From Ignavibacteriaceae bacterium (GTDB taxonomy: Bacteria; Bacteroidota; Ignavibacteria; Ignavibacteriales; Ignavibacteriaceae), in assembly GCA_013359345.1 (NCBI GenBank), contig JABWCA010000008.1, positions 1 through 47,721 of the forward strand: 47,721 nucleotides of DNA, given 5' to 3'. Made by a program: the position numbers and the translations under genes. Below, piece by piece: positions 1-47,721 of the stretch. The notes under the pieces are model-generated. The model searched no databases. It was given only the letters and a program-made list of their open reading frames with translations, and was not told the origin of the DNA. Position 1 is the first letter of the stretch. The number at the start of each line of letters is the position of its first letter.

Positions 1-119
1 GTAATTCATAACCGCAATTCTGCAAGAACTGATTCTTCCCCGTCGTTTATGCCGGAAACGATTGCCTGGCTAAAAACTAAACCCTAAATCCTAAAAACTC
101 TTTTTGGTTAAACCAACGG
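1..119. repeat. Imperfect direct repeat, copy 1 (161-bp offset)
   Basis: This block recurs at 162-281 with only scattered substitutions and a one-base indel near its end. Both copies contain the stretch TAAACCCTAAATCCTAAAAA. Read on the minus strand, each copy holds a short frame ending in LAELRL and a stop codon; the changes between copies in that frame are partly synonymous. The block may be the decayed 3' end of a gene or a dispersed intergenic repeat. Copy 1 starts at the window edge, so its true boundary is unknown. Confidence 0.75.
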
Positions 120-161
120 CAATATTATTCCAAAACCGTAAACGGGTTCCAAATGTGGTTA

Positions 162-281
162 GTAATTCATAACCGCAATTCTGCAAGAACTAATTCTTCA
201 ACATCATTTATGCCGGAAACCATTGCCTGGCTAAAAACTAAACCCTAAATCCTAAAAACTCTTTTTGCTTAAAATCAACGG
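162..281. repeat. Imperfect direct repeat, copy 2
   Basis: Second copy of the block at 1-119, offset by 161 bp. The remainder of the gene-free stretch to 457 shows no convincing coding frame. It contains a perfect 14-bp GC palindrome (CCCGCCGCGGCGGG) at 434-447, just downstream of the head-GIN gene on the minus strand. That palindrome lacks a clear T-run, so it is not called as a terminator. Confidence 0.75.
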
Positions 282-457
282 TCTGGAAGAATAAATATAC
301 GCTTAAAAGCAAAAATATTTTCGGTCAGTCAACAATAAAAAGGGAGACCGTAATTCTTCACAGCCTCCCGCATTCATTAAAATTATCTTTCCTGCCCTGA
401 TTTAAAAGGCAGCCCATTCTCTGAAAATACTGACCCGCCGCGGCGGGCTGATGCTGA

Positions 458-1177
458 TCACATTCTCTTTACTTCACTGCCGCCGCTGAGGCTGATATCA
501 CCCAGTTTGGGATCGCCTTTATATCTGATAACAGAACCGCCTGATGCTGAAACGCTGAGTCTGTCTGATACATCAACCTTAAATTCACTGCCGCCGCTTG
601 CTCCTATCAGACATGATTTCACAGAGAATCCGGCGAGATCAAGGTAACTGCCGCCGCTTGCATCCGCTTCAAGTTTATCTGCGCCGCCCGAAAGTTTCAG
701 TCTGCTGCCTCCGGAGAGAGCCATGTCTGCATTGTTTCCTTTCAGATGGCCGTAAAGTTCGCTTCCGCCGCTCAGGGCAAGATCAATATTTGAAGCGGTT
801 GTGAACTCACCCTTCAGGTTAACCCTGCTTCCGCCGCTCAATGATAATGATTTAATTTCGGGCATGGTGATTATAGCTTTGAGATTGAGACTGCTGTAGC
901 TTCTCATTCCTTTCATTCTGATAACTATCTCATCACCTTTCTGATATACATCAAGGTACTCTTTCAGGTTTTCGTTTACTACAACCTCAACACTGTAAGA
1001 ATCACCTTTCTCTATGACGGTTTCACATCCGTAACCTACTGCAACACTTGTGAAATCCTTAAAATCATACTTGGTTGTGACACTGTCGCCGCTGCCGTGT
1101 ATACCGTCCATTATACAGCCTGTAAGACTTACTGAACTGATAATAACTGCAAGAAGAAAAAGTTTAAGACTTTTCAT
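458..1177 (-). CDS. Head-GIN (DUF2807) lipoprotein
   Basis: A 239-residue putative surface lipoprotein. The N-terminus is a lipoprotein signal peptide ending in a lipobox (SLTGC), so it should be lipid-anchored. The rest is a right-handed beta-structure of the DUF2807 'putative auto-transporter adhesin, head GIN' family, built from recurring SGGS turns: LSGGSRVNL, LSGGSELYG, LSGGSRLKL, ASGGSYLDL, ASGGSEFKV, ASGGSVIRY and LSGGSEVKRM. The family is common in Bacteroidota and its molecular function is unknown; adhesin is only a family label. I chose ATG at 1177 because GGAG lies 5 nt upstream; a GTG two codons earlier (1183) overlaps that ribosome-binding site. It appears monocistronic. Confidence 0.88.
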   Translation of the reverse strand: MKSLKLFLLAVIISSVSLTGCIMDGIHGSGDSVTTKYDFKDFTSVAVGYGCETVIEKGDSYSVEVVVNENLKEYLDVYQKGDEIVIRMKGMRSYSSLNLKAIITMPEIKSLSLSGGSRVNLKGEFTTASNIDLALSGGSELYGHLKGNNADMALSGGSRLKLSGGADKLEADASGGSYLDLAGFSVKSCLIGASGGSEFKVDVSDRLSVSASGGSVIRYKGDPKLGDISLSGGSEVKRM

Positions 1178-1304
1178 ATTCACTCCGGTTAATAAAATTT
1201 TTGTGCTGAAACAGTACTAAAATAACCTGGATGATAAGAGTTGCTTTATAAATTTCAGGAAAGGTGATAATTGATTATGGTCGGGGGAATGATTAATTGA
1301 ACAG

Positions 1305-1338
1305 CATTTAAAAGGAGAGTGCCGGAGCGCCCCGGCAC
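1305..1338 (-). terminator. Rho-independent terminator after the TPR gene
   Basis: A 7-bp GC stem, GTGCCGG (1319-1325) and CCGGCAC (1332-1338), with a six-base loop. On the minus strand it is followed by TCTCCTTTT. It lies directly downstream of the gene ending at 1348, so it would close the TonB-receptor/TPR transcription unit. Confidence 0.55.
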
Positions 1339-1347
1339 CCGTTTAAA

Positions 1348-1989
1348 TTACTTTTTATTCCTGTTCTTCATTTCTTCAAGCATATCCCTGCCCCAGTCAG
1401 GATCAAGTTTATGTGCGGGCACAAATTTAGCAAACATCTCTGATGCGGTATCCATCAGGGGTTTTGCCTTTTCATAACCACCGCCAAATGCCTCGGGCAT
1501 ATTTAAGACGGAGAGTGCCCTGAGCGCATGCGCCCTCGGGTTATCGGGATTATATTCAAGTGCAAGTTCAATGTTCCGGCTGAATATGGCACCATATTTT
1601 TCCCACCTTGCCATGGGGTTCACCATTAATCTTCCTGTGGCGGCAAAAGCCTTCAGCACATACACTTCCGAATTTTTTGGTGAAAGCTCATCAGCTTTGT
1701 CAAGATATTTATCAACCATATCAAGATAGGGATCAATGTTGCTTTTTACCGTATCACGGAAAACAGGCATGAGAGTGAAGAAGGCTGCATAATACTGTGC
1801 CTGCCATTTGCCGGTTTCTTTTTCGGCTATTCTCTCAACTCCGTTTTTCGCTTTGATCATATCGTCAAAACTTATTGTATAAAGTGAATCAAGCATTTTA
1901 ACATACTTGCCGAGTGCCTTTTCAAATTTATCATCCTGGGCATTAACCAGAACTGCGGTTATTAAAAAGAAAAACAGAAATTTTTTCAT
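1348..1989 (-). CDS. Exported TPR-like protein downstream of a TonB receptor
   Basis: A 213-residue protein with a signal peptide (MKKFLFFFLITAVLVNAQ), so probably periplasmic. The rest is alpha-helical with TPR-like character: 'YLDKADELSPKNSEVYVLKA' and 'NIELALEYNPDNPRAHALRA' have the usual A/Y and N-P spacing of tetratricopeptide helices. No catalytic motif is visible. The gene follows the TonB-dependent receptor after 12 nt and has its own GGAG ribosome-binding site, so the two are almost certainly co-transcribed. By analogy with receptor/helical-protein pairs it may be an accessory of the receptor, but that is inference. Function unknown. Confidence 0.82.
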   Translation of the reverse strand: MKKFLFFFLITAVLVNAQDDKFEKALGKYVKMLDSLYTISFDDMIKAKNGVERIAEKETGKWQAQYYAAFFTLMPVFRDTVKSNIDPYLDMVDKYLDKADELSPKNSEVYVLKAFAATGRLMVNPMARWEKYGAIFSRNIELALEYNPDNPRAHALRALSVLNMPEAFGGGYEKAKPLMDTASEMFAKFVPAHKLDPDWGRDMLEEMKNRNKK

Positions 1990-2001
1990 TAATTGCTCCT
2001 T

Positions 2002-4104
2002 TTATTTATAATCTAATGATACAAAAAATCCGAAGAAAACCGAACGCAGCACAGGCGGAATCACCTCCTGGCTTACACTTCCGTCAGTTGAGTAGCGGTA
2101 ACTGAATATATTTTCATACCCGAGCAGATTTGATACCGAAAGGTAAACAATCGTGAAGTAACCCCACAAATTGGTCAGATAACTTCCGTTGAAACTGAGG
2201 TCGTGGTACTCACGGGTTTTGTCTCCGTTGAAAACGGGATTGTTGGGATTAAAGTATGGCCTTCCCGTGGCAAATCTGTAAGTAAAGCCGAGGTATGTGT
2301 TAAGGTCCGGAACATAATGTTTGTAAACCAGTGATGCCGTATGCTCCGCCGCGAACGTGGGGGTTGCGAGGGTCGGGAATTCCCGGTAATCCCTCTTGGT
2401 ATCAAGCCAGGAGTAAGAGAGCCAGTAATCAACATACTTAAAACTTTCGCTGTCTCTCCAGAACAGATCAATACCCTTTGCGTAACCCGTTCCGCTGTTG
2501 TCATAGAAGAAACCGTTCGGAATTTTCTTTACGAGATTATCATACTGCTTATAGTAAAATTCAACTCTGAAAACTCTTTTATCTGCCAGAATCTGGTAAT
2601 TGGCTATGTAGTGGGTTGCGTTTTCAAACTGATAGTCACGTGAGAAATTAAGATACTGGGCATCGGGGAGCTGGTAAAATCTGCCATAGGCAAAATTAAG
2701 AGTTGAGAGGTCGCTCAGTTTCCAGGCAAGCGAAAGCCTGGGTGCAAGGCTCTGTTTATTTATCACGTTTGAATTGTCAAATCTTAATCCCGCGCGTGCC
2801 GCAAGGTTGTTCGTTATAAAAAAGTCGGCTTCAACAAATGCTGCCGAGTAATTTTCCTGATATTCGGCACTCAGCCCGCCCAGCGAGTTTTTTATGTTCA
2901 GATGCTGATACTCACCACCGAATGTGACAAACAGGTTTGTTGAAATACCCTTCTGGAAAGTGGCTTTAACCTGGTTAAGATCATTATCGCGGTCAACAGG
3001 CACGGCATCAATCAGAATGTCATCATTATTGACGGTGAATGAATAGCCAACCGACATGGTAAGGTCATCACCAAGAATATCTGAATAACCCGAATTGAGA
3101 TAGAAGTTCTTATTTTTTAATCCGAATCTGGTTTTGGTGCCTGGAACATCAAGATTGGACTGCAGAAGTGCCACATCAGAGGCATTGTAAGTGGAATACG
3201 CCTTGAGCATACCGGTTTTCGATGTTTTGTGCCTGAAAATAAAAGTGCCCGATGCCGTTTCGGGTGATTTATCCCATTCGGTTCTCTGCGGAAATGCTTT
3301 GAAGTAAGGACCAAGGTTAAAATAATCAAGCGAAACGCCAACCGAAGTATTTTCCCACCTTTGCGAATGGAATGCTCCCACTCCTGCTGCAAGCACGCTG
3401 ATTGAACTTCTTGTATCGGGGGCGAGATCCTGTGATTTCAGTATGAGAGCTGATGAGAGTGCCTGCCCGTACTGAGCCGAGTAGCCGCCTGTGCTGAATA
3501 TTGTGCCTTTAAAAAGAAACGGGGAGAATCTGCCTCTTGAGGGGAGATCCGGTACTGAGCTGAAATAGGGGTTCTGCACAAGCATATCATCAATAAATGT
3601 CTTTGTCTCCGCAGCCGAACCGCCTCTTACAAAAAGCCCTTCCTGCTCACCCACCTGCTGAGTTCCCGGAAGGGTTGTGAGCGCACTGTAAATATCACCG
3701 TTTGCTCCGGCAGTGGTCACAATGTCAAGCGGACGCATAACCACGGCCTTTTTTTCATCGCTGGCTTCAAATGCTCCGGCAGAAATCACAACGGTTTTGA
3801 GTTCGGTGGCTTCGGGTTCAAGCACTATGTCAACAATAATTTCCTTTTTATCAAGCTTGAGAGGTATTTCCTTCGCTTTGTAACCGATGAACTTAGCCAC
3901 CAGTATCACGTCACCTGCTTCTTCGGTTTCAAAACTGAAATTACCGTTCAGATCTGAAGAATTGCCGTCATATGTGTCTTTTATAAAAATATTTGCTGAG
4001 GGAAGCACTTCACCCGTGCCTGATTTGACCGTTCCCTTTATTAATGTCTGTCCGTTGAGGACTCCTGCTATTAAAATTGTTAAAAACAGTATGGTTTTAG
4101 ACAT
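2002..4104 (-). CDS. TonB-dependent outer-membrane receptor with carboxypeptidase-like domain
   Basis: A 700-residue outer-membrane receptor. Signal peptide at about 1-18, then a carboxypeptidase-regulatory-like beta-sandwich (about 19-105: IKGTVKSGTGEVLPSANIFI...), a plug domain (about 110-230, containing GLFVRGGSAAETKTFIDDM), and a C-terminal beta-barrel. It is within the usual size range for Bacteroidota receptors lacking a SusD partner. Substrate cannot be read from the sequence: there is no SusD, siderophore or cobalamin gene beside it, and I see no riboswitch in the 400-nt leader. It is first in a two-gene unit with the TPR-like gene. A good Bacteroidetes-type promoter lies just upstream (4130-4159). 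Confidence 0.92.
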   Translation of the reverse strand: MSKTILFLTILIAGVLNGQTLIKGTVKSGTGEVLPSANIFIKDTYDGNSSDLNGNFSFETEEAGDVILVAKFIGYKAKEIPLKLDKKEIIVDIVLEPEATELKTVVISAGAFEASDEKKAVVMRPLDIVTTAGANGDIYSALTTLPGTQQVGEQEGLFVRGGSAAETKTFIDDMLVQNPYFSSVPDLPSRGRFSPFLFKGTIFSTGGYSAQYGQALSSALILKSQDLAPDTRSSISVLAAGVGAFHSQRWENTSVGVSLDYFNLGPYFKAFPQRTEWDKSPETASGTFIFRHKTSKTGMLKAYSTYNASDVALLQSNLDVPGTKTRFGLKNKNFYLNSGYSDILGDDLTMSVGYSFTVNNDDILIDAVPVDRDNDLNQVKATFQKGISTNLFVTFGGEYQHLNIKNSLGGLSAEYQENYSAAFVEADFFITNNLAARAGLRFDNSNVINKQSLAPRLSLAWKLSDLSTLNFAYGRFYQLPDAQYLNFSRDYQFENATHYIANYQILADKRVFRVEFYYKQYDNLVKKIPNGFFYDNSGTGYAKGIDLFWRDSESFKYVDYWLSYSWLDTKRDYREFPTLATPTFAAEHTASLVYKHYVPDLNTYLGFTYRFATGRPYFNPNNPVFNGDKTREYHDLSFNGSYLTNLWGYFTIVYLSVSNLLGYENIFSYRYSTDGSVSQEVIPPVLRSVFFGFFVSLDYK

Positions 4105-4503
4105 CCGATCTCTCTTTTTATTAATAAGGCAAAATTAACTCCGGTACTATTAGGACAAATAACTTTTATGACTCGTTCATTAATGAGAGGACTGACGGTC
4201 AAATTGTGATTTCAGCGGCATCTCCGTTCATTTTTTGGCGGCGGGCATTCCTGTTTCCGAACTCCATCCGGTATCATTATCCCTGCAAATAAAAAGGGCG
4301 GGTGCGGGGTTTTCAATTAAATGGTGAGTTAGTTTAAAGATGTTCTGATTTAACGGCGGGGATATATATGTTATAAGGAATAATACGGAGACAAAGGTAC
4401 CCCTCGGGAATCTCTTTCCCCCGGGATACTTATTTGCTCCGTGCAGCGGCTAACCGGACTATATGCCCGGATTCAGTTCTGCGTTATGAGGTTAATCCGG
4501 TTT
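4105..4503. other. Intergenic region upstream of the TonB receptor
   Basis: About 400 bp between two minus-strand genes. It holds the promoter at 4130-4159 and a 7-bp inverted repeat (CCGGATT 4467-4473, AATCCGG 4494-4500) just past the beta-helix gene; this has a 20-base loop and no T-run on the minus strand, so it is a weak terminator candidate. No riboswitch consensus or small gene was recognised. Confidence 0.5.
4130..4159 (-). promoter_or_regulatory. Bacteroidetes-type promoter of the TonB receptor
   Basis: On the minus strand a TTTG (-33 type, 4156-4159) is separated by 18 nt from TAATTTTG (4130-4137), an exact match to the TAnnTTTG -7 box. It would give a short leader of roughly 20 nt before the ATG at 4104. 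This is the only hit in the window where both boxes are visible. Confidence 0.55.
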
Positions 4504-5901
4504 TTACTTAATCAGCATCATTCTTTCTGCCAGACGGACTGATCCCGCCTTCAGGACATAAAGGTAAACTCCCGATGCAAAGTTATTCATGTTTATTGCC
4601 ACCCTGTGTGTGCCCGCTTCAAAATACCCTTCTGCTGCGGTTAAAAGCTTCTGACCGCTGATGTTGTAAACGGCCAGCTCTGCCCTTTCGGCCTGCGGGA
4701 GCGAGAACACGATATTGGTTGAGGGATTAAAAGGATTCGGGTAGTTCTGCATCAGTTGATATCCCGAAACCGGAGCAGGATCATATTCATTCACAGAAAC
4801 CGGCACATCGGGCAGCAGTCTTGCAAACGGCCCGCCTGTCATTCCCACATCATTTCTGAGTGTTCCCAATGAGGGAAGCATGGGAACCCCCGGTTGTATA
4901 CCTGCCACATCCATAAATGTCACACCTGAATCGCCCGCATCCACCACAGGGGACCCCGGTGCAGGGTAATAGTTCACAGGGTTAAGCGCAGGATCCATAT
5001 CAAAATTGCCTCTTCCCGCAAATCCGCCCTGAACATCATTATATGTCACCGATGCTGAAGACGACTGTCTGAGCTGTATCTGAGGATATGCGGGCGCAGT
5101 GTTTCCGCGCACTATGTTGTTTTTAATGACCCCCTGCTGATTCCAGAAAAGGATTCCGCCCGGGGCTTTTAAAGATGAATTGCTGATGACAGTGTTATTT
5201 ATAACCACGGCATTTGTGCCTGCATAAGCCCATATACCTGATCCGCCGTAATCATCACCGCCTGAGTTGTAGGCTATCAGATTATTGTATATTTCGGCTG
5301 AAGTATAATTAAGCACTATTCCTGCGCCGTATCTGCCCTTATTATTAACAATAATGTTGTTGAGAATCATAGGATTGCCGCCATCCATTCTCATTCCGCC
5401 GCCGCCGGCACTCACACCGCCCGTTCTGTTAAGGGCCTCATTCTCTCTTATTATATTGTACATTATCACAGGGGAAGAATTTTCCATAAGGATGCCGCCC
5501 CCCTCCCTGTAATAGCTCCCGATATGATTATCAAGCCAGAGAGTCCCTTTGCCGCCTGTGAGGGTGAATCCGGTTATCATGGTGGTGCGGTCTTCACCCG
5601 ATATCATCAGAACGCATGATGCAGTATCGGGATGACGGGGCTGAGATCCGTTTATAATCGTGTTTTTGATATCATCAAAATTTCCCGAGATAATAAAGTT
5701 GCTTGCAAGGGTGATCTTTTTCCCGAGGAGATTGAGATTTTCAAAATAAGTGCCGGGTGATACAAGAACCGTGTCACCATCAGCGGCTGCCTGAATTGCA
5801 TCCTGAATTTTTGCATAATCAAGCGGCACCTTTATTAAGGTCTGCGCTCCGGCAACTGCCGGAATCATTATCAGCATTACTGCCAGAAGAATGTGTTTCA
5901 T
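4504..5901 (-). CDS. Secreted right-handed beta-helix protein with T9SS sorting domain
   Basis: A 465-residue secreted protein. The start is placed at ATG 5901, which begins a clean signal peptide (MKHILLAVMLIMIPAVAGAQ) with GGAG six bases upstream. The open frame runs to 5976, but the extension is not signal-like and contains the predicted promoter box. After the signal comes 'IQDAIQAAADGDTVLVSPGTY', the typical opening of parallel beta-helix (pectate-lyase-like) folds. It is followed by N-rich coils such as NNIIVNN, NNLIAYNS, NNTVISN and KNNIVRGN. No lyase or hydrolase catalytic residue can be assigned. The C-terminus carries the T9SS sorting domain (QLMQNYPNPFNPSTNIVFSL ... GVYLYVL ... MMLIK), so it should be exported through type IX secretion. 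Confidence 0.9.
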   Translation of the reverse strand: MKHILLAVMLIMIPAVAGAQTLIKVPLDYAKIQDAIQAAADGDTVLVSPGTYFENLNLLGKKITLASNFIISGNFDDIKNTIINGSQPRHPDTASCVLMISGEDRTTMITGFTLTGGKGTLWLDNHIGSYYREGGGILMENSSPVIMYNIIRENEALNRTGGVSAGGGGMRMDGGNPMILNNIIVNNKGRYGAGIVLNYTSAEIYNNLIAYNSGGDDYGGSGIWAYAGTNAVVINNTVISNSSLKAPGGILFWNQQGVIKNNIVRGNTAPAYPQIQLRQSSSASVTYNDVQGGFAGRGNFDMDPALNPVNYYPAPGSPVVDAGDSGVTFMDVAGIQPGVPMLPSLGTLRNDVGMTGGPFARLLPDVPVSVNEYDPAPVSGYQLMQNYPNPFNPSTNIVFSLPQAERAELAVYNISGQKLLTAAEGYFEAGTHRVAINMNNFASGVYLYVLKAGSVRLAERMMLIK

Positions 5902-5921
5902 ATTTTCTCCGTTTTTTTGTG

Positions 5922-5929
5922 CAAATCTA
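5922..5929 (-). promoter_or_regulatory. TAnnTTTG -7 box of the beta-helix gene
   Basis: TAGATTTG on the minus strand, 20 nt upstream of the ATG at 5901. No -33 TTTG is seen at the usual distance. It supports the downstream start codon, because it would otherwise lie inside the coding region. Confidence 0.4.
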
Positions 5930-6104
5930 CTGAAACGGGGGTGGGCGGGTCGTCCTGTTTCATGAATCAGAACCATTTTTTTGTATCACCGGAAAAAAGC
6001 GGGGTCTGAACGGAATAAAACTTTCTGAATGATTCTTAAATTGCCGTTAATTCAATTAAAGTTTATTTTACACGACAGATCATCTGATACAGAAAGGAGT
6101 TTTT

Positions 6105-6509
6105 CTGAACTGGCAATGCCCTCACTGCGGAAAAGAATATTTTAAGGAGAACCAGTCGCATATGTGCGAAACCGCTGAACCTGAGGAGATTTTCGGGTAT
6201 GATCCTCTGAAGCTGTATCTGTACGAAACTCTGATCAGCAGCATCTCCGGCTCTCTTGAGTTCAGGGTCTCGACATCAAGGAAGGCGGTGAGTCTTTATA
6301 AAAATCATGCGTTTGCACTGATATACCCTTTCAGGAAAGGAATTGATCTGGGGCTGTTCATGCAGGGAGAGGTTCCCGCGGATCTCTTCACAAAAGTTCA
6401 GAGAAGATCGGGCACAAAATGGGTCGGATGGATCAGAATAGAAAATGATGATCAGATAAATGACGAACTGATTGAATCATGCACTCTGGCATATAAGATC
6501 AGCAGATAA
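6105..6509 (+). CDS. Zinc-ribbon DUF5655-like protein with apparent CTG start
   Basis: A predicted 134-residue soluble protein. The first ATG is at 6162, but the same frame continues upstream without a stop and encodes WQCPHCGKEYFKENQSHMC, a C-x2-C-x12-H-x-C zinc-binding motif that would be cut at its last cysteine by the ATG start. A strong AAAGGAG (6093-6099) sits five bases before CTG at 6105, giving (M)NWQCPHCGK. No ATG, GTG or TTG lies in frame between the Shine-Dalgarno and the zinc motif. The remainder (IFGYDPLKLYLYETLISSIS ... FALIYPFRKGIDLGLFM) resembles DUF5655, whose members I recall starting with a similar W-x-CPKCG ribbon. Function unknown; nucleic-acid binding is plausible. It converges on the AraC gene with 12 bp between them. 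Confidence 0.78.
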   Translation: MNWQCPHCGKEYFKENQSHMCETAEPEEIFGYDPLKLYLYETLISSISGSLEFRVSTSRKAVSLYKNHAFALIYPFRKGIDLGLFMQGEVPADLFTKVQRRSGTKWVGWIRIENDDQINDELIESCTLAYKISR

Positions 6510-6515
6510 AATCAT

Positions 6516-6534
6516 CGGGCTTTAACCCGCTTTT
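6516..6534. terminator. Possible bidirectional terminator between convergent genes
   Basis: CGGG (6516-6519) and CCCG (6526-6529) form a short hairpin between the DUF5655 gene and the AraC gene. CTTTTC follows on the plus strand and GATGATTTTA on the minus strand. It overlaps the AraC stop codon. The stem is only four base pairs, so the call is weak. Confidence 0.3.
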
Positions 6535-7613
6535 CTGGTGTTTTTGAAGCCGGAGGGGGTTAGTCCGGTGTATTTTTTAAACGCGGTGTTGAAAGCAGAT
6601 TTAGAATTAAAGCCGCTTTCATACATAACCTCAAGAACCGTTCTTTTTTCTGCGCCCTCCTCAAGCAGAAGCTCACGCGCATGCATTATTCGGTACTCAT
6701 TTATCAGCTCAAAAAACGTCTTGCCGAACCCCGTGTTAATTGTATAAGAAAGATATCTCGCATTTATGCCAAGCTGCCCGGCAAAATCCTGAAGCGTGAC
6801 ATCGGGATTCAGATACAGCTGTTCCTTGGTCAGTAAACCCTTCACCTTTTCTTTATACTCCCTGAGCGTGGCCTGATCAAGAATTTCCTGCTGCGGCTTT
6901 GTTTTCTCTTCTTCAGGCAGCTCTGCCCCGGGTATGCCCATATTTTTCAGGGTGATGAAAGTAATCAGATTAGCAAAGATGAAATTACAGCTAACCGATA
7001 TAAACGTAAACCATTCTGCGGTGCTCCGGGTGATAATTTTAAGCTGACCCCCAAGAAGGTAATTGCTGAAATCTGAAAACCACATAAGGGTGAATCCTGA
7101 ATTCACGATCAGCAGCCAGGTCAGGTTTATGCGGGCGGTGTTTGAATAGTAGTTTTTTATCTCATTTCTGTACCTGATGATCTCTGCTATTGAAAGCACC
7201 ATGAAAATACCTGAATAAAACAGGTAACCTGCCAGACTTATCAGGTGGCTTTTCTCCGGCATTGCCGATGAAATTATAAGACCGATTGAAAACGGAATCA
7301 GACTGAATCTGAATGCGTGATCAGATTTGCTCCTGCCGGTCTGCAGCCGTGTGTAAAAGTAAAGGGTGGGACCAAAAAAGAAGCTGAAAGGCGCAAGGAA
7401 TATGGTTATATCGGGTATGCCGTACAGGGAGGCAAATTTCATCCGGTTAAAAAGGAATTCAAACATAAAAAGTGCCGAAACACCCAGAAATCCGCTGAGA
7501 TAATACATTTTCTTCTCCCCCTTTTTTACCTGGGTGAGGAGATAGAGAGAAAACAGGACGAGCTGAACCAGCGTTACAGCACCGGTGATATCGGTTATCT
7601 CGTATAAATTCAT
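6522..7613 (-). CDS. Membrane-anchored AraC-family transcriptional regulator
   Basis: A 363-residue regulator with two parts. Residues 1 to about 230 form about seven hydrophobic segments (for example ITGAVTLVQLVLFSLYLLTQ, FMVLSIAEII, INLTWLLIVNSGFTLMWF). Residues of about 255-360 form an AraC/HTH_18 DNA-binding domain with the motif LQDFAGQLGINARYLSYTIN followed by a second helix pair ending 'SGFNSKSAFNTAFKKYTGLTP'. This 7TM-AraC layout is frequent in Bacteroidota, where ligands are mostly unknown. It is separated from the CDGSH gene upstream by a terminator, so it probably has its own promoter. The target is not apparent; the CDGSH gene is a neighbour but a link is unproven. Confidence 0.9.
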   Translation of the reverse strand: MNLYEITDITGAVTLVQLVLFSLYLLTQVKKGEKKMYYLSGFLGVSALFMFEFLFNRMKFASLYGIPDITIFLAPFSFFFGPTLYFYTRLQTGRSKSDHAFRFSLIPFSIGLIISSAMPEKSHLISLAGYLFYSGIFMVLSIAEIIRYRNEIKNYYSNTARINLTWLLIVNSGFTLMWFSDFSNYLLGGQLKIITRSTAEWFTFISVSCNFIFANLITFITLKNMGIPGAELPEEEKTKPQQEILDQATLREYKEKVKGLLTKEQLYLNPDVTLQDFAGQLGINARYLSYTINTGFGKTFFELINEYRIMHARELLLEEGAEKRTVLEVMYESGFNSKSAFNTAFKKYTGLTPSGFKNTRKAG

Positions 7614-7704
7614 AATCCGGAAAAATGTTGAATTGAGAAATGAATTTAATGATCAGATTATCAGATTTATAATTTTTTTTGTGAACGGCAAATAAAGGGG
7701 GATA

Positions 7705-7729
7705 AATAAAAAACCCCCGTTGCAGGGGG
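7705..7729 (-). terminator. Rho-independent terminator after the CDGSH gene
   Basis: CCCCC (7714-7718) pairs with GGGGG (7725-7729) around a six-base loop. On the minus strand it is followed by TTTTTTATTTAT. It sits 20 bp past the CDGSH stop and separates that gene from the AraC gene. Confidence 0.75.
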
Positions 7730-7749
7730 CGTTAAAATAACCTGTTTGA

Positions 7750-7986
7750 TCAGATTTTTTTATGGGTTCCGTCGCACAGAGGCTTGTTCCCGGAGGCTTT
7801 GCATCCGCAGAACCAGAGCTTCTTTGCGTCCTCAACTATATGTTTAACGGGAGTTATTCCGGTTCCTTTGTGTGAACCATCGCAAAAAGGCTGATTTTTT
7901 GATCTGCCGCAGGCACACCAGTAATAAGTGCCGGGTTCGCAATCAACCCCGAAAGGGGCTTTCTGAGCAATGACGGGCTCTTCCAT
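7750..7986 (-). CDS. Double CDGSH iron-sulfur protein
   Basis: A 78-residue cytoplasmic protein with two tandem CDGSH motifs: CACGRSKNQPFCDGSH in the first half and CGCKASGNKPLCDGTH in the second. Each supplies the three Cys and one His that bind a redox-active, labile 2Fe-2S cluster in the mitoNEET/CISD family. There is no membrane anchor. Bacterial double-CDGSH proteins of this size are known, but their physiological partner is generally unclear; roles in Fe-S storage or redox sensing are proposed for the family. AAAGGA lies directly ahead of the ATG. It forms a single-gene unit closed by a strong terminator. Confidence 0.93.
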   Translation of the reverse strand: MEEPVIAQKAPFGVDCEPGTYYWCACGRSKNQPFCDGSHKGTGITPVKHIVEDAKKLWFCGCKASGNKPLCDGTHKKI

Positions 7987-8070
7987 TCCTTTTATCCTTC
8001 TGCATTTAATGCTAAGCCTGAAAAATTCAGTATGAGTTCCGGCAGCGCATTATTAAACTCTTAAAATCCC

Positions 8071-8093
8071 GCGGATAAAAAGGTCTTCACCTT
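8071..8093 (-). terminator. Terminator overlapping the small lipoprotein stop codon
   Basis: On the minus strand AAGGT-GAAG-ACCTT followed by TTTATCC forms a 5-bp stem with a four-base loop and a short T-run. The TGA stop of the lipoprotein gene falls in the loop. It would end the deoA-fumC-lipoprotein unit. Confidence 0.4.
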
Positions 8094-8377
8094 GATCTTA
8101 TTTCAATGATCTCTATTATCGTGCCCCACTGATGAAATGACCCGGTGTTTTTAATTCTGTATGTGAATGAAACCTGAATGCCATCGCGCTTGAACTGATC
8201 AGGCAGATTTACAGGGTCATAATTTTTACCATCGGCAATGATGCCCCAGAACCCGCCTTCCAGCGGAATCCAGGCCACTACACCTTTTTCATAATTTTCG
8301 GGGCTGTCAGAATCAGTCAGACAGCCCGCAAAAATCAGGGGGAGCAAAAATAACAGAATTAATAATGCTCTCTTCAT
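8087..8377 (-). CDS. Small lipoprotein, probably OB-like fold
   Basis: A 96-residue protein with a lipoprotein signal and lipobox IFAGC. The mature part (GVVAWIPLEGGFWGIIADGK, NYDPVNLPDQFKRDGIQVSF, WGTIIEIIEI) looks like a compact beta-barrel of about five strands, resembling small secreted OB-like domains that carry the phrase 'F(W/Y)GI-ADDGK-YDP-NLP-FK-DG'. I do not know a characterised member. The gene starts 10 nt after the fumarase stop, so it probably shares that transcript, although a functional link to fumarase is not evident. Function unknown. Confidence 0.75.
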   Translation of the reverse strand: MKRALLILLFLLPLIFAGCLTDSDSPENYEKGVVAWIPLEGGFWGIIADGKNYDPVNLPDQFKRDGIQVSFTYRIKNTGSFHQWGTIIEIIEIRSR

Positions 8378-8387
8378 GACGCTTTCA

Positions 8388-9779
8388 TTACATTTTAGCG
8401 TGAATCATCTCTTCCGGCTTTACGTAACTGTCAAACTGCTCTGCTGTGAGAATGCCCAGCTCAATTGCTGCTTCCTTAAGCGTTTTGTTTTCCTTGTGCG
8501 CTTTTTTAGCGATCTTTGCCGCATTGTCATACCCGATATAAGGGTTGAGCGATGTTACCAGCATGAGCGAGTTATCAAGATGCTTTTTAATGCTGTTTGT
8601 GTTTGCTTCAATGCCAACCACGCAGTGCTCTGTGAATGAATCGCAGGCATCTGATATGAGCCTGATTGACTGAAGCACGTTAAATATTATGACGGGTTTG
8701 AAAACGTTAAGTTCAAAGTTTCCTGAAGCACCTCCTATGTTCACTGCAACATCATTGCCGAACACCTGAGCGCACACCATTGTCATTGCTTCAGACTGGG
8801 TGGGGTTAACTTTTCCGGGCATGATTGATGAACCGGGTTCGTTTTCAGGCAGGTTAAGTTCGCCGATACCGCTTCTGGGTCCCGAGCCGAGCCATCTGAT
8901 ATCGTTTGCAATTTTCATTAGTGATGCGGCAAGGGTTTTTAACACTCCCGAGAATTCCACGAGCGCATCATGTGTGGCAAGTCCCTCAAATTTATTTCTT
9001 CCTGTTACAAATTGCTTGCCTGTAAGTTCGGCAATTTTTGCGGCCGATTTTACTGCAAAATCAGGGTGGGTGTTGAGTCCCGTGCCAACTGCCGTTCCGC
9101 CGAGCGCCAGTTCATAGAGCCTTGGGAGTGCAGCATGAATTCTTTCAAGTCCGTTGGTGAGCATCTGAACATATCCTGAAAATTCCTGCCCCAGAGTAAG
9201 CGGGGTGGCATCCATAAGATGGGTTCTGCCTATTTTGATCACATCCTTAAATTCTTCTGCCTTTGCCTGAAGAGCATCTCTCAGTTTGGTGACCATGGGG
9301 ATCAGGTTTCTGTGAATTTCCTCAACAGCGGCAATGTGCATTGCGGTCGGGAAAGTATCGTTTGATGACTGTGCTTTATTGACGTCATCATTCGGGTGAA
9401 CCGGTTTCTTGCTTCCGATAACTCCGCCTGCAAGTTCAATTGCGCGGTTTGCTATAACTTCATTAACATTCATATTGGTCTGTGTTCCGCTTCCGGTCTG
9501 CCATACAACCAGGGGGAAATTATCAGCCAGTTTGCCTTCAATAACTTCATCGGCTGCTTTTACGATCAGATCTGCCTTCTCTTTCGGCAGAATCCCCAGC
9601 TCTGTGTTAACAAGTGCCGCGGCTTTTTTAAGGATTCCGAATGCCCTGATCAGTTCGGGCGGCATTTTCTCTCCGCCGATCTTAAAATTCATCAGTGAGC
9701 GACCTGTCTGGGCTCCGTAGTATTTATCGGAAGGGACTTTAACTTCGCCCATGGTGTCGGTTTCTATTCTGTATTCCAT
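8388..9779 (-). CDS. fumC: Class II fumarate hydratase
   Basis: A 463-residue cytoplasmic enzyme interconverting fumarate and L-malate in the TCA cycle. Family signatures are all present: [18 protein letters not shown] near residue 97-114, [34 protein letters not shown] with the catalytic His, and [15 protein letters not shown], the fumarase/aspartase flexible loop with the catalytic Ser. Length matches FumC, not the Fe-S class I enzyme. The start is set at ATG 9779, seven bases after AGAGG; an in-frame GTG immediately upstream (9782) is less well spaced. It lies 50 nt downstream of the nucleoside phosphorylase, probably in one transcript. Confidence 0.97.
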
Positions 9780-9829
9780 CACTTTACCTCTGTTTTAACT
9801 TTTGATAAATAATTCTGCAAACGTTCTGA

Positions 9830-11134
9830 TCAATTTATTATTTCTTTGATTAAATCAGGTCTGGGCACAACTCCCTCAACCACATCAATTGATGAGAGTA
9901 TTGATGCCTTAACCTTATCTATGGCTTCTTTCTTATCAGTGTCAAAAACGGCAATGAGGTCGCCCTTTTTAATTTTATCGCCTATCTTGGGATAAAAGAC
10001 TATTCCCGCCTTGGGATCAATTGAATCTTCTTTTTTGAGTCTGCCGCCGCCGAGCTCAATCACGCATCTGCCGAGGATATAGCTGTCAATCGACGAGATG
10101 TAACCATCGGCTCCGGCATAAACATATTCTTTGTATTTTGATTGCGGATAGCTTTCAAGGTCTTTAAGGTGAGTGAGATCTCCCCCCTGCGCTTCAATTA
10201 TTCTGTAAAAACGGTCAAGCGCTTTGCCTGATTTGATGTAGCTTTCTGAAAGTGCATAACCCTCTTCAAGAGTCTCTGCTTTTTTTGCCATCACAAAGAT
10301 AGCACCGGTCAGATAATGAGTGATTTCGCAGAGATCGGGCACGTTATCACCCTGCAGCACGCGCACGGTTTCATAAACTTCATGCCAGTTGCCGATATAC
10401 TGCCCCAGCGGCTGGCTCATCTCAGTGATAAAACAGAAAGTGTCTTTCCCAAATGATTTTGCGGTGTTCATGAGTGAATTTGCAAGTGCTTTTGCCCGCT
10501 CATGTGTTTTCATGAATGCGCCGGTACCGGTCTTCACGTCAAAAACGACCCCGTTTGTCCCTTCGGCAAGTTTCTTGCTCATAATGCTTGCCGTGATAAG
10601 GGGTATCGATTCAACCGTGCCGGTCACGTCACGCAGGGCATAAATCAGCCTGTCTGCCGGGGCTATTGTCTTTGTCTGCCCGATCATAAGACCGCCGACC
10701 GTTGCAAGCCAGTGTTTAAATTCTTCGGGGGTTGGCCCGGCATTAAATCCCGGAATAGCCTCAAGTTTATCAAGAGTGCCGCCGGTGTGTCCCAGGCCCC
10801 TGCCTGTAACCTGCGGTATGATTATACCCGCCTCTGCAGCAATGGGTGTAAGGATCAGAGTTGTTTTATCGCCCACTCCGCCTGTGGAGTGTTTACCCGC
10901 CCTGTAACCCTGCATACCCGAAAGATCAAAAATCTCACCGCTGTGGAGCATTGTGCCTGTAAGGGCCGAGGTCTCCGCTTTTGTCATTCCCTGTGTGTAA
11001 ATTGCCATCAGCAAAGCCGACATCTGGTAGTCGGGTATTTCCCCGTTGGTATAACCGTTTATAAAAAAATCGATGGCTTCTTTTGTGAGTTCGTAGCCGT
11101 CCCTTTTATTTATTATTATTTCAACTGCATTCAT
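9830..11134 (-). CDS. deoA: Pyrimidine-nucleoside / thymidine phosphorylase
   Basis: A 434-residue enzyme that phosphorolyses thymidine or other pyrimidine nucleosides to base plus (deoxy)ribose-1-phosphate. The glycine-rich phosphate loop (KHSTGGVGDKTTL), GRGLGHTGGTLDKLEA (family signature), ALRDVTGTVESIPLI and SIMSKKLAEG are all present. The C-terminal alpha/beta domain (IELGGGRLKKEDSIDPKAGI) is complete. Length and phrasing are closer to Bacillus Pdp (broad uridine/thymidine specificity) than to E. coli DeoA; sequence alone does not settle specificity. Two tandem copies of a promoter-bearing 47-bp unit lie directly upstream. Fumarase follows on the same strand. Confidence 0.95.
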   Translation of the reverse strand: MNAVEIIINKRDGYELTKEAIDFFINGYTNGEIPDYQMSALLMAIYTQGMTKAETSALTGTMLHSGEIFDLSGMQGYRAGKHSTGGVGDKTTLILTPIAAEAGIIIPQVTGRGLGHTGGTLDKLEAIPGFNAGPTPEEFKHWLATVGGLMIGQTKTIAPADRLIYALRDVTGTVESIPLITASIMSKKLAEGTNGVVFDVKTGTGAFMKTHERAKALANSLMNTAKSFGKDTFCFITEMSQPLGQYIGNWHEVYETVRVLQGDNVPDLCEITHYLTGAIFVMAKKAETLEEGYALSESYIKSGKALDRFYRIIEAQGGDLTHLKDLESYPQSKYKEYVYAGADGYISSIDSYILGRCVIELGGGRLKKEDSIDPKAGIVFYPKIGDKIKKGDLIAVFDTDKKEAIDKVKASILSSIDVVEGVVPRPDLIKEIIN

Positions 11135-11160
11135 TCCATTTTCCGAAAAAATTACATCTA

Positions 11161-11168
11161 CAAACTTA
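11161..11168 (-). promoter_or_regulatory. deoA proximal TAnnTTTG -7 box
   Basis: TAAGTTTG on the minus strand, 26 bp from the deoA ATG (11134), which would give a leader of about 20 nt. No clear -33 TTTG. It lies in copy 1 of the tandem repeat. Confidence 0.45.
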
Positions 11169-11207
11169 ATAAATTAAGGATTAAGAGGGGATATAAAATT
11201 ACATCTA

Positions 11208-11215
11208 CAAACTTA
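11208..11215 (-). promoter_or_regulatory. deoA distal TAnnTTTG -7 box (duplicated)
   Basis: Identical box in copy 2 of the repeat, exactly 47 bp further from the gene. If active it would be a second tandem start site for the same transcription unit. Confidence 0.4.
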
Positions 11216-11422
11216 ATAAATTAAGGATTAAGAGGGGATATTATTGTTTGAGGCGCCGGTTCTCATTTTCAGGATAATGCTCTTACACGGCACCGAAGGG
11301 TTCAGAAAGGGTAATCACAACCATTTATATTTTCGGGGACGGGGCATCACCGGGATTGTTTGGCAGAACAAAAAGATTTATTTTAGCTTATCATTTGTAA
11401 TTATATTATTGAGAGGAAACAG

Positions 11423-12673
11423 ATGTTTGACCCGAACTATAAATTCACTTATTTAGACCGTTTTCTGGATTATGTTAAAATAGATACCCAGTCGGATGAT
11501 GACGCTCCCGGTTTTCCGACCACGCTGAAACAGCTTGACCTGTCAAGGAAACTGGTTGAAGAATTAAAGGAAATTGGTCTGAGCGATGCCGTAATGGATG
11601 AAAACGGCTATGTAATGGCAACACTGCCTTCAAACACAACAAAAAAAGTGCCTGTGGTTGCTTTTATTGCGCACGTTGACACCTCACCTGCAGTAACCGG
11701 CGCAAACGTTAACCCGGTGATACATAAAAATTATCAGGGCGGAGATATTGTGCTCCCCAATGACAAGACAAAAGTCATTGAGGCAGCGCTCAATCCTGAA
11801 CTCAAAGACATGACAGGCCATGATATCATCACCACCGACGGCACAACCCTTCTGGGTGCGGATGACAAGGCGGGAATAGCCGAAATCATGGATGCAATGA
11901 ACTATCTCGTTAAACATCCCGAAATCAAACACGGCACAATTAAAGTATGCTTCACACCCGATGAAGAGGTGGGAAGAGGAACCGAGAAAATTAATCTTAA
12001 AGCGCTTGGCGCAGAGTACGGATACACAATTGACGGTTCAACCCGCGGTGAAGTGGAAACTGAGACATTCAGCGCCGATGCGGTTGTTATCACGTTCAAC
12101 GGTAAAAACGTCCACCCCGGTTATGCAAAGGGAAAGATGGTTAACTCTCTTAAAGTTGCATCAAGACTGATGGAACTGCTCCCGAAAGACCACCTTTCAC
12201 CTGAAACCACTGAAGGACGCGAAGGTTATGTTCACTGCGTTTCATTCAACGGCACAGAGGAAAAGACTGTTCTGAAGTTCATCATCAGGGATTTTATTGA
12301 TTCAAAACTTAAAGAATATGAAGCACTGCTTAAAGATCTCTGTGATCAGGCAGTTGCAGCTTTCCCCGGTTCTTCAGTTGATTTCAACGTGATTGAACAG
12401 TACAGAAACATGAAAAATGTTCTTGATAATCATCCTCACGTTGAAGCTTATGCGGTTGAAGCTCTTAACAGACTGAATGTTAAAGTGATCAACTCTGCCA
12501 TACGCGGCGGCACAGACGGCTCAAGACTCAGTTTCATGGGTCTGCCAACCCCGAATCTTTTTGCCGGCGGACATAATTTCCACTCAATACTTGAATGGGT
12601 GTCATCGCAGGATATGGAAATGGCTGTTAAGATGATAGTTACCCTTGCACAGGTATGGGAAGAGAAAAGCTGA
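11423..12673 (+). CDS. pepT: Peptidase T (tripeptide aminopeptidase)
   Basis: A 416-residue cytosolic dizinc aminopeptidase of the M20B family that removes the N-terminal residue from tripeptides. Metal-site motifs are clear: AHVDTSPAVTG (His and Asp), TLLGADDKAGIAE (bridging Asp), FTPDEEVGRGTE (catalytic Glu and zinc Glu), IDGSTRGEVETE, and a late AGGHNFHSILEW with the last zinc His. Start ATG has GAGAGGAAA upstream. Length matches the family. It is transcribed divergently from the nucleoside phosphorylase and closed by a strong terminator, so it is a single-gene unit. Confidence 0.96.
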   Translation: MFDPNYKFTYLDRFLDYVKIDTQSDDDAPGFPTTLKQLDLSRKLVEELKEIGLSDAVMDENGYVMATLPSNTTKKVPVVAFIAHVDTSPAVTGANVNPVIHKNYQGGDIVLPNDKTKVIEAALNPELKDMTGHDIITTDGTTLLGADDKAGIAEIMDAMNYLVKHPEIKHGTIKVCFTPDEEVGRGTEKINLKALGAEYGYTIDGSTRGEVETETFSADAVVITFNGKNVHPGYAKGKMVNSLKVASRLMELLPKDHLSPETTEGREGYVHCVSFNGTEEKTVLKFIIRDFIDSKLKEYEALLKDLCDQAVAAFPGSSVDFNVIEQYRNMKNVLDNHPHVEAYAVEALNRLNVKVINSAIRGGTDGSRLSFMGLPTPNLFAGGHNFHSILEWVSSQDMEMAVKMIVTLAQVWEEKS

Positions 12674-12705
12674 TAATTCTTAATCAGTCTCATGGTTATT
12701 AACTG

Positions 12706-12739
12706 ATGGCTGCCCCCCTGAAGGCAGCCATTCTTTTTT
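12706..12739 (+). terminator. Rho-independent terminator after pepT
   Basis: A 9-bp stem, ATGGCTGCC (12706-12714) and GGCAGCCAT (12723-12731), with an eight-base loop. It is followed by TCTTTTTT. Confidence 0.9.
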
Positions 12740-12838
12740 AAGGCCGATATTCTCACCAAATGGGAAAAATATCTTTTTATCGCTTAAATTTTTACAAAAA
12801 CTGCCCCGTTAAAGTAATCCCGGACCTTATAAACCCCC

Positions 12839-12881
12839 CTTATCTTTAAATTAATAACCTAATAATTCTTATCTTTAAATT
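12839..12881. repeat. 14-bp direct repeats upstream of the glycosyltransferase
   Basis: CTTATCTTTAAATT occurs at 12839-12852 and again at 12868-12881, 29 bp apart, immediately upstream of the glycosyltransferase start. The core TATCTTTA differs by one base from the TAnnTTTG promoter box. The pair could be tandem promoters or an operator; this is inference. Confidence 0.6.
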
Positions 12882-12902
12882 CTTAATTTAAAAGAGATTC
12901 TA

Positions 12903-14021
12903 TTGAAAAAAGCGCTGCTTCATGAATGGTTTGTAGATTATGCGGGTTCGGAGAAGTGTGTTGAGTCATTTACAAACGTGTACAATGATTTTGATATCTA
13001 CTCTCTCGTTGATTTCCTTGACCAGGAACAGCGCAGAATAATCCTTAAAGGAAAAAAATCAGAGACCTCTTTTATTCAGAATCTCCCCTTTTCAAGAAAG
13101 AGCTTCAGAAATTATCTTTTCTTATTTCCCTATGCAATTGAACAGTTTGATTTCTCCGGTTATGATTTCATCCTGACAAATTCACATCTGGTCACAAAGG
13201 GCGCCCTTACAACATCAGAACAGCTTCATGTAACCTACTGCCACAGCCCTATGCGTTACGCATGGGATCTGTATCATCAGTACCTTGATGAATCAGGTCT
13301 GAAAAAAGGGATTAAAGGCACTGCTGCAAAGGCTACTCTTCACTATCTCAGGAACTGGGATCAGGGAACCGCAAACCGCCCCGATTATATTCTTGCCAAC
13401 TCTTTTTACACCGCGCGCAGAATCAAAAAGATTTACTTGCGTGATGCCGATGTTATTTATCCCCCTGTTGATACAGATAAGTTCACGCTCACAGAACAGA
13501 AGGATAATTATTACATTACCTGTTCAAGGCTTGTTCCCTATAAAAAGATAAGGCTGATTGTTGAGGCGTTCAATAAAATGCCCGATAAAAAACTTGTCGT
13601 GGTGGGCGACGGACCTGATTTTAACAAGATCAGAAAAATTGCGGCACAGAATATCGAAATGATGGGATACCTTCCCTTTGCAGAGATGAAAATCCTGATG
13701 GAAAAGGCAAAAGCCTTCCTGTTTGCAGCTATTGAAGATTTCGGAATTGTTGTTCTTGAATCGATGGCCTGCGGCACACCCGTGATTGCACTTAACAAGG
13801 GGGGAACTGCCGAGACTGTTAAAGACGGCTTTAACGGAATCCATTTCCAGGAGCAGAGTGCTGCGGCAATTATTGATGCGGTAAACCGCTTTGAAAAAAG
13901 TTCTGATAAATTTAATCCCGCTGAGATTGCTGCCTGGGCAGAAAAGTTTAACCGTAAAGAATTTGAAACCGGCATCAAAAAATATATCGAAGATAAATCC
14001 AATATCTTTTTTAACAGATAA
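12903..14021 (+). CDS. GT4-family glycosyltransferase
   Basis: A 372-residue retaining glycosyltransferase of the GT-B fold, initiated at TTG. The N-terminal half has KKALLHEWFVDYAGSEKCVE, typical of acceptor domains in mannosyl- or glucosyltransferases of polysaccharide clusters. The C-terminal half has CSRLVPYKKIRLIVEAF (donor phosphate contact), VVVGDGPD and the EX7E motif at about residues 278-286 (EDFGIVVLE) followed by SMACGTPVIAL. There is no membrane segment. The stop overlaps the start of the next gene by one base (TAATG), so it is translationally coupled to the glycosylphosphotransferase and probably extends the lipid-linked sugar made by it. Sugar specificity cannot be read. Confidence 0.93.
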   Translation: MKKALLHEWFVDYAGSEKCVESFTNVYNDFDIYSLVDFLDQEQRRIILKGKKSETSFIQNLPFSRKSFRNYLFLFPYAIEQFDFSGYDFILTNSHLVTKGALTTSEQLHVTYCHSPMRYAWDLYHQYLDESGLKKGIKGTAAKATLHYLRNWDQGTANRPDYILANSFYTARRIKKIYLRDADVIYPPVDTDKFTLTEQKDNYYITCSRLVPYKKIRLIVEAFNKMPDKKLVVVGDGPDFNKIRKIAAQNIEMMGYLPFAEMKILMEKAKAFLFAAIEDFGIVVLESMACGTPVIALNKGGTAETVKDGFNGIHFQEQSAAAIIDAVNRFEKSSDKFNPAEIAAWAEKFNRKEFETGIKKYIEDKSNIFFNR

Positions 14022-15427
14022 TGTTCTCCAAAAAACAATCCTATTCCAAACTCCTTGTCTTAATAGATATTTTAATTCTTACTGCGGCTTTTTTTGCTGC
14101 TGCGCTTATTGCCCAGCCGGCTCACGTGCTGCTTGAAAGAAATTATATGTTTATCCTGGTTCTCCTGCTCTGGCTTCTGTGGGGATTCAGCACAAACAAC
14201 AATTCATTTTACACTGATTTTTACTCCAAGAGATTCTCATACCAGTACATAAAGATCATAAGAAGTGTTTTTGTTCAGATTGTTGGTATTCTTTTTTTCA
14301 TATTTATGGTTAAGGAAGATCTTTACTCAAGGAATTTTATAACGCTTTACGGTCTGCTCACCACGTTTCTTATCAGCCTGAGGGTCATCCTCTTTAAGGA
14401 ATTTTTCTTTTCCAGGCTTAAAAAAGAAGCCAACCTGAGAAAACTTATTATTGTGGGCACCGGCCACACAGCAGCATCTTTTATGGAGATACTGAAAGAC
14501 GACCCTTCGCTCGGTTATAAGTTTGAGGGTTTTGTGGTTCCGGGCAGAGAGCCATATGATATGGGAAAAGACTTTAAGATCTTCTGCTCAGTTTCTGAGC
14601 TTGAACCGATGGTTAAAAAACATGATATTGATGAAATTGTGATTGCTCTTGACGGCGAGGAGAAGGAACTGACTGAAGAGATTCTGAAAATCTCAAACCG
14701 GAATGCGGTGCGCGCACACCTTATACCTGATTTCTTCAAGTACCTTTCAAAGAAGTTTCAGGTCAGCATGTTCGGTAATTACCCGATCGTGACCGTAAGG
14801 AATGAACCTCTTGAGGAGATTCACTGGAGAATTGTGAAAAGGGCATTTGATATTGCCGTTTCTTTTCTTTCTCTTACTCTCATCTGCTCATGGCTCTTTA
14901 CTTTTATAGCAGTTATACACTGGCTCACCGCCAAGGGCTCCCCTTTCTTCATTCAGGACAGAATCGGGAAAGACGGCAGGCTGTTCAGATGCTTCAAGTT
15001 CAGAACAATGAAACCGGGCATCTCAAATGTCTTTGTTTCGGCCGAAGAGCGTGAGAAAATGATTACCCCGTTCGGGAAATTTCTGCGTAAGTCAAACCTT
15101 GACGAGCTCCCGCAGATGATCAATGTTTTTCTGGGTGATATGTCGGTTGTGGGCCCCCGTCCTCATGCGGTTGCCTTCAATAATGACTACAGGGAGTTTG
15201 TGGAAGAGATTGAACTGAGAAATCTTGTAAAGCCCGGTATAACAGGCTGGGCACAGGTGCACGGTCTAAGAGGTGATGCGGGCGATAAGGAAGAGAACAA
15301 GGCCCTTATCAAAAAAAGAATTGAATATGATATCTGGTATCTTGAAAACTGGAGCTTCTGGCTTGATATTCAGATAATTTTACTAACATTCTGGCAGATA
15401 GTTGCCGGTAAACTGACGGGTAAATAA
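14021..15427 (+). CDS. Polyprenyl glycosylphosphotransferase (exopolysaccharide initiating enzyme)
   Basis: A 468-residue membrane enzyme that transfers a sugar-1-phosphate from a nucleotide sugar to undecaprenyl phosphate, starting exopolysaccharide or O-antigen repeat synthesis. N-terminal hydrophobic segments (LVLIDILILTAAFFAAALIA and three more to about residue 125), a central Rossmann-like domain (LIIVGTGHTAASFMEILKDD), then a fifth membrane helix and the bacterial sugar-transferase domain. That domain shows KRAFDIAVSFLSL, KFRTMKPG, KSNLDELPQMINVFLGDMSV, VGPRPHA and KPGITGWAQV. Length matches the WbaP/EpsL-like family. No flippase or polymerase is visible next to it, so the rest of the pathway must lie elsewhere. 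Confidence 0.95.
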   Translation: MFSKKQSYSKLLVLIDILILTAAFFAAALIAQPAHVLLERNYMFILVLLLWLLWGFSTNNNSFYTDFYSKRFSYQYIKIIRSVFVQIVGILFFIFMVKEDLYSRNFITLYGLLTTFLISLRVILFKEFFFSRLKKEANLRKLIIVGTGHTAASFMEILKDDPSLGYKFEGFVVPGREPYDMGKDFKIFCSVSELEPMVKKHDIDEIVIALDGEEKELTEEILKISNRNAVRAHLIPDFFKYLSKKFQVSMFGNYPIVTVRNEPLEEIHWRIVKRAFDIAVSFLSLTLICSWLFTFIAVIHWLTAKGSPFFIQDRIGKDGRLFRCFKFRTMKPGISNVFVSAEEREKMITPFGKFLRKSNLDELPQMINVFLGDMSVVGPRPHAVAFNNDYREFVEEIELRNLVKPGITGWAQVHGLRGDAGDKEENKALIKKRIEYDIWYLENWSFWLDIQIILLTFWQIVAGKLTGK

Positions 15428-16135
15428 ATGGAAGATCTGAAAAAACAGGCTGCTATGGCTGCAGTTGATTATGTTAAATCGGGAATGAAACTGGGGCTGG
15501 GCACAGGAACCACAGTGAAATATGCAATTGAAGAGATAGGACGGTTACTTAAAACAGGTGAGCTCACTGATATATCAGCAGTTCCCAGTTCCGAATCAAC
15601 CCGCTTTCTGGCCCTTGAATCGGGAATTCCCCTCACTGAACTTGACGGTAACGTACCGCTTGATCTTTATATAGACGGTGCGGATGAGGTTGATTTTTCA
15701 CTCAACCTGATTAAAGGCGGCGGAGGCGCTCTCACAAGAGAGAAGATATTGGCCGCTTCTTCCGAATATTCAATCATTGTTGTTGACGAGTCAAAAATCT
15801 CTGAGAGCCTCGGAGATAAATGGAGTGTGCCGGTTGAGGTAATGCCTTTCGGCGCAGGGCTTGTTAAGTCATTCATCACCGAGATGGGATTCACTTTTAC
15901 ACAGAGGCAGAATAAAATGAATAATTCTGCATTTATCACCGATAACGGCAATTATATATTTGATGTTAAAACCGGCCCGATAGAAAATCCCGGAGAGCTT
16001 GATTCATACCTCAATTACTGCCCCGGTATCATAGAGCATGGTGTTTTTCCGGATATGACAGATTTGCTGATAATCGGAACCGAGGAAGGCGTTAAGCAGA
16101 TCGTTCCCGAACAGGAAGACCTTCAGGAGGAATAA
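15428..16135 (+). CDS. rpiA: Ribose-5-phosphate isomerase A
   Basis: A 235-residue cytosolic isomerase interconverting ribose-5-phosphate and ribulose-5-phosphate in the non-oxidative pentose-phosphate pathway. Signatures: MKLGLGTGTTVKYAIE (phosphate loop), LYIDGADEVDF (catalytic Asp) and LIKGGGGALTREKI (catalytic Glu and Lys). Length is typical. The ATG follows the glycosylphosphotransferase stop with no gap (TAAATG), so it is probably the third gene of that transcript. A pentose-phosphate enzyme coupled to a polysaccharide pair is unusual; it may be co-transcribed for convenience, or for supply of sugar precursors. Confidence 0.96.
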   Translation: MEDLKKQAAMAAVDYVKSGMKLGLGTGTTVKYAIEEIGRLLKTGELTDISAVPSSESTRFLALESGIPLTELDGNVPLDLYIDGADEVDFSLNLIKGGGGALTREKILAASSEYSIIVVDESKISESLGDKWSVPVEVMPFGAGLVKSFITEMGFTFTQRQNKMNNSAFITDNGNYIFDVKTGPIENPGELDSYLNYCPGIIEHGVFPDMTDLLIIGTEEGVKQIVPEQEDLQEE

Positions 16136-16157
16136 GCGCACAACAAAGGTTTGTCAG

Positions 16158-16184
16158 GCCGGGTTAATGCCCGGCTTTTTTATT
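16158..16184 (+). terminator. Rho-independent terminator after rpiA
   Basis: GCCGGG (16158-16163) pairs with CCCGGC (16170-16175) around a short loop. It is followed by TTTTTTATTTT. It closes the glycosyltransferase-rpiA unit. Confidence 0.85.
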
Positions 16185-16191
16185 TTAAACC

Positions 16192-16220
16192 TGAATCGTC
16201 CTGAAATACGTATACAGGAA
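16192..16220. repeat. 29-bp intergenic direct repeat, copy 1
   Basis: A 29-bp unit identical to 16340-16368, 148 bp away. It contains the perfect palindrome ATACGTAT flanked by CCTG and CAGG, so each copy could form an imperfect hairpin. It sits in the gene-free stretch 16136-16547. Confidence 0.85.
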
Positions 16221-16339
16221 GAACGGTAAGTAATGAGAAACAGAGTACATGAGCCGGGACCGGGAAGGAGCGCAAAAGACTGTAGTATGGCGTTCAAATT
16301 ACAAGTAGTTGGAAAACTAGAAAAAGGGGAAATGACGGA

Positions 16340-16368
16340 TGAATCGTCCTGAAATACGTATACAGGAA
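16340..16368. repeat. 29-bp intergenic direct repeat, copy 2
   Basis: Second copy of the palindromic unit. ATGACGGAT occurs immediately before it, and TGACGGAT again immediately after it, so the repeating unit may be longer than 29 bp. The rest of the stretch to 16547 includes a CCGGGT/ACCCGG inverted repeat (16391-16396, 16416-16421) and no supportable gene. Confidence 0.85.
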
Positions 16369-16547
16369 TGACGGATAGCTGCAGGGTACCCCGGGTTAAT
16401 AAAACGGGATCATTTACCCGGCCGGCTTTTAAGAAGCTGATCATCAGGATCTTAATTAAGAAGAAAAAACCTGCTGCGCAACAGCCTGTGCATAATTCAT
16501 CTTTCAGGATTTCTTCCCGGGTGTGATCAGGGTACTGCTCACCGGTT

Positions 16548-16814
16548 TTACGGGCGCCAGAATCTTTCGGGCTGTTTTCTGCTGAGACTTAAGGCCTGCA
16601 GATTTATGAACAGTTTAAGAATAAATGCGGGAATGATTACATAACCGGCCAGTATGACATCATTGATAGTTATGAAAGCATCTGAGCTTCTGCCTGTGAG
16701 CTCACCGGCAAGTTTAAACATCAGTATTATGGTAAATGTAAAGGCGAATCCGATAAATCCCCACATAACGGGGGATATGATCATTTTTTTCAGGGTCTGT
16801 TTATATTCTTTCAT
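16548..16814 (-). CDS. Small two-helix membrane protein
   Basis: An 88-residue predicted inner-membrane protein with hydrophobic segments at about 13-36 (MWGFIGFAFTFTIILMFKLA) and 48-70 (VILAGYVIIPAFILKLFINL) and basic termini. I recognise no family. No convincing ribosome-binding site precedes the ATG. It lies 122 bp upstream of the phosphatase gene's 3' end on the same strand, but it comes after that operon, so it could be a distal operon member or a separate gene. Function unknown. Confidence 0.55.
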   Translation of the reverse strand: MKEYKQTLKKMIISPVMWGFIGFAFTFTIILMFKLAGELTGRSSDAFITINDVILAGYVIIPAFILKLFINLQALSLSRKQPERFWRP

Positions 16815-16936
16815 GGCATAGTAAAAATAAATTACACCCGAAAGAAAACAATAAGTATGTTAATGCAATGTTAAATTGCCCTCATCTGCAGATAAAATAC
16901 ACAGACGGCCGAAAGTTCGTTTGAAAGGAAGACCGG

Positions 16937-18082
16937 TCAGGATCTTATGGCGATTATACTCACATCATCTTCAAATTTATCGCCGGTGAACCGGATCAGT
17001 TCATCCTTTATATAATCGGAAGGGTGAATGCCATCGGGCATGAAGTTAAGAAGCCTTTCAAGACCTTTTTCACCCAGCGGAATTCCTTCACTGTTACGTG
17101 ATTCAATCACGCCGTCGGTAATCAGGATAAATGCATCCCCGGGCATCGCGTTAAGAGTGTGCTCGCTGAAATTCCCCTCGGGGGCAAATCCGAGCAGAAG
17201 CCCGTTAGATACAATCTCGGTGGTCACTCCCGTTGCGCCGCTTCTGTAAAACAGGGGGAGATCACCCGCCCCTGAATACTTCAGGACTTTATTTTCGTGA
17301 TCAATCAGGATTATTGAAAGGGTTGCAAAAACCTCAGAGATCTTTGCATCGTTATAAATAGAAAGATTAATTCCTTCAAGCAGCTCTTTTGAAGAAAAAA
17401 CATTTGAGTTCTGCAGGTGCACCCTTATAGCGCTTCTTATGTACCCTGCATAGGCAACTGCAAAATACCATGCTCCCCATTTTTTACCCATCACATCACC
17501 AAGTATCAGGGCGGTGGTGTTTGCATTAAGCTGAAAATAATCAATAAAATCGCCGCCGGGCGCTCCGCCGAAATCACGGTGGAACTGTTTAATCTCAAAT
17601 CCCGGAATCACCGGGGTTGTTTCGGGCACAACTTTCACTTTAAGCTGATCAGCGGCCTGATGAAGCTCAGACATCGCTTTTTCCCGCTCTTTATCAAGCG
17701 AGGCAATAAGCGCATTAACTTTTGCCACAACCACGCGGGGACCAGCAGTTTTAATCACATAATCGGCAATGCCGAGATCATAACCCTCAAGAATATCATC
17801 TTCCGCTGATTTTGAAGTCAGAAATATGAAGGGTATCTTTTTAAGATCAGCATCTTCAAGCACCATCTTTCTGAACTCAAAGCCGCTGATAAAAGGCATC
17901 ATGATATCCGAAATGATTACATCGGGTCTGAACTCCTTTGCAGTCAGGAATCCGTCTTTGGCATTTGGCGCCGTAAGACAGTTGTATCCCTCCTTTGTCA
18001 GCGAGTACTGGAATAGCCTTGATAATGCGGGGTCATCATCAACAAGAAGTATTTTTGCTTTGTAAGTGCCGTTTTCTGCCAT
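16937..18082 (-). CDS. Response regulator with PP2C/SpoIIE serine phosphatase output
   Basis: A 381-residue cytoplasmic protein. Residues about 8-125 form a receiver domain with ILLVDDD (acidic pocket), phospho-acceptor Asp near residue 59 in VIISDIMMP, the LTS threonine/serine and Lys near 111. A coiled-coil linker (about 125-150) joins a PP2C/SpoIIE domain (about 165-381) with metal-binding motifs GGDFIDYF, GDVMGKKWGA, ITDGVIESRN and the terminal DDVSIIAIR. Such RsbU/SpoIIE-type phosphatases dephosphorylate the serine of STAS proteins. The gene directly upstream (9 nt) encodes exactly such a STAS protein, making it the likely substrate. Last gene of the four-gene signalling operon. Confidence 0.93.
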   Translation of the reverse strand: MAENGTYKAKILLVDDDPALSRLFQYSLTKEGYNCLTAPNAKDGFLTAKEFRPDVIISDIMMPFISGFEFRKMVLEDADLKKIPFIFLTSKSAEDDILEGYDLGIADYVIKTAGPRVVVAKVNALIASLDKEREKAMSELHQAADQLKVKVVPETTPVIPGFEIKQFHRDFGGAPGGDFIDYFQLNANTTALILGDVMGKKWGAWYFAVAYAGYIRSAIRVHLQNSNVFSSKELLEGINLSIYNDAKISEVFATLSIILIDHENKVLKYSGAGDLPLFYRSGATGVTTEIVSNGLLLGFAPEGNFSEHTLNAMPGDAFILITDGVIESRNSEGIPLGEKGLERLLNFMPDGIHPSDYIKDELIRFTGDKFEDDVSIIAIRS

Positions 18083-18091
18083 GTTATAATA

Positions 18092-18433
18092 TTATTTTGT
18101 AAAACTGTTTACTGCGAGCTGCTTATCACCGAATGCCTCAAAAATACGATACATTCTTGTAAGTTCAAACATTGACTGCACAGCCGGCTGAAATCCCACA
18201 AGTTTAAGATCGCCGCCAAGCACGGTCACTTTTTTAAGTGTGACAACCAGCGAACCAAGAAATGTTGAATCTATAAATTCACACTGTGAAAGATCAACAA
18301 CAAACTGAAAATGCTTCTGGTCAATATGACCCAGGAGCAGCTGTTTGAATTCATCAGATTCTGAAAGGGTTGCTCTGGTTAAATTAACGGTTACAACAAT
18401 AATACCGGAAATGTTTTCTGCAGTAAAATTCAT
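18092..18433 (-). CDS. STAS-domain anti-anti-sigma-like protein
   Basis: A 113-residue single STAS domain of the SpoIIAA/RsbV type. The phosphorylation loop CEFIDSTFLGSLV carries the conserved Asp-Ser pair near residues 55-56; the Ser is the residue phosphorylated by partner-switch kinases. I place the start at ATG 18433, six bases after GGAG; a TTG four codons upstream (18445) overlaps that ribosome-binding site. No RsbW/SpoIIAB-type HATPase kinase gene sits in the operon, so its kinase or target must be encoded elsewhere. It is flanked by the sigma-54 activator upstream and the PP2C phosphatase downstream. Confidence 0.92.
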   Translation of the reverse strand: MNFTAENISGIIVVTVNLTRATLSESDEFKQLLLGHIDQKHFQFVVDLSQCEFIDSTFLGSLVVTLKKVTVLGGDLKLVGFQPAVQSMFELTRMYRIFEAFGDKQLAVNSFTK

Positions 18434-18452
18434 AATATGCTCCAATTATCAG

Positions 18453-19844
18453 TTATTCGTTATTTTTCTGGCCTGAATCAGCAACAGCGATGTTATATTT
18501 CTCCATCAGCCTGTAAATTGTGGCTCTCCCGAGCTCAAGTCTTTTTGCCGCTTCAAGTATATTCCCCTCAGTAACCTTCAGGGCGTGTCTTATAGCTTCT
18601 TCCTTGATTTTCTCAAACGGAAGAATTCTGTTAAAAGTGACTTCTTCACTGCTCTCAACCCCTTCTGCAACAATGGTCTGGATGTGGAGAGGAAAATCTT
18701 CGACATCAATTTTCTTTCCCTCAGAGATGATCACACATCTTTCAATTGTGTTTTCCATCTCTCTGACATTACCCGGCCAGGGGTAATCATACATCATCTT
18801 GAGCGCTCTGTTTGTAAAACCCTGAAAATTCTTGCTGAGCTTTTTATTGAAGCTGTTCAGAAAATGCTCCGCCAGCACAAGAATATCACTTTTTCTCTCC
18901 CTGAGCGGGGGAATGTAGATAGGGAAAGAATTGAGCCTGTAAAACAGATCCTCCCTGAAAAGCTTTTCTTCAACCATCTTCTGGAGATCGCGGTTGGTAG
19001 CAGAAAGAATCCTCACATCGGTCCTGATCAGTTCGGTTCCGCCAACCCTTTCAAATTCTCTCTCCTGTATTACCCTGAGGAGTTTTGACTGGAGGGGTAT
19101 TTCAAGCTCGCCAACCTCATCAAGAAAAATGGTGCCTTTATTTGCAAGTTCAAATTTACCCAGTTTTCTCTGATGCGCACCGGTGAAAGATCCCTTCTCA
19201 TGCCCGAAAAGCTCACTTTCAAGCAGCTCACGGGGAATGGATGCACAGTTAACAACTATAAACGGGTTGTTTTTTCTGCTTCCGTTAAAATGTATGGCTT
19301 TGGCAATGAGTTCTTTACCGGTTCCGCTTTCTCCGTGGATCAGCACGGTAATATCATTATTAAGAACCTTGCTCACAAACTTGAAAACATCCTGCATCTT
19401 GCCGTCTGATGAGATTATGTTATCAAAGCTGTATTTGATTGATACACTCTCTTTTACAGACTCAAGTTCTCTTATAAGATCAAAGTTCTTGATGGCATTC
19501 CGCACTGCAGGCTCAAGCCTCTGAACCTCAATCGGTTTCGGGAAATAATCATACGCACCCAGTTTCATGGCTTCAAGCGCCACTTCAACTCTTCCCTGAG
19601 CCGAAAGCATGATCACCGGGAGATCTTTATTAAACTTTTTGGCTTCCTTCAGAACTTCAATACCGTCCATTCCCGGAAGCATTATATCGAGCAGAATCAG
19701 ATCGGGTTTAAGGTGAAGGTTTTTAACAACATCTTCGCCGTTATGAAATATTTCGCAACGGTAACCCCACTTTTCTTCCACCCAGTAAGTTAACAGCCTT
19801 GTTATTGGCAGCTGGTCATCAACAATGAATATTAATTTTTCCAA
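18453..19844 (-). CDS. NtrC-family sigma-54-dependent response regulator
   Basis: A 463-residue transcription activator with three domains. Receiver (1-120; acidic pocket VDDQ, phospho-Asp 53 in LLDIMLPGMDG, Lys 103). AAA+ domain (about 140-375): Walker A GESGTGKE at 171-178, the sigma-54 contact loop as GSFTGA at 218-223, Walker B IFLDEVGE near 240, arginine region FREDLFYRL. C-terminal Fis-type helix-turn-helix (about 413-450: GNILEAAKRLELGRATIYRL). The second loop residue is Ser instead of the more common Ala, a tolerated variant. It should activate sigma-54 promoters on phosphorylation, most likely by the histidine kinase encoded 9 nt upstream. No matching -24/-12 site was recognised in the window. 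Confidence 0.96.
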   Translation of the reverse strand: MEKLIFIVDDQLPITRLLTYWVEEKWGYRCEIFHNGEDVVKNLHLKPDLILLDIMLPGMDGIEVLKEAKKFNKDLPVIMLSAQGRVEVALEAMKLGAYDYFPKPIEVQRLEPAVRNAIKNFDLIRELESVKESVSIKYSFDNIISSDGKMQDVFKFVSKVLNNDITVLIHGESGTGKELIAKAIHFNGSRKNNPFIVVNCASIPRELLESELFGHEKGSFTGAHQRKLGKFELANKGTIFLDEVGELEIPLQSKLLRVIQEREFERVGGTELIRTDVRILSATNRDLQKMVEEKLFREDLFYRLNSFPIYIPPLRERKSDILVLAEHFLNSFNKKLSKNFQGFTNRALKMMYDYPWPGNVREMENTIERCVIISEGKKIDVEDFPLHIQTIVAEGVESSEEVTFNRILPFEKIKEEAIRHALKVTEGNILEAAKRLELGRATIYRLMEKYNIAVADSGQKNNE

Positions 19845-19853
19845 ACCGCACCT

Positions 19854-21434
19854 TTATCTTTGTGAAAGTGGCAACTGAACAATAACCGAAGTGCCCTGAT
19901 TTTCTTCACTTCTTATTGAAACGTATCCCTTGTGCAGATCTATTATCTGCTTTACAAGCGAAAGCCCGAGTCCGCTTCCCGGTATTGTGATATCCGGTCT
20001 GTTTACCCGGTAAAATTTCTGGAACACAAAGGCAAGATCCTTTTTGGGGATGCCTATTCCTGTATCTGAAATAATAATTTCAACCTCTTTATGAAGAATT
20101 CTTGTATAGACAGTAATTCTGCCGCCGTCATTTGTAAATTTCACTGAATTATTCAGAATGTTAGCCAGAACCTGACTAATCCTCTCTTTATCAGCATATA
20201 TTGATATCTTTTCAGGAGAGTATTCTGATAAAAATATCAGATTCTTTTTCTTACCCGCGGCTTTAACTTTCTGAAGCACTTCTTCAACCAGCTCGGGCAG
20301 ATCAAAACCGGTTTTGTTGAGTGCCATGTTACCCCCCTCAAGTCTTGAGATATCAAGCACGTCATTAATGAGGGCAGCAAGCCTTTTAGCTTCATTCAGT
20401 ATAATGCCGTTAAACTCATTTCTCATTTCCTGCGGCATCTCAGGATCAGAATCAATAGTCTCAGAAAATCCGATAATTGATGCAAGCGGCGTTCTGAGTT
20501 CGTGTGAAATATTGGAAACAAACTCGCTTTTCAGGCGGTTAAGCTCTTCAAGAACTGAGATTCTCTGCTTCACCCTCTCTTTTTCAATTGAGATAATCCT
20601 GTTTGCCTCAATAAGCTTGTTATTCAGGTCGTTAACTTTTTCACGGTCCCTTTTTCTGTTTGTAACATCTCTGCCAATGCCCACAACGCCGTCAAATTTA
20701 ACACCCGATTCATAAAGCGATTTTGCATTAACCTCAAAAATCATCTCCTTGCTGAACTTTGAAATGAAAGTTGCTTCAAAAGTTACAAGCTTTGAGGTCT
20801 TAAGCATCTCTGAAAATGATTTCTGCACAACTGCCTGCTCATCTTCCTTAACAAAATCAAGTATGTGCCTGCCGGTCAGTTCATTTGGCAGATATTCAAG
20901 CCCTATTGCACCATTGCTGTTAACAGTTACAAAATTTCCGGCAGAATCAAGCACAAATATCAGATCTTCGGCCGTTTCAAAAAGTATTCTGAGCCGCTCC
21001 TCAGATTTTTTCAGTTCCTGAAGCTTCTGCCTTTCGGTGGTAATATCCTGAACAATCACATCAATGCGCTCTATTTTCCCCTCTTTGATCACCGGGATTC
21101 CGGTATGGCGCAGATACAGATTCTCACCCTTGTGATTTTTGATTCTGTATTCAAATGATCCGGTTTTGCCTGCATTGATTGATTTTAAATAGGCTCTTAA
21201 CCCGGGAATAAACTCTCTGTCAAGCAGTCTGAACAACGCTTTGGGATTAGTCAGGATTTCGTTTTTTGAATATCCCGATATTTTTTCATAGCCGCCGCTG
21301 AGAAAATAAACCTGCCTGCCATCTGGCGATATCGAGAAAAAAGTTGTACCGATATTTGCGGCAGATTCAAAAAAAGTAACCGGCTGCTCCGTATTGTTTA
21401 CGGCACCTGCATTCTTTATTTTATTACCACTCAA
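19854..21434 (-). CDS. Soluble PAS-domain sensor histidine kinase
   Basis: A 526-residue cytoplasmic kinase without membrane helices. Two PAS/PAC modules (about 25-135, ending IDVIVQDITTERQKL, and about 150-262, ending VVGIGRDVTNRKR) are joined by a coiled coil to a HisKA domain with the phosphorylated His near residue 311 (FVSNISHELRTPLAS). The HATPase domain follows with ILNNSVKFTNDGG (N box), ISDTGIGIP (G1) and GSGLGLSLVKQI (G2). TTG at 21434 is chosen because GAGG lies seven bases upstream; TTG at 21440 has only one base of spacing. First gene of the operon; its obvious partner is the sigma-54 activator next to it. The sensed signal is unknown. Confidence 0.93.
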   Translation of the reverse strand: MSGNKIKNAGAVNNTEQPVTFFESAANIGTTFFSISPDGRQVYFLSGGYEKISGYSKNEILTNPKALFRLLDREFIPGLRAYLKSINAGKTGSFEYRIKNHKGENLYLRHTGIPVIKEGKIERIDVIVQDITTERQKLQELKKSEERLRILFETAEDLIFVLDSAGNFVTVNSNGAIGLEYLPNELTGRHILDFVKEDEQAVVQKSFSEMLKTSKLVTFEATFISKFSKEMIFEVNAKSLYESGVKFDGVVGIGRDVTNRKRDREKVNDLNNKLIEANRIISIEKERVKQRISVLEELNRLKSEFVSNISHELRTPLASIIGFSETIDSDPEMPQEMRNEFNGIILNEAKRLAALINDVLDISRLEGGNMALNKTGFDLPELVEEVLQKVKAAGKKKNLIFLSEYSPEKISIYADKERISQVLANILNNSVKFTNDGGRITVYTRILHKEVEIIISDTGIGIPKKDLAFVFQKFYRVNRPDITIPGSGLGLSLVKQIIDLHKGYVSIRSEENQGTSVIVQLPLSQR

Positions 21435-21742
21435 TATCAAGCCTCAGCAGAGTAATTATCCGGAACTTTCAAAAAGTAAATTAAGGGAAGTATGTTTTAA
21501 GGTTTTAAACCGGCTGTTTCATCATCCGGTGTGTATTCTTTTGATACATAAAACCTGACAGTTACGATATTAAATATATCAAGAAATTAAATTAAATCAG
21601 CATAGGACTGAATAAAAAAGATTAAATCACTTTGGGGAAGGCTGAAAAGGAACATTGCTCACATCTGCGTGAACCATGCAGCCGGAAACCGGGAGCTGCG
21701 CAAAAGAGAATATGCAGCCCCCTTCCGGTTAAAAAAGCCGGG
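21435..21742. other. Intergenic region with a long imperfect hairpin
   Basis: About 308 bp between the copper locus and the signalling operon, both on the minus strand. At 21682-21728 the arms CCGGAA...GGGAGCTGC and GCAGCCCCCTTCCGG can form a long bulged stem around a 14-base loop, just downstream of the YHS gene. There is no T-run on the minus strand, so it may be a transcript-end or processing structure and not a classical terminator. No promoter box was recognised for the kinase operon. Confidence 0.45.
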
Positions 21743-22225
21743 TTATTTTTTCCCGATGAATGTTTTGCCGTCTTCGCTGAGATTTTTGAGATATTTTTCA
21801 GGATCTTTCTGGAATTTTTTATCGCAGCCGGGGCAGCAGAATGCATAGACTTTGCCTTTGTATTCAACTGTGGGGCCTTCGGCGTCAATTTCATCTCCGG
21901 CAACAGGGCAAACTGAATTAAAAATCACTTTAGCCTGAGCTTCAGTGTTTTCTTTATCTGTGCAGCATGATTTGCCTTCACCGCAGCAGCCTTTATCAGA
22001 TTTATTTGTGCAGCATGATTTATCCTCGCAGCAGGGTTTCTTTTCCTCGCAGCATTTTTTGCCTTCGCCGCAGCAATTTTCTTTATCAGCGCAGCATGCG
22101 TTTTTCATGCCTTCATGGTTTTCTTTTTTGTTTTTATCCTCAGAGTGGTGCTGAGCATAAGATACCGTGCTTCCTGCAATGAAAAGGAATAAAAACACGG
22201 ACGCGATTTTGATTAAGTTAAGCAT
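21743..22225 (-). CDS. Cysteine-pair-rich exported YHS-domain protein
   Basis: A 160-residue protein: signal peptide to about residue 25 (ending SYAQ), a low-complexity metal-binding-like region (about 44-95) with seven adjacent Cys-Cys pairs separated by Lys/Glu/Gly-rich spacers (NACCADKENCC, KKPCCEDKSCC), then a YHS-like domain (about 103-150: CPVAGDEIDAEGPTV ... VYAFCCPGCDKKFQKDPEKY). YHS/TRASH cysteines bind copper and other soft metals. The ATG overlaps the CusA stop by 8 nt, with GGAGG six bases ahead, so translation is coupled to the pump. A periplasmic copper or silver sponge or chaperone feeding the pump is inferred. I know of no characterised protein with this exact architecture. 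Confidence 0.88.
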   Translation of the reverse strand: MLNLIKIASVFLFLFIAGSTVSYAQHHSEDKNKKENHEGMKNACCADKENCCGEGKKCCEEKKPCCEDKSCCTNKSDKGCCGEGKSCCTDKENTEAQAKVIFNSVCPVAGDEIDAEGPTVEYKGKVYAFCCPGCDKKFQKDPEKYLKNLSEDGKTFIGKK

Positions 22226-25200
22226 TTAATGCCTCCTTTGGGTTTTGTTGGTTTGTGAAGTTTTCAGATAATTTTTTTACTTCTTTTTGTTTCATAAGAT
22301 AATAGACTGCGGGCCAGACCAGCAGTTCAAGCAGAAGGCTTGAAAAAATTCCGCCGGCCATTGGCGCAGCAATTCTTTTCATTACATCGGAGCCGGTGCC
22401 CATTCCCACAAGAATCGGGAAAAGGCCGAGAAAAGTTGTCATAACCGTCATAATTTTGGGTCTGATCCTCTTTACGGCTCCCTCATAAATCACTTCTTTA
22501 AGGGCTTCAAGACTGATAAGCCTTCCCTGCTTTTTATACTTTTCATAGGCTATATCGAGATAAAGGAACATTATCACGCCGGTTTCGGCATCGACGCCGA
22601 GCAGGGCAATGATTCCCACCCATACAGCCACGCTCATGTTAAAACCCGCAAAATAGAGATACCAGATTGCCCCCACCACCGAAAACGGGAGAGCTGCAAG
22701 AATCACCGCAGATCTGGTCATTGATTTTGTGTTCATATAAAGCAGGAACATTATGATCAGGATCGTGAGCGGCAGAATAAGGATAAGCTTCTCATTTGCG
22801 CGCTGAATGTACTCATACTGCCCGCTCCAGACTATGGAATAGCCTGCAGGTAGTTTAAGCTCCTCTCTTATTTTATTCTGAGCCATTTTAAGGTATGTGC
22901 CGAGATCGGTTCCTTCAATGTCAACATAAACCCAGACGTTGGGTTTTGCGTTTTCGCTTTTGATCATATCCGGGCCCTTCTCAAAAAAGATATCAGCAAC
23001 CTCCGATACGGGTATATTGCCGCCTGAAGGGAGCGGTATAATAACTCTTTCAAGCTGTTCAACATCAGAACGGTAATCTCTCTGATATCTCACATTCACA
23101 GGGTATCTTTCAAGACCCTCAATTGTCTGGGTGATATTCATTCCGCCAAGAGCCGACATCATGACATCCTGAACATCCTCAACACTGAGGCCATATCTTG
23201 CGAGCTTGTCTCTCTTTATGGCATAGTTGATATAATTGCCGCCGAGGTTTCTTTCTGCAATCACAGATCTCGTGCCCGGTATCTTTCTTATTATTGCCTC
23301 TATTTCGGCGCCGGTCTTATCAAGCTGTGCGAGATCGGGACCCGCAATCTTAATGCCCACGGGTGTTTTTATACCGGTTGAGAGCATATCTATTCTTGTT
23401 TTAATCGGCATTGTCCAGGCGTTGGTCAGTCCCGGAATCTGAACCGCGTTGTTGAGCTCTTCAACAAGCTTATCGGGGGTCATGCCTGCCCGCCACTGAT
23501 CCATCGGCTTAAGCATGATGGTTGTCTCAATCATGGTGAGCGGGGCGGGGTCGGTGGCTGTTTCAGCCCTCCCGATCTTGCCGAAAACCGATTCGACTTC
23601 AGGGAATGATTTGATAATTTTATCGGTCTGCTGCAGGAGCTCGCCCGCCTTCGATGCAGAAATGCCCGGGAGTGTGGTCGGCATGTAAAGCAGATCTCCT
23701 TCATATAAGGGAGGCATGAATTCACTGCCAAGCTTCATGAAAGGGAGAATTGTGAGAACCGAAATAAACACTGCCCCCAGGATAACATACCATCTCTTTT
23801 CAACGACAAACCTTACAACGGGGCCGTAAACTTTCATGAGCACTTTTGTGATCGGGTGATCCTCTTCATGACGCAGTCTGCCTCTCACAAAATAATTGAT
23901 CAGCACCGGCACAATGGTCACCGCAAGAATAGCCGCGCCTGCCATTGCATAGGTTTTTGTGAATGCGAGGGGCTTAAACAGTTTGCCTTCCTGCATCTCA
24001 AGAGTGAAAACAGGCATGAATGACACAGTGATAACCAGCAGAGAGTAAAAAATTGAGGGTCCCACTTCCTTTGATGATTCAAGAATCACGGCAAGACGCG
24101 GTCTCTTTTCATTCTCAGGCTTCTCCTGCTCCTCCTGCAGTTTGGTATGCGCATTCTCAACCATCACAATTGATGCATCAACCATGGCTCCAATTGCAAT
24201 TGCAATGCCGCCCAGCGACATTATATTGGCGTTTATACCCTGCAGCTTCATTATAATAAATGAGATCAGCACGGCAGTGGGGAGTGTGAAAATTGCCACA
24301 AGCGAACTGCGCACATGGAGAAGAAATGCAATTATAACAAGAGCCACTATCAGGGTTTCTTCAAACAGCTTGTCTTTAAGGTTATCAATTGCACTCTGGA
24401 TCAGTTCCGCACGGTCATACGCCGGGAGAATCTGAACTCCCTCAGGGAGTGATTTTTTAAGCTCCTCAAGCCTGTTTTTCACCCGCTCAATCACTGCCGG
24501 TGCATTTTCACCGAATCGCATAACAATGATTCCGCCCACGGTTTCACCTTCACCGTTCCAGTCAGCTATACCTCTTCTTAACTCCGGGCCTTCTTCAATG
24601 TTCGCAATGTCTTTCAGATAAACAGGAGTGCCGGCTGATGACATGCCGCCACCCATTGATCCTTTGCCTGATGCCGGCATTATGGCAATCTGCTCAATAT
24701 CATTTTTTGACTGCAGATAGCCGGTTGCCCTGATCATATACTCTGTTTCGGCAAATTCAACCAGCCTGCCATCGGCGTCATTATTGTTCATCTTAAGCGC
24801 ACCGGCAACATCTTTAAGGGTGATGCCGTATGACGCAAGTTTCACGGGATCAACATTAACCTGATACTGTTTTACAGAGCCGCCCACCGAGGCAACCTCA
24901 GAAACTCCTTCAAGCGCAGAGAGTTCATAGCGCAGAAACCAGTCCTGAATTGATCTGAGTTCTTCAATTGAGTGACGGTCTGACTGCAGAACGTACTGAT
25001 AGACCCAGCCGAGTCCCGTGGCATCAGGTCCGAGCGTGGGGCTCACACCGGGCGGCAACTGACCTCTTATGGAGCTGAGATACTCAAGAACTCTGCTCCG
25101 CGCCCAGTATATATCCGTTCCCTCCTCAAAGATGATATAGATCATAGAGTAGCCGAATGAAGAGTATCCTCTCACATCTTTGGCGTAAGGAACCGAGAGC

Positions 25201-25442
25201 ATTTTGGTGGTCAGAGGGTATGTAACCTGATCTTCAACCACTTTGGGGCTTTGTCCCGGATAATCAGTATAAATGATCACCTGAACATCGCTCAGATCGG
25301 GAATTGCGTCAATGGATGTATTCTGAACAGCCCAGATACCCGCACCAATGAGCCCCAGGGTGAACAGGATCACAATGACCCTGTTGCTCAGGCACCATTC
25401 TATCACCGCATTTATAACTTTATTTTCTTTTACTGATTCCAT
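22218..25442 (-). CDS. cusA: CusA-type Cu(I)/Ag(I) efflux RND pump
   Basis: A 1074-residue inner-membrane proton-driven pump of the heavy-metal RND family. Twelve transmembrane segments in the usual RND layout; TM4 carries IAIAIGAMVDASIVMVEN with the proton-relay Asp at 422. The three methionines that bind Cu(I)/Ag(I) in E. coli CusA (M573, M623, M672) are matched by M587 (LLYMPTTLPGIS), M637 (LTMIETTI) and M686 (RIDMLSTGIKTP), with identical spacings of 50 and 49. That argues for monovalent copper or silver and not zinc or cobalt. A Gly/Met-rich insertion (about 259-271) in a porter loop is absent from E. coli CusA as I recall it. It lies 10 nt after the adaptor gene. Confidence 0.96.
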   Translation of the reverse strand: MESVKENKVINAVIEWCLSNRVIVILFTLGLIGAGIWAVQNTSIDAIPDLSDVQVIIYTDYPGQSPKVVEDQVTYPLTTKMLSVPYAKDVRGYSSFGYSMIYIIFEEGTDIYWARSRVLEYLSSIRGQLPPGVSPTLGPDATGLGWVYQYVLQSDRHSIEELRSIQDWFLRYELSALEGVSEVASVGGSVKQYQVNVDPVKLASYGITLKDVAGALKMNNNDADGRLVEFAETEYMIRATGYLQSKNDIEQIAIMPASGKGSMGGGMSSAGTPVYLKDIANIEEGPELRRGIADWNGEGETVGGIIVMRFGENAPAVIERVKNRLEELKKSLPEGVQILPAYDRAELIQSAIDNLKDKLFEETLIVALVIIAFLLHVRSSLVAIFTLPTAVLISFIIMKLQGINANIMSLGGIAIAIGAMVDASIVMVENAHTKLQEEQEKPENEKRPRLAVILESSKEVGPSIFYSLLVITVSFMPVFTLEMQEGKLFKPLAFTKTYAMAGAAILAVTIVPVLINYFVRGRLRHEEDHPITKVLMKVYGPVVRFVVEKRWYVILGAVFISVLTILPFMKLGSEFMPPLYEGDLLYMPTTLPGISASKAGELLQQTDKIIKSFPEVESVFGKIGRAETATDPAPLTMIETTIMLKPMDQWRAGMTPDKLVEELNNAVQIPGLTNAWTMPIKTRIDMLSTGIKTPVGIKIAGPDLAQLDKTGAEIEAIIRKIPGTRSVIAERNLGGNYINYAIKRDKLARYGLSVEDVQDVMMSALGGMNITQTIEGLERYPVNVRYQRDYRSDVEQLERVIIPLPSGGNIPVSEVADIFFEKGPDMIKSENAKPNVWVYVDIEGTDLGTYLKMAQNKIREELKLPAGYSIVWSGQYEYIQRANEKLILILPLTILIIMFLLYMNTKSMTRSAVILAALPFSVVGAIWYLYFAGFNMSVAVWVGIIALLGVDAETGVIMFLYLDIAYEKYKKQGRLISLEALKEVIYEGAVKRIRPKIMTVMTTFLGLFPILVGMGTGSDVMKRIAAPMAGGIFSSLLLELLVWPAVYYLMKQKEVKKLSENFTNQQNPKEALNA

Positions 25443-25452
25443 GATATCACCG

Positions 25453-26979
25453 TCACTTAACTTTATAACCGTGTTCTCTCAGGTTACTTTTAGCCTGGTC
25501 AACGGTGTATTCTTTCAGTTTCATTTCGCATATATGGCAGCGTCCTTTTTCATCAGCAAGCACATCCCAGTCCATCGGGCACTGGAACACCGTGCCGTCC
25601 TTGTTTTTATCAAACGAAGCAACATCAACTCCCTCTTTTTCAGGCACTTTATTTTCGGGAGCATCTGCTGAGTGCTGATGTGTGTCAGAACCTGCGGCTT
25701 TTCCTGTGCCCCCTTCTTTTGAAGGGGTTGCAGGCATACTGCCGTGATTGTGTTCACCACCCGACATAAACTTATTGAGCGATGCTCTCAGATTACTTTC
25801 TGAATCAATAAGGAACTGAGCCGAGTTAACAACAACATCGTTTTCTTCAAGCCCCGAAAGAATCTGATAATAACCGTCGGAATATTCACCCAGCACAACC
25901 TCAGCAGGCCTGAACTTGCCGTTACCCATGGAGCGGATAACAACATTTCTTTTACCGCTTCTTATTATTGCATTACTTTCAAGGGTGAGCACATTGTTTA
26001 ATCCGTTATGAACTATCTCAACCTCAGCAAGCATGTTGGGTTTAATCTGCAGCCCTGCATTTACCAGTTCAACCCTCACCTTTGCGGTTCTGGATGATTC
26101 AGTGAGCAGCGGATCAATAAAAGTGACTGTTCCGGCAAATTCACTGTTTTTTATCCCGTTGATTTTAACTTTTGCCGCATTTCCAACCCTTATCTTGCTC
26201 AGTTCATTTTCATAAATATCGGCTATAACCCACACCTGAGAAATATCAGAGAGCCTTAGAACGGGCATTCCTGCATTAATCATCTGTCCCTCAACGGCAT
26301 CTTTCATGGTCACTATCCCGTTATAAGGGGAGTAATACGGAACTGTGTTGAGAATCTCCCCTGATTTTTCGAGCTTTTTAAGTTCCTCATCAGGAAACTG
26401 AAGAAGTTCAAGTTTTCTGACCGCCGCTTTGAGCAGATCCTGATTCTGTGAATTTTTGTAATGCTTAAGCGCCGTGAGATATTCCTGCTGGGCGGTTATG
26501 AGCATCGGCGAATAGATCTCAAAAAGCTTTTCACCCTTTGAGACTGATTTGCCCGTATAGTCAGCATATAATTTCTCTATCCATCCTTCATAACGGGTTG
26601 AGATAACATATTCTTTTCTCTCATCGGTTTTCACAACGCCGTTAGTGGTTATTGAAGGGGCAAGACTTCTTCTCTGTACTTTGGTTGTCTTCAGATTCAT
26701 CATCTGCTGAACCTCAGGCATTATTTCGACCACATCCCCGTCCTGACTTCCGCTTTTCATCGGGGTCAGCTTCATCTCACATATAGGGCAGTTTCCCGGT
26801 TTATCAGAAATGATCTGAGGATGCATACCACAGGTGTAGAGAGTTTTTTCGCCTGAATCTGATGATTTTTCGGGCATACCGTAAATCAGCAGATAGGTTA
26901 TCGTAAATATCACTGCCGCAATCAGCACTGCCGCTGCGGGATAAATATACTTTTTCATTTTAATACCATTATTTACCAT
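25453..26979 (-). CDS. cusB: CusB-type periplasmic adaptor with two heavy-metal-binding domains
   Basis: A 508-residue membrane-fusion protein linking the RND pump to the outer-membrane channel. N-terminal membrane anchor (about 10-34), then a heavy-metal-binding domain at 48-72 (YTCGMHPQIISDKPGNCPIC), the hairpin, lipoyl and beta-barrel domains (TTNGVVKTDERKEYVISTRY ... VEGQMINAGMPVLRLSD ... VWVIADIYE), and a His-rich linker (GGEHNHGSMP, DTHQHSAD). It ends in a second metal-binding domain at about 465-489 (FQCPMDWDVLADEKGRCHIC). Two such domains at opposite ends are unusual. The first ATG overlaps the TolC-like stop (ATGGTAA); an alternative ATG at 26958 gives a shorter N-terminus. Confidence 0.94.
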   Translation of the reverse strand: MVNNGIKMKKYIYPAAAVLIAAVIFTITYLLIYGMPEKSSDSGEKTLYTCGMHPQIISDKPGNCPICEMKLTPMKSGSQDGDVVEIMPEVQQMMNLKTTKVQRRSLAPSITTNGVVKTDERKEYVISTRYEGWIEKLYADYTGKSVSKGEKLFEIYSPMLITAQQEYLTALKHYKNSQNQDLLKAAVRKLELLQFPDEELKKLEKSGEILNTVPYYSPYNGIVTMKDAVEGQMINAGMPVLRLSDISQVWVIADIYENELSKIRVGNAAKVKINGIKNSEFAGTVTFIDPLLTESSRTAKVRVELVNAGLQIKPNMLAEVEIVHNGLNNVLTLESNAIIRSGKRNVVIRSMGNGKFRPAEVVLGEYSDGYYQILSGLEENDVVVNSAQFLIDSESNLRASLNKFMSGGEHNHGSMPATPSKEGGTGKAAGSDTHQHSADAPENKVPEKEGVDVASFDKNKDGTVFQCPMDWDVLADEKGRCHICEMKLKEYTVDQAKSNLREHGYKVK

Positions 26980-28229
26980 GGGAAATATCCTGCCATATAT
27001 TTTACCATCAGATATTCCCTGATTATCGATTTATAAATTTTAAGTTTTGCAGTTTTAATTTCAGTGAGCGAATTAAGAGCATCAAGCACCTGGTCAAAGC
27101 TTCCCGTACCCGACCCGAAAGCCCCCATTGCCGATTCAACGGCAAGCTCAGCTTTGGCCGTGACACCTTTGCCGTACTGATTGTATGCTTTTATCATTTT
27201 CTGCAAACCGGCAACAGATGAGTTTATCTGAGAGGCAATCATGAGTGAATCTGCCCTGTACTGATTAAAGGCCATATCTTCCATGATTTTAGTCTCCTCA
27301 ATTTTTGCATCAGTCTTGCCGCCGTAATTAAGGGGGAGCATTACACTCACCATCACCGATACCATATCGGGGTTACTGCCTCCGTCCATTCCCATACCCG
27401 ATCTGAACATATATTCGGCACCGGCCATGAATTCAGGCAGATAGTCGTATTTCATGACCTCACGCATTTTAACTGCCTTTGCAGCAGAGAGCATTGAAGC
27501 AGAAAGGACAGGATTGGTGTCTGATATGGCTACTGCATTAAGGTCAATTTCATTCACGGGGGGAAGTGAGGCGCTGCCGAAGCCGCTTATCTGACTGAGT
27601 GAATCCACTTTTATCAGCGTTCTCAGTTTTTCAGCAGCCATGTATTTCTCTCCCTCGGCCTCGGTGATCATTGCCCCGGTGCGCTCAATTTCGGTCTCTG
27701 TTCTGATCAGATTGTACTGACTCGATTCGGAGACGGTCACCATCGCCTTGCCGGTTTCTGCCATCTTTTCCATGATTGCCAGCATCTCTGAGTAGAGCTT
27801 TACATTCTCAGCCGCTATAAGGTAATCATAATAAAGCTGTGCTGCGTCATAGGCATATTTAAGCTTGAATGCGAGTTTTTCACGGTCAATTATTCCGATA
27901 TCTGCCCTTATGTACTCTTCTTCAGCCTTCAGTTTACCGGGAAACGGGAATGCCTGACTCAGGCCCACCATTTTTGAGGTCATGGGGTCGGCAGAAAGTG
28001 AAAAACTGCCCATGGGTACATTATTAAGCCCGAGACTGAGCACGGGATCGGGCAGATTGGTGCCCGAGGTGATTCTGCTCAGAATAAGCTGTGATTTGTT
28101 TTCAAACATTTTTAATTCCGGACTGACTTCAATTGCCCTCATGACCACAGATTTCAGCGGTTCCTGTGCATATAACGGGCTGATGAAAGTCAGTACAGTA
28201 AGAATTATTAAAACTCTTACCGGATACAT
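26973..28229 (-). CDS. TolC-family outer-membrane channel of the metal efflux system
   Basis: A 418-residue outer-membrane efflux protein. Signal peptide to about residue 21 (ending SPLYAQ), then two repeats of the long helical hairpins and strands of the TolC family: 'ISPELKMFENKSQLILSRIT', 'LPDPVLSLGLNNVPMGSFSL', 'AAQLYYDYLIAAENVKLYSE' and, in the second half, 'GSGTGSFDQVLDALNSLTEI'. The lack of a lipobox separates it from E. coli CusC, which is a lipoprotein. GGAG lies five bases before the ATG. Its stop overlaps the adaptor start, placing it firmly in the copper/silver efflux operon as the outer-membrane component. Confidence 0.92.
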   Translation of the reverse strand: MYPVRVLIILTVLTFISPLYAQEPLKSVVMRAIEVSPELKMFENKSQLILSRITSGTNLPDPVLSLGLNNVPMGSFSLSADPMTSKMVGLSQAFPFPGKLKAEEEYIRADIGIIDREKLAFKLKYAYDAAQLYYDYLIAAENVKLYSEMLAIMEKMAETGKAMVTVSESSQYNLIRTETEIERTGAMITEAEGEKYMAAEKLRTLIKVDSLSQISGFGSASLPPVNEIDLNAVAISDTNPVLSASMLSAAKAVKMREVMKYDYLPEFMAGAEYMFRSGMGMDGGSNPDMVSVMVSVMLPLNYGGKTDAKIEETKIMEDMAFNQYRADSLMIASQINSSVAGLQKMIKAYNQYGKGVTAKAELAVESAMGAFGSGTGSFDQVLDALNSLTEIKTAKLKIYKSIIREYLMVKYMAGYFPW

Positions 28230-28286
28230 ATAGACTCCGTTAAAGATTAATTAATCAGTTATGAGTTAAGAATGTACCGGCGGATT

Positions 28287-28772
28287 TTAAATAAGAAGGG
28301 TGCAGTTGGAGATGCAGAGATCAGGGTGGTAATCAGATTTTAATCTGAAGTCATTGAATTTTATGTTTCTGTTAAATAATGCATCATCAGCAGAATTGTA
28401 TTTCAGTTCAGCCGGATATTGCTGCACTGTGTTATCCTGGCTGAGATTAGTCTGTAAAAAACTGTAATCGGTATCAAAAAGGTGTATGCAGTCGCACTGT
28501 GTGAGGGTCTGTTCAGCGGGGATCATGATATTAAACTGTTCACAGCATTCATCTTCAGCATTAACGGGCAATGCTTCCGTGGTTTCACAGCATTCATCTT
28601 CAGTGTTAGTCTGAACGGGTTCTTCAGTTTCGCAGCAAGAAGAATGTGCATTTTTTGCAGCCATCTCCTTTTTGCAGCATTCAGGGTGAATGCCTGCGGC
28701 AACCACATATCCTGTGTAAAAAAGGAGGTGCAGAAATACGGTAAATATGAAAATTGTCTTTAATTTTTTCAT
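28287..28772 (-). CDS. Exported cysteine-pair protein leading the copper efflux operon
   Basis: A 161-residue protein with a signal peptide or N-terminal anchor (about 1-26, ending YVVAAG). Four Cys-Cys pairs follow: HPECCKKE, SSCCETE and a duplicated block, TEDECCETTEALPV and AEDECCEQF. Further on are CDC and a C-terminal CISNC. The acidic Cys-pair block suggests binding of soft metal ions, and the layout is loosely reminiscent of the small HYC_CC_PP-type exported proteins of Bacteroidota. No enzyme motif. It is 57 bp upstream of the channel gene on the same strand and probably heads the operon, with a TAnnTTTG box at 28834. Function unknown; a periplasmic copper buffer or sensor is inferred from position. 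Confidence 0.8.
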   Translation of the reverse strand: MKKLKTIFIFTVFLHLLFYTGYVVAAGIHPECCKKEMAAKNAHSSCCETEEPVQTNTEDECCETTEALPVNAEDECCEQFNIMIPAEQTLTQCDCIHLFDTDYSFLQTNLSQDNTVQQYPAELKYNSADDALFNRNIKFNDFRLKSDYHPDLCISNCTLLI

Positions 28773-28833
28773 CGCTTACTCAAAATAAAATGATTTTTTT
28801 TAAATTAGCAATGCAAAAAGCAGTATGCGGTTG

Positions 28834-28841
28834 CAAATTTA
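28834..28841 (-). promoter_or_regulatory. TAnnTTTG -7 box of the copper efflux operon
   Basis: TAAATTTG on the minus strand, 61 bp before the first gene of the operon. It overlaps one of two TTGCAAAT motifs (28831-28838 and 28870-28877, plus strand) in this divergent promoter region; the paired motifs could be a regulator site, which is inference. No -33 TTTG is evident. Confidence 0.38.
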
Positions 28842-28922
28842 CTTTTTTTTATGAAAATTGAATCCGTGATTGCAAATATTTGACAATCACCTTTGTCACT
28901 TTAAGCTGTGGAGCAACGTGGA

Positions 28923-31900
28923 ATGCGCAATACATTGAGGAAAAATTTTACCATCATTATCTACACGGTTTCCGGACTTTTACTGGTTTCCTTTTTCCTT
29001 TATAATTTTGCGATGATGCGTTATGAGTATCACAAATCTGAAACAGAAAGGGTGCTCTCACAGAATTCTGCGGTCAAGATAAGAATAATAGAAAATCAGA
29101 TAAATGAAAAACTGGGGGATATTACTCTCACCGGTGGTGATTCACGTCTTCTCAATGCAGTAAATGAGGTGAATTCAGGGAAAATGCTCAGTAATGCATC
29201 TGTGAAAATTCTCACTGAAATTGCTGAAACAGAAAAAATTGAAAACATTACATATGTCTCTGCTGATATGAGCAGGATTGTAACCCTTGCAGGCAAAACA
29301 GAAAAAACTGACACCGCACTTCTCAGAAACCTTTTAAATGAAATTCCTCCCCACATTCAAAGCATTTGTGCAGATCCCGATTTACATTCAGAATCAAGCT
29401 TCAGGCATCTTCATTTTGTCAGGAAACTGATAAGTGAAAACGGGGTTAATTCCGGATATATCATTTTCCATTTTGAGATAAACTCAGTGTTTCCTGAAAT
29501 ATTTGAATTTTATTCAAATGAATATCACGCAAATGAAATGTTCCTGGTTATCGGTGATCAGAACATGGTGCATTATTCGGGCAAAAATCATTTTTACTTC
29601 AGCATAAACACCACGCCCGGCAAAAAGTTTGCGGGCATACTTGCAGCCGAGGGTAAAACCGGATTTTATGAAACGACTGATTTCAGGGGGGAAGAGGTTT
29701 TTGCCATGATCTCAGATATACCCTCGCTGAAGGCTAATCTTCTTGTGCTGCTTAAAAAATCGGAGGCTGCGGCCGCATACAAAAGCGAACTGATAAGTTT
29801 TGCCATACTGCTTTCAGGCGTTTTACTCGCCTCATTCTTCGGATATATGTATCTCTCAGCCAGAAACAGAAGAAAACTGAATGAGACTGAAAAGGAAAAA
29901 AAATTCATTCTCCAGCAGTTTGAGTTTGTATCAAACTTCTCAAATGAAGCCATTCTTTTGTTTGACGGCAACTTTAAGCTGCTTTATTCCAATCATAAGA
30001 TATCTTCTTTTTTCAATATTACTCATACTGCTCTCAGAACTCACCTGCTTGGAGCGCTTTATCAGAAAATCTCAGGTATCCCGCTTGATTTCAGCACACT
30101 CGAAAGCAAAAAAATAGTCTCATCCGAAACTGAAGTGACATCAGCAGCAGGTGAACCCCTGTTTCTTGAGATTACCTGCAGAAAGATCAGCAATAACATC
30201 AACACCATTTTTCACCTGAACATAAAGGATATCACCGAAAAGAAAAAATCATTAAAAGACCTTGAGAATTCTGAAAAGCGTTACAGAGAACTGACAGAAA
30301 CTATGTCAGATTTTGCATTCTCGCTGAGGATAGATGCTTCAGGCAAAATAAAGCTGGAGTGGATAACCGAATCTTTTGACAGAATTTCAGGATACACCCG
30401 TGATGAACGTATCCGGAATGAGGGCTATCTGTACCCTGTTGAAAGCGATGATCTTGAGCTGTTCACATCAAGGATGACTACAGCTGCCGGCGGCAGATCT
30501 AATCTTGAAACAGAAGTGAGACTGACAACTAAATCGGCTGAAACCAAATGGGTAAAGCTTTCCGTCAAGCCTGTCTCAGAGATTACTCCGGGGGGTGAAG
30601 TAAGGATTCTCGGACTGGGCAGGGATATCACGGGTGAGAAGAGACTCCTTCTTGAAGTTGAAGAGAATTCAAAAAAGATTGAGCTTATCTTTGAAAATTC
30701 ATTTGAAGCCACTTTGCTTGTTAAGGATCAGCAGATTGAACTCGTGAACAGGTCTCTCCTTAAATTATTCGGATACAGTGATCCCGCCGAAATATTAAAC
30801 AAACCGGTCACAACTATCGTTGCCGAAAAACACCGGAAGCTTATCACTGCTTACCTGCTGAAACGGGCTTATGCCGATTCGCCTCATACCACATATTTTG
30901 CGCTCGGGCTGAAAAAAGACGGCTCGCAGTTTGAGGCTGAACTGTCAATTTCCCATTATTCTGTGGGGGTGGAGAAATATCTGATCGTGATGATCCGTGA
31001 TATCTCAGTGAAGCTTGCAACCGAAAAAAGAATAAGGGAGAGCGAGGAAAAATACCGCACGCTGGCTAATCAGGTGCCTGTGGGCATTTACAGAATTAAT
31101 ACTGCAGGTGAGCTGCTCTATTTTAACAAAACTTTTGGTGAGCTCTTTAAGTTGGGGTCGCAGACCACTGCCATCCGGACCCTCAATCTGGCTGATATGT
31201 ATGATGACAGCTTCATACTTGAAATAAAACTGAAAAAAATTGCCTCAACGCGTGATGTTTATTCAGGCGAAACCGTCATGAAGAAATCAACCGGTGAAAA
31301 CATTTATGTGAAAGAAAAAGCGTCCGGCATTTTTGATGATGCCGGCAATCTGCTCTATATTGACGGAATTATTGAAGATATCACTGAATTCAAAAAGACT
31401 ATTGATAAGACCATAGCAAATTATCAGCTTTTCAGAACGGTCTGGGATAACACCCGTGAAGGATTCAGGCTAACTGACGAAGACGGTAAAATAGTTATGG
31501 TCAATAAGTCATTCTGTGAATTGTTTTCGATGAAACAGAATGAACTTACCGGGCAGCTCTTTAATATCTGCTACAAAAACACTGAAGAAAAAACAATTTC
31601 AAAGTATAAAGAAAGATTCATGAAACGGGAAATCCTGCCCGAATTTGAAGTTGAAGTGCAAATCAGGAACGGTGATGTGAAATGGATGGAAATCTCAACT
31701 TCATTTATTGATCTTGAGAGCAGCAGGCCTCTTCTTCTTACAATTTTCAAAGATTCAACTGAAAGGCAGAAGGCGCTGGAGCTCCTTAAACAGAATGAAC
31801 TCCGATTTAAAAATCTGGCTGTCACACTGCCGGTAGGCATACTTATTTACAATAAGGAGAAAAAAGTTATCTTCTGCAATGATACTGCCACACACATATT

Positions 31901-33833
31901 CAGACTTTCTCAGGATCAGATTAACGGCACCTCTTATACAGAGCGGTATTCTGCGGTTTATGACTCAAAAGGGAATAAAGTTTCTTATGATGAATTCCCC
32001 ACCGCATTGGCATTCAAAACGAAAAGCAGCGTGATTAACAATGAAATTGGCATTATAGTAAAAGGGCAGGATGAACTCAAATGGCTGAAGGTAAATGCGA
32101 TTCCGCAATTTGATTCTGATGAGAACATTGAGGAAGTGGTTGTTGCCATTGATGATATAACAAAAGAGAAAAACACGATAGATGAGATCCGTAAACTGAA
32201 AATGGGTATAGAGCAAAGCCCTGTGTCTGTTGTTATCACTGATACCACCGGTTCAATTGAGTATGTAAACCCGTTCTTTTCAGAGGTTACCGGCTATTCA
32301 CTGAGTGAAGCCATCGGGAAAAATCCGTCCATTCTGAAATCAGGCTTTCAGAGTGAGGAAATTTACAGACACCTCTGGACAGAAATATCCTCCGGAAAAG
32401 TATGGCGCGGAGAACTGCAGAACAGGAAAAAGAACGGGGAGATTTACTGGGAAAGCGTCTCAATATCCCCCATACGCGATGAGGATAACATAATAACCCA
32501 TTACGTTGCTGTAAAAGATGACATAACCGAACAGAAGAAATCTGCTGAGGAACTCCTTCTTTCTAAAAACAACCTGCTTGATAAGCTTAAGAAACTGGAG
32601 CTCATACAAAGGATTTACTCCAAGTTCTCTCTTAATACTGATGTCAGGGAGATTTTCACCGGGATTAACGAGCTTCTGCCTGATTATTACTCGTGTGATT
32701 TTGCAGTTATAAAACTGGAGGATCCCGAGACCAGGAAGTTATACGGGGTTGAAAGATTCGGATTAAGCGGCGATGCCCGCTTCAATAAAGTTTCAGCCAT
32801 TCTTGGTGAATTTGAAAAAGAGTGTTTAAACAGTGATAAGCCGGTTATTATTGATGACCCTGCATCAGGGGATTTCCTTCCGGGAGAATATGTTACGGGG
32901 CTCGAGCTCAAAGCCCTTGTTCTTCTGAAGATCAGATATAAAAATGATCCCATAGGTGTGCTTGAAGTATTTTATACTGAAAGAGAATTTGTCCTGAGAG
33001 CCGATGACATCGAATTTCTTAATATGGTGGCAAATCTTCTCGGAATTCTTCTTGCCAATGCCCTCTCATTTGAAAATCTGAAGGATATTCAGAATAACCT
33101 GATTCTTGCAAAAGAGAGAGCAGAGGAGATGAACAGGATTAAATCAACCTTCCTTGCAAACCTGAGCCATGAGCTCAGAACTCCGCTGATCAACATCATC
33201 GGGTATGCTGAAATAATCATGGATTCGATTGAAGAGGATGAAGAACTTAAGATGATGGCCGATTCGATCCTTAAAGGAGGAACAAGGCTCAAAGACACAC
33301 TTAACTCCCTGCTTGAGCTCTCTAAACTTGAAGCCAATGCCTTTAATCTTAATCTTGTTGAGGTTAATGTTGAGAAGCTGATTGATGAAGCCGTTTCAAA
33401 AAATGCCCACAAAGCGGAAGAAAAGGGTCTTTATATCAATAAAGACTGTGTGGTCTCAAATCCGCTTGCCCATTCTGATGTCGTGATGCTTGAGAGCATT
33501 ATTGAACACCTGATTTCAAATGCTATCAAATACACTGAAGAGGGGGGAGTGAGTCTTGAATTGTATGAAAAAGTCGTGCGGGGTGAAGAATGCTTCATTC
33601 TCAGGGTGAGTGATACGGGAATAGGCATATCACCCGAAAATCAGACAAAGATATTTGAAGATTTCAGGCAGGCAAGCGAAGGGTATGCACGTCAGTATGA
33701 AGGCGCCGGCATCGGACTTACCATTGTAAGCAAATACTGCAAAATACTCAGAGGCACAATTGAAGTTGAAAGTGAATCCGGGGTTGGCAGCGCTTTTACC
33801 GTGACAATTCCCAGAACACCTAAAAGTTACTGA
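28923..33833 (+). CDS. Giant membrane sensor histidine kinase with seven PAS and one GAF domain
   Basis: A protein of about 1636 residues. ATG 28923 is preferred (GGAG nine bases upstream); a GTG at 28908 also opens the frame. Two membrane helices near residues 8-28 and 292-312 enclose a sensor domain of about 260 residues, probably extracytoplasmic. Then come seven apparent PAS modules, most closing with a PAC-like I-T/S-E-x-K phrase (DITEKKKSLK, DITGEKRLL, DISVKLATEK, DITEFKKT, DSTERQKAL, DDITKEKNT, DDITEQKKSA). A GAF-like domain follows, then HisKA with His at about 1416 (FLANLSHELRTPL) and HATPase (IEHLISNAIKYTEEGG, VSDTGIGIS, GAGIGLTIVSKY). No receiver domain and no adjacent response regulator: an orphan by position, divergent from the copper efflux operon. 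Confidence 0.94.
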   Translation: MRNTLRKNFTIIIYTVSGLLLVSFFLYNFAMMRYEYHKSETERVLSQNSAVKIRIIENQINEKLGDITLTGGDSRLLNAVNEVNSGKMLSNASVKILTEIAETEKIENITYVSADMSRIVTLAGKTEKTDTALLRNLLNEIPPHIQSICADPDLHSESSFRHLHFVRKLISENGVNSGYIIFHFEINSVFPEIFEFYSNEYHANEMFLVIGDQNMVHYSGKNHFYFSINTTPGKKFAGILAAEGKTGFYETTDFRGEEVFAMISDIPSLKANLLVLLKKSEAAAAYKSELISFAILLSGVLLASFFGYMYLSARNRRKLNETEKEKKFILQQFEFVSNFSNEAILLFDGNFKLLYSNHKISSFFNITHTALRTHLLGALYQKISGIPLDFSTLESKKIVSSETEVTSAAGEPLFLEITCRKISNNINTIFHLNIKDITEKKKSLKDLENSEKRYRELTETMSDFAFSLRIDASGKIKLEWITESFDRISGYTRDERIRNEGYLYPVESDDLELFTSRMTTAAGGRSNLETEVRLTTKSAETKWVKLSVKPVSEITPGGEVRILGLGRDITGEKRLLLEVEENSKKIELIFENSFEATLLVKDQQIELVNRSLLKLFGYSDPAEILNKPVTTIVAEKHRKLITAYLLKRAYADSPHTTYFALGLKKDGSQFEAELSISHYSVGVEKYLIVMIRDISVKLATEKRIRESEEKYRTLANQVPVGIYRINTAGELLYFNKTFGELFKLGSQTTAIRTLNLADMYDDSFILEIKLKKIASTRDVYSGETVMKKSTGENIYVKEKASGIFDDAGNLLYIDGIIEDITEFKKTIDKTIANYQLFRTVWDNTREGFRLTDEDGKIVMVNKSFCELFSMKQNELTGQLFNICYKNTEEKTISKYKERFMKREILPEFEVEVQIRNGDVKWMEISTSFIDLESSRPLLLTIFKDSTERQKALELLKQNELRFKNLAVTLPVGILIYNKEKKVIFCNDTATHIFRLSQDQINGTSYTERYSAVYDSKGNKVSYDEFPTALAFKTKSSVINNEIGIIVKGQDELKWLKVNAIPQFDSDENIEEVVVAIDDITKEKNTIDEIRKLKMGIEQSPVSVVITDTTGSIEYVNPFFSEVTGYSLSEAIGKNPSILKSGFQSEEIYRHLWTEISSGKVWRGELQNRKKNGEIYWESVSISPIRDEDNIITHYVAVKDDITEQKKSAEELLLSKNNLLDKLKKLELIQRIYSKFSLNTDVREIFTGINELLPDYYSCDFAVIKLEDPETRKLYGVERFGLSGDARFNKVSAILGEFEKECLNSDKPVIIDDPASGDFLPGEYVTGLELKALVLLKIRYKNDPIGVLEVFYTEREFVLRADDIEFLNMVANLLGILLANALSFENLKDIQNNLILAKERAEEMNRIKSTFLANLSHELRTPLINIIGYAEIIMDSIEEDEELKMMADSILKGGTRLKDTLNSLLELSKLEANAFNLNLVEVNVEKLIDEAVSKNAHKAEEKGLYINKDCVVSNPLAHSDVVMLESIIEHLISNAIKYTEEGGVSLELYEKVVRGEECFILRVSDTGIGISPENQTKIFEDFRQASEGYARQYEGAGIGLTIVSKYCKILRGTIEVESESGVGSAFTVTIPRTPKSY

Positions 33834-33904
33834 GTATTTGCTATGTAATTTTTATTCTTTTTTCATAAATTGGAGTCTTTATTAACTTTCTTACAGGCTC
33901 CCCG

Positions 33905-35109
<1,205 letters not shown>

Positions 35110-35114
35110 TCAAT

Positions 35115-35558
35115 TTATTTTGATGAAAGTATAAAGTCGGCAATTTTTCCGAGATCTTTGGGATCACGGTTTCCGTAAGAGGGCATAAGACCTCCCGGGA
35201 AATCCTTTTTATACTGATCAAACCGGTCGCCCGACATATTGGCTTCGGGGTTCCTGAGATATGCTATAAGTTTTTCACGATTGTAATATTTTGCAACACC
35301 CGCAAGAGACGGACCCATTTTAGTGCCCTGCATTTCAGCGCCATGGCAGTTAACGCAGCCAAAATTAGCAAACAGCTGAGCTCCGCTTAGTTCCTCGCCG
35401 CCGCCCGCTTGAGTTGTGTTTTCTGATGCTCCGCCGCCCATGCCGCCGTATCCTGCCTCACCGCCGCCCGAATATTCATCGGATGTGAAATGCTGAAGTA
35501 AAAGGAGACCTGCAAACGCAGCCACAAAAATACCAACCCAGATAATTGATTTAGACAT
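35115..35558 (-). CDS. Membrane-anchored class I cytochrome c
   Basis: A 147-residue protein: one N-terminal membrane helix (about 5-22), a Gly-rich flexible linker (about 30-55), then a mono-heme domain with CVNCH at 68-72 as the covalent heme attachment site and Met 125 (GGLMPSYGN) as likely distal axial ligand. This is typical of small membrane-tethered cytochromes carrying electrons to a terminal oxidase. No oxidase gene is nearby. GAGG four bases before the ATG. It sits 37 nt after the amidase gene, so co-transcription is likely despite the unrelated function. Confidence 0.93.
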   Translation of the reverse strand: MSKSIIWVGIFVAAFAGLLLLQHFTSDEYSGGGEAGYGGMGGGASENTTQAGGGEELSGAQLFANFGCVNCHGAEMQGTKMGPSLAGVAKYYNREKLIAYLRNPEANMSGDRFDQYKKDFPGGLMPSYGNRDPKDLGKIADFILSSK

Positions 35559-35595
35559 GTAACCTCAAAAAAATGATGAATCTAAAGATACCATA

Positions 35596-37254
35596 TCACG
35601 GCTTTTTTTCAAACACACTTTCATAGTACTCTTTATAAGCCTTGATTGAATTATAAATTGACATTGCAAGATCACTCTTACCCCTTTCGCTCGCAAGATA
35701 TTTCTCGTCTGAAGGATTGGAGAGAAAACCCAGTTCAATAAGAACTCCGGGCATTGAAGCGCCCACCAGAACATAAAAGCCGGCCTGCTTAATACCCCTT
35801 GATTTAAGTTTTGTATCAACACTCATGTTTTCATTAAGGATTCCGGCAAACTTTTCTGAATATTTCATATAACTTGCATGCGCCATGGTAACCAGAATGA
35901 AATTTTCTTCATTGAGCTCCTGATACTGCGAGGGGTTTGATTCGTACTGGATAACGCTGTTCTCAAATTCTGCAATTGCAATGGCATCCTTTGTTTTTCC
36001 CGGCCTGAGGAGATAAACCTCATAACCCGTTGCTGTTGAAGGTTTCTCAGGGGTCGAATTGCAGTGAATGGAAACAAAAAGCTTGCCGTCGGCTTTATTT
36101 GCCTTTTTTCCCCTGTCAACAAGCTCAATGAATTCATCCTTCTCACGTGTGTAAACTACCTTAACCCCTTTCATGTTCTGTTTAATAAGTTCACCCACCC
36201 TCAGTGTAACCGCGAGATTGACATCTTTCTCTTTGGTTTTATTAGTGCCTATTGCTCCGTGATCTTTTCCGCCGTGGCCCGCATCAAGCACCACAACATC
36301 AAATTTCCAGTTTTCTTTTCCCGGTTCTTTGCTCTGAGAAACTTTGCCGTTGATTATATACCTGATGAATTTTTTGTTTTCGTTGCAGTCTTCATCATAT
36401 GACAGTATTCCGTCTTTAAGGCCAATTTTCATAATTGTGTTTTTACCGTCGGCTTCACCATCAATATATGAAACAAGACCTTTGCCATATTTGGGCGCAA
36501 AAAGCTCCTTGTTATAGCCGGTGCCCTTTAAGTTAACCTCTATTCTCTTTTTATCATCCTCTTCAACTATCTTGTGCGTTGTTGCAGGAAGTTTATCTGT
36601 CGTGAAATAAATGTATACAAGGGTGCCGTTGGCGCGTTCTTCAACTTCAATTTTTTTTATATCGCCGTCAAATGACTGCTTATCGTTTTTTTCAGGCTCC
36701 TTTTTTTCATCATCCTTTTTTACAGGCTTTTCCTCTTCCTTGTTACCGGTATCTTTAACGGGCTTATCCTCTTTTACTGCCGGCTTTTCCTCTTCCGGAT
36801 CTTTGGCGGGTTTGTCATTTCCGAATCTTGTGCCTGCTTCAGGAACCTTAAAAGAAATCTTATCACCGTATACTTTTTCAAAAGGCCCGGTCACTGATGT
36901 CACGGGTACATAGACATCATTTTTAAGGAGCACTGCCGGCTGTACCATCTGGAATGATTTCCGCATTGTGTCTTTGAGCGTTACAACAAGCGCAAAAGTT
37001 GAGCCGGGGCTGAATCTTAACCGGTGCTTTTTAGTGGTGATATCATACATCCCCGTTTTGCTGCTGTATTTACCATCCTGCCCGAACTGTTTGCTGAAAT
37101 CATTAAGAGAGAAGTAATACGTCTTCCCCTTTCTGATTGTCTGAACAGTTTTTTCCTTACCGTCAAGCTTTATTTTTACTGCTGACGTATCGGCCGGTTT
37201 GAGCGCTGCGCTGCCGAAAAGCATTATTATCAGGAGGAGTATCGTTTTTTTCAT
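35596..37254 (-). CDS. N-acetylmuramoyl-L-alanine amidase (Amidase_3) with charged linker
   Basis: A 552-residue periplasmic zinc amidase that cuts the bond between MurNAc and the stem peptide of peptidoglycan. Signal peptide 1-20; an N-terminal beta domain resembling a copper-amine-oxidase-like or AMIN module (about 25-138); a very charged Lys/Glu/Asp/Pro linker (about 145-195); a second beta domain (about 198-300, KIEVEERANGTLVYIYF); then Amidase_3. Zinc ligands and catalytic residues are seen in VVLDAGHGGKDHGA (His 327), KEKDVNLAV (Glu 342), FVSIHCNS (His 397) and PGVLIELGFLSNPSD (catalytic Glu). Likely acts in cell separation or wall turnover; the convergent transglycosylase nearby has a related role. 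Confidence 0.94.
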   Translation of the reverse strand: MKKTILLLIIMLFGSAALKPADTSAVKIKLDGKEKTVQTIRKGKTYYFSLNDFSKQFGQDGKYSSKTGMYDITTKKHRLRFSPGSTFALVVTLKDTMRKSFQMVQPAVLLKNDVYVPVTSVTGPFEKVYGDKISFKVPEAGTRFGNDKPAKDPEEEKPAVKEDKPVKDTGNKEEEKPVKKDDEKKEPEKNDKQSFDGDIKKIEVEERANGTLVYIYFTTDKLPATTHKIVEEDDKKRIEVNLKGTGYNKELFAPKYGKGLVSYIDGEADGKNTIMKIGLKDGILSYDEDCNENKKFIRYIINGKVSQSKEPGKENWKFDVVVLDAGHGGKDHGAIGTNKTKEKDVNLAVTLRVGELIKQNMKGVKVVYTREKDEFIELVDRGKKANKADGKLFVSIHCNSTPEKPSTATGYEVYLLRPGKTKDAIAIAEFENSVIQYESNPSQYQELNEENFILVTMAHASYMKYSEKFAGILNENMSVDTKLKSRGIKQAGFYVLVGASMPGVLIELGFLSNPSDEKYLASERGKSDLAMSIYNSIKAYKEYYESVFEKKP

Positions 37255-37450
37255 TTAAGTGTTTTAGCCGGATATAATTATTTATAATTAAGACAATAAA
37301 TTTAATCATCTCAGACAAATATTTAAAGAAAAGCTGTAAGTTAATATATTCATGTGAGTTAAGTGTGACATTCGATCGCAGATCACAGCGGGTACAGATT
37401 TTTACACCCCTTATGAGCAGTTACTCAGGCAAGGGGCCTGCTTTTGAGAA

Positions 37451-37489
37451 GAGAAATCTGCCGATGAAAAATGACGATTCACCGGCAGA
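37451..37489 (-). terminator. Probable terminator after the GH13 gene
   Basis: TCTGCCG (37457-37463) pairs with CGGCAGA (37483-37489), extended by TGA/TCA. On the minus strand it is followed by TTTCTCTTCTC. It lies 22 bp past the GH13 stop. The long loop lowers confidence. Confidence 0.5.
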
Positions 37490-37510
37490 TCATCTCAGGG
37501 AAATGATATT

Positions 37511-38977
37511 TCAGTATGAGAAAATATGGGAGCGGTAGGCTCCGAGGTCAACATTTAACCCCTGTTCATAAATTTCCTTAACCGATCTCACATAGATTTT
37601 ATCATTCAGCAGATCATTGAAAAGGAGAAACTGCTCGGTTGTTTCCGGGTTAAACTGAACCCTGCACTGCGCGTTCTGACCCGAATAATTAACAACCACG
37701 AGCCTTTTTTCATCTCCTGATTTCCACTGCCAGCAGATAATATTTACGTTGGTATAGTTGTAATCCCATACTTTTGAAGACTCAAGAAGCTCCCATTCAC
37801 CTGTTCTGAACACATCATGCCTCAAAATCTTGTATAATCTGTCGTAAAAATCATTAAGGCGCTCATTAAGGGGTTCATTGGGTTCTCTTCCGAGCTGCAC
37901 GGGCAGCTTTACTTTTTTTCCTTCAGGCTGTCCGTTATGAAAGAGTTTGAGTCCGGGAGTTGTGTATGCTGCCACGGCCGCCGCCATTGATTTTTCAATG
38001 CCAAGGGCATGAACGGCTCTGTCCTCATCATGATTTTCCGTGAATCTCACGAGCTTTTCCTGATAGACAAGATCGGCAGTCAGGTGGGCTTTTACATCAA
38101 ATGCACCGGCCGATTTCAGCCTGTCATAAAGCACCTTGTCATAAGTGAAATCAAATCCCAGCTGCTGCAGGGTGTATTCAAGATTCCAGTATGTTTCCGC
38201 AATCATTGTAAAGCCGGGAGATGCATTTTTCACTGTTTCAATGGCATACTTCCAGAACTCCTGCTTCATAAAATCGTCATCAGACTTTGAGGCAGTTCCC
38301 TGCCAGGTGTTCCCGAATATATTGTTGAGCGCCAGCATCGCCATATCGCATCTTACGCCGTCGCACACTTCTGTAAGCATAAGGAGAATACCTGCCATAT
38401 ATTCCCGCGCTTCTTTTGAATAGTAGTTAACCTGTGCAGTGTCAGTCCATGCTGGAAAAAACGGATCCCTGCCATGCGCAAATATCTTATCTCCGTGCCT
38501 GAAAAATGTGTACGGATCATTGATCAGATCTTCTTCCCTGCCCTGAAGAAATATTCCGGGGTTCGTATCAAGAAGAGACGAAGCGGCGCTGAAGTGATTC
38601 GGAATAAAATCAAGTATAAGTGAAAGCCCCTTGTCATTAAGCATCTTTTTGAATTTAAGGAGATCCCCTTTTTTGCACACAGAAGGATCGGGTTCATAAA
38701 TATCAATAGCGTAAGGCGAACCTATCACATCCTCTTTTTTCCAGTCGGGCAAAGCCTTTGAGTAACTCTCAACCAGTCCGGGTTCAAAACAGCACTTTTC
38801 AATAACATCTTTTGAAGTTTTCCAGATACCCATCAGCCACACAGCATCAAAACCGGCAAGCCTCAGCTGATCCCACTTTTCAGCCGGCACATCAGAGAGC
38901 CTTGCTTTTCTCGTTGAATCAAACTGCCTTAGCCAGACTCTGGTGTTTATTTCAAACACCCTGGGGTTTTTAAGCAT
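37511..38977 (-). CDS. Cytoplasmic GH13 alpha-amylase-family enzyme
   Basis: A 488-residue enzyme without signal peptide. The four conserved GH13 regions are recognisable: region I DFIPNH (123-128), region II GVRCDMA with the nucleophile Asp 211, region III IAETYW with the general acid Glu 261, and region IV FTENHDEDR (His 316, Asp 317). The beta/alpha barrel is followed by a beta-sandwich (VVNYSGQNAQCRVQF). It acts on alpha-glucosides such as maltodextrin, glycogen fragments or trehalose-type sugars; the subfamily cannot be set by eye. The cytosolic location suggests storage-glucan metabolism. The Nudix frame runs into its 5' end from the opposite strand, but the likely Nudix start lies outside. 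Confidence 0.9.
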   Translation of the reverse strand: MLKNPRVFEINTRVWLRQFDSTRKARLSDVPAEKWDQLRLAGFDAVWLMGIWKTSKDVIEKCCFEPGLVESYSKALPDWKKEDVIGSPYAIDIYEPDPSVCKKGDLLKFKKMLNDKGLSLILDFIPNHFSAASSLLDTNPGIFLQGREEDLINDPYTFFRHGDKIFAHGRDPFFPAWTDTAQVNYYSKEAREYMAGILLMLTEVCDGVRCDMAMLALNNIFGNTWQGTASKSDDDFMKQEFWKYAIETVKNASPGFTMIAETYWNLEYTLQQLGFDFTYDKVLYDRLKSAGAFDVKAHLTADLVYQEKLVRFTENHDEDRAVHALGIEKSMAAAVAAYTTPGLKLFHNGQPEGKKVKLPVQLGREPNEPLNERLNDFYDRLYKILRHDVFRTGEWELLESSKVWDYNYTNVNIICWQWKSGDEKRLVVVNYSGQNAQCRVQFNPETTEQFLLFNDLLNDKIYVRSVKEIYEQGLNVDLGAYRSHIFSY

Positions 38978-39009
38978 TATTGTATCTCATTTTTTATTTA
39001 TCTTGACAT

Positions 39010-39017
39010 CAAATATA
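39010..39017 (-). promoter_or_regulatory. TAnnTTTG -7 box of the GH13 gene
   Basis: TATATTTG on the minus strand, 32 bp before the GH13 ATG at 38977, giving a leader of about 25 nt. It lies in the short divergent region shared with the Nudix gene; a TTGACA at 39003-39008 on the plus strand could serve the latter. Confidence 0.4.
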
Positions 39018-39053
39018 AATAATTTAATTGTTCCACTTACCGGCAACGGCTTC

Positions 39054-39518
39054 ATGAAGGTTGCAACTCTCTGTTACGTAAAGAATCTTAAAGATAAAAC
39101 CACTCTGATGCTTCACAGAATAAAAAAGGAAAATGACTATCATCAGGGTAAATGGAACGGGCTCGGGGGGAAATTTGAACCGGGTGAATCTCCTGAAGAC
39201 TGCGTGATCCGCGAGATTCATGAGGAATCGGGGCTCACCATTAAAGACCCTGTTCTCAAAGGACTTATCACTTTCCCGATGTTTGACGGCACCGATGACT
39301 GGTATGTGTTCATATTTGTTGCGCCAGAATTCACGGGTGAACTGATCACTTCTACCGAGGGGGAGCTGAAATGGATTCCTGACGCTGAACTTCTTAATCT
39401 TAATCTCTGGGAAGGCGACAGAATTTTCATGAGCTGGCTTGAGGGAGAGAAGTTTTTTTCGGCCAAGTTCAATTATGAAAACGGAAAGTTCAAAGATTAT
39501 ACAGTTTCTTTCTACTAA
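39054..39518 (+). CDS. Nudix hydrolase (MutT-like)
   Basis: A 154-residue soluble hydrolase acting on nucleoside-diphosphate-linked substrates. The Nudix box is perfect: G-x5-E-x7-REI-x-EES-GL (GGKFEPGESPEDCVIREIHE, then ESGL), coordinating Mg2+. The flanking phrases MLHRIKKENDYHQGKWNGLG and WYVFIFVAPEFTGEL are like 8-oxo-dGTP diphosphatases of the MutT/YtkD type. The open frame runs from 38943, but the first 37 residues are hydrophobic and unlike Nudix enzymes and would overlap the GH13 gene; ATG 39054 (MKVATLCYVKN) is the natural start. The ribosome-binding site is poor, so a short or leaderless transcript is possible. Confidence 0.92.
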   Translation: MKVATLCYVKNLKDKTTLMLHRIKKENDYHQGKWNGLGGKFEPGESPEDCVIREIHEESGLTIKDPVLKGLITFPMFDGTDDWYVFIFVAPEFTGELITSTEGELKWIPDAELLNLNLWEGDRIFMSWLEGEKFFSAKFNYENGKFKDYTVSFY

Positions 39519-39649
39519 TGATTTTTGACTGTTAAAAAAAGATAATATTACTTAAATTAAACAATATATTTAACTTACCCATGCTGCACCGGCTTCCGCT
39601 GTAATCTGCCGGTTATTTATTTACAATTCAATTAAAAGGAAACTGCTTA

Positions 39650-42505
39650 ATGCTAAAACATTTGGTTGCACAGCTGGTTTTAATCGTCATGTTTTTGCCC
39701 GGAATGCTTCTCTCCCAGGCGGTCACTCAGAATGTGATGAAATCAGGTGATGATATTCTCTACCTCTCAAATGAAATTATAGTCAAACTCCGCCAGGAGC
39801 CTGTGACAGATATGTTCGGCAACCTCAGCATCAATGAAAAAATTATGGAAAGACTCATTGGCACCGGAGTTGTTGAAGCAAAAAAATTATATCCTCATAA
39901 AACGGCTGAAGCCTCAAACGGCCTTAACCGCATTGTAAGCATTAAGTATAAAAATGAGGTTGATCCCCTTTACCTCAGCTCCAAAATGAAAAATGACCTT
40001 TCTGTTGAGTGGGCTGAACCGAGATATATTTATAAAATTGATCTGGTACCCAATGATCCAAGTATCGGGTCACAATATTATCTTAACACAGTAAAGGCTT
40101 ATGAGGCGTGGGATCTCTCAACCGGAAGCTCATCAGTTATAATCGGGATTGTGGATACGGGAATTGACTGGAACCATCCCGATCTTTCAGACAATATCTG
40201 GCAGAACACAGACGAGATTTCAGGCAACAATATTGATGATGACGGCAACGGTTATGTTGATGATTATATCGGCTGGGATTTCGGCGGATTTACCGGCACC
40301 CCTGATAATGACCCGATGGAAGATCAGCCTGATCACGGAACCCACGTTGCGGGATGTGCATCGGCTGTCACCAATAACGGAATCGGCGTTGCATCACTCG
40401 GATATAAAGCCAAACTCATGGCAATTAAAACCTCAATCAACAATCAGCGTGATCCCTCTTCAGGTCAGCCCTACATCGTTTACGGATACGAAGGGATTGT
40501 TTACGGCGCTGATAACGGTGCTCACATAATCAACTGCAGCTGGGGTGGAGGAGGGTACTCTCTCTACGGCCAGGAAATAATAAACTATGCCCTCACAAAG
40601 GGAACAGTTGTTGTTGCTGCAGCAGGAAATTCATCAAGCATTAACCCGCATTATCCCTCAGGTTTCAATCATGTGCTGGCAGTTGCATCAACTAACTCAT
40701 CAGACTCCCGCTCAAGCTTCTCCAACTACGGATACAAAATAGAAGTTGCGGCTCCCGGCTCAAGCATTTACAACACATGGATGGATAACACTTACGCAAC
40801 TCTGAGCGGAACCTCTATGGCATCTCCTGTTGCTGCGGGACTCGTGGCGCTCGTTATGGCTCGTTTCCCGAATTACACTCCTTACCAGGCCGCACAGCAT
40901 GTACGCGTTACCACCGATAATATTAATGCCAATAATCCCTCTTTCCAGGATCTGCTTGGCACGGGCAGAATCAATGCCAAAAAGGCGATGGAAACCGCAA
41001 ACGCTGTTTCTGCGAGACTCACCTCTTACTCCTTCTCTGATCAGGGAACCGGTGACGGCGACGGAATCTTTGAACCGGGTGAGGTTATTCATCTCAGAAT
41101 AGACGGCATCAATTATCTTAATGCCACCAGCGCACTCACTGCAGAACTCGTAAGCAAAACGAACTATGCAACGGTTACAGGAAATGCGCTCTATAATGCC
41201 GGTGTTGTTCAGCCAAACGGAACATTCAACAACGCATCGGGTGAGTTTATGGTCACCCTGGGTCAGTCGATCCCTGAAAATGCCCAGCTTAATTTCCAGG
41301 TAAGGTTCTCAGACGGCTCATATTCTGATTTCCAGTGGGTGAACACTATAGGTAACCCCACTTACGCAACCCAGGCCGGCAATGATGTGGCACTAACCAT
41401 CACCAGCCGCGGAAACCTCGGTTTTGATGATTACCCGAATAACACCAAGGGAAGCGGCTTTAAATATAACGGCGGCAACAATATGCTTTTTGAAGGCGCA
41501 TTAATGATTGCCACCACGCCGGTAAGAATTTCCAATTCTGCAAGAAATTCATCAGGCAACAATGCTGATAAGGATTTCCAGACAGAAGTGCCGTTCCTGC
41601 TTGAAATTCCCGGAGTAAAAGCAGATGTTGAAGGATTCACCCGGTTTAATGATAATCTTGCCGGAGGCTCGGCAGTTGGTACAAAAACCGAACTGAGATC
41701 ATACTCTTACGGTACAACCGGTGATGAAAATTATATCATTGTAAGATACACCATTAAAAACACATCAGGCACAAACCTGACCAATCTTTATGCAGGTCTC
41801 TTTTTTGACTGGGATCTCATTGACGGATCGGGTGATCTTGTTTCATACAATTCTTCGGCCAATTACGGCAAGATGAGCAACTCATCAGCATCTTTCTCCA
41901 CTAAAACAGCAGTTGCTCTTATCTCAGGCACCAATTACGGTTTTTATGCAATCAATAATGACGGCACAGGCGGCTCGTTCAGCATTTACGACGGTTATTC
42001 AGATTCTGAAAAATGGACATCGCTTTCAAGCGGACTGACCGGCAGATTAAGCGGCGGCCCGGCTGATATTTCCTGCGTGGTTTCTGCCGGACCCTACAGC
42101 ATAAATCAGGACGACAGCATTGATATCGCTTTTGTGATTGCCGCTTCAGATAATGACCAGGGTCTCACAACAGCAGTTGAAAATGCCCGCAACAAATGGA
42201 ATGCAATCACATCTGTTAAAGAGGCGGGCGGAGATCTGCCTGTTTCATTCAGACTTGAGCAGAATTATCCTAATCCTTTCAACCCTGAAACAGTTATCAG
42301 ATATTCAGTTCCCGAAAACGGAGCCGTTTCTCTCAGGATATTTGACATCACCGGAAAGGAAATAAGAACCCTGGTTGATATGGATCAGAATGCCGGCAAT
42401 TACGAAGCCAGATTTGATGCCCTCAATCTTTCAAGCGGTGTTTATTTCTATGAGCTCAGGGCGGCAGGAAACCTTAAGCGGATGAAAATGCTGCTTCTTA
42501 AATAA
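39650..42505 (+). CDS. Secreted subtilisin-like serine protease with T9SS sorting domain
   Basis: A 951-residue secreted peptidase of family S8. Signal peptide 1-23; N-terminal prodomain (about 38-125, NEIIVKLRQEP, of the fervidolysin type); catalytic domain (about 150-450) with Asp 169 (IIGIVDTGIDWNHPDL), His 229 (DHGTHVAGC), oxyanion Asn 327 (AAAGNSSS) and Ser 389 (LSGTSMASP). A Ca-binding-like loop (NNIDDDGNGYVDDY) lies between Asp and His. About 400 residues of beta-rich domains follow, then the T9SS sorting domain (QNYPNPFNPETVIRYS ... GVYFYEL). Exported across the outer membrane, with roles in protein degradation. GGAA-type ribosome-binding site; single-gene unit closed by a terminator. 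Confidence 0.96.
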   Translation: MLKHLVAQLVLIVMFLPGMLLSQAVTQNVMKSGDDILYLSNEIIVKLRQEPVTDMFGNLSINEKIMERLIGTGVVEAKKLYPHKTAEASNGLNRIVSIKYKNEVDPLYLSSKMKNDLSVEWAEPRYIYKIDLVPNDPSIGSQYYLNTVKAYEAWDLSTGSSSVIIGIVDTGIDWNHPDLSDNIWQNTDEISGNNIDDDGNGYVDDYIGWDFGGFTGTPDNDPMEDQPDHGTHVAGCASAVTNNGIGVASLGYKAKLMAIKTSINNQRDPSSGQPYIVYGYEGIVYGADNGAHIINCSWGGGGYSLYGQEIINYALTKGTVVVAAAGNSSSINPHYPSGFNHVLAVASTNSSDSRSSFSNYGYKIEVAAPGSSIYNTWMDNTYATLSGTSMASPVAAGLVALVMARFPNYTPYQAAQHVRVTTDNINANNPSFQDLLGTGRINAKKAMETANAVSARLTSYSFSDQGTGDGDGIFEPGEVIHLRIDGINYLNATSALTAELVSKTNYATVTGNALYNAGVVQPNGTFNNASGEFMVTLGQSIPENAQLNFQVRFSDGSYSDFQWVNTIGNPTYATQAGNDVALTITSRGNLGFDDYPNNTKGSGFKYNGGNNMLFEGALMIATTPVRISNSARNSSGNNADKDFQTEVPFLLEIPGVKADVEGFTRFNDNLAGGSAVGTKTELRSYSYGTTGDENYIIVRYTIKNTSGTNLTNLYAGLFFDWDLIDGSGDLVSYNSSANYGKMSNSSASFSTKTAVALISGTNYGFYAINNDGTGGSFSIYDGYSDSEKWTSLSSGLTGRLSGGPADISCVVSAGPYSINQDDSIDIAFVIAASDNDQGLTTAVENARNKWNAITSVKEAGGDLPVSFRLEQNYPNPFNPETVIRYSVPENGAVSLRIFDITGKEIRTLVDMDQNAGNYEARFDALNLSSGVYFYELRAAGNLKRMKMLLLK

Positions 42506-42522
42506 ATTGATTAATTCTCAGG

Positions 42523-42553
42523 AAAGCTGCTCTTACGGGCAGCTTTTTTTTTG
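42523..42553 (+). terminator. Rho-independent terminator after the subtilase
   Basis: AAAGCTGC (42523-42530) pairs with GCAGCTTT (42539-42546) around an eight-base loop. The T-run continues to 42552. Confidence 0.9.
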
Positions 42554-42656
42554 CATCAGAAAATCCTGAATATTATTTTTAAGAGTTCATTTTTCCGCTC
42601 ATCCCTTACTTTTAATCACCGGAATAAATATCACACTCCGGCCGGATAGCTTAGGT

Positions 42657-42664
42657 TATCTTTG
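42657..42664 (+). promoter_or_regulatory. TAnnTTTG -7 box of the 1037-residue secreted protein gene
   Basis: TATCTTTG, 35 bp before the ATG at 42699. The overlapping TTTGGCAC superficially resembles a sigma-54 -24 element, but no -12 GC is at the right distance. Confidence 0.42.
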
Positions 42665-42698
42665 GCACTGAAAAATTTGTTTTTATCATAAGAGCTAC

Positions 42699-45600
42699 AT
42701 GAAGAAGACAGCAATAATATTTTTTCTGTTAATCCCTGTATTTTCAATACTGCCTCAGGCTGATTCAGTAATCAGTATGGCAACACACGTTCAGCGTTAT
42801 ATTTCACTGCTTCCTGACAGTGCTGCTGCAAATCAGAACCAGTATCAGACACCATCAGCCGAAGATTCACTCACTTTTTACCAGTGCGTTAAATTGCTTC
42901 TTGACGGCAGTTACGCGGCTGCTCTCGATTCCGCAGGCAAAATAGGATATACTGTTTTCCGTGTCACCGATAACAGTTATTCCGCAACCAGAGTGTATTA
43001 TGTGCTTGAGAGAGTTTCAGGCTCAAGGCACTGGGGTGTCTTTATATACAACCCAACCCCGCAGCGTCCCGGACTTTTCATTCAGGCCCCTCATCCTCTT
43101 TATGATTTTAACACAGGAAGGCAGGGTTTTTATGTATTCAAGAAAAGCGGGGCAGAAGCGTTTTATTTTTCCGGAACCCACCGGTGCAATCAGACAAGTT
43201 ACACAAACTGCGACGGAACAACCACAGCTTGCGTTGGCGGAAATCAGGCATACAGATTATCTGACCAGGCGCATACTACGGTGGGACCTCTTCAGATAGC
43301 CACAAAAGCCATGCTTGACAATAACGCCGGCCTTATCGTGATTCAGCTTCACGGATTCTCAAAAACTGACGGTGACCCCCACGTCATTATGGGAAACGGC
43401 ACAAAATTCACCCCTTCGGGCACCGACCATCTGATTGATCTCAGGGATGCACTTTACACTCTGCGAGATACTCTTACCTTTAAGGTATCACACATAGACA
43501 CAAGCTGGACCCGCCTGACAGGAAGCGTAAACACACAGGGAAGACTGATAAACGGGAGTTCAGACCCGTGCGATATCAATCCCAACAGCGCCACCGGCAG
43601 ATTCCTTCATGTTGAGCAGATGAAAGAAGGAATGAGAGATACAGAGACCGGCTGGAAAATTATGGCAGATGCTGTGAGAATGGCTTTCCCGATAGTTACC
43701 AAAACCGGCGGAAACTGGGGAACCACAACCAACTGGCCGGGTGACATTCTGCCTGATACCGTTGATAACGTGAAAATCGCGGCCGGACACACAATGACCG
43801 TTAACACCGCAACCGATAAATGTTTTAACCTCTCGTTTGAGAACAGCACATCAAAAATTGCATTTTCCGGCTCCGGGACCCTCAGTGTTTACGGAAACGT
43901 CTCCCCTTTCAGCAGTTCTCATGATATGATTTCATCATGGGCTAACGGTGGAGTGCTTAAATTCACCGGCGGTGCAAAACAAACAATCTCCGGTTTCGGG
44001 GCATCATCAGCCAACTATAAAACCCTCATGGCTGTTGAAATTGATAAATATAAGGACAGTATTAAAACGGACGGTACCGGTATGGTGCTTCCTCTTGGCA
44101 GTTCACTGACTGTCACCCGCGGAACATTTTATCTTGCATCAGGAGATGATATTGAGGGAAAATCACTTGACGGCAGTTCATCAGCAACGCCGGTAATAAC
44201 CAATGCCACTGCCGGTACATTTGCCATGGAAGGTGGCGAAAGCTTCATAAGAAGCGGGAACAGCGGCTCTGCTCAGACAGGGGCTTTTACCGTTAACGGC
44301 ACCGCATCGCTGGCATCTGCATCATCAACAGGAATTAATCTGGCATCTGTAAGTGTTGAATCGGGCGGAACGCTGAACCTTTCCTCAATGGGAAACGCAA
44401 ATTTTAATCCCGGTACACTTACCGTGAAAGCGGGAGGAACGGTGAACAACAACTCCGGCGGATCGTTCTGGAACGGATCAGCCTCATTAGTTCTGCAGTC
44501 AAAAAGCACCTGTAAAGTAAACACAGCCACAACCGTTTTCCCTTCGTTATTTACAAATAACGGAAACATTGATTACGCCATGAACGGTGATCAGACCATT
44601 GCTTCAATATCATATTCCGGGTTGAAGGTATCCGGAACGGGAGATAAATCATTCACCCAGGATCTCTCTGTGGCAGATTCAATAGAACTTGCCGGCGGCA
44701 ATCTTACAGGGGGAGGATTCACAATAACACTCGGCACATCTGCAGCTTCAACAGGAAAAATGACCAGAACATCCGGCAGGATTATTGGTAATCTTAAAAG
44801 ATGGATAGCTGCTTCAGTTTCATCAGATATTCTTTTCCCCTTGGGCACTGCAGCTTTTTACCGTTCGGTTGATCTTGATTTCACATCAGCACCCTCAACG
44901 GGGGGAACACTCCTTTCGTCATTCACAGCGTCTGATCCCGGCGATAACGGACTCCCGCTCGATGACGGCGGAACCTCAATTACAAATTCTGCCGCAGACG
45001 GCTACTGGATCGTTACTGCAGGTGACGGCCTTGCAGGAGGTACTTACACGATGAGACTCACCGCCGAGGGTTTTTCAGGCATCAATGATTACACCACTCT
45101 GCGTATCCTGAAAAGATCAAACGGCGGAAGCTGGAGCCTTGACGGTTCTCATCTTACGGGCACCGGTTCCAATTCGGTTCCGGTGATAAGGAGAAGCGGA
45201 CTTACAGGGTTTTCTGAATTTGGCATTGGCTCCGGTAATGATAACCCGCTGCCTGTAGAATTATCCCTTTTTAATGCTTCCGTAAAGGGAAATAATGTTG
45301 TTCTGAACTGGGAAACCCAGATGGAACTGAATTCTTTCAGCTTTCAGATCGAAAGAAAAAGAACCGAAAAGGAAAACTGGGAGAATCTCGGGACTGTAAA
45401 AGCATCATTTAACAGCAGTTCTCCTAAAACTTATTCTTTCTCAGATAAATATCTTGCCCGCGGCAATTACTTTTACAGACTTAAGATGATTGATACAGAC
45501 GGTTCTTTTGAGTATTCTGACGTGATAAAAGCTGACATCTCACTCCCCGCGGGGATAGTGCTGTATCAGAATTATCCCAATCCGTTTAACCCGTCAACCA

Positions 45601-45812
45601 GCATCAAGTTCATTGTGAACACGGCTTCAGAGATTTCTGTGAATGTTTATGATGTGACCGGGGGGCTTATCAGTGAAATTGCAAAGGGTGAGTACCAGCC
45701 CGGAACCTACGATGTCAGGTTCGATGCTTCCGGACTGGCGGGAGGTGTTTATTTCTACTCTGTGGAAACCGGAGATTCAAAAGAGATTAAAGTGATGACT
45801 CTTCTCAAATAG
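42699..45812 (+). CDS. Large T9SS-secreted protein with amidohydrolase-like N-terminal domain
   Basis: A 1037-residue secreted protein. Signal peptide to about residue 20. Residues about 25-330 form a globular domain with His/Asp motifs: QAPHPLYDFNTG (His 132, Asp 136), FSGTHRCNQ (His 161), LIVIQLHGF (His 218) and FLHVEQMKEGMR. These recall zinc-dependent N-formylglutamate amidohydrolase-like or poly-gamma-glutamate hydrolase-like folds; the assignment is tentative. Residues about 335-800 are a Gly/Ser/Thr-rich beta-solenoid (GGNWGTTTNWPGDILPDTVD, repeated N-G-x-I strands), then a fibronectin-like domain (NPLPVELSLFNASVKGNNVV) and the T9SS sorting domain (QNYPNPFNPSTSIKFIV). The enzyme head would be displayed or released outside the cell. 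Converges on the CotH gene with 20 bp between. Confidence 0.85.
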   Translation: MKKTAIIFFLLIPVFSILPQADSVISMATHVQRYISLLPDSAAANQNQYQTPSAEDSLTFYQCVKLLLDGSYAAALDSAGKIGYTVFRVTDNSYSATRVYYVLERVSGSRHWGVFIYNPTPQRPGLFIQAPHPLYDFNTGRQGFYVFKKSGAEAFYFSGTHRCNQTSYTNCDGTTTACVGGNQAYRLSDQAHTTVGPLQIATKAMLDNNAGLIVIQLHGFSKTDGDPHVIMGNGTKFTPSGTDHLIDLRDALYTLRDTLTFKVSHIDTSWTRLTGSVNTQGRLINGSSDPCDINPNSATGRFLHVEQMKEGMRDTETGWKIMADAVRMAFPIVTKTGGNWGTTTNWPGDILPDTVDNVKIAAGHTMTVNTATDKCFNLSFENSTSKIAFSGSGTLSVYGNVSPFSSSHDMISSWANGGVLKFTGGAKQTISGFGASSANYKTLMAVEIDKYKDSIKTDGTGMVLPLGSSLTVTRGTFYLASGDDIEGKSLDGSSSATPVITNATAGTFAMEGGESFIRSGNSGSAQTGAFTVNGTASLASASSTGINLASVSVESGGTLNLSSMGNANFNPGTLTVKAGGTVNNNSGGSFWNGSASLVLQSKSTCKVNTATTVFPSLFTNNGNIDYAMNGDQTIASISYSGLKVSGTGDKSFTQDLSVADSIELAGGNLTGGGFTITLGTSAASTGKMTRTSGRIIGNLKRWIAASVSSDILFPLGTAAFYRSVDLDFTSAPSTGGTLLSSFTASDPGDNGLPLDDGGTSITNSAADGYWIVTAGDGLAGGTYTMRLTAEGFSGINDYTTLRILKRSNGGSWSLDGSHLTGTGSNSVPVIRRSGLTGFSEFGIGSGNDNPLPVELSLFNASVKGNNVVLNWETQMELNSFSFQIERKRTEKENWENLGTVKASFNSSSPKTYSFSDKYLARGNYFYRLKMIDTDGSFEYSDVIKADISLPAGIVLYQNYPNPFNPSTSIKFIVNTASEISVNVYDVTGGLISEIAKGEYQPGTYDVRFDASGLAGGVYFYSVETGDSKEIKVMTLLK

Positions 45813-45832
45813 AGGCTCCGCGTTCCTTATAA

Positions 45833-47518
45833 TTATTTCATCAACATCAGCTTGCTGACTATTCTTTGAACAGTTCCGTTGTTATTGTTAAGCGTTATCA
45901 CGGCAAAGTAAACTCCGGCAGCAAAACTTTGCCCTGAGAGGTCAATCCTGATCAGATGTTTACCTTCTTCAAGATAACCGTCATAAAACTCACCCGTTTC
46001 CTCACCCGCTGAGCTGAAAAGCTTTACCTTAAGCTGACCCGCACCGGGTAACGTAACAACCATGTTTGCTGAGGGGTTAAAGGGATTCGGGTAAGTTTCA
46101 GCGATAATCATGTCCACGGGCAAAGGCTCCTTTTCTGATACATCCGTGAACTGATTGATGGCATTATTCATCCAGAGGAATCTGCCGTTGATCCAGTTCT
46201 TAAAGTAATTCAGTTCATCTTCCCAGGTCTGACCCACATAAGGATTGGGCCACACATACTGCCCGAGCACTGGCCACTTCTGGAAATTTCTCTGCCTTGC
46301 CTCATTAAGATATGCCGTGAGTGAATCTATCACCCCGAAAATCCTGTCTTTATTAAATGCGGTTGTTTTAAGGAGATTCCACCGTTCTTTCACCGTTGAA
46401 AGAAACCTCGGAGAGTTTCTCAGCTTCTTCCACCAGAACGGCACCTGAAACTGATCGGTTGTAAGAAAGTTCTGATCGGTTGTAAGCACATCAAGCTCCC
46501 ACCAGGTCATTGGTGCACCCGAATAATAATTTGCATTGCCGAACGCTATGTTAAAATCCCAGACAGGCCCCATGACATATTTCGGGTTTCTGCTGTCACG
46601 GTCTTTATAAAAGAATGAGCTCAGCCTGTATGCATCCACATTTTTTGCAAATTCATTTATCAGGAAAAAATCAGCGAGGGAGTTCTCATCCGTCCATTTG
46701 GGATAACCATACTCCGGATCATCAAAGAGAACCGAATTCATTATGTTTTCAAAATTCGTATAGTGATTTCTGATGTAATCCTTCTGCTGCTGAACAATGG
46801 ACGAAGGCTTGGGTATATGGTACTGAACCAGAATGGGAAAAGGGGAACCCGGATAAGGCGGATACGGTGATGTCCACCAGAGATTATCTTCACCGTCGGT
46901 CTTGTCAAACTTCAGAATGTACCCGCCGGTCAGCGCATCACCTGTGGTGTCTTCAGGATCCATTTTCTTGATATCAACTCTGTTTTTATCGTTTTTGAGC
47001 TTCTCCATTATTATGTAAATACCAACATATTCACCGTTGAGCACAAGCTCACAATAGCGCGTTCTTGAGGCGTATCTTCCCGTTGCCCTTGCAATATCAT
47101 AGGCCATAACATCCCTCATAAGGGTCTTGTCATTATATGTGGCGTTCAGAATCCAGTCGGCTTCAAGAGGCATTCCAAGCAGAGAAACATCCAGATCCTC
47201 GCCCGAAGTATCCCTGGTTTCAAATCCGTAAGGTTTCTTGGGAAACATCTGAGATGATGAGCCTCTCAGCTCAATTCCAATCTTACCATCGTAGTGATTA
47301 AAGGGATCTGTTAAATTATTGCGCACTCCCGGGCCGTTGTAAATAATCCCCATATCGGCTGTGATTTTGTAATCATCAGGGATTATCTGGCCGTTTGTGT
47401 TGATCACCACTATCGGAAGGTTTGATGAGGTGAACTGCTGTGATCTGATCTCTGACAAAGGTGTCAGGAAAATAAGTGTTGCGATACCGCAAATGATAAA
47501 TCCGGCAATCTTTTTCAT
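45833..47518 (-). CDS. CotH-kinase-family secreted protein with T9SS sorting domain
   Basis: A 561-residue secreted protein. Signal peptide to about 27 (ending IRSQ). The central domain (about 35-430) is of the CotH family: KIGIELRGSSSQMFPKKPYG, ADWILNATYNDKTLMRDVMA, YCELVLNGEYVGIYIIMEKL, then GPVWDFNIAFGN, which holds the catalytic DFN of CotH protein kinases. In Bacillus and related proteins this fold phosphorylates secreted or spore-coat proteins. The C-terminus carries the T9SS sorting domain (AETYPNPFNPSANMVVTLPG ... GVYFAVI ... KLMLMK). The substrate is unknown; the neighbouring secreted proteins are obvious candidates only by position. Confidence 0.93.
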   Translation of the reverse strand: MKKIAGFIICGIATLIFLTPLSEIRSQQFTSSNLPIVVINTNGQIIPDDYKITADMGIIYNGPGVRNNLTDPFNHYDGKIGIELRGSSSQMFPKKPYGFETRDTSGEDLDVSLLGMPLEADWILNATYNDKTLMRDVMAYDIARATGRYASRTRYCELVLNGEYVGIYIIMEKLKNDKNRVDIKKMDPEDTTGDALTGGYILKFDKTDGEDNLWWTSPYPPYPGSPFPILVQYHIPKPSSIVQQQKDYIRNHYTNFENIMNSVLFDDPEYGYPKWTDENSLADFFLINEFAKNVDAYRLSSFFYKDRDSRNPKYVMGPVWDFNIAFGNANYYSGAPMTWWELDVLTTDQNFLTTDQFQVPFWWKKLRNSPRFLSTVKERWNLLKTTAFNKDRIFGVIDSLTAYLNEARQRNFQKWPVLGQYVWPNPYVGQTWEDELNYFKNWINGRFLWMNNAINQFTDVSEKEPLPVDMIIAETYPNPFNPSANMVVTLPGAGQLKVKLFSSAGEETGEFYDGYLEEGKHLIRIDLSGQSFAAGVYFAVITLNNNNGTVQRIVSKLMLMK

Positions 47519-47616
47519 TGTTCTGTCTTCTGATTTTTCTGCAGGAATATCCCGCAGATATACAGTTAACTTAATGAAGTATCCCGAAATATCAAACTAT
47601 TAATTTATGCACACTT

Positions 47617-47677
47617 ATGCAGCGAATTGCATCATAAAAAAAGTTACCGAAGGAAAAAATAAAAAAGCTCGCTGCAT
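47617..47677. repeat. 9-bp inverted repeat near the window edge
   Basis: ATGCAGCGA at 47617-47625 and TCGCTGCAT at 47669-47677 are perfect inverted copies 43 bp apart, in A-rich DNA upstream of the CotH gene. They could be arms of a small element or a regulatory structure; nothing else supports either. Confidence 0.4.
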
Positions 47678-47721
47678 CTTAAATTAGGGTTACTGAAAAA
47701 CTAATTATAGGACAAAGCCAT

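Follow-up and report, generated by a model that had tools for sequence, protein, structure and literature searches.

A T9SS-tailed solenoid protein of an Ignavibacteriaceae bacterium carries a candidate poly-gamma-glutamate hydrolase of an unnamed family

Poly-gamma-glutamate is a slimy polymer that some microbes wrap themselves in. The described proteins closest to the one reported here are the phage-type hydrolases of this polymer, PghP and PghL (YndL; PF05908), N-formylglutamate amidohydrolase (FGase; PF05013), whose substrate is a small molecule from the degradation of histidine, and the M14 zinc carboxypeptidases (PF00246), whose zinc motif is HxxE. PMC6506827 gives His40/Glu45 of PghP and His41/Glu46 of PghL as metal ligands, assigns catalytic and substrate-binding roles to Glu165 of PghP and Arg171 of PghL, and lists 2odf and 2q7s as the next Dali matches of PghL after PghP. 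Titles and abstracts of the openly licensed literature yielded nothing on the family described below, on a T9SS poly-gamma-glutamate hydrolase or on a locus for utilisation of the polymer, an absence that does not extend to print as a whole.

The window (the whole stretch of DNA analysed, 47,721 nucleotides) contains at 42699..45812, on the forward strand like all features below, a 1037-residue reading frame that is a real gene. Its product consists of a signal-like start, a zinc-hydrolase-like head, a β-solenoid, a linker and a T9SS type A tail. Residues 1–20 (42699..42758) form a putative signal peptide, recognized by eye, and are followed by the head (residues 21–337, about 315 residues; 42759..43709), which is defined by a 75-sequence alignment, an AlphaFold2 model and fold matches. 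The solenoid spans residues 338–682 (43710..44744) and the T9SS sorting domain residues 959–1030 (45573..45788). Both had been proposed from the sequence, as a G/S/T-rich stalk and a T9SS domain, and both hold: the solenoid is indeed rich in these residues and nearly all β in the predicted model (pLDDT 90.3), and the tail scores above the cut-offs of PF18962 (36.8 bits, cut-off 27) and TIGR04183 (31.9 bits, cut-off 23), with the sortase PorU being encoded in the same genome (NF033707, 961 bits, cut-off 420). The solenoid module recurs in other proteins of related loci. The solved chains nearest to it, which we take to be β-helix proteins, include adhesins; Foldseek alone returned no solved chain at E ≤ 0.001 for this module, and a G8 domain match (E 0.015) lay under its cut-off and was not accepted. 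The region between solenoid and tail (residues 683–958; 44745..45572) resembles other T9SS cargo from about residue 862 onward and otherwise gave a PKD-like match at E 0.037 only.

The head belongs to a protein family that has no name in the libraries searched and occurs in several bacterial groups. Searches uncovered 84 matching reading frames, 10 of which are partial and were excluded from alignment and tree, so that locus L031 and others are missing from the tree; the alignment comprises 75 head sequences, the window's and those of 74 relatives. The family occupies 79 loci in named genomes and is also found in Streptomyces, in Corynebacterium and on cyanobacterial plasmids. The head lacked meaningful matches in Pfam, NCBIfam and the PDB sequences: single members matched 24 Pfam families at E ≤ 1 (best 0.0088) and four NCBIfam families, all scattered and weak, and PF05013, PF05908 and PF00246 were absent among the matches at E ≤ 1 of all 75 members. 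PDB chains gave one chance-level match (E 0.9) with the window head and none with the family profile, and PHROGs a single match at E 0.4. None of 23 pattern matches in viral contigs was confirmed as a relative, and phage records searched with the window head and with the Corynebacterium domain contained none. By the domain model only locus L026 has two family genes; the two first counted in L029 had been labelled by a model of the entire protein, T9SS tail included, and the two frames of L086 are compatible with one split gene. FN3 domains were also confirmed in family-related records by domain scan.

The predicted structure of the head (pLDDT 94.8) supports a zinc hydrolase fold of the FGase/PghP type. 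Compared with VIA-align 2, its closest solved structures are 2odf (Z 13.2) and the N-formylglutamate amidohydrolase 2q7s (Z 12.9, 184 residues, 3.0 Å), followed by PghP (3a9l; Z 11.5, 176 residues, 4.3 Å), PM1 hydrolase (21dc; Z 11.3, 167 residues, 3.5 Å) and PghL with polymer (5onj; Z 10.9, 171 residues, 3.7 Å). Foldseek gave 20 matches at E ≤ 0.001, with low TM-scores (0.31–0.39 of the query), and among viral models a Bacillus phage poly-gamma-glutamate hydrolase ranked second. The sequence-only reading had guessed an N-formylglutamate-amidohydrolase-like head; since the model lies nearest to that enzyme and to the phage hydrolases, the guess is supported as to fold, but not as to family membership, there being no PF05013 match.

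Conservation of the head motifs is far above chance, given their invariance across the 75 sequences. His132, Arg162, Asp189, His218, Asn278, Glu306 and Arg313 are invariant (75/75), position 136 is Asp in 72 sequences and Glu in three, and His304 and His192 are conserved in 74 and 73, respectively. The four motifs picked out earlier, PHPLYD (residues 131–136; 43089..43106), THRCN (160–164), QLHGF (216–220; 43344..43358) and VEQMKEG (305–311), are present, and each contains one of the invariant residues. Of the metal trio then proposed, His132 and His218 remain likely, whereas position 161 is His in only 67 of 75 sequences (Ser in four, Asn in two, Gln and Tyr in one each); because it is not invariant, His161, which with Arg162 lies at 43179..43184, is doubtful as a zinc ligand, and Asp136 is the better third one. 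This shows which residues of that reading matter; Asp136, the SDxxH motif and Arg313 had gone unmentioned in it.

The likely metal set is His132, Asp136 and His218. In sequence order, His132-x3-Asp136 and His218 are collinear with the zinc triad His-x4-Glu and His, spacing and acid differing: His132 and Asp136 would correspond to the His/Glu pairs of PghP and PghL cited above (PMC6506827), and His218, in HGF, to PghP His103, which mostly stands in HGY. By their PghP/PghL counterparts, Glu306 would be catalytic and Arg313 substrate-binding (with His304, 43608..43637); Glu165 and Arg171 are invariant in 11 phage sequences, and the Arg follows the Glu by seven residues in the head family and by six in PghP/PghL. 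Arg162 probably lies in the active-site pocket. In SDQAH (residues 188–192; 43260..43274), which contains Asp189, a weak profile alignment makes His192 a possible counterpart of PghP His78.

The observed sequence family, its conservation, the predicted fold and the gene neighbours are best explained, with a probability of about 0.7, if the head is a surface-displayed poly-gamma-glutamate hydrolase. A zinc hydrolase of the carboxypeptidase/N-formylglutamate-amidohydrolase superfamily would cut the γ-amide bonds of the polymer outside the cell, presumably in endo mode: His132, Asp136 and His218 would hold the zinc, Glu306 would activate water or attack the bond, and Arg313, with Arg162 and His192, would bind polymer carboxylates. 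The protein would pass through the inner membrane with the help of Sec and leave through the outer one via the type IX system, sorted by its tail, with the β-solenoid carrying the enzyme.

Polyglutamate had already been suggested as a substrate, and the surroundings of the relatives support this. PgsB/PgsC/TIGR04332-type, γ-glutamyltransferase or racemase-like genes lie beside the head gene in 25 of 79 loci, as against none of 40 control stretches picked at random in four genomes carrying the family, a comparison that is partly circular, because the gene classes were chosen for recurrence and the models built from the test loci, and in which the loci are related to one another. In L029, γ-glutamyltransferase, PgsB, PgsC and TIGR04332 each exceed their curated cut-offs, and TIGR04332 runs into the head gene; on a Chroococcidiopsis plasmid, the head gene comes after pgsB (323 bits) and pgsC. 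PgsB also exceeds its cut-off near the head gene in L042, L031 and, at 6.5 kb, L048, and falls under it in L028 (107.7 bits) and L097 (193.4 bits). Pgs-linked rows occupy four separate places in the tree, two of them within the well-supported 13-row clade of the window. Altogether, 38 of the 79 loci (20 of them full length, at least 10.5 kb) have no polymer or glutamate gene, even when the amidohydrolase is counted. Among 97 genomes, 15 have the head, 11 of these without a PgsB over the cut-off, and five of the nine PgsB genomes have no head. The genome of the window (99.44% complete) has no PF05013 gene and no pgsB over the cut-off (best match 27 bits against 222.7), and the window gene, flanked by a T9SS subtilase and a CotH kinase, is solitary, so it would act on foreign polymer.

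Some of the same neighbours would suit an enzyme that cuts γ-D-glutamyl bonds of peptidoglycan stem peptides or turnover fragments instead of free polyglutamate, with the racemase-like, amidohydrolase and γ-glutamyltransferase neighbours recovering D-glutamate from the cell wall: racemase-like genes (17/79 loci, 8 + 9 by best label) and an amidohydrolase gene (23/79) lie near the head, the L048 relative bears an M23 peptidase domain (PF01551, 51.1 bits), and the Corynebacterium relative sits in a block of phage-like genes, with a gene for a peptidoglycan endopeptidase downstream. N-acetylmuramoyl-L-alanine amidases are also structural neighbours (7rag, Z 10.7; 4rn7, Z 10.4), but FGase and PghP/PghL outrank them, by modest Z differences of 1–3, and the head gene has PgsB, PgsC and TIGR04332, markers associated with polyglutamate, next to it at separate places in the tree; we consider this explanation unlikely. 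An extracellular metallopeptidase, carboxypeptidase- or deacylase-like, that scavenges nutrients from ordinary peptide or protein ends is likewise improbable: many M14 carboxypeptidases match at Z of about 10, M14-like genes lie near the head in 11 of the 79 loci and in none of the 40 controls, and a T9SS subtilase adjoins the window gene, yet the 75 members have neither the HxxE motif nor a PF00246 match, and neighbours in several lineages point to polyglutamate. That the head has kept the fold but binds polymer or mediates adhesion without catalysis, as the long solenoid, its adhesin neighbours and surface sorting might suggest, is very improbable, because binding would not need the expected catalytic residues to be invariant, or Asp/Glu at position 136, across 75 sequences.

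For the poly-gamma-glutamate hydrolase, the neighbourhoods suggest two uses. Relatives beside polymer synthesis genes may release or trim their own polymer, and those accompanied by SusD-like genes, an amidohydrolase, an apparently exported racemase-like protein or γ-glutamyltransferase may use it as food. SusD-like genes accompany 25 of the 79 loci, many of them in Flavobacteriaceae relatives, whereas 2 of the 40 controls contain them (P 9e-4); three were confirmed by PF12771. SusC-like genes are not enriched (14/79 against 7/40, P 1.0). It is a tentative idea, somewhat short of an even chance and weakened by the SusC result, that Bacteroidota and related phyla have dedicated poly-gamma-glutamate utilisation loci. 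In such loci the surface hydrolase would be joined by a SusD-type uptake system that has a lipoprotein of its own, an amidohydrolase that is likewise a lipoprotein and presumably D-glutamate deacylase-like, an apparently exported glutamate-racemase-like lipoprotein and a γ-glutamyltransferase, the set making usable glutamate out of the D/L-glutamate polymer; this hydrolase would also have been recruited into polymer synthesis operons, orphan T9SS solenoid enzymes like that of the window and a phage tail protein. The hydrolase reading itself gives a probable substrate and chemistry to a family whose members range over Ignavibacteria, Flavobacteriaceae, Streptomyces and a cyanobacterium. If that reading is right, it points to poly-gamma-glutamate as a nutrient for surface-feeding Bacteroidota and adds a further enzyme family that could remove polyglutamate capsules and biofilms.

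Compared to known systems, the loci of the Flavobacteriaceae relatives resemble Bacteroidota SusC/SusD loci in their common SusD-like neighbours, some with SusC-like TonB-dependent receptors, but differ in that SusC-like genes are not enriched and that the neighbour enzymes scanned are amide hydrolases, γ-glutamyltransferase and racemase-like proteins; the window gene has no such neighbours. The head shares the superfamily fold of the M14 carboxypeptidases (Foldseek E 2e-6) without their family match or zinc motif, and is closest in fold to N-formylglutamate amidohydrolase and its relative 2odf, again without the family match. With PghP/PghL it shares the predicted fold (Z 11.5, 11.3 and 10.9), the order of the conserved residues and, in several relatives, a genetic link to the polymer. 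It differs from them in having no PF05908 match (hhalign probability against PghP 0.6% with the 75-row profile and 13% when the profile is built from 12 more diverse rows), in its H-x3-D in place of H-x4-E, in the invariant Arg162 and Asp189, for which the PghP alignment shows no evident equivalent, and in a stretch ahead of the first ligand that is longer by about 70 residues. Finally, the window protein, unlike PghP/PghL, is a predicted exported, multidomain protein in which the head is joined to a solenoid and a T9SS tail.

The window frame 42699–45812 (+) encodes a protein of 1037 residues with a hydrophobic signal-like stretch, recognized by eye from the sequence, at its N-terminus, a G/S/T-rich middle part and a C-terminal T9SS type A sorting domain whose scores pass the curated thresholds in both Pfam and NCBIfam. 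On one side of the gene lies that of a T9SS-tailed subtilase, on the other that of a CotH kinase protein (45833–47518, −), whose T9SS-like tail scores below the Pfam cut-off. The head domain (residues 21–337), found in one copy in the organism's genome, has no meaningful match in Pfam, NCBIfam, PHROGs or the PDB sequences. Our overall reading, to which we give a probability of about 70%, is that the head protein is a poly-γ-glutamate hydrolase; the polyglutamate substrate guessed in the sequence-only reading is supported.

The AlphaFold2 model of the head, built from a 75-row alignment (the window sequence and 74 relatives), has a mean pLDDT of 94.8 and a pTM of 0.94. Using this model, Foldseek retrieved 20 solved chains at E ≤ 0.001, mostly carboxypeptidases, REP34 and bacterial metallopeptidases; the TM-scores of these chains are low (0.31–0.39). 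VIA-align 2, run on 1000 Foldseek chains, placed first 2odf (Z 13.2, 3.0 Å, 176 aligned residues), followed by the N-formylglutamate amidohydrolase 2q7s (Z 12.9, 3.0 Å, 184 aligned), phage PghP 3a9l (Z 11.5, 4.3 Å, 176 aligned), the PM1 hydrolase 21dc (Z 11.3, 3.5 Å, 167 aligned) and PghL with bound polymer, 5onj (Z 10.9, 3.7 Å, 171 aligned); amidases, M14 carboxypeptidases, desuccinylases and leucyl aminopeptidases came next, at Z 9.9–10.7 among the best 50 of the 1000. When the model was compared with structures predicted for viral proteins, a Bacillus phage poly-γ-glutamate hydrolase was the second-ranked match. According to the PghL study (PMC6506827), 2odf and 2q7s are also the Dali hits of PghL that follow PghP. 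The head is thus very probably, as judged from its model, a zinc hydrolase in fold, and the proximity of the model to 2odf and 2q7s supports the N-formylglutamate amidohydrolase-like class that had been guessed from motifs.

In the full-length numbering of the window protein, His132, Arg162, Asp189, His218, Gly219, Asn233, Asn278, Glu306 and Arg313 are invariant in all 75 rows, position 136 is Asp in 72 and Glu in 3, and His192 and His304 are kept in 73 and 74 rows, respectively. In a more diverse 12-row set including plasmid-borne relatives, His132, Arg162, Asp189, His218, Asn278, His304, Glu306 and Arg313 are invariant, with His161 in 11 rows and His192 in 9. The metal trio first proposed (His132, His161 and His218) needs correcting: His161 is kept in just 67 of the 75 rows, and since the other 8 have Ser, Asn, Gln or Tyr there, the alignment makes it an unlikely metal ligand of the family. 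For PghL, PMC6506827 gives His41, Glu46 and His102 as the zinc ligands and Glu165 as the match to Glu270 of carboxypeptidase A, and ascribes polymer binding to His77, Thr79, Ser80 and Arg171. Eleven phage sequences share invariant His40, Glu45, His78, Thr80, Ser81, His103, Glu165 and Arg171. The window head displays a residue order similar to that of PghP/PghL (His132-x3-Asp136, His192, His218, Glu306, Arg313), with His218 in an HGF motif where the phage set mostly has HGY. The strand ends in the model agree with this: His132 comes just after strand 123–130, and His218 and Glu306 lie within strands 213–220 and 302–308. Profile comparison with PghP gave the same register, weakly, for the 12-row set (probability 13%, P 0.002) and nothing for the 75-row alignment (probability 0.6%), so that the suggested kinship rests on the predicted fold and the collinear residues, not on sequence statistics.

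Scanned one by one, the 75 rows gave scattered weak Pfam and NCBIfam matches only, and their profile matched none of the PDB chains. The head defines an unnamed family, which is not a PF05908 member by sequence and probably works like PghP. At E ≤ 0.001, the head is present in 15 of the 97 genomes compared, which belong to the same taxonomic family and order and include that of the window. Scanning named genomes yielded 79 loci, in records labelled Ignavibacteriota, Bacteroidota, Calditrichota, Candidatus Zixiibacteriota, Chlorobiota and Balneolota; one head-bearing MAG, called Algicola, is labelled Pseudomonadota. Plasmid relatives (23–27% identity) were found by tblastn in Streptomyces clavuligerus, Corynebacterium ureicelerivorans and Chroococcidiopsis thermalis, and a cyanobacterial query retrieved another from Streptomyces finlayi in plasmids. 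The C. ureicelerivorans gene (L186:18990–21206, NZ_CP009216.1) encodes a 738-residue protein. It follows a tape measure gene and precedes one for an endopeptidase, and the plasmid is phage-like, carrying terminase, portal and capsid genes; its product could be a capsule-cutting tail protein. The head is fused to a Peptidase_M23 domain in L048:1255–3594 (PF01551, 51.1 bits versus a cut-off of 28.7) and, as read from the sequence, in L011:142–2490.

Frames near the 79 loci were clustered, and cluster representatives were scanned. In locus L029, γ-glutamyltransferase (GGT; TIGR00066), PgsB (TIGR04012), PgsC (TIGR04011) and poly-γ-glutamate system protein (TIGR04332) genes, all four above curated cut-offs, precede the family gene; on the Chroococcidiopsis plasmid, pgsB (323 bits) and pgsC do. 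PgsB is also above cut-off near the family gene in L042 (260 bits) and on its contig in L031 (4.0 kb off) and L048 (6.5 kb off), and under cut-off in L028 and L097. Across the 97 genomes, nine have PgsB above cut-off, of which four carry the head (G014, G028, G036 and G045) and five lack it; 11 of the 15 head genomes are without such a PgsB. In three of the four (L048 in G014, L029 in G028 and L031 in G045, each counted once), the two genes share a contig and are no more than 7 kb apart.

Many relatives from Flavobacteriaceae carry additional N-terminal sequence that begins in a lipobox-like manner (the single one scanned has an FN3 domain, PF00041). They adjoin SusD-like genes (PF12771 in 3/3 scanned) and an amidohydrolase with PF01979 and PF07969 matches above cut-off (NF006560, 193 bits, under the cut-off of 340). 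Some adjoin a lipoprotein-like protein that, among NCBIfam models, best matches glutamate racemase (TIGR00067, 94.7 bits versus a cut-off of 146.65 in L030). Apparently exported racemase-like proteins of this kind, among them those at L090:3853–4869 and L030:3010–4551, score under the NCBIfam cut-off. Racemases are not usually located outside the cytoplasm. The 17 genomes with racemase-linked loci have two to four TIGR00067 matches each, and 16 additionally possess an ordinary racemase above cut-off.

PgsB, PgsC, TIGR04332, GGT or racemase-like genes occur in 25/79 loci versus 0/40 controls, i.e. random 10.9-kb stretches from four genomes carrying the family (Fisher P 9e-6), and, with the amidohydrolase added, in 41/79 versus 1/40 (P 1e-8), a test that is partly circular because the classes were picked for recurrence and the gene models built from neighbour clusters of the test loci, which are themselves related. 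SusD-like genes were found in 25/79 loci versus 2/40 controls; SusC-like genes were not enriched (14/79 versus 7/40). None of these polymer and glutamate classes, amidohydrolase included, occurs in 38 of the 79 loci, 20 of which span 10.5 kb or more. The four Pgs-linked rows require four changes on the tree, the same as shuffled labels, and are thus scattered. The window falls within a supported 13-row clade containing two Pgs-linked, two GGT-only and two racemase-linked rows, the last both from L026.

Residues 338–682 of the window protein share 30–41% identity with protein parts in L024, L026, L031, L039, L093 and L095. Their model is nearly all β (pLDDT 90.3), with adhesins, lyases and tailspikes as its nearest structural neighbours (Z 15.3 downward). 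In L093, L095 and L026, headless proteins with this solenoid module are encoded next to racemase-like genes and head genes; in L024, one lies between the GGT and head genes. A polymer-binding role of the module is possible.

Elsewhere, the window encodes a T9SS-tailed right-handed β-helix protein that matches chondroitinase B under cut-off (4504–5976, −), an RND efflux pump (PF00873) together with its HlyD-type adaptor, which bears a heavy metal binding domain (22218–26979, −), and a histidine kinase of 1641 residues that contains a GAF domain and several PAS domains (28908–33833, +). The organism's whole genome has one GGT, one glutamate racemase and a PorU sortase, with no PF05908 or PF05013 gene and no PgsB above cut-off; with such a gene content, the organism would be able to cut the polymer without making it. 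In having a hydrolase-like gene and no pgsB above cut-off, it resembles the pattern described in PMC4497714 for PghP-type hydrolase genes outside the Bacillales, which mostly occur without pgsB.
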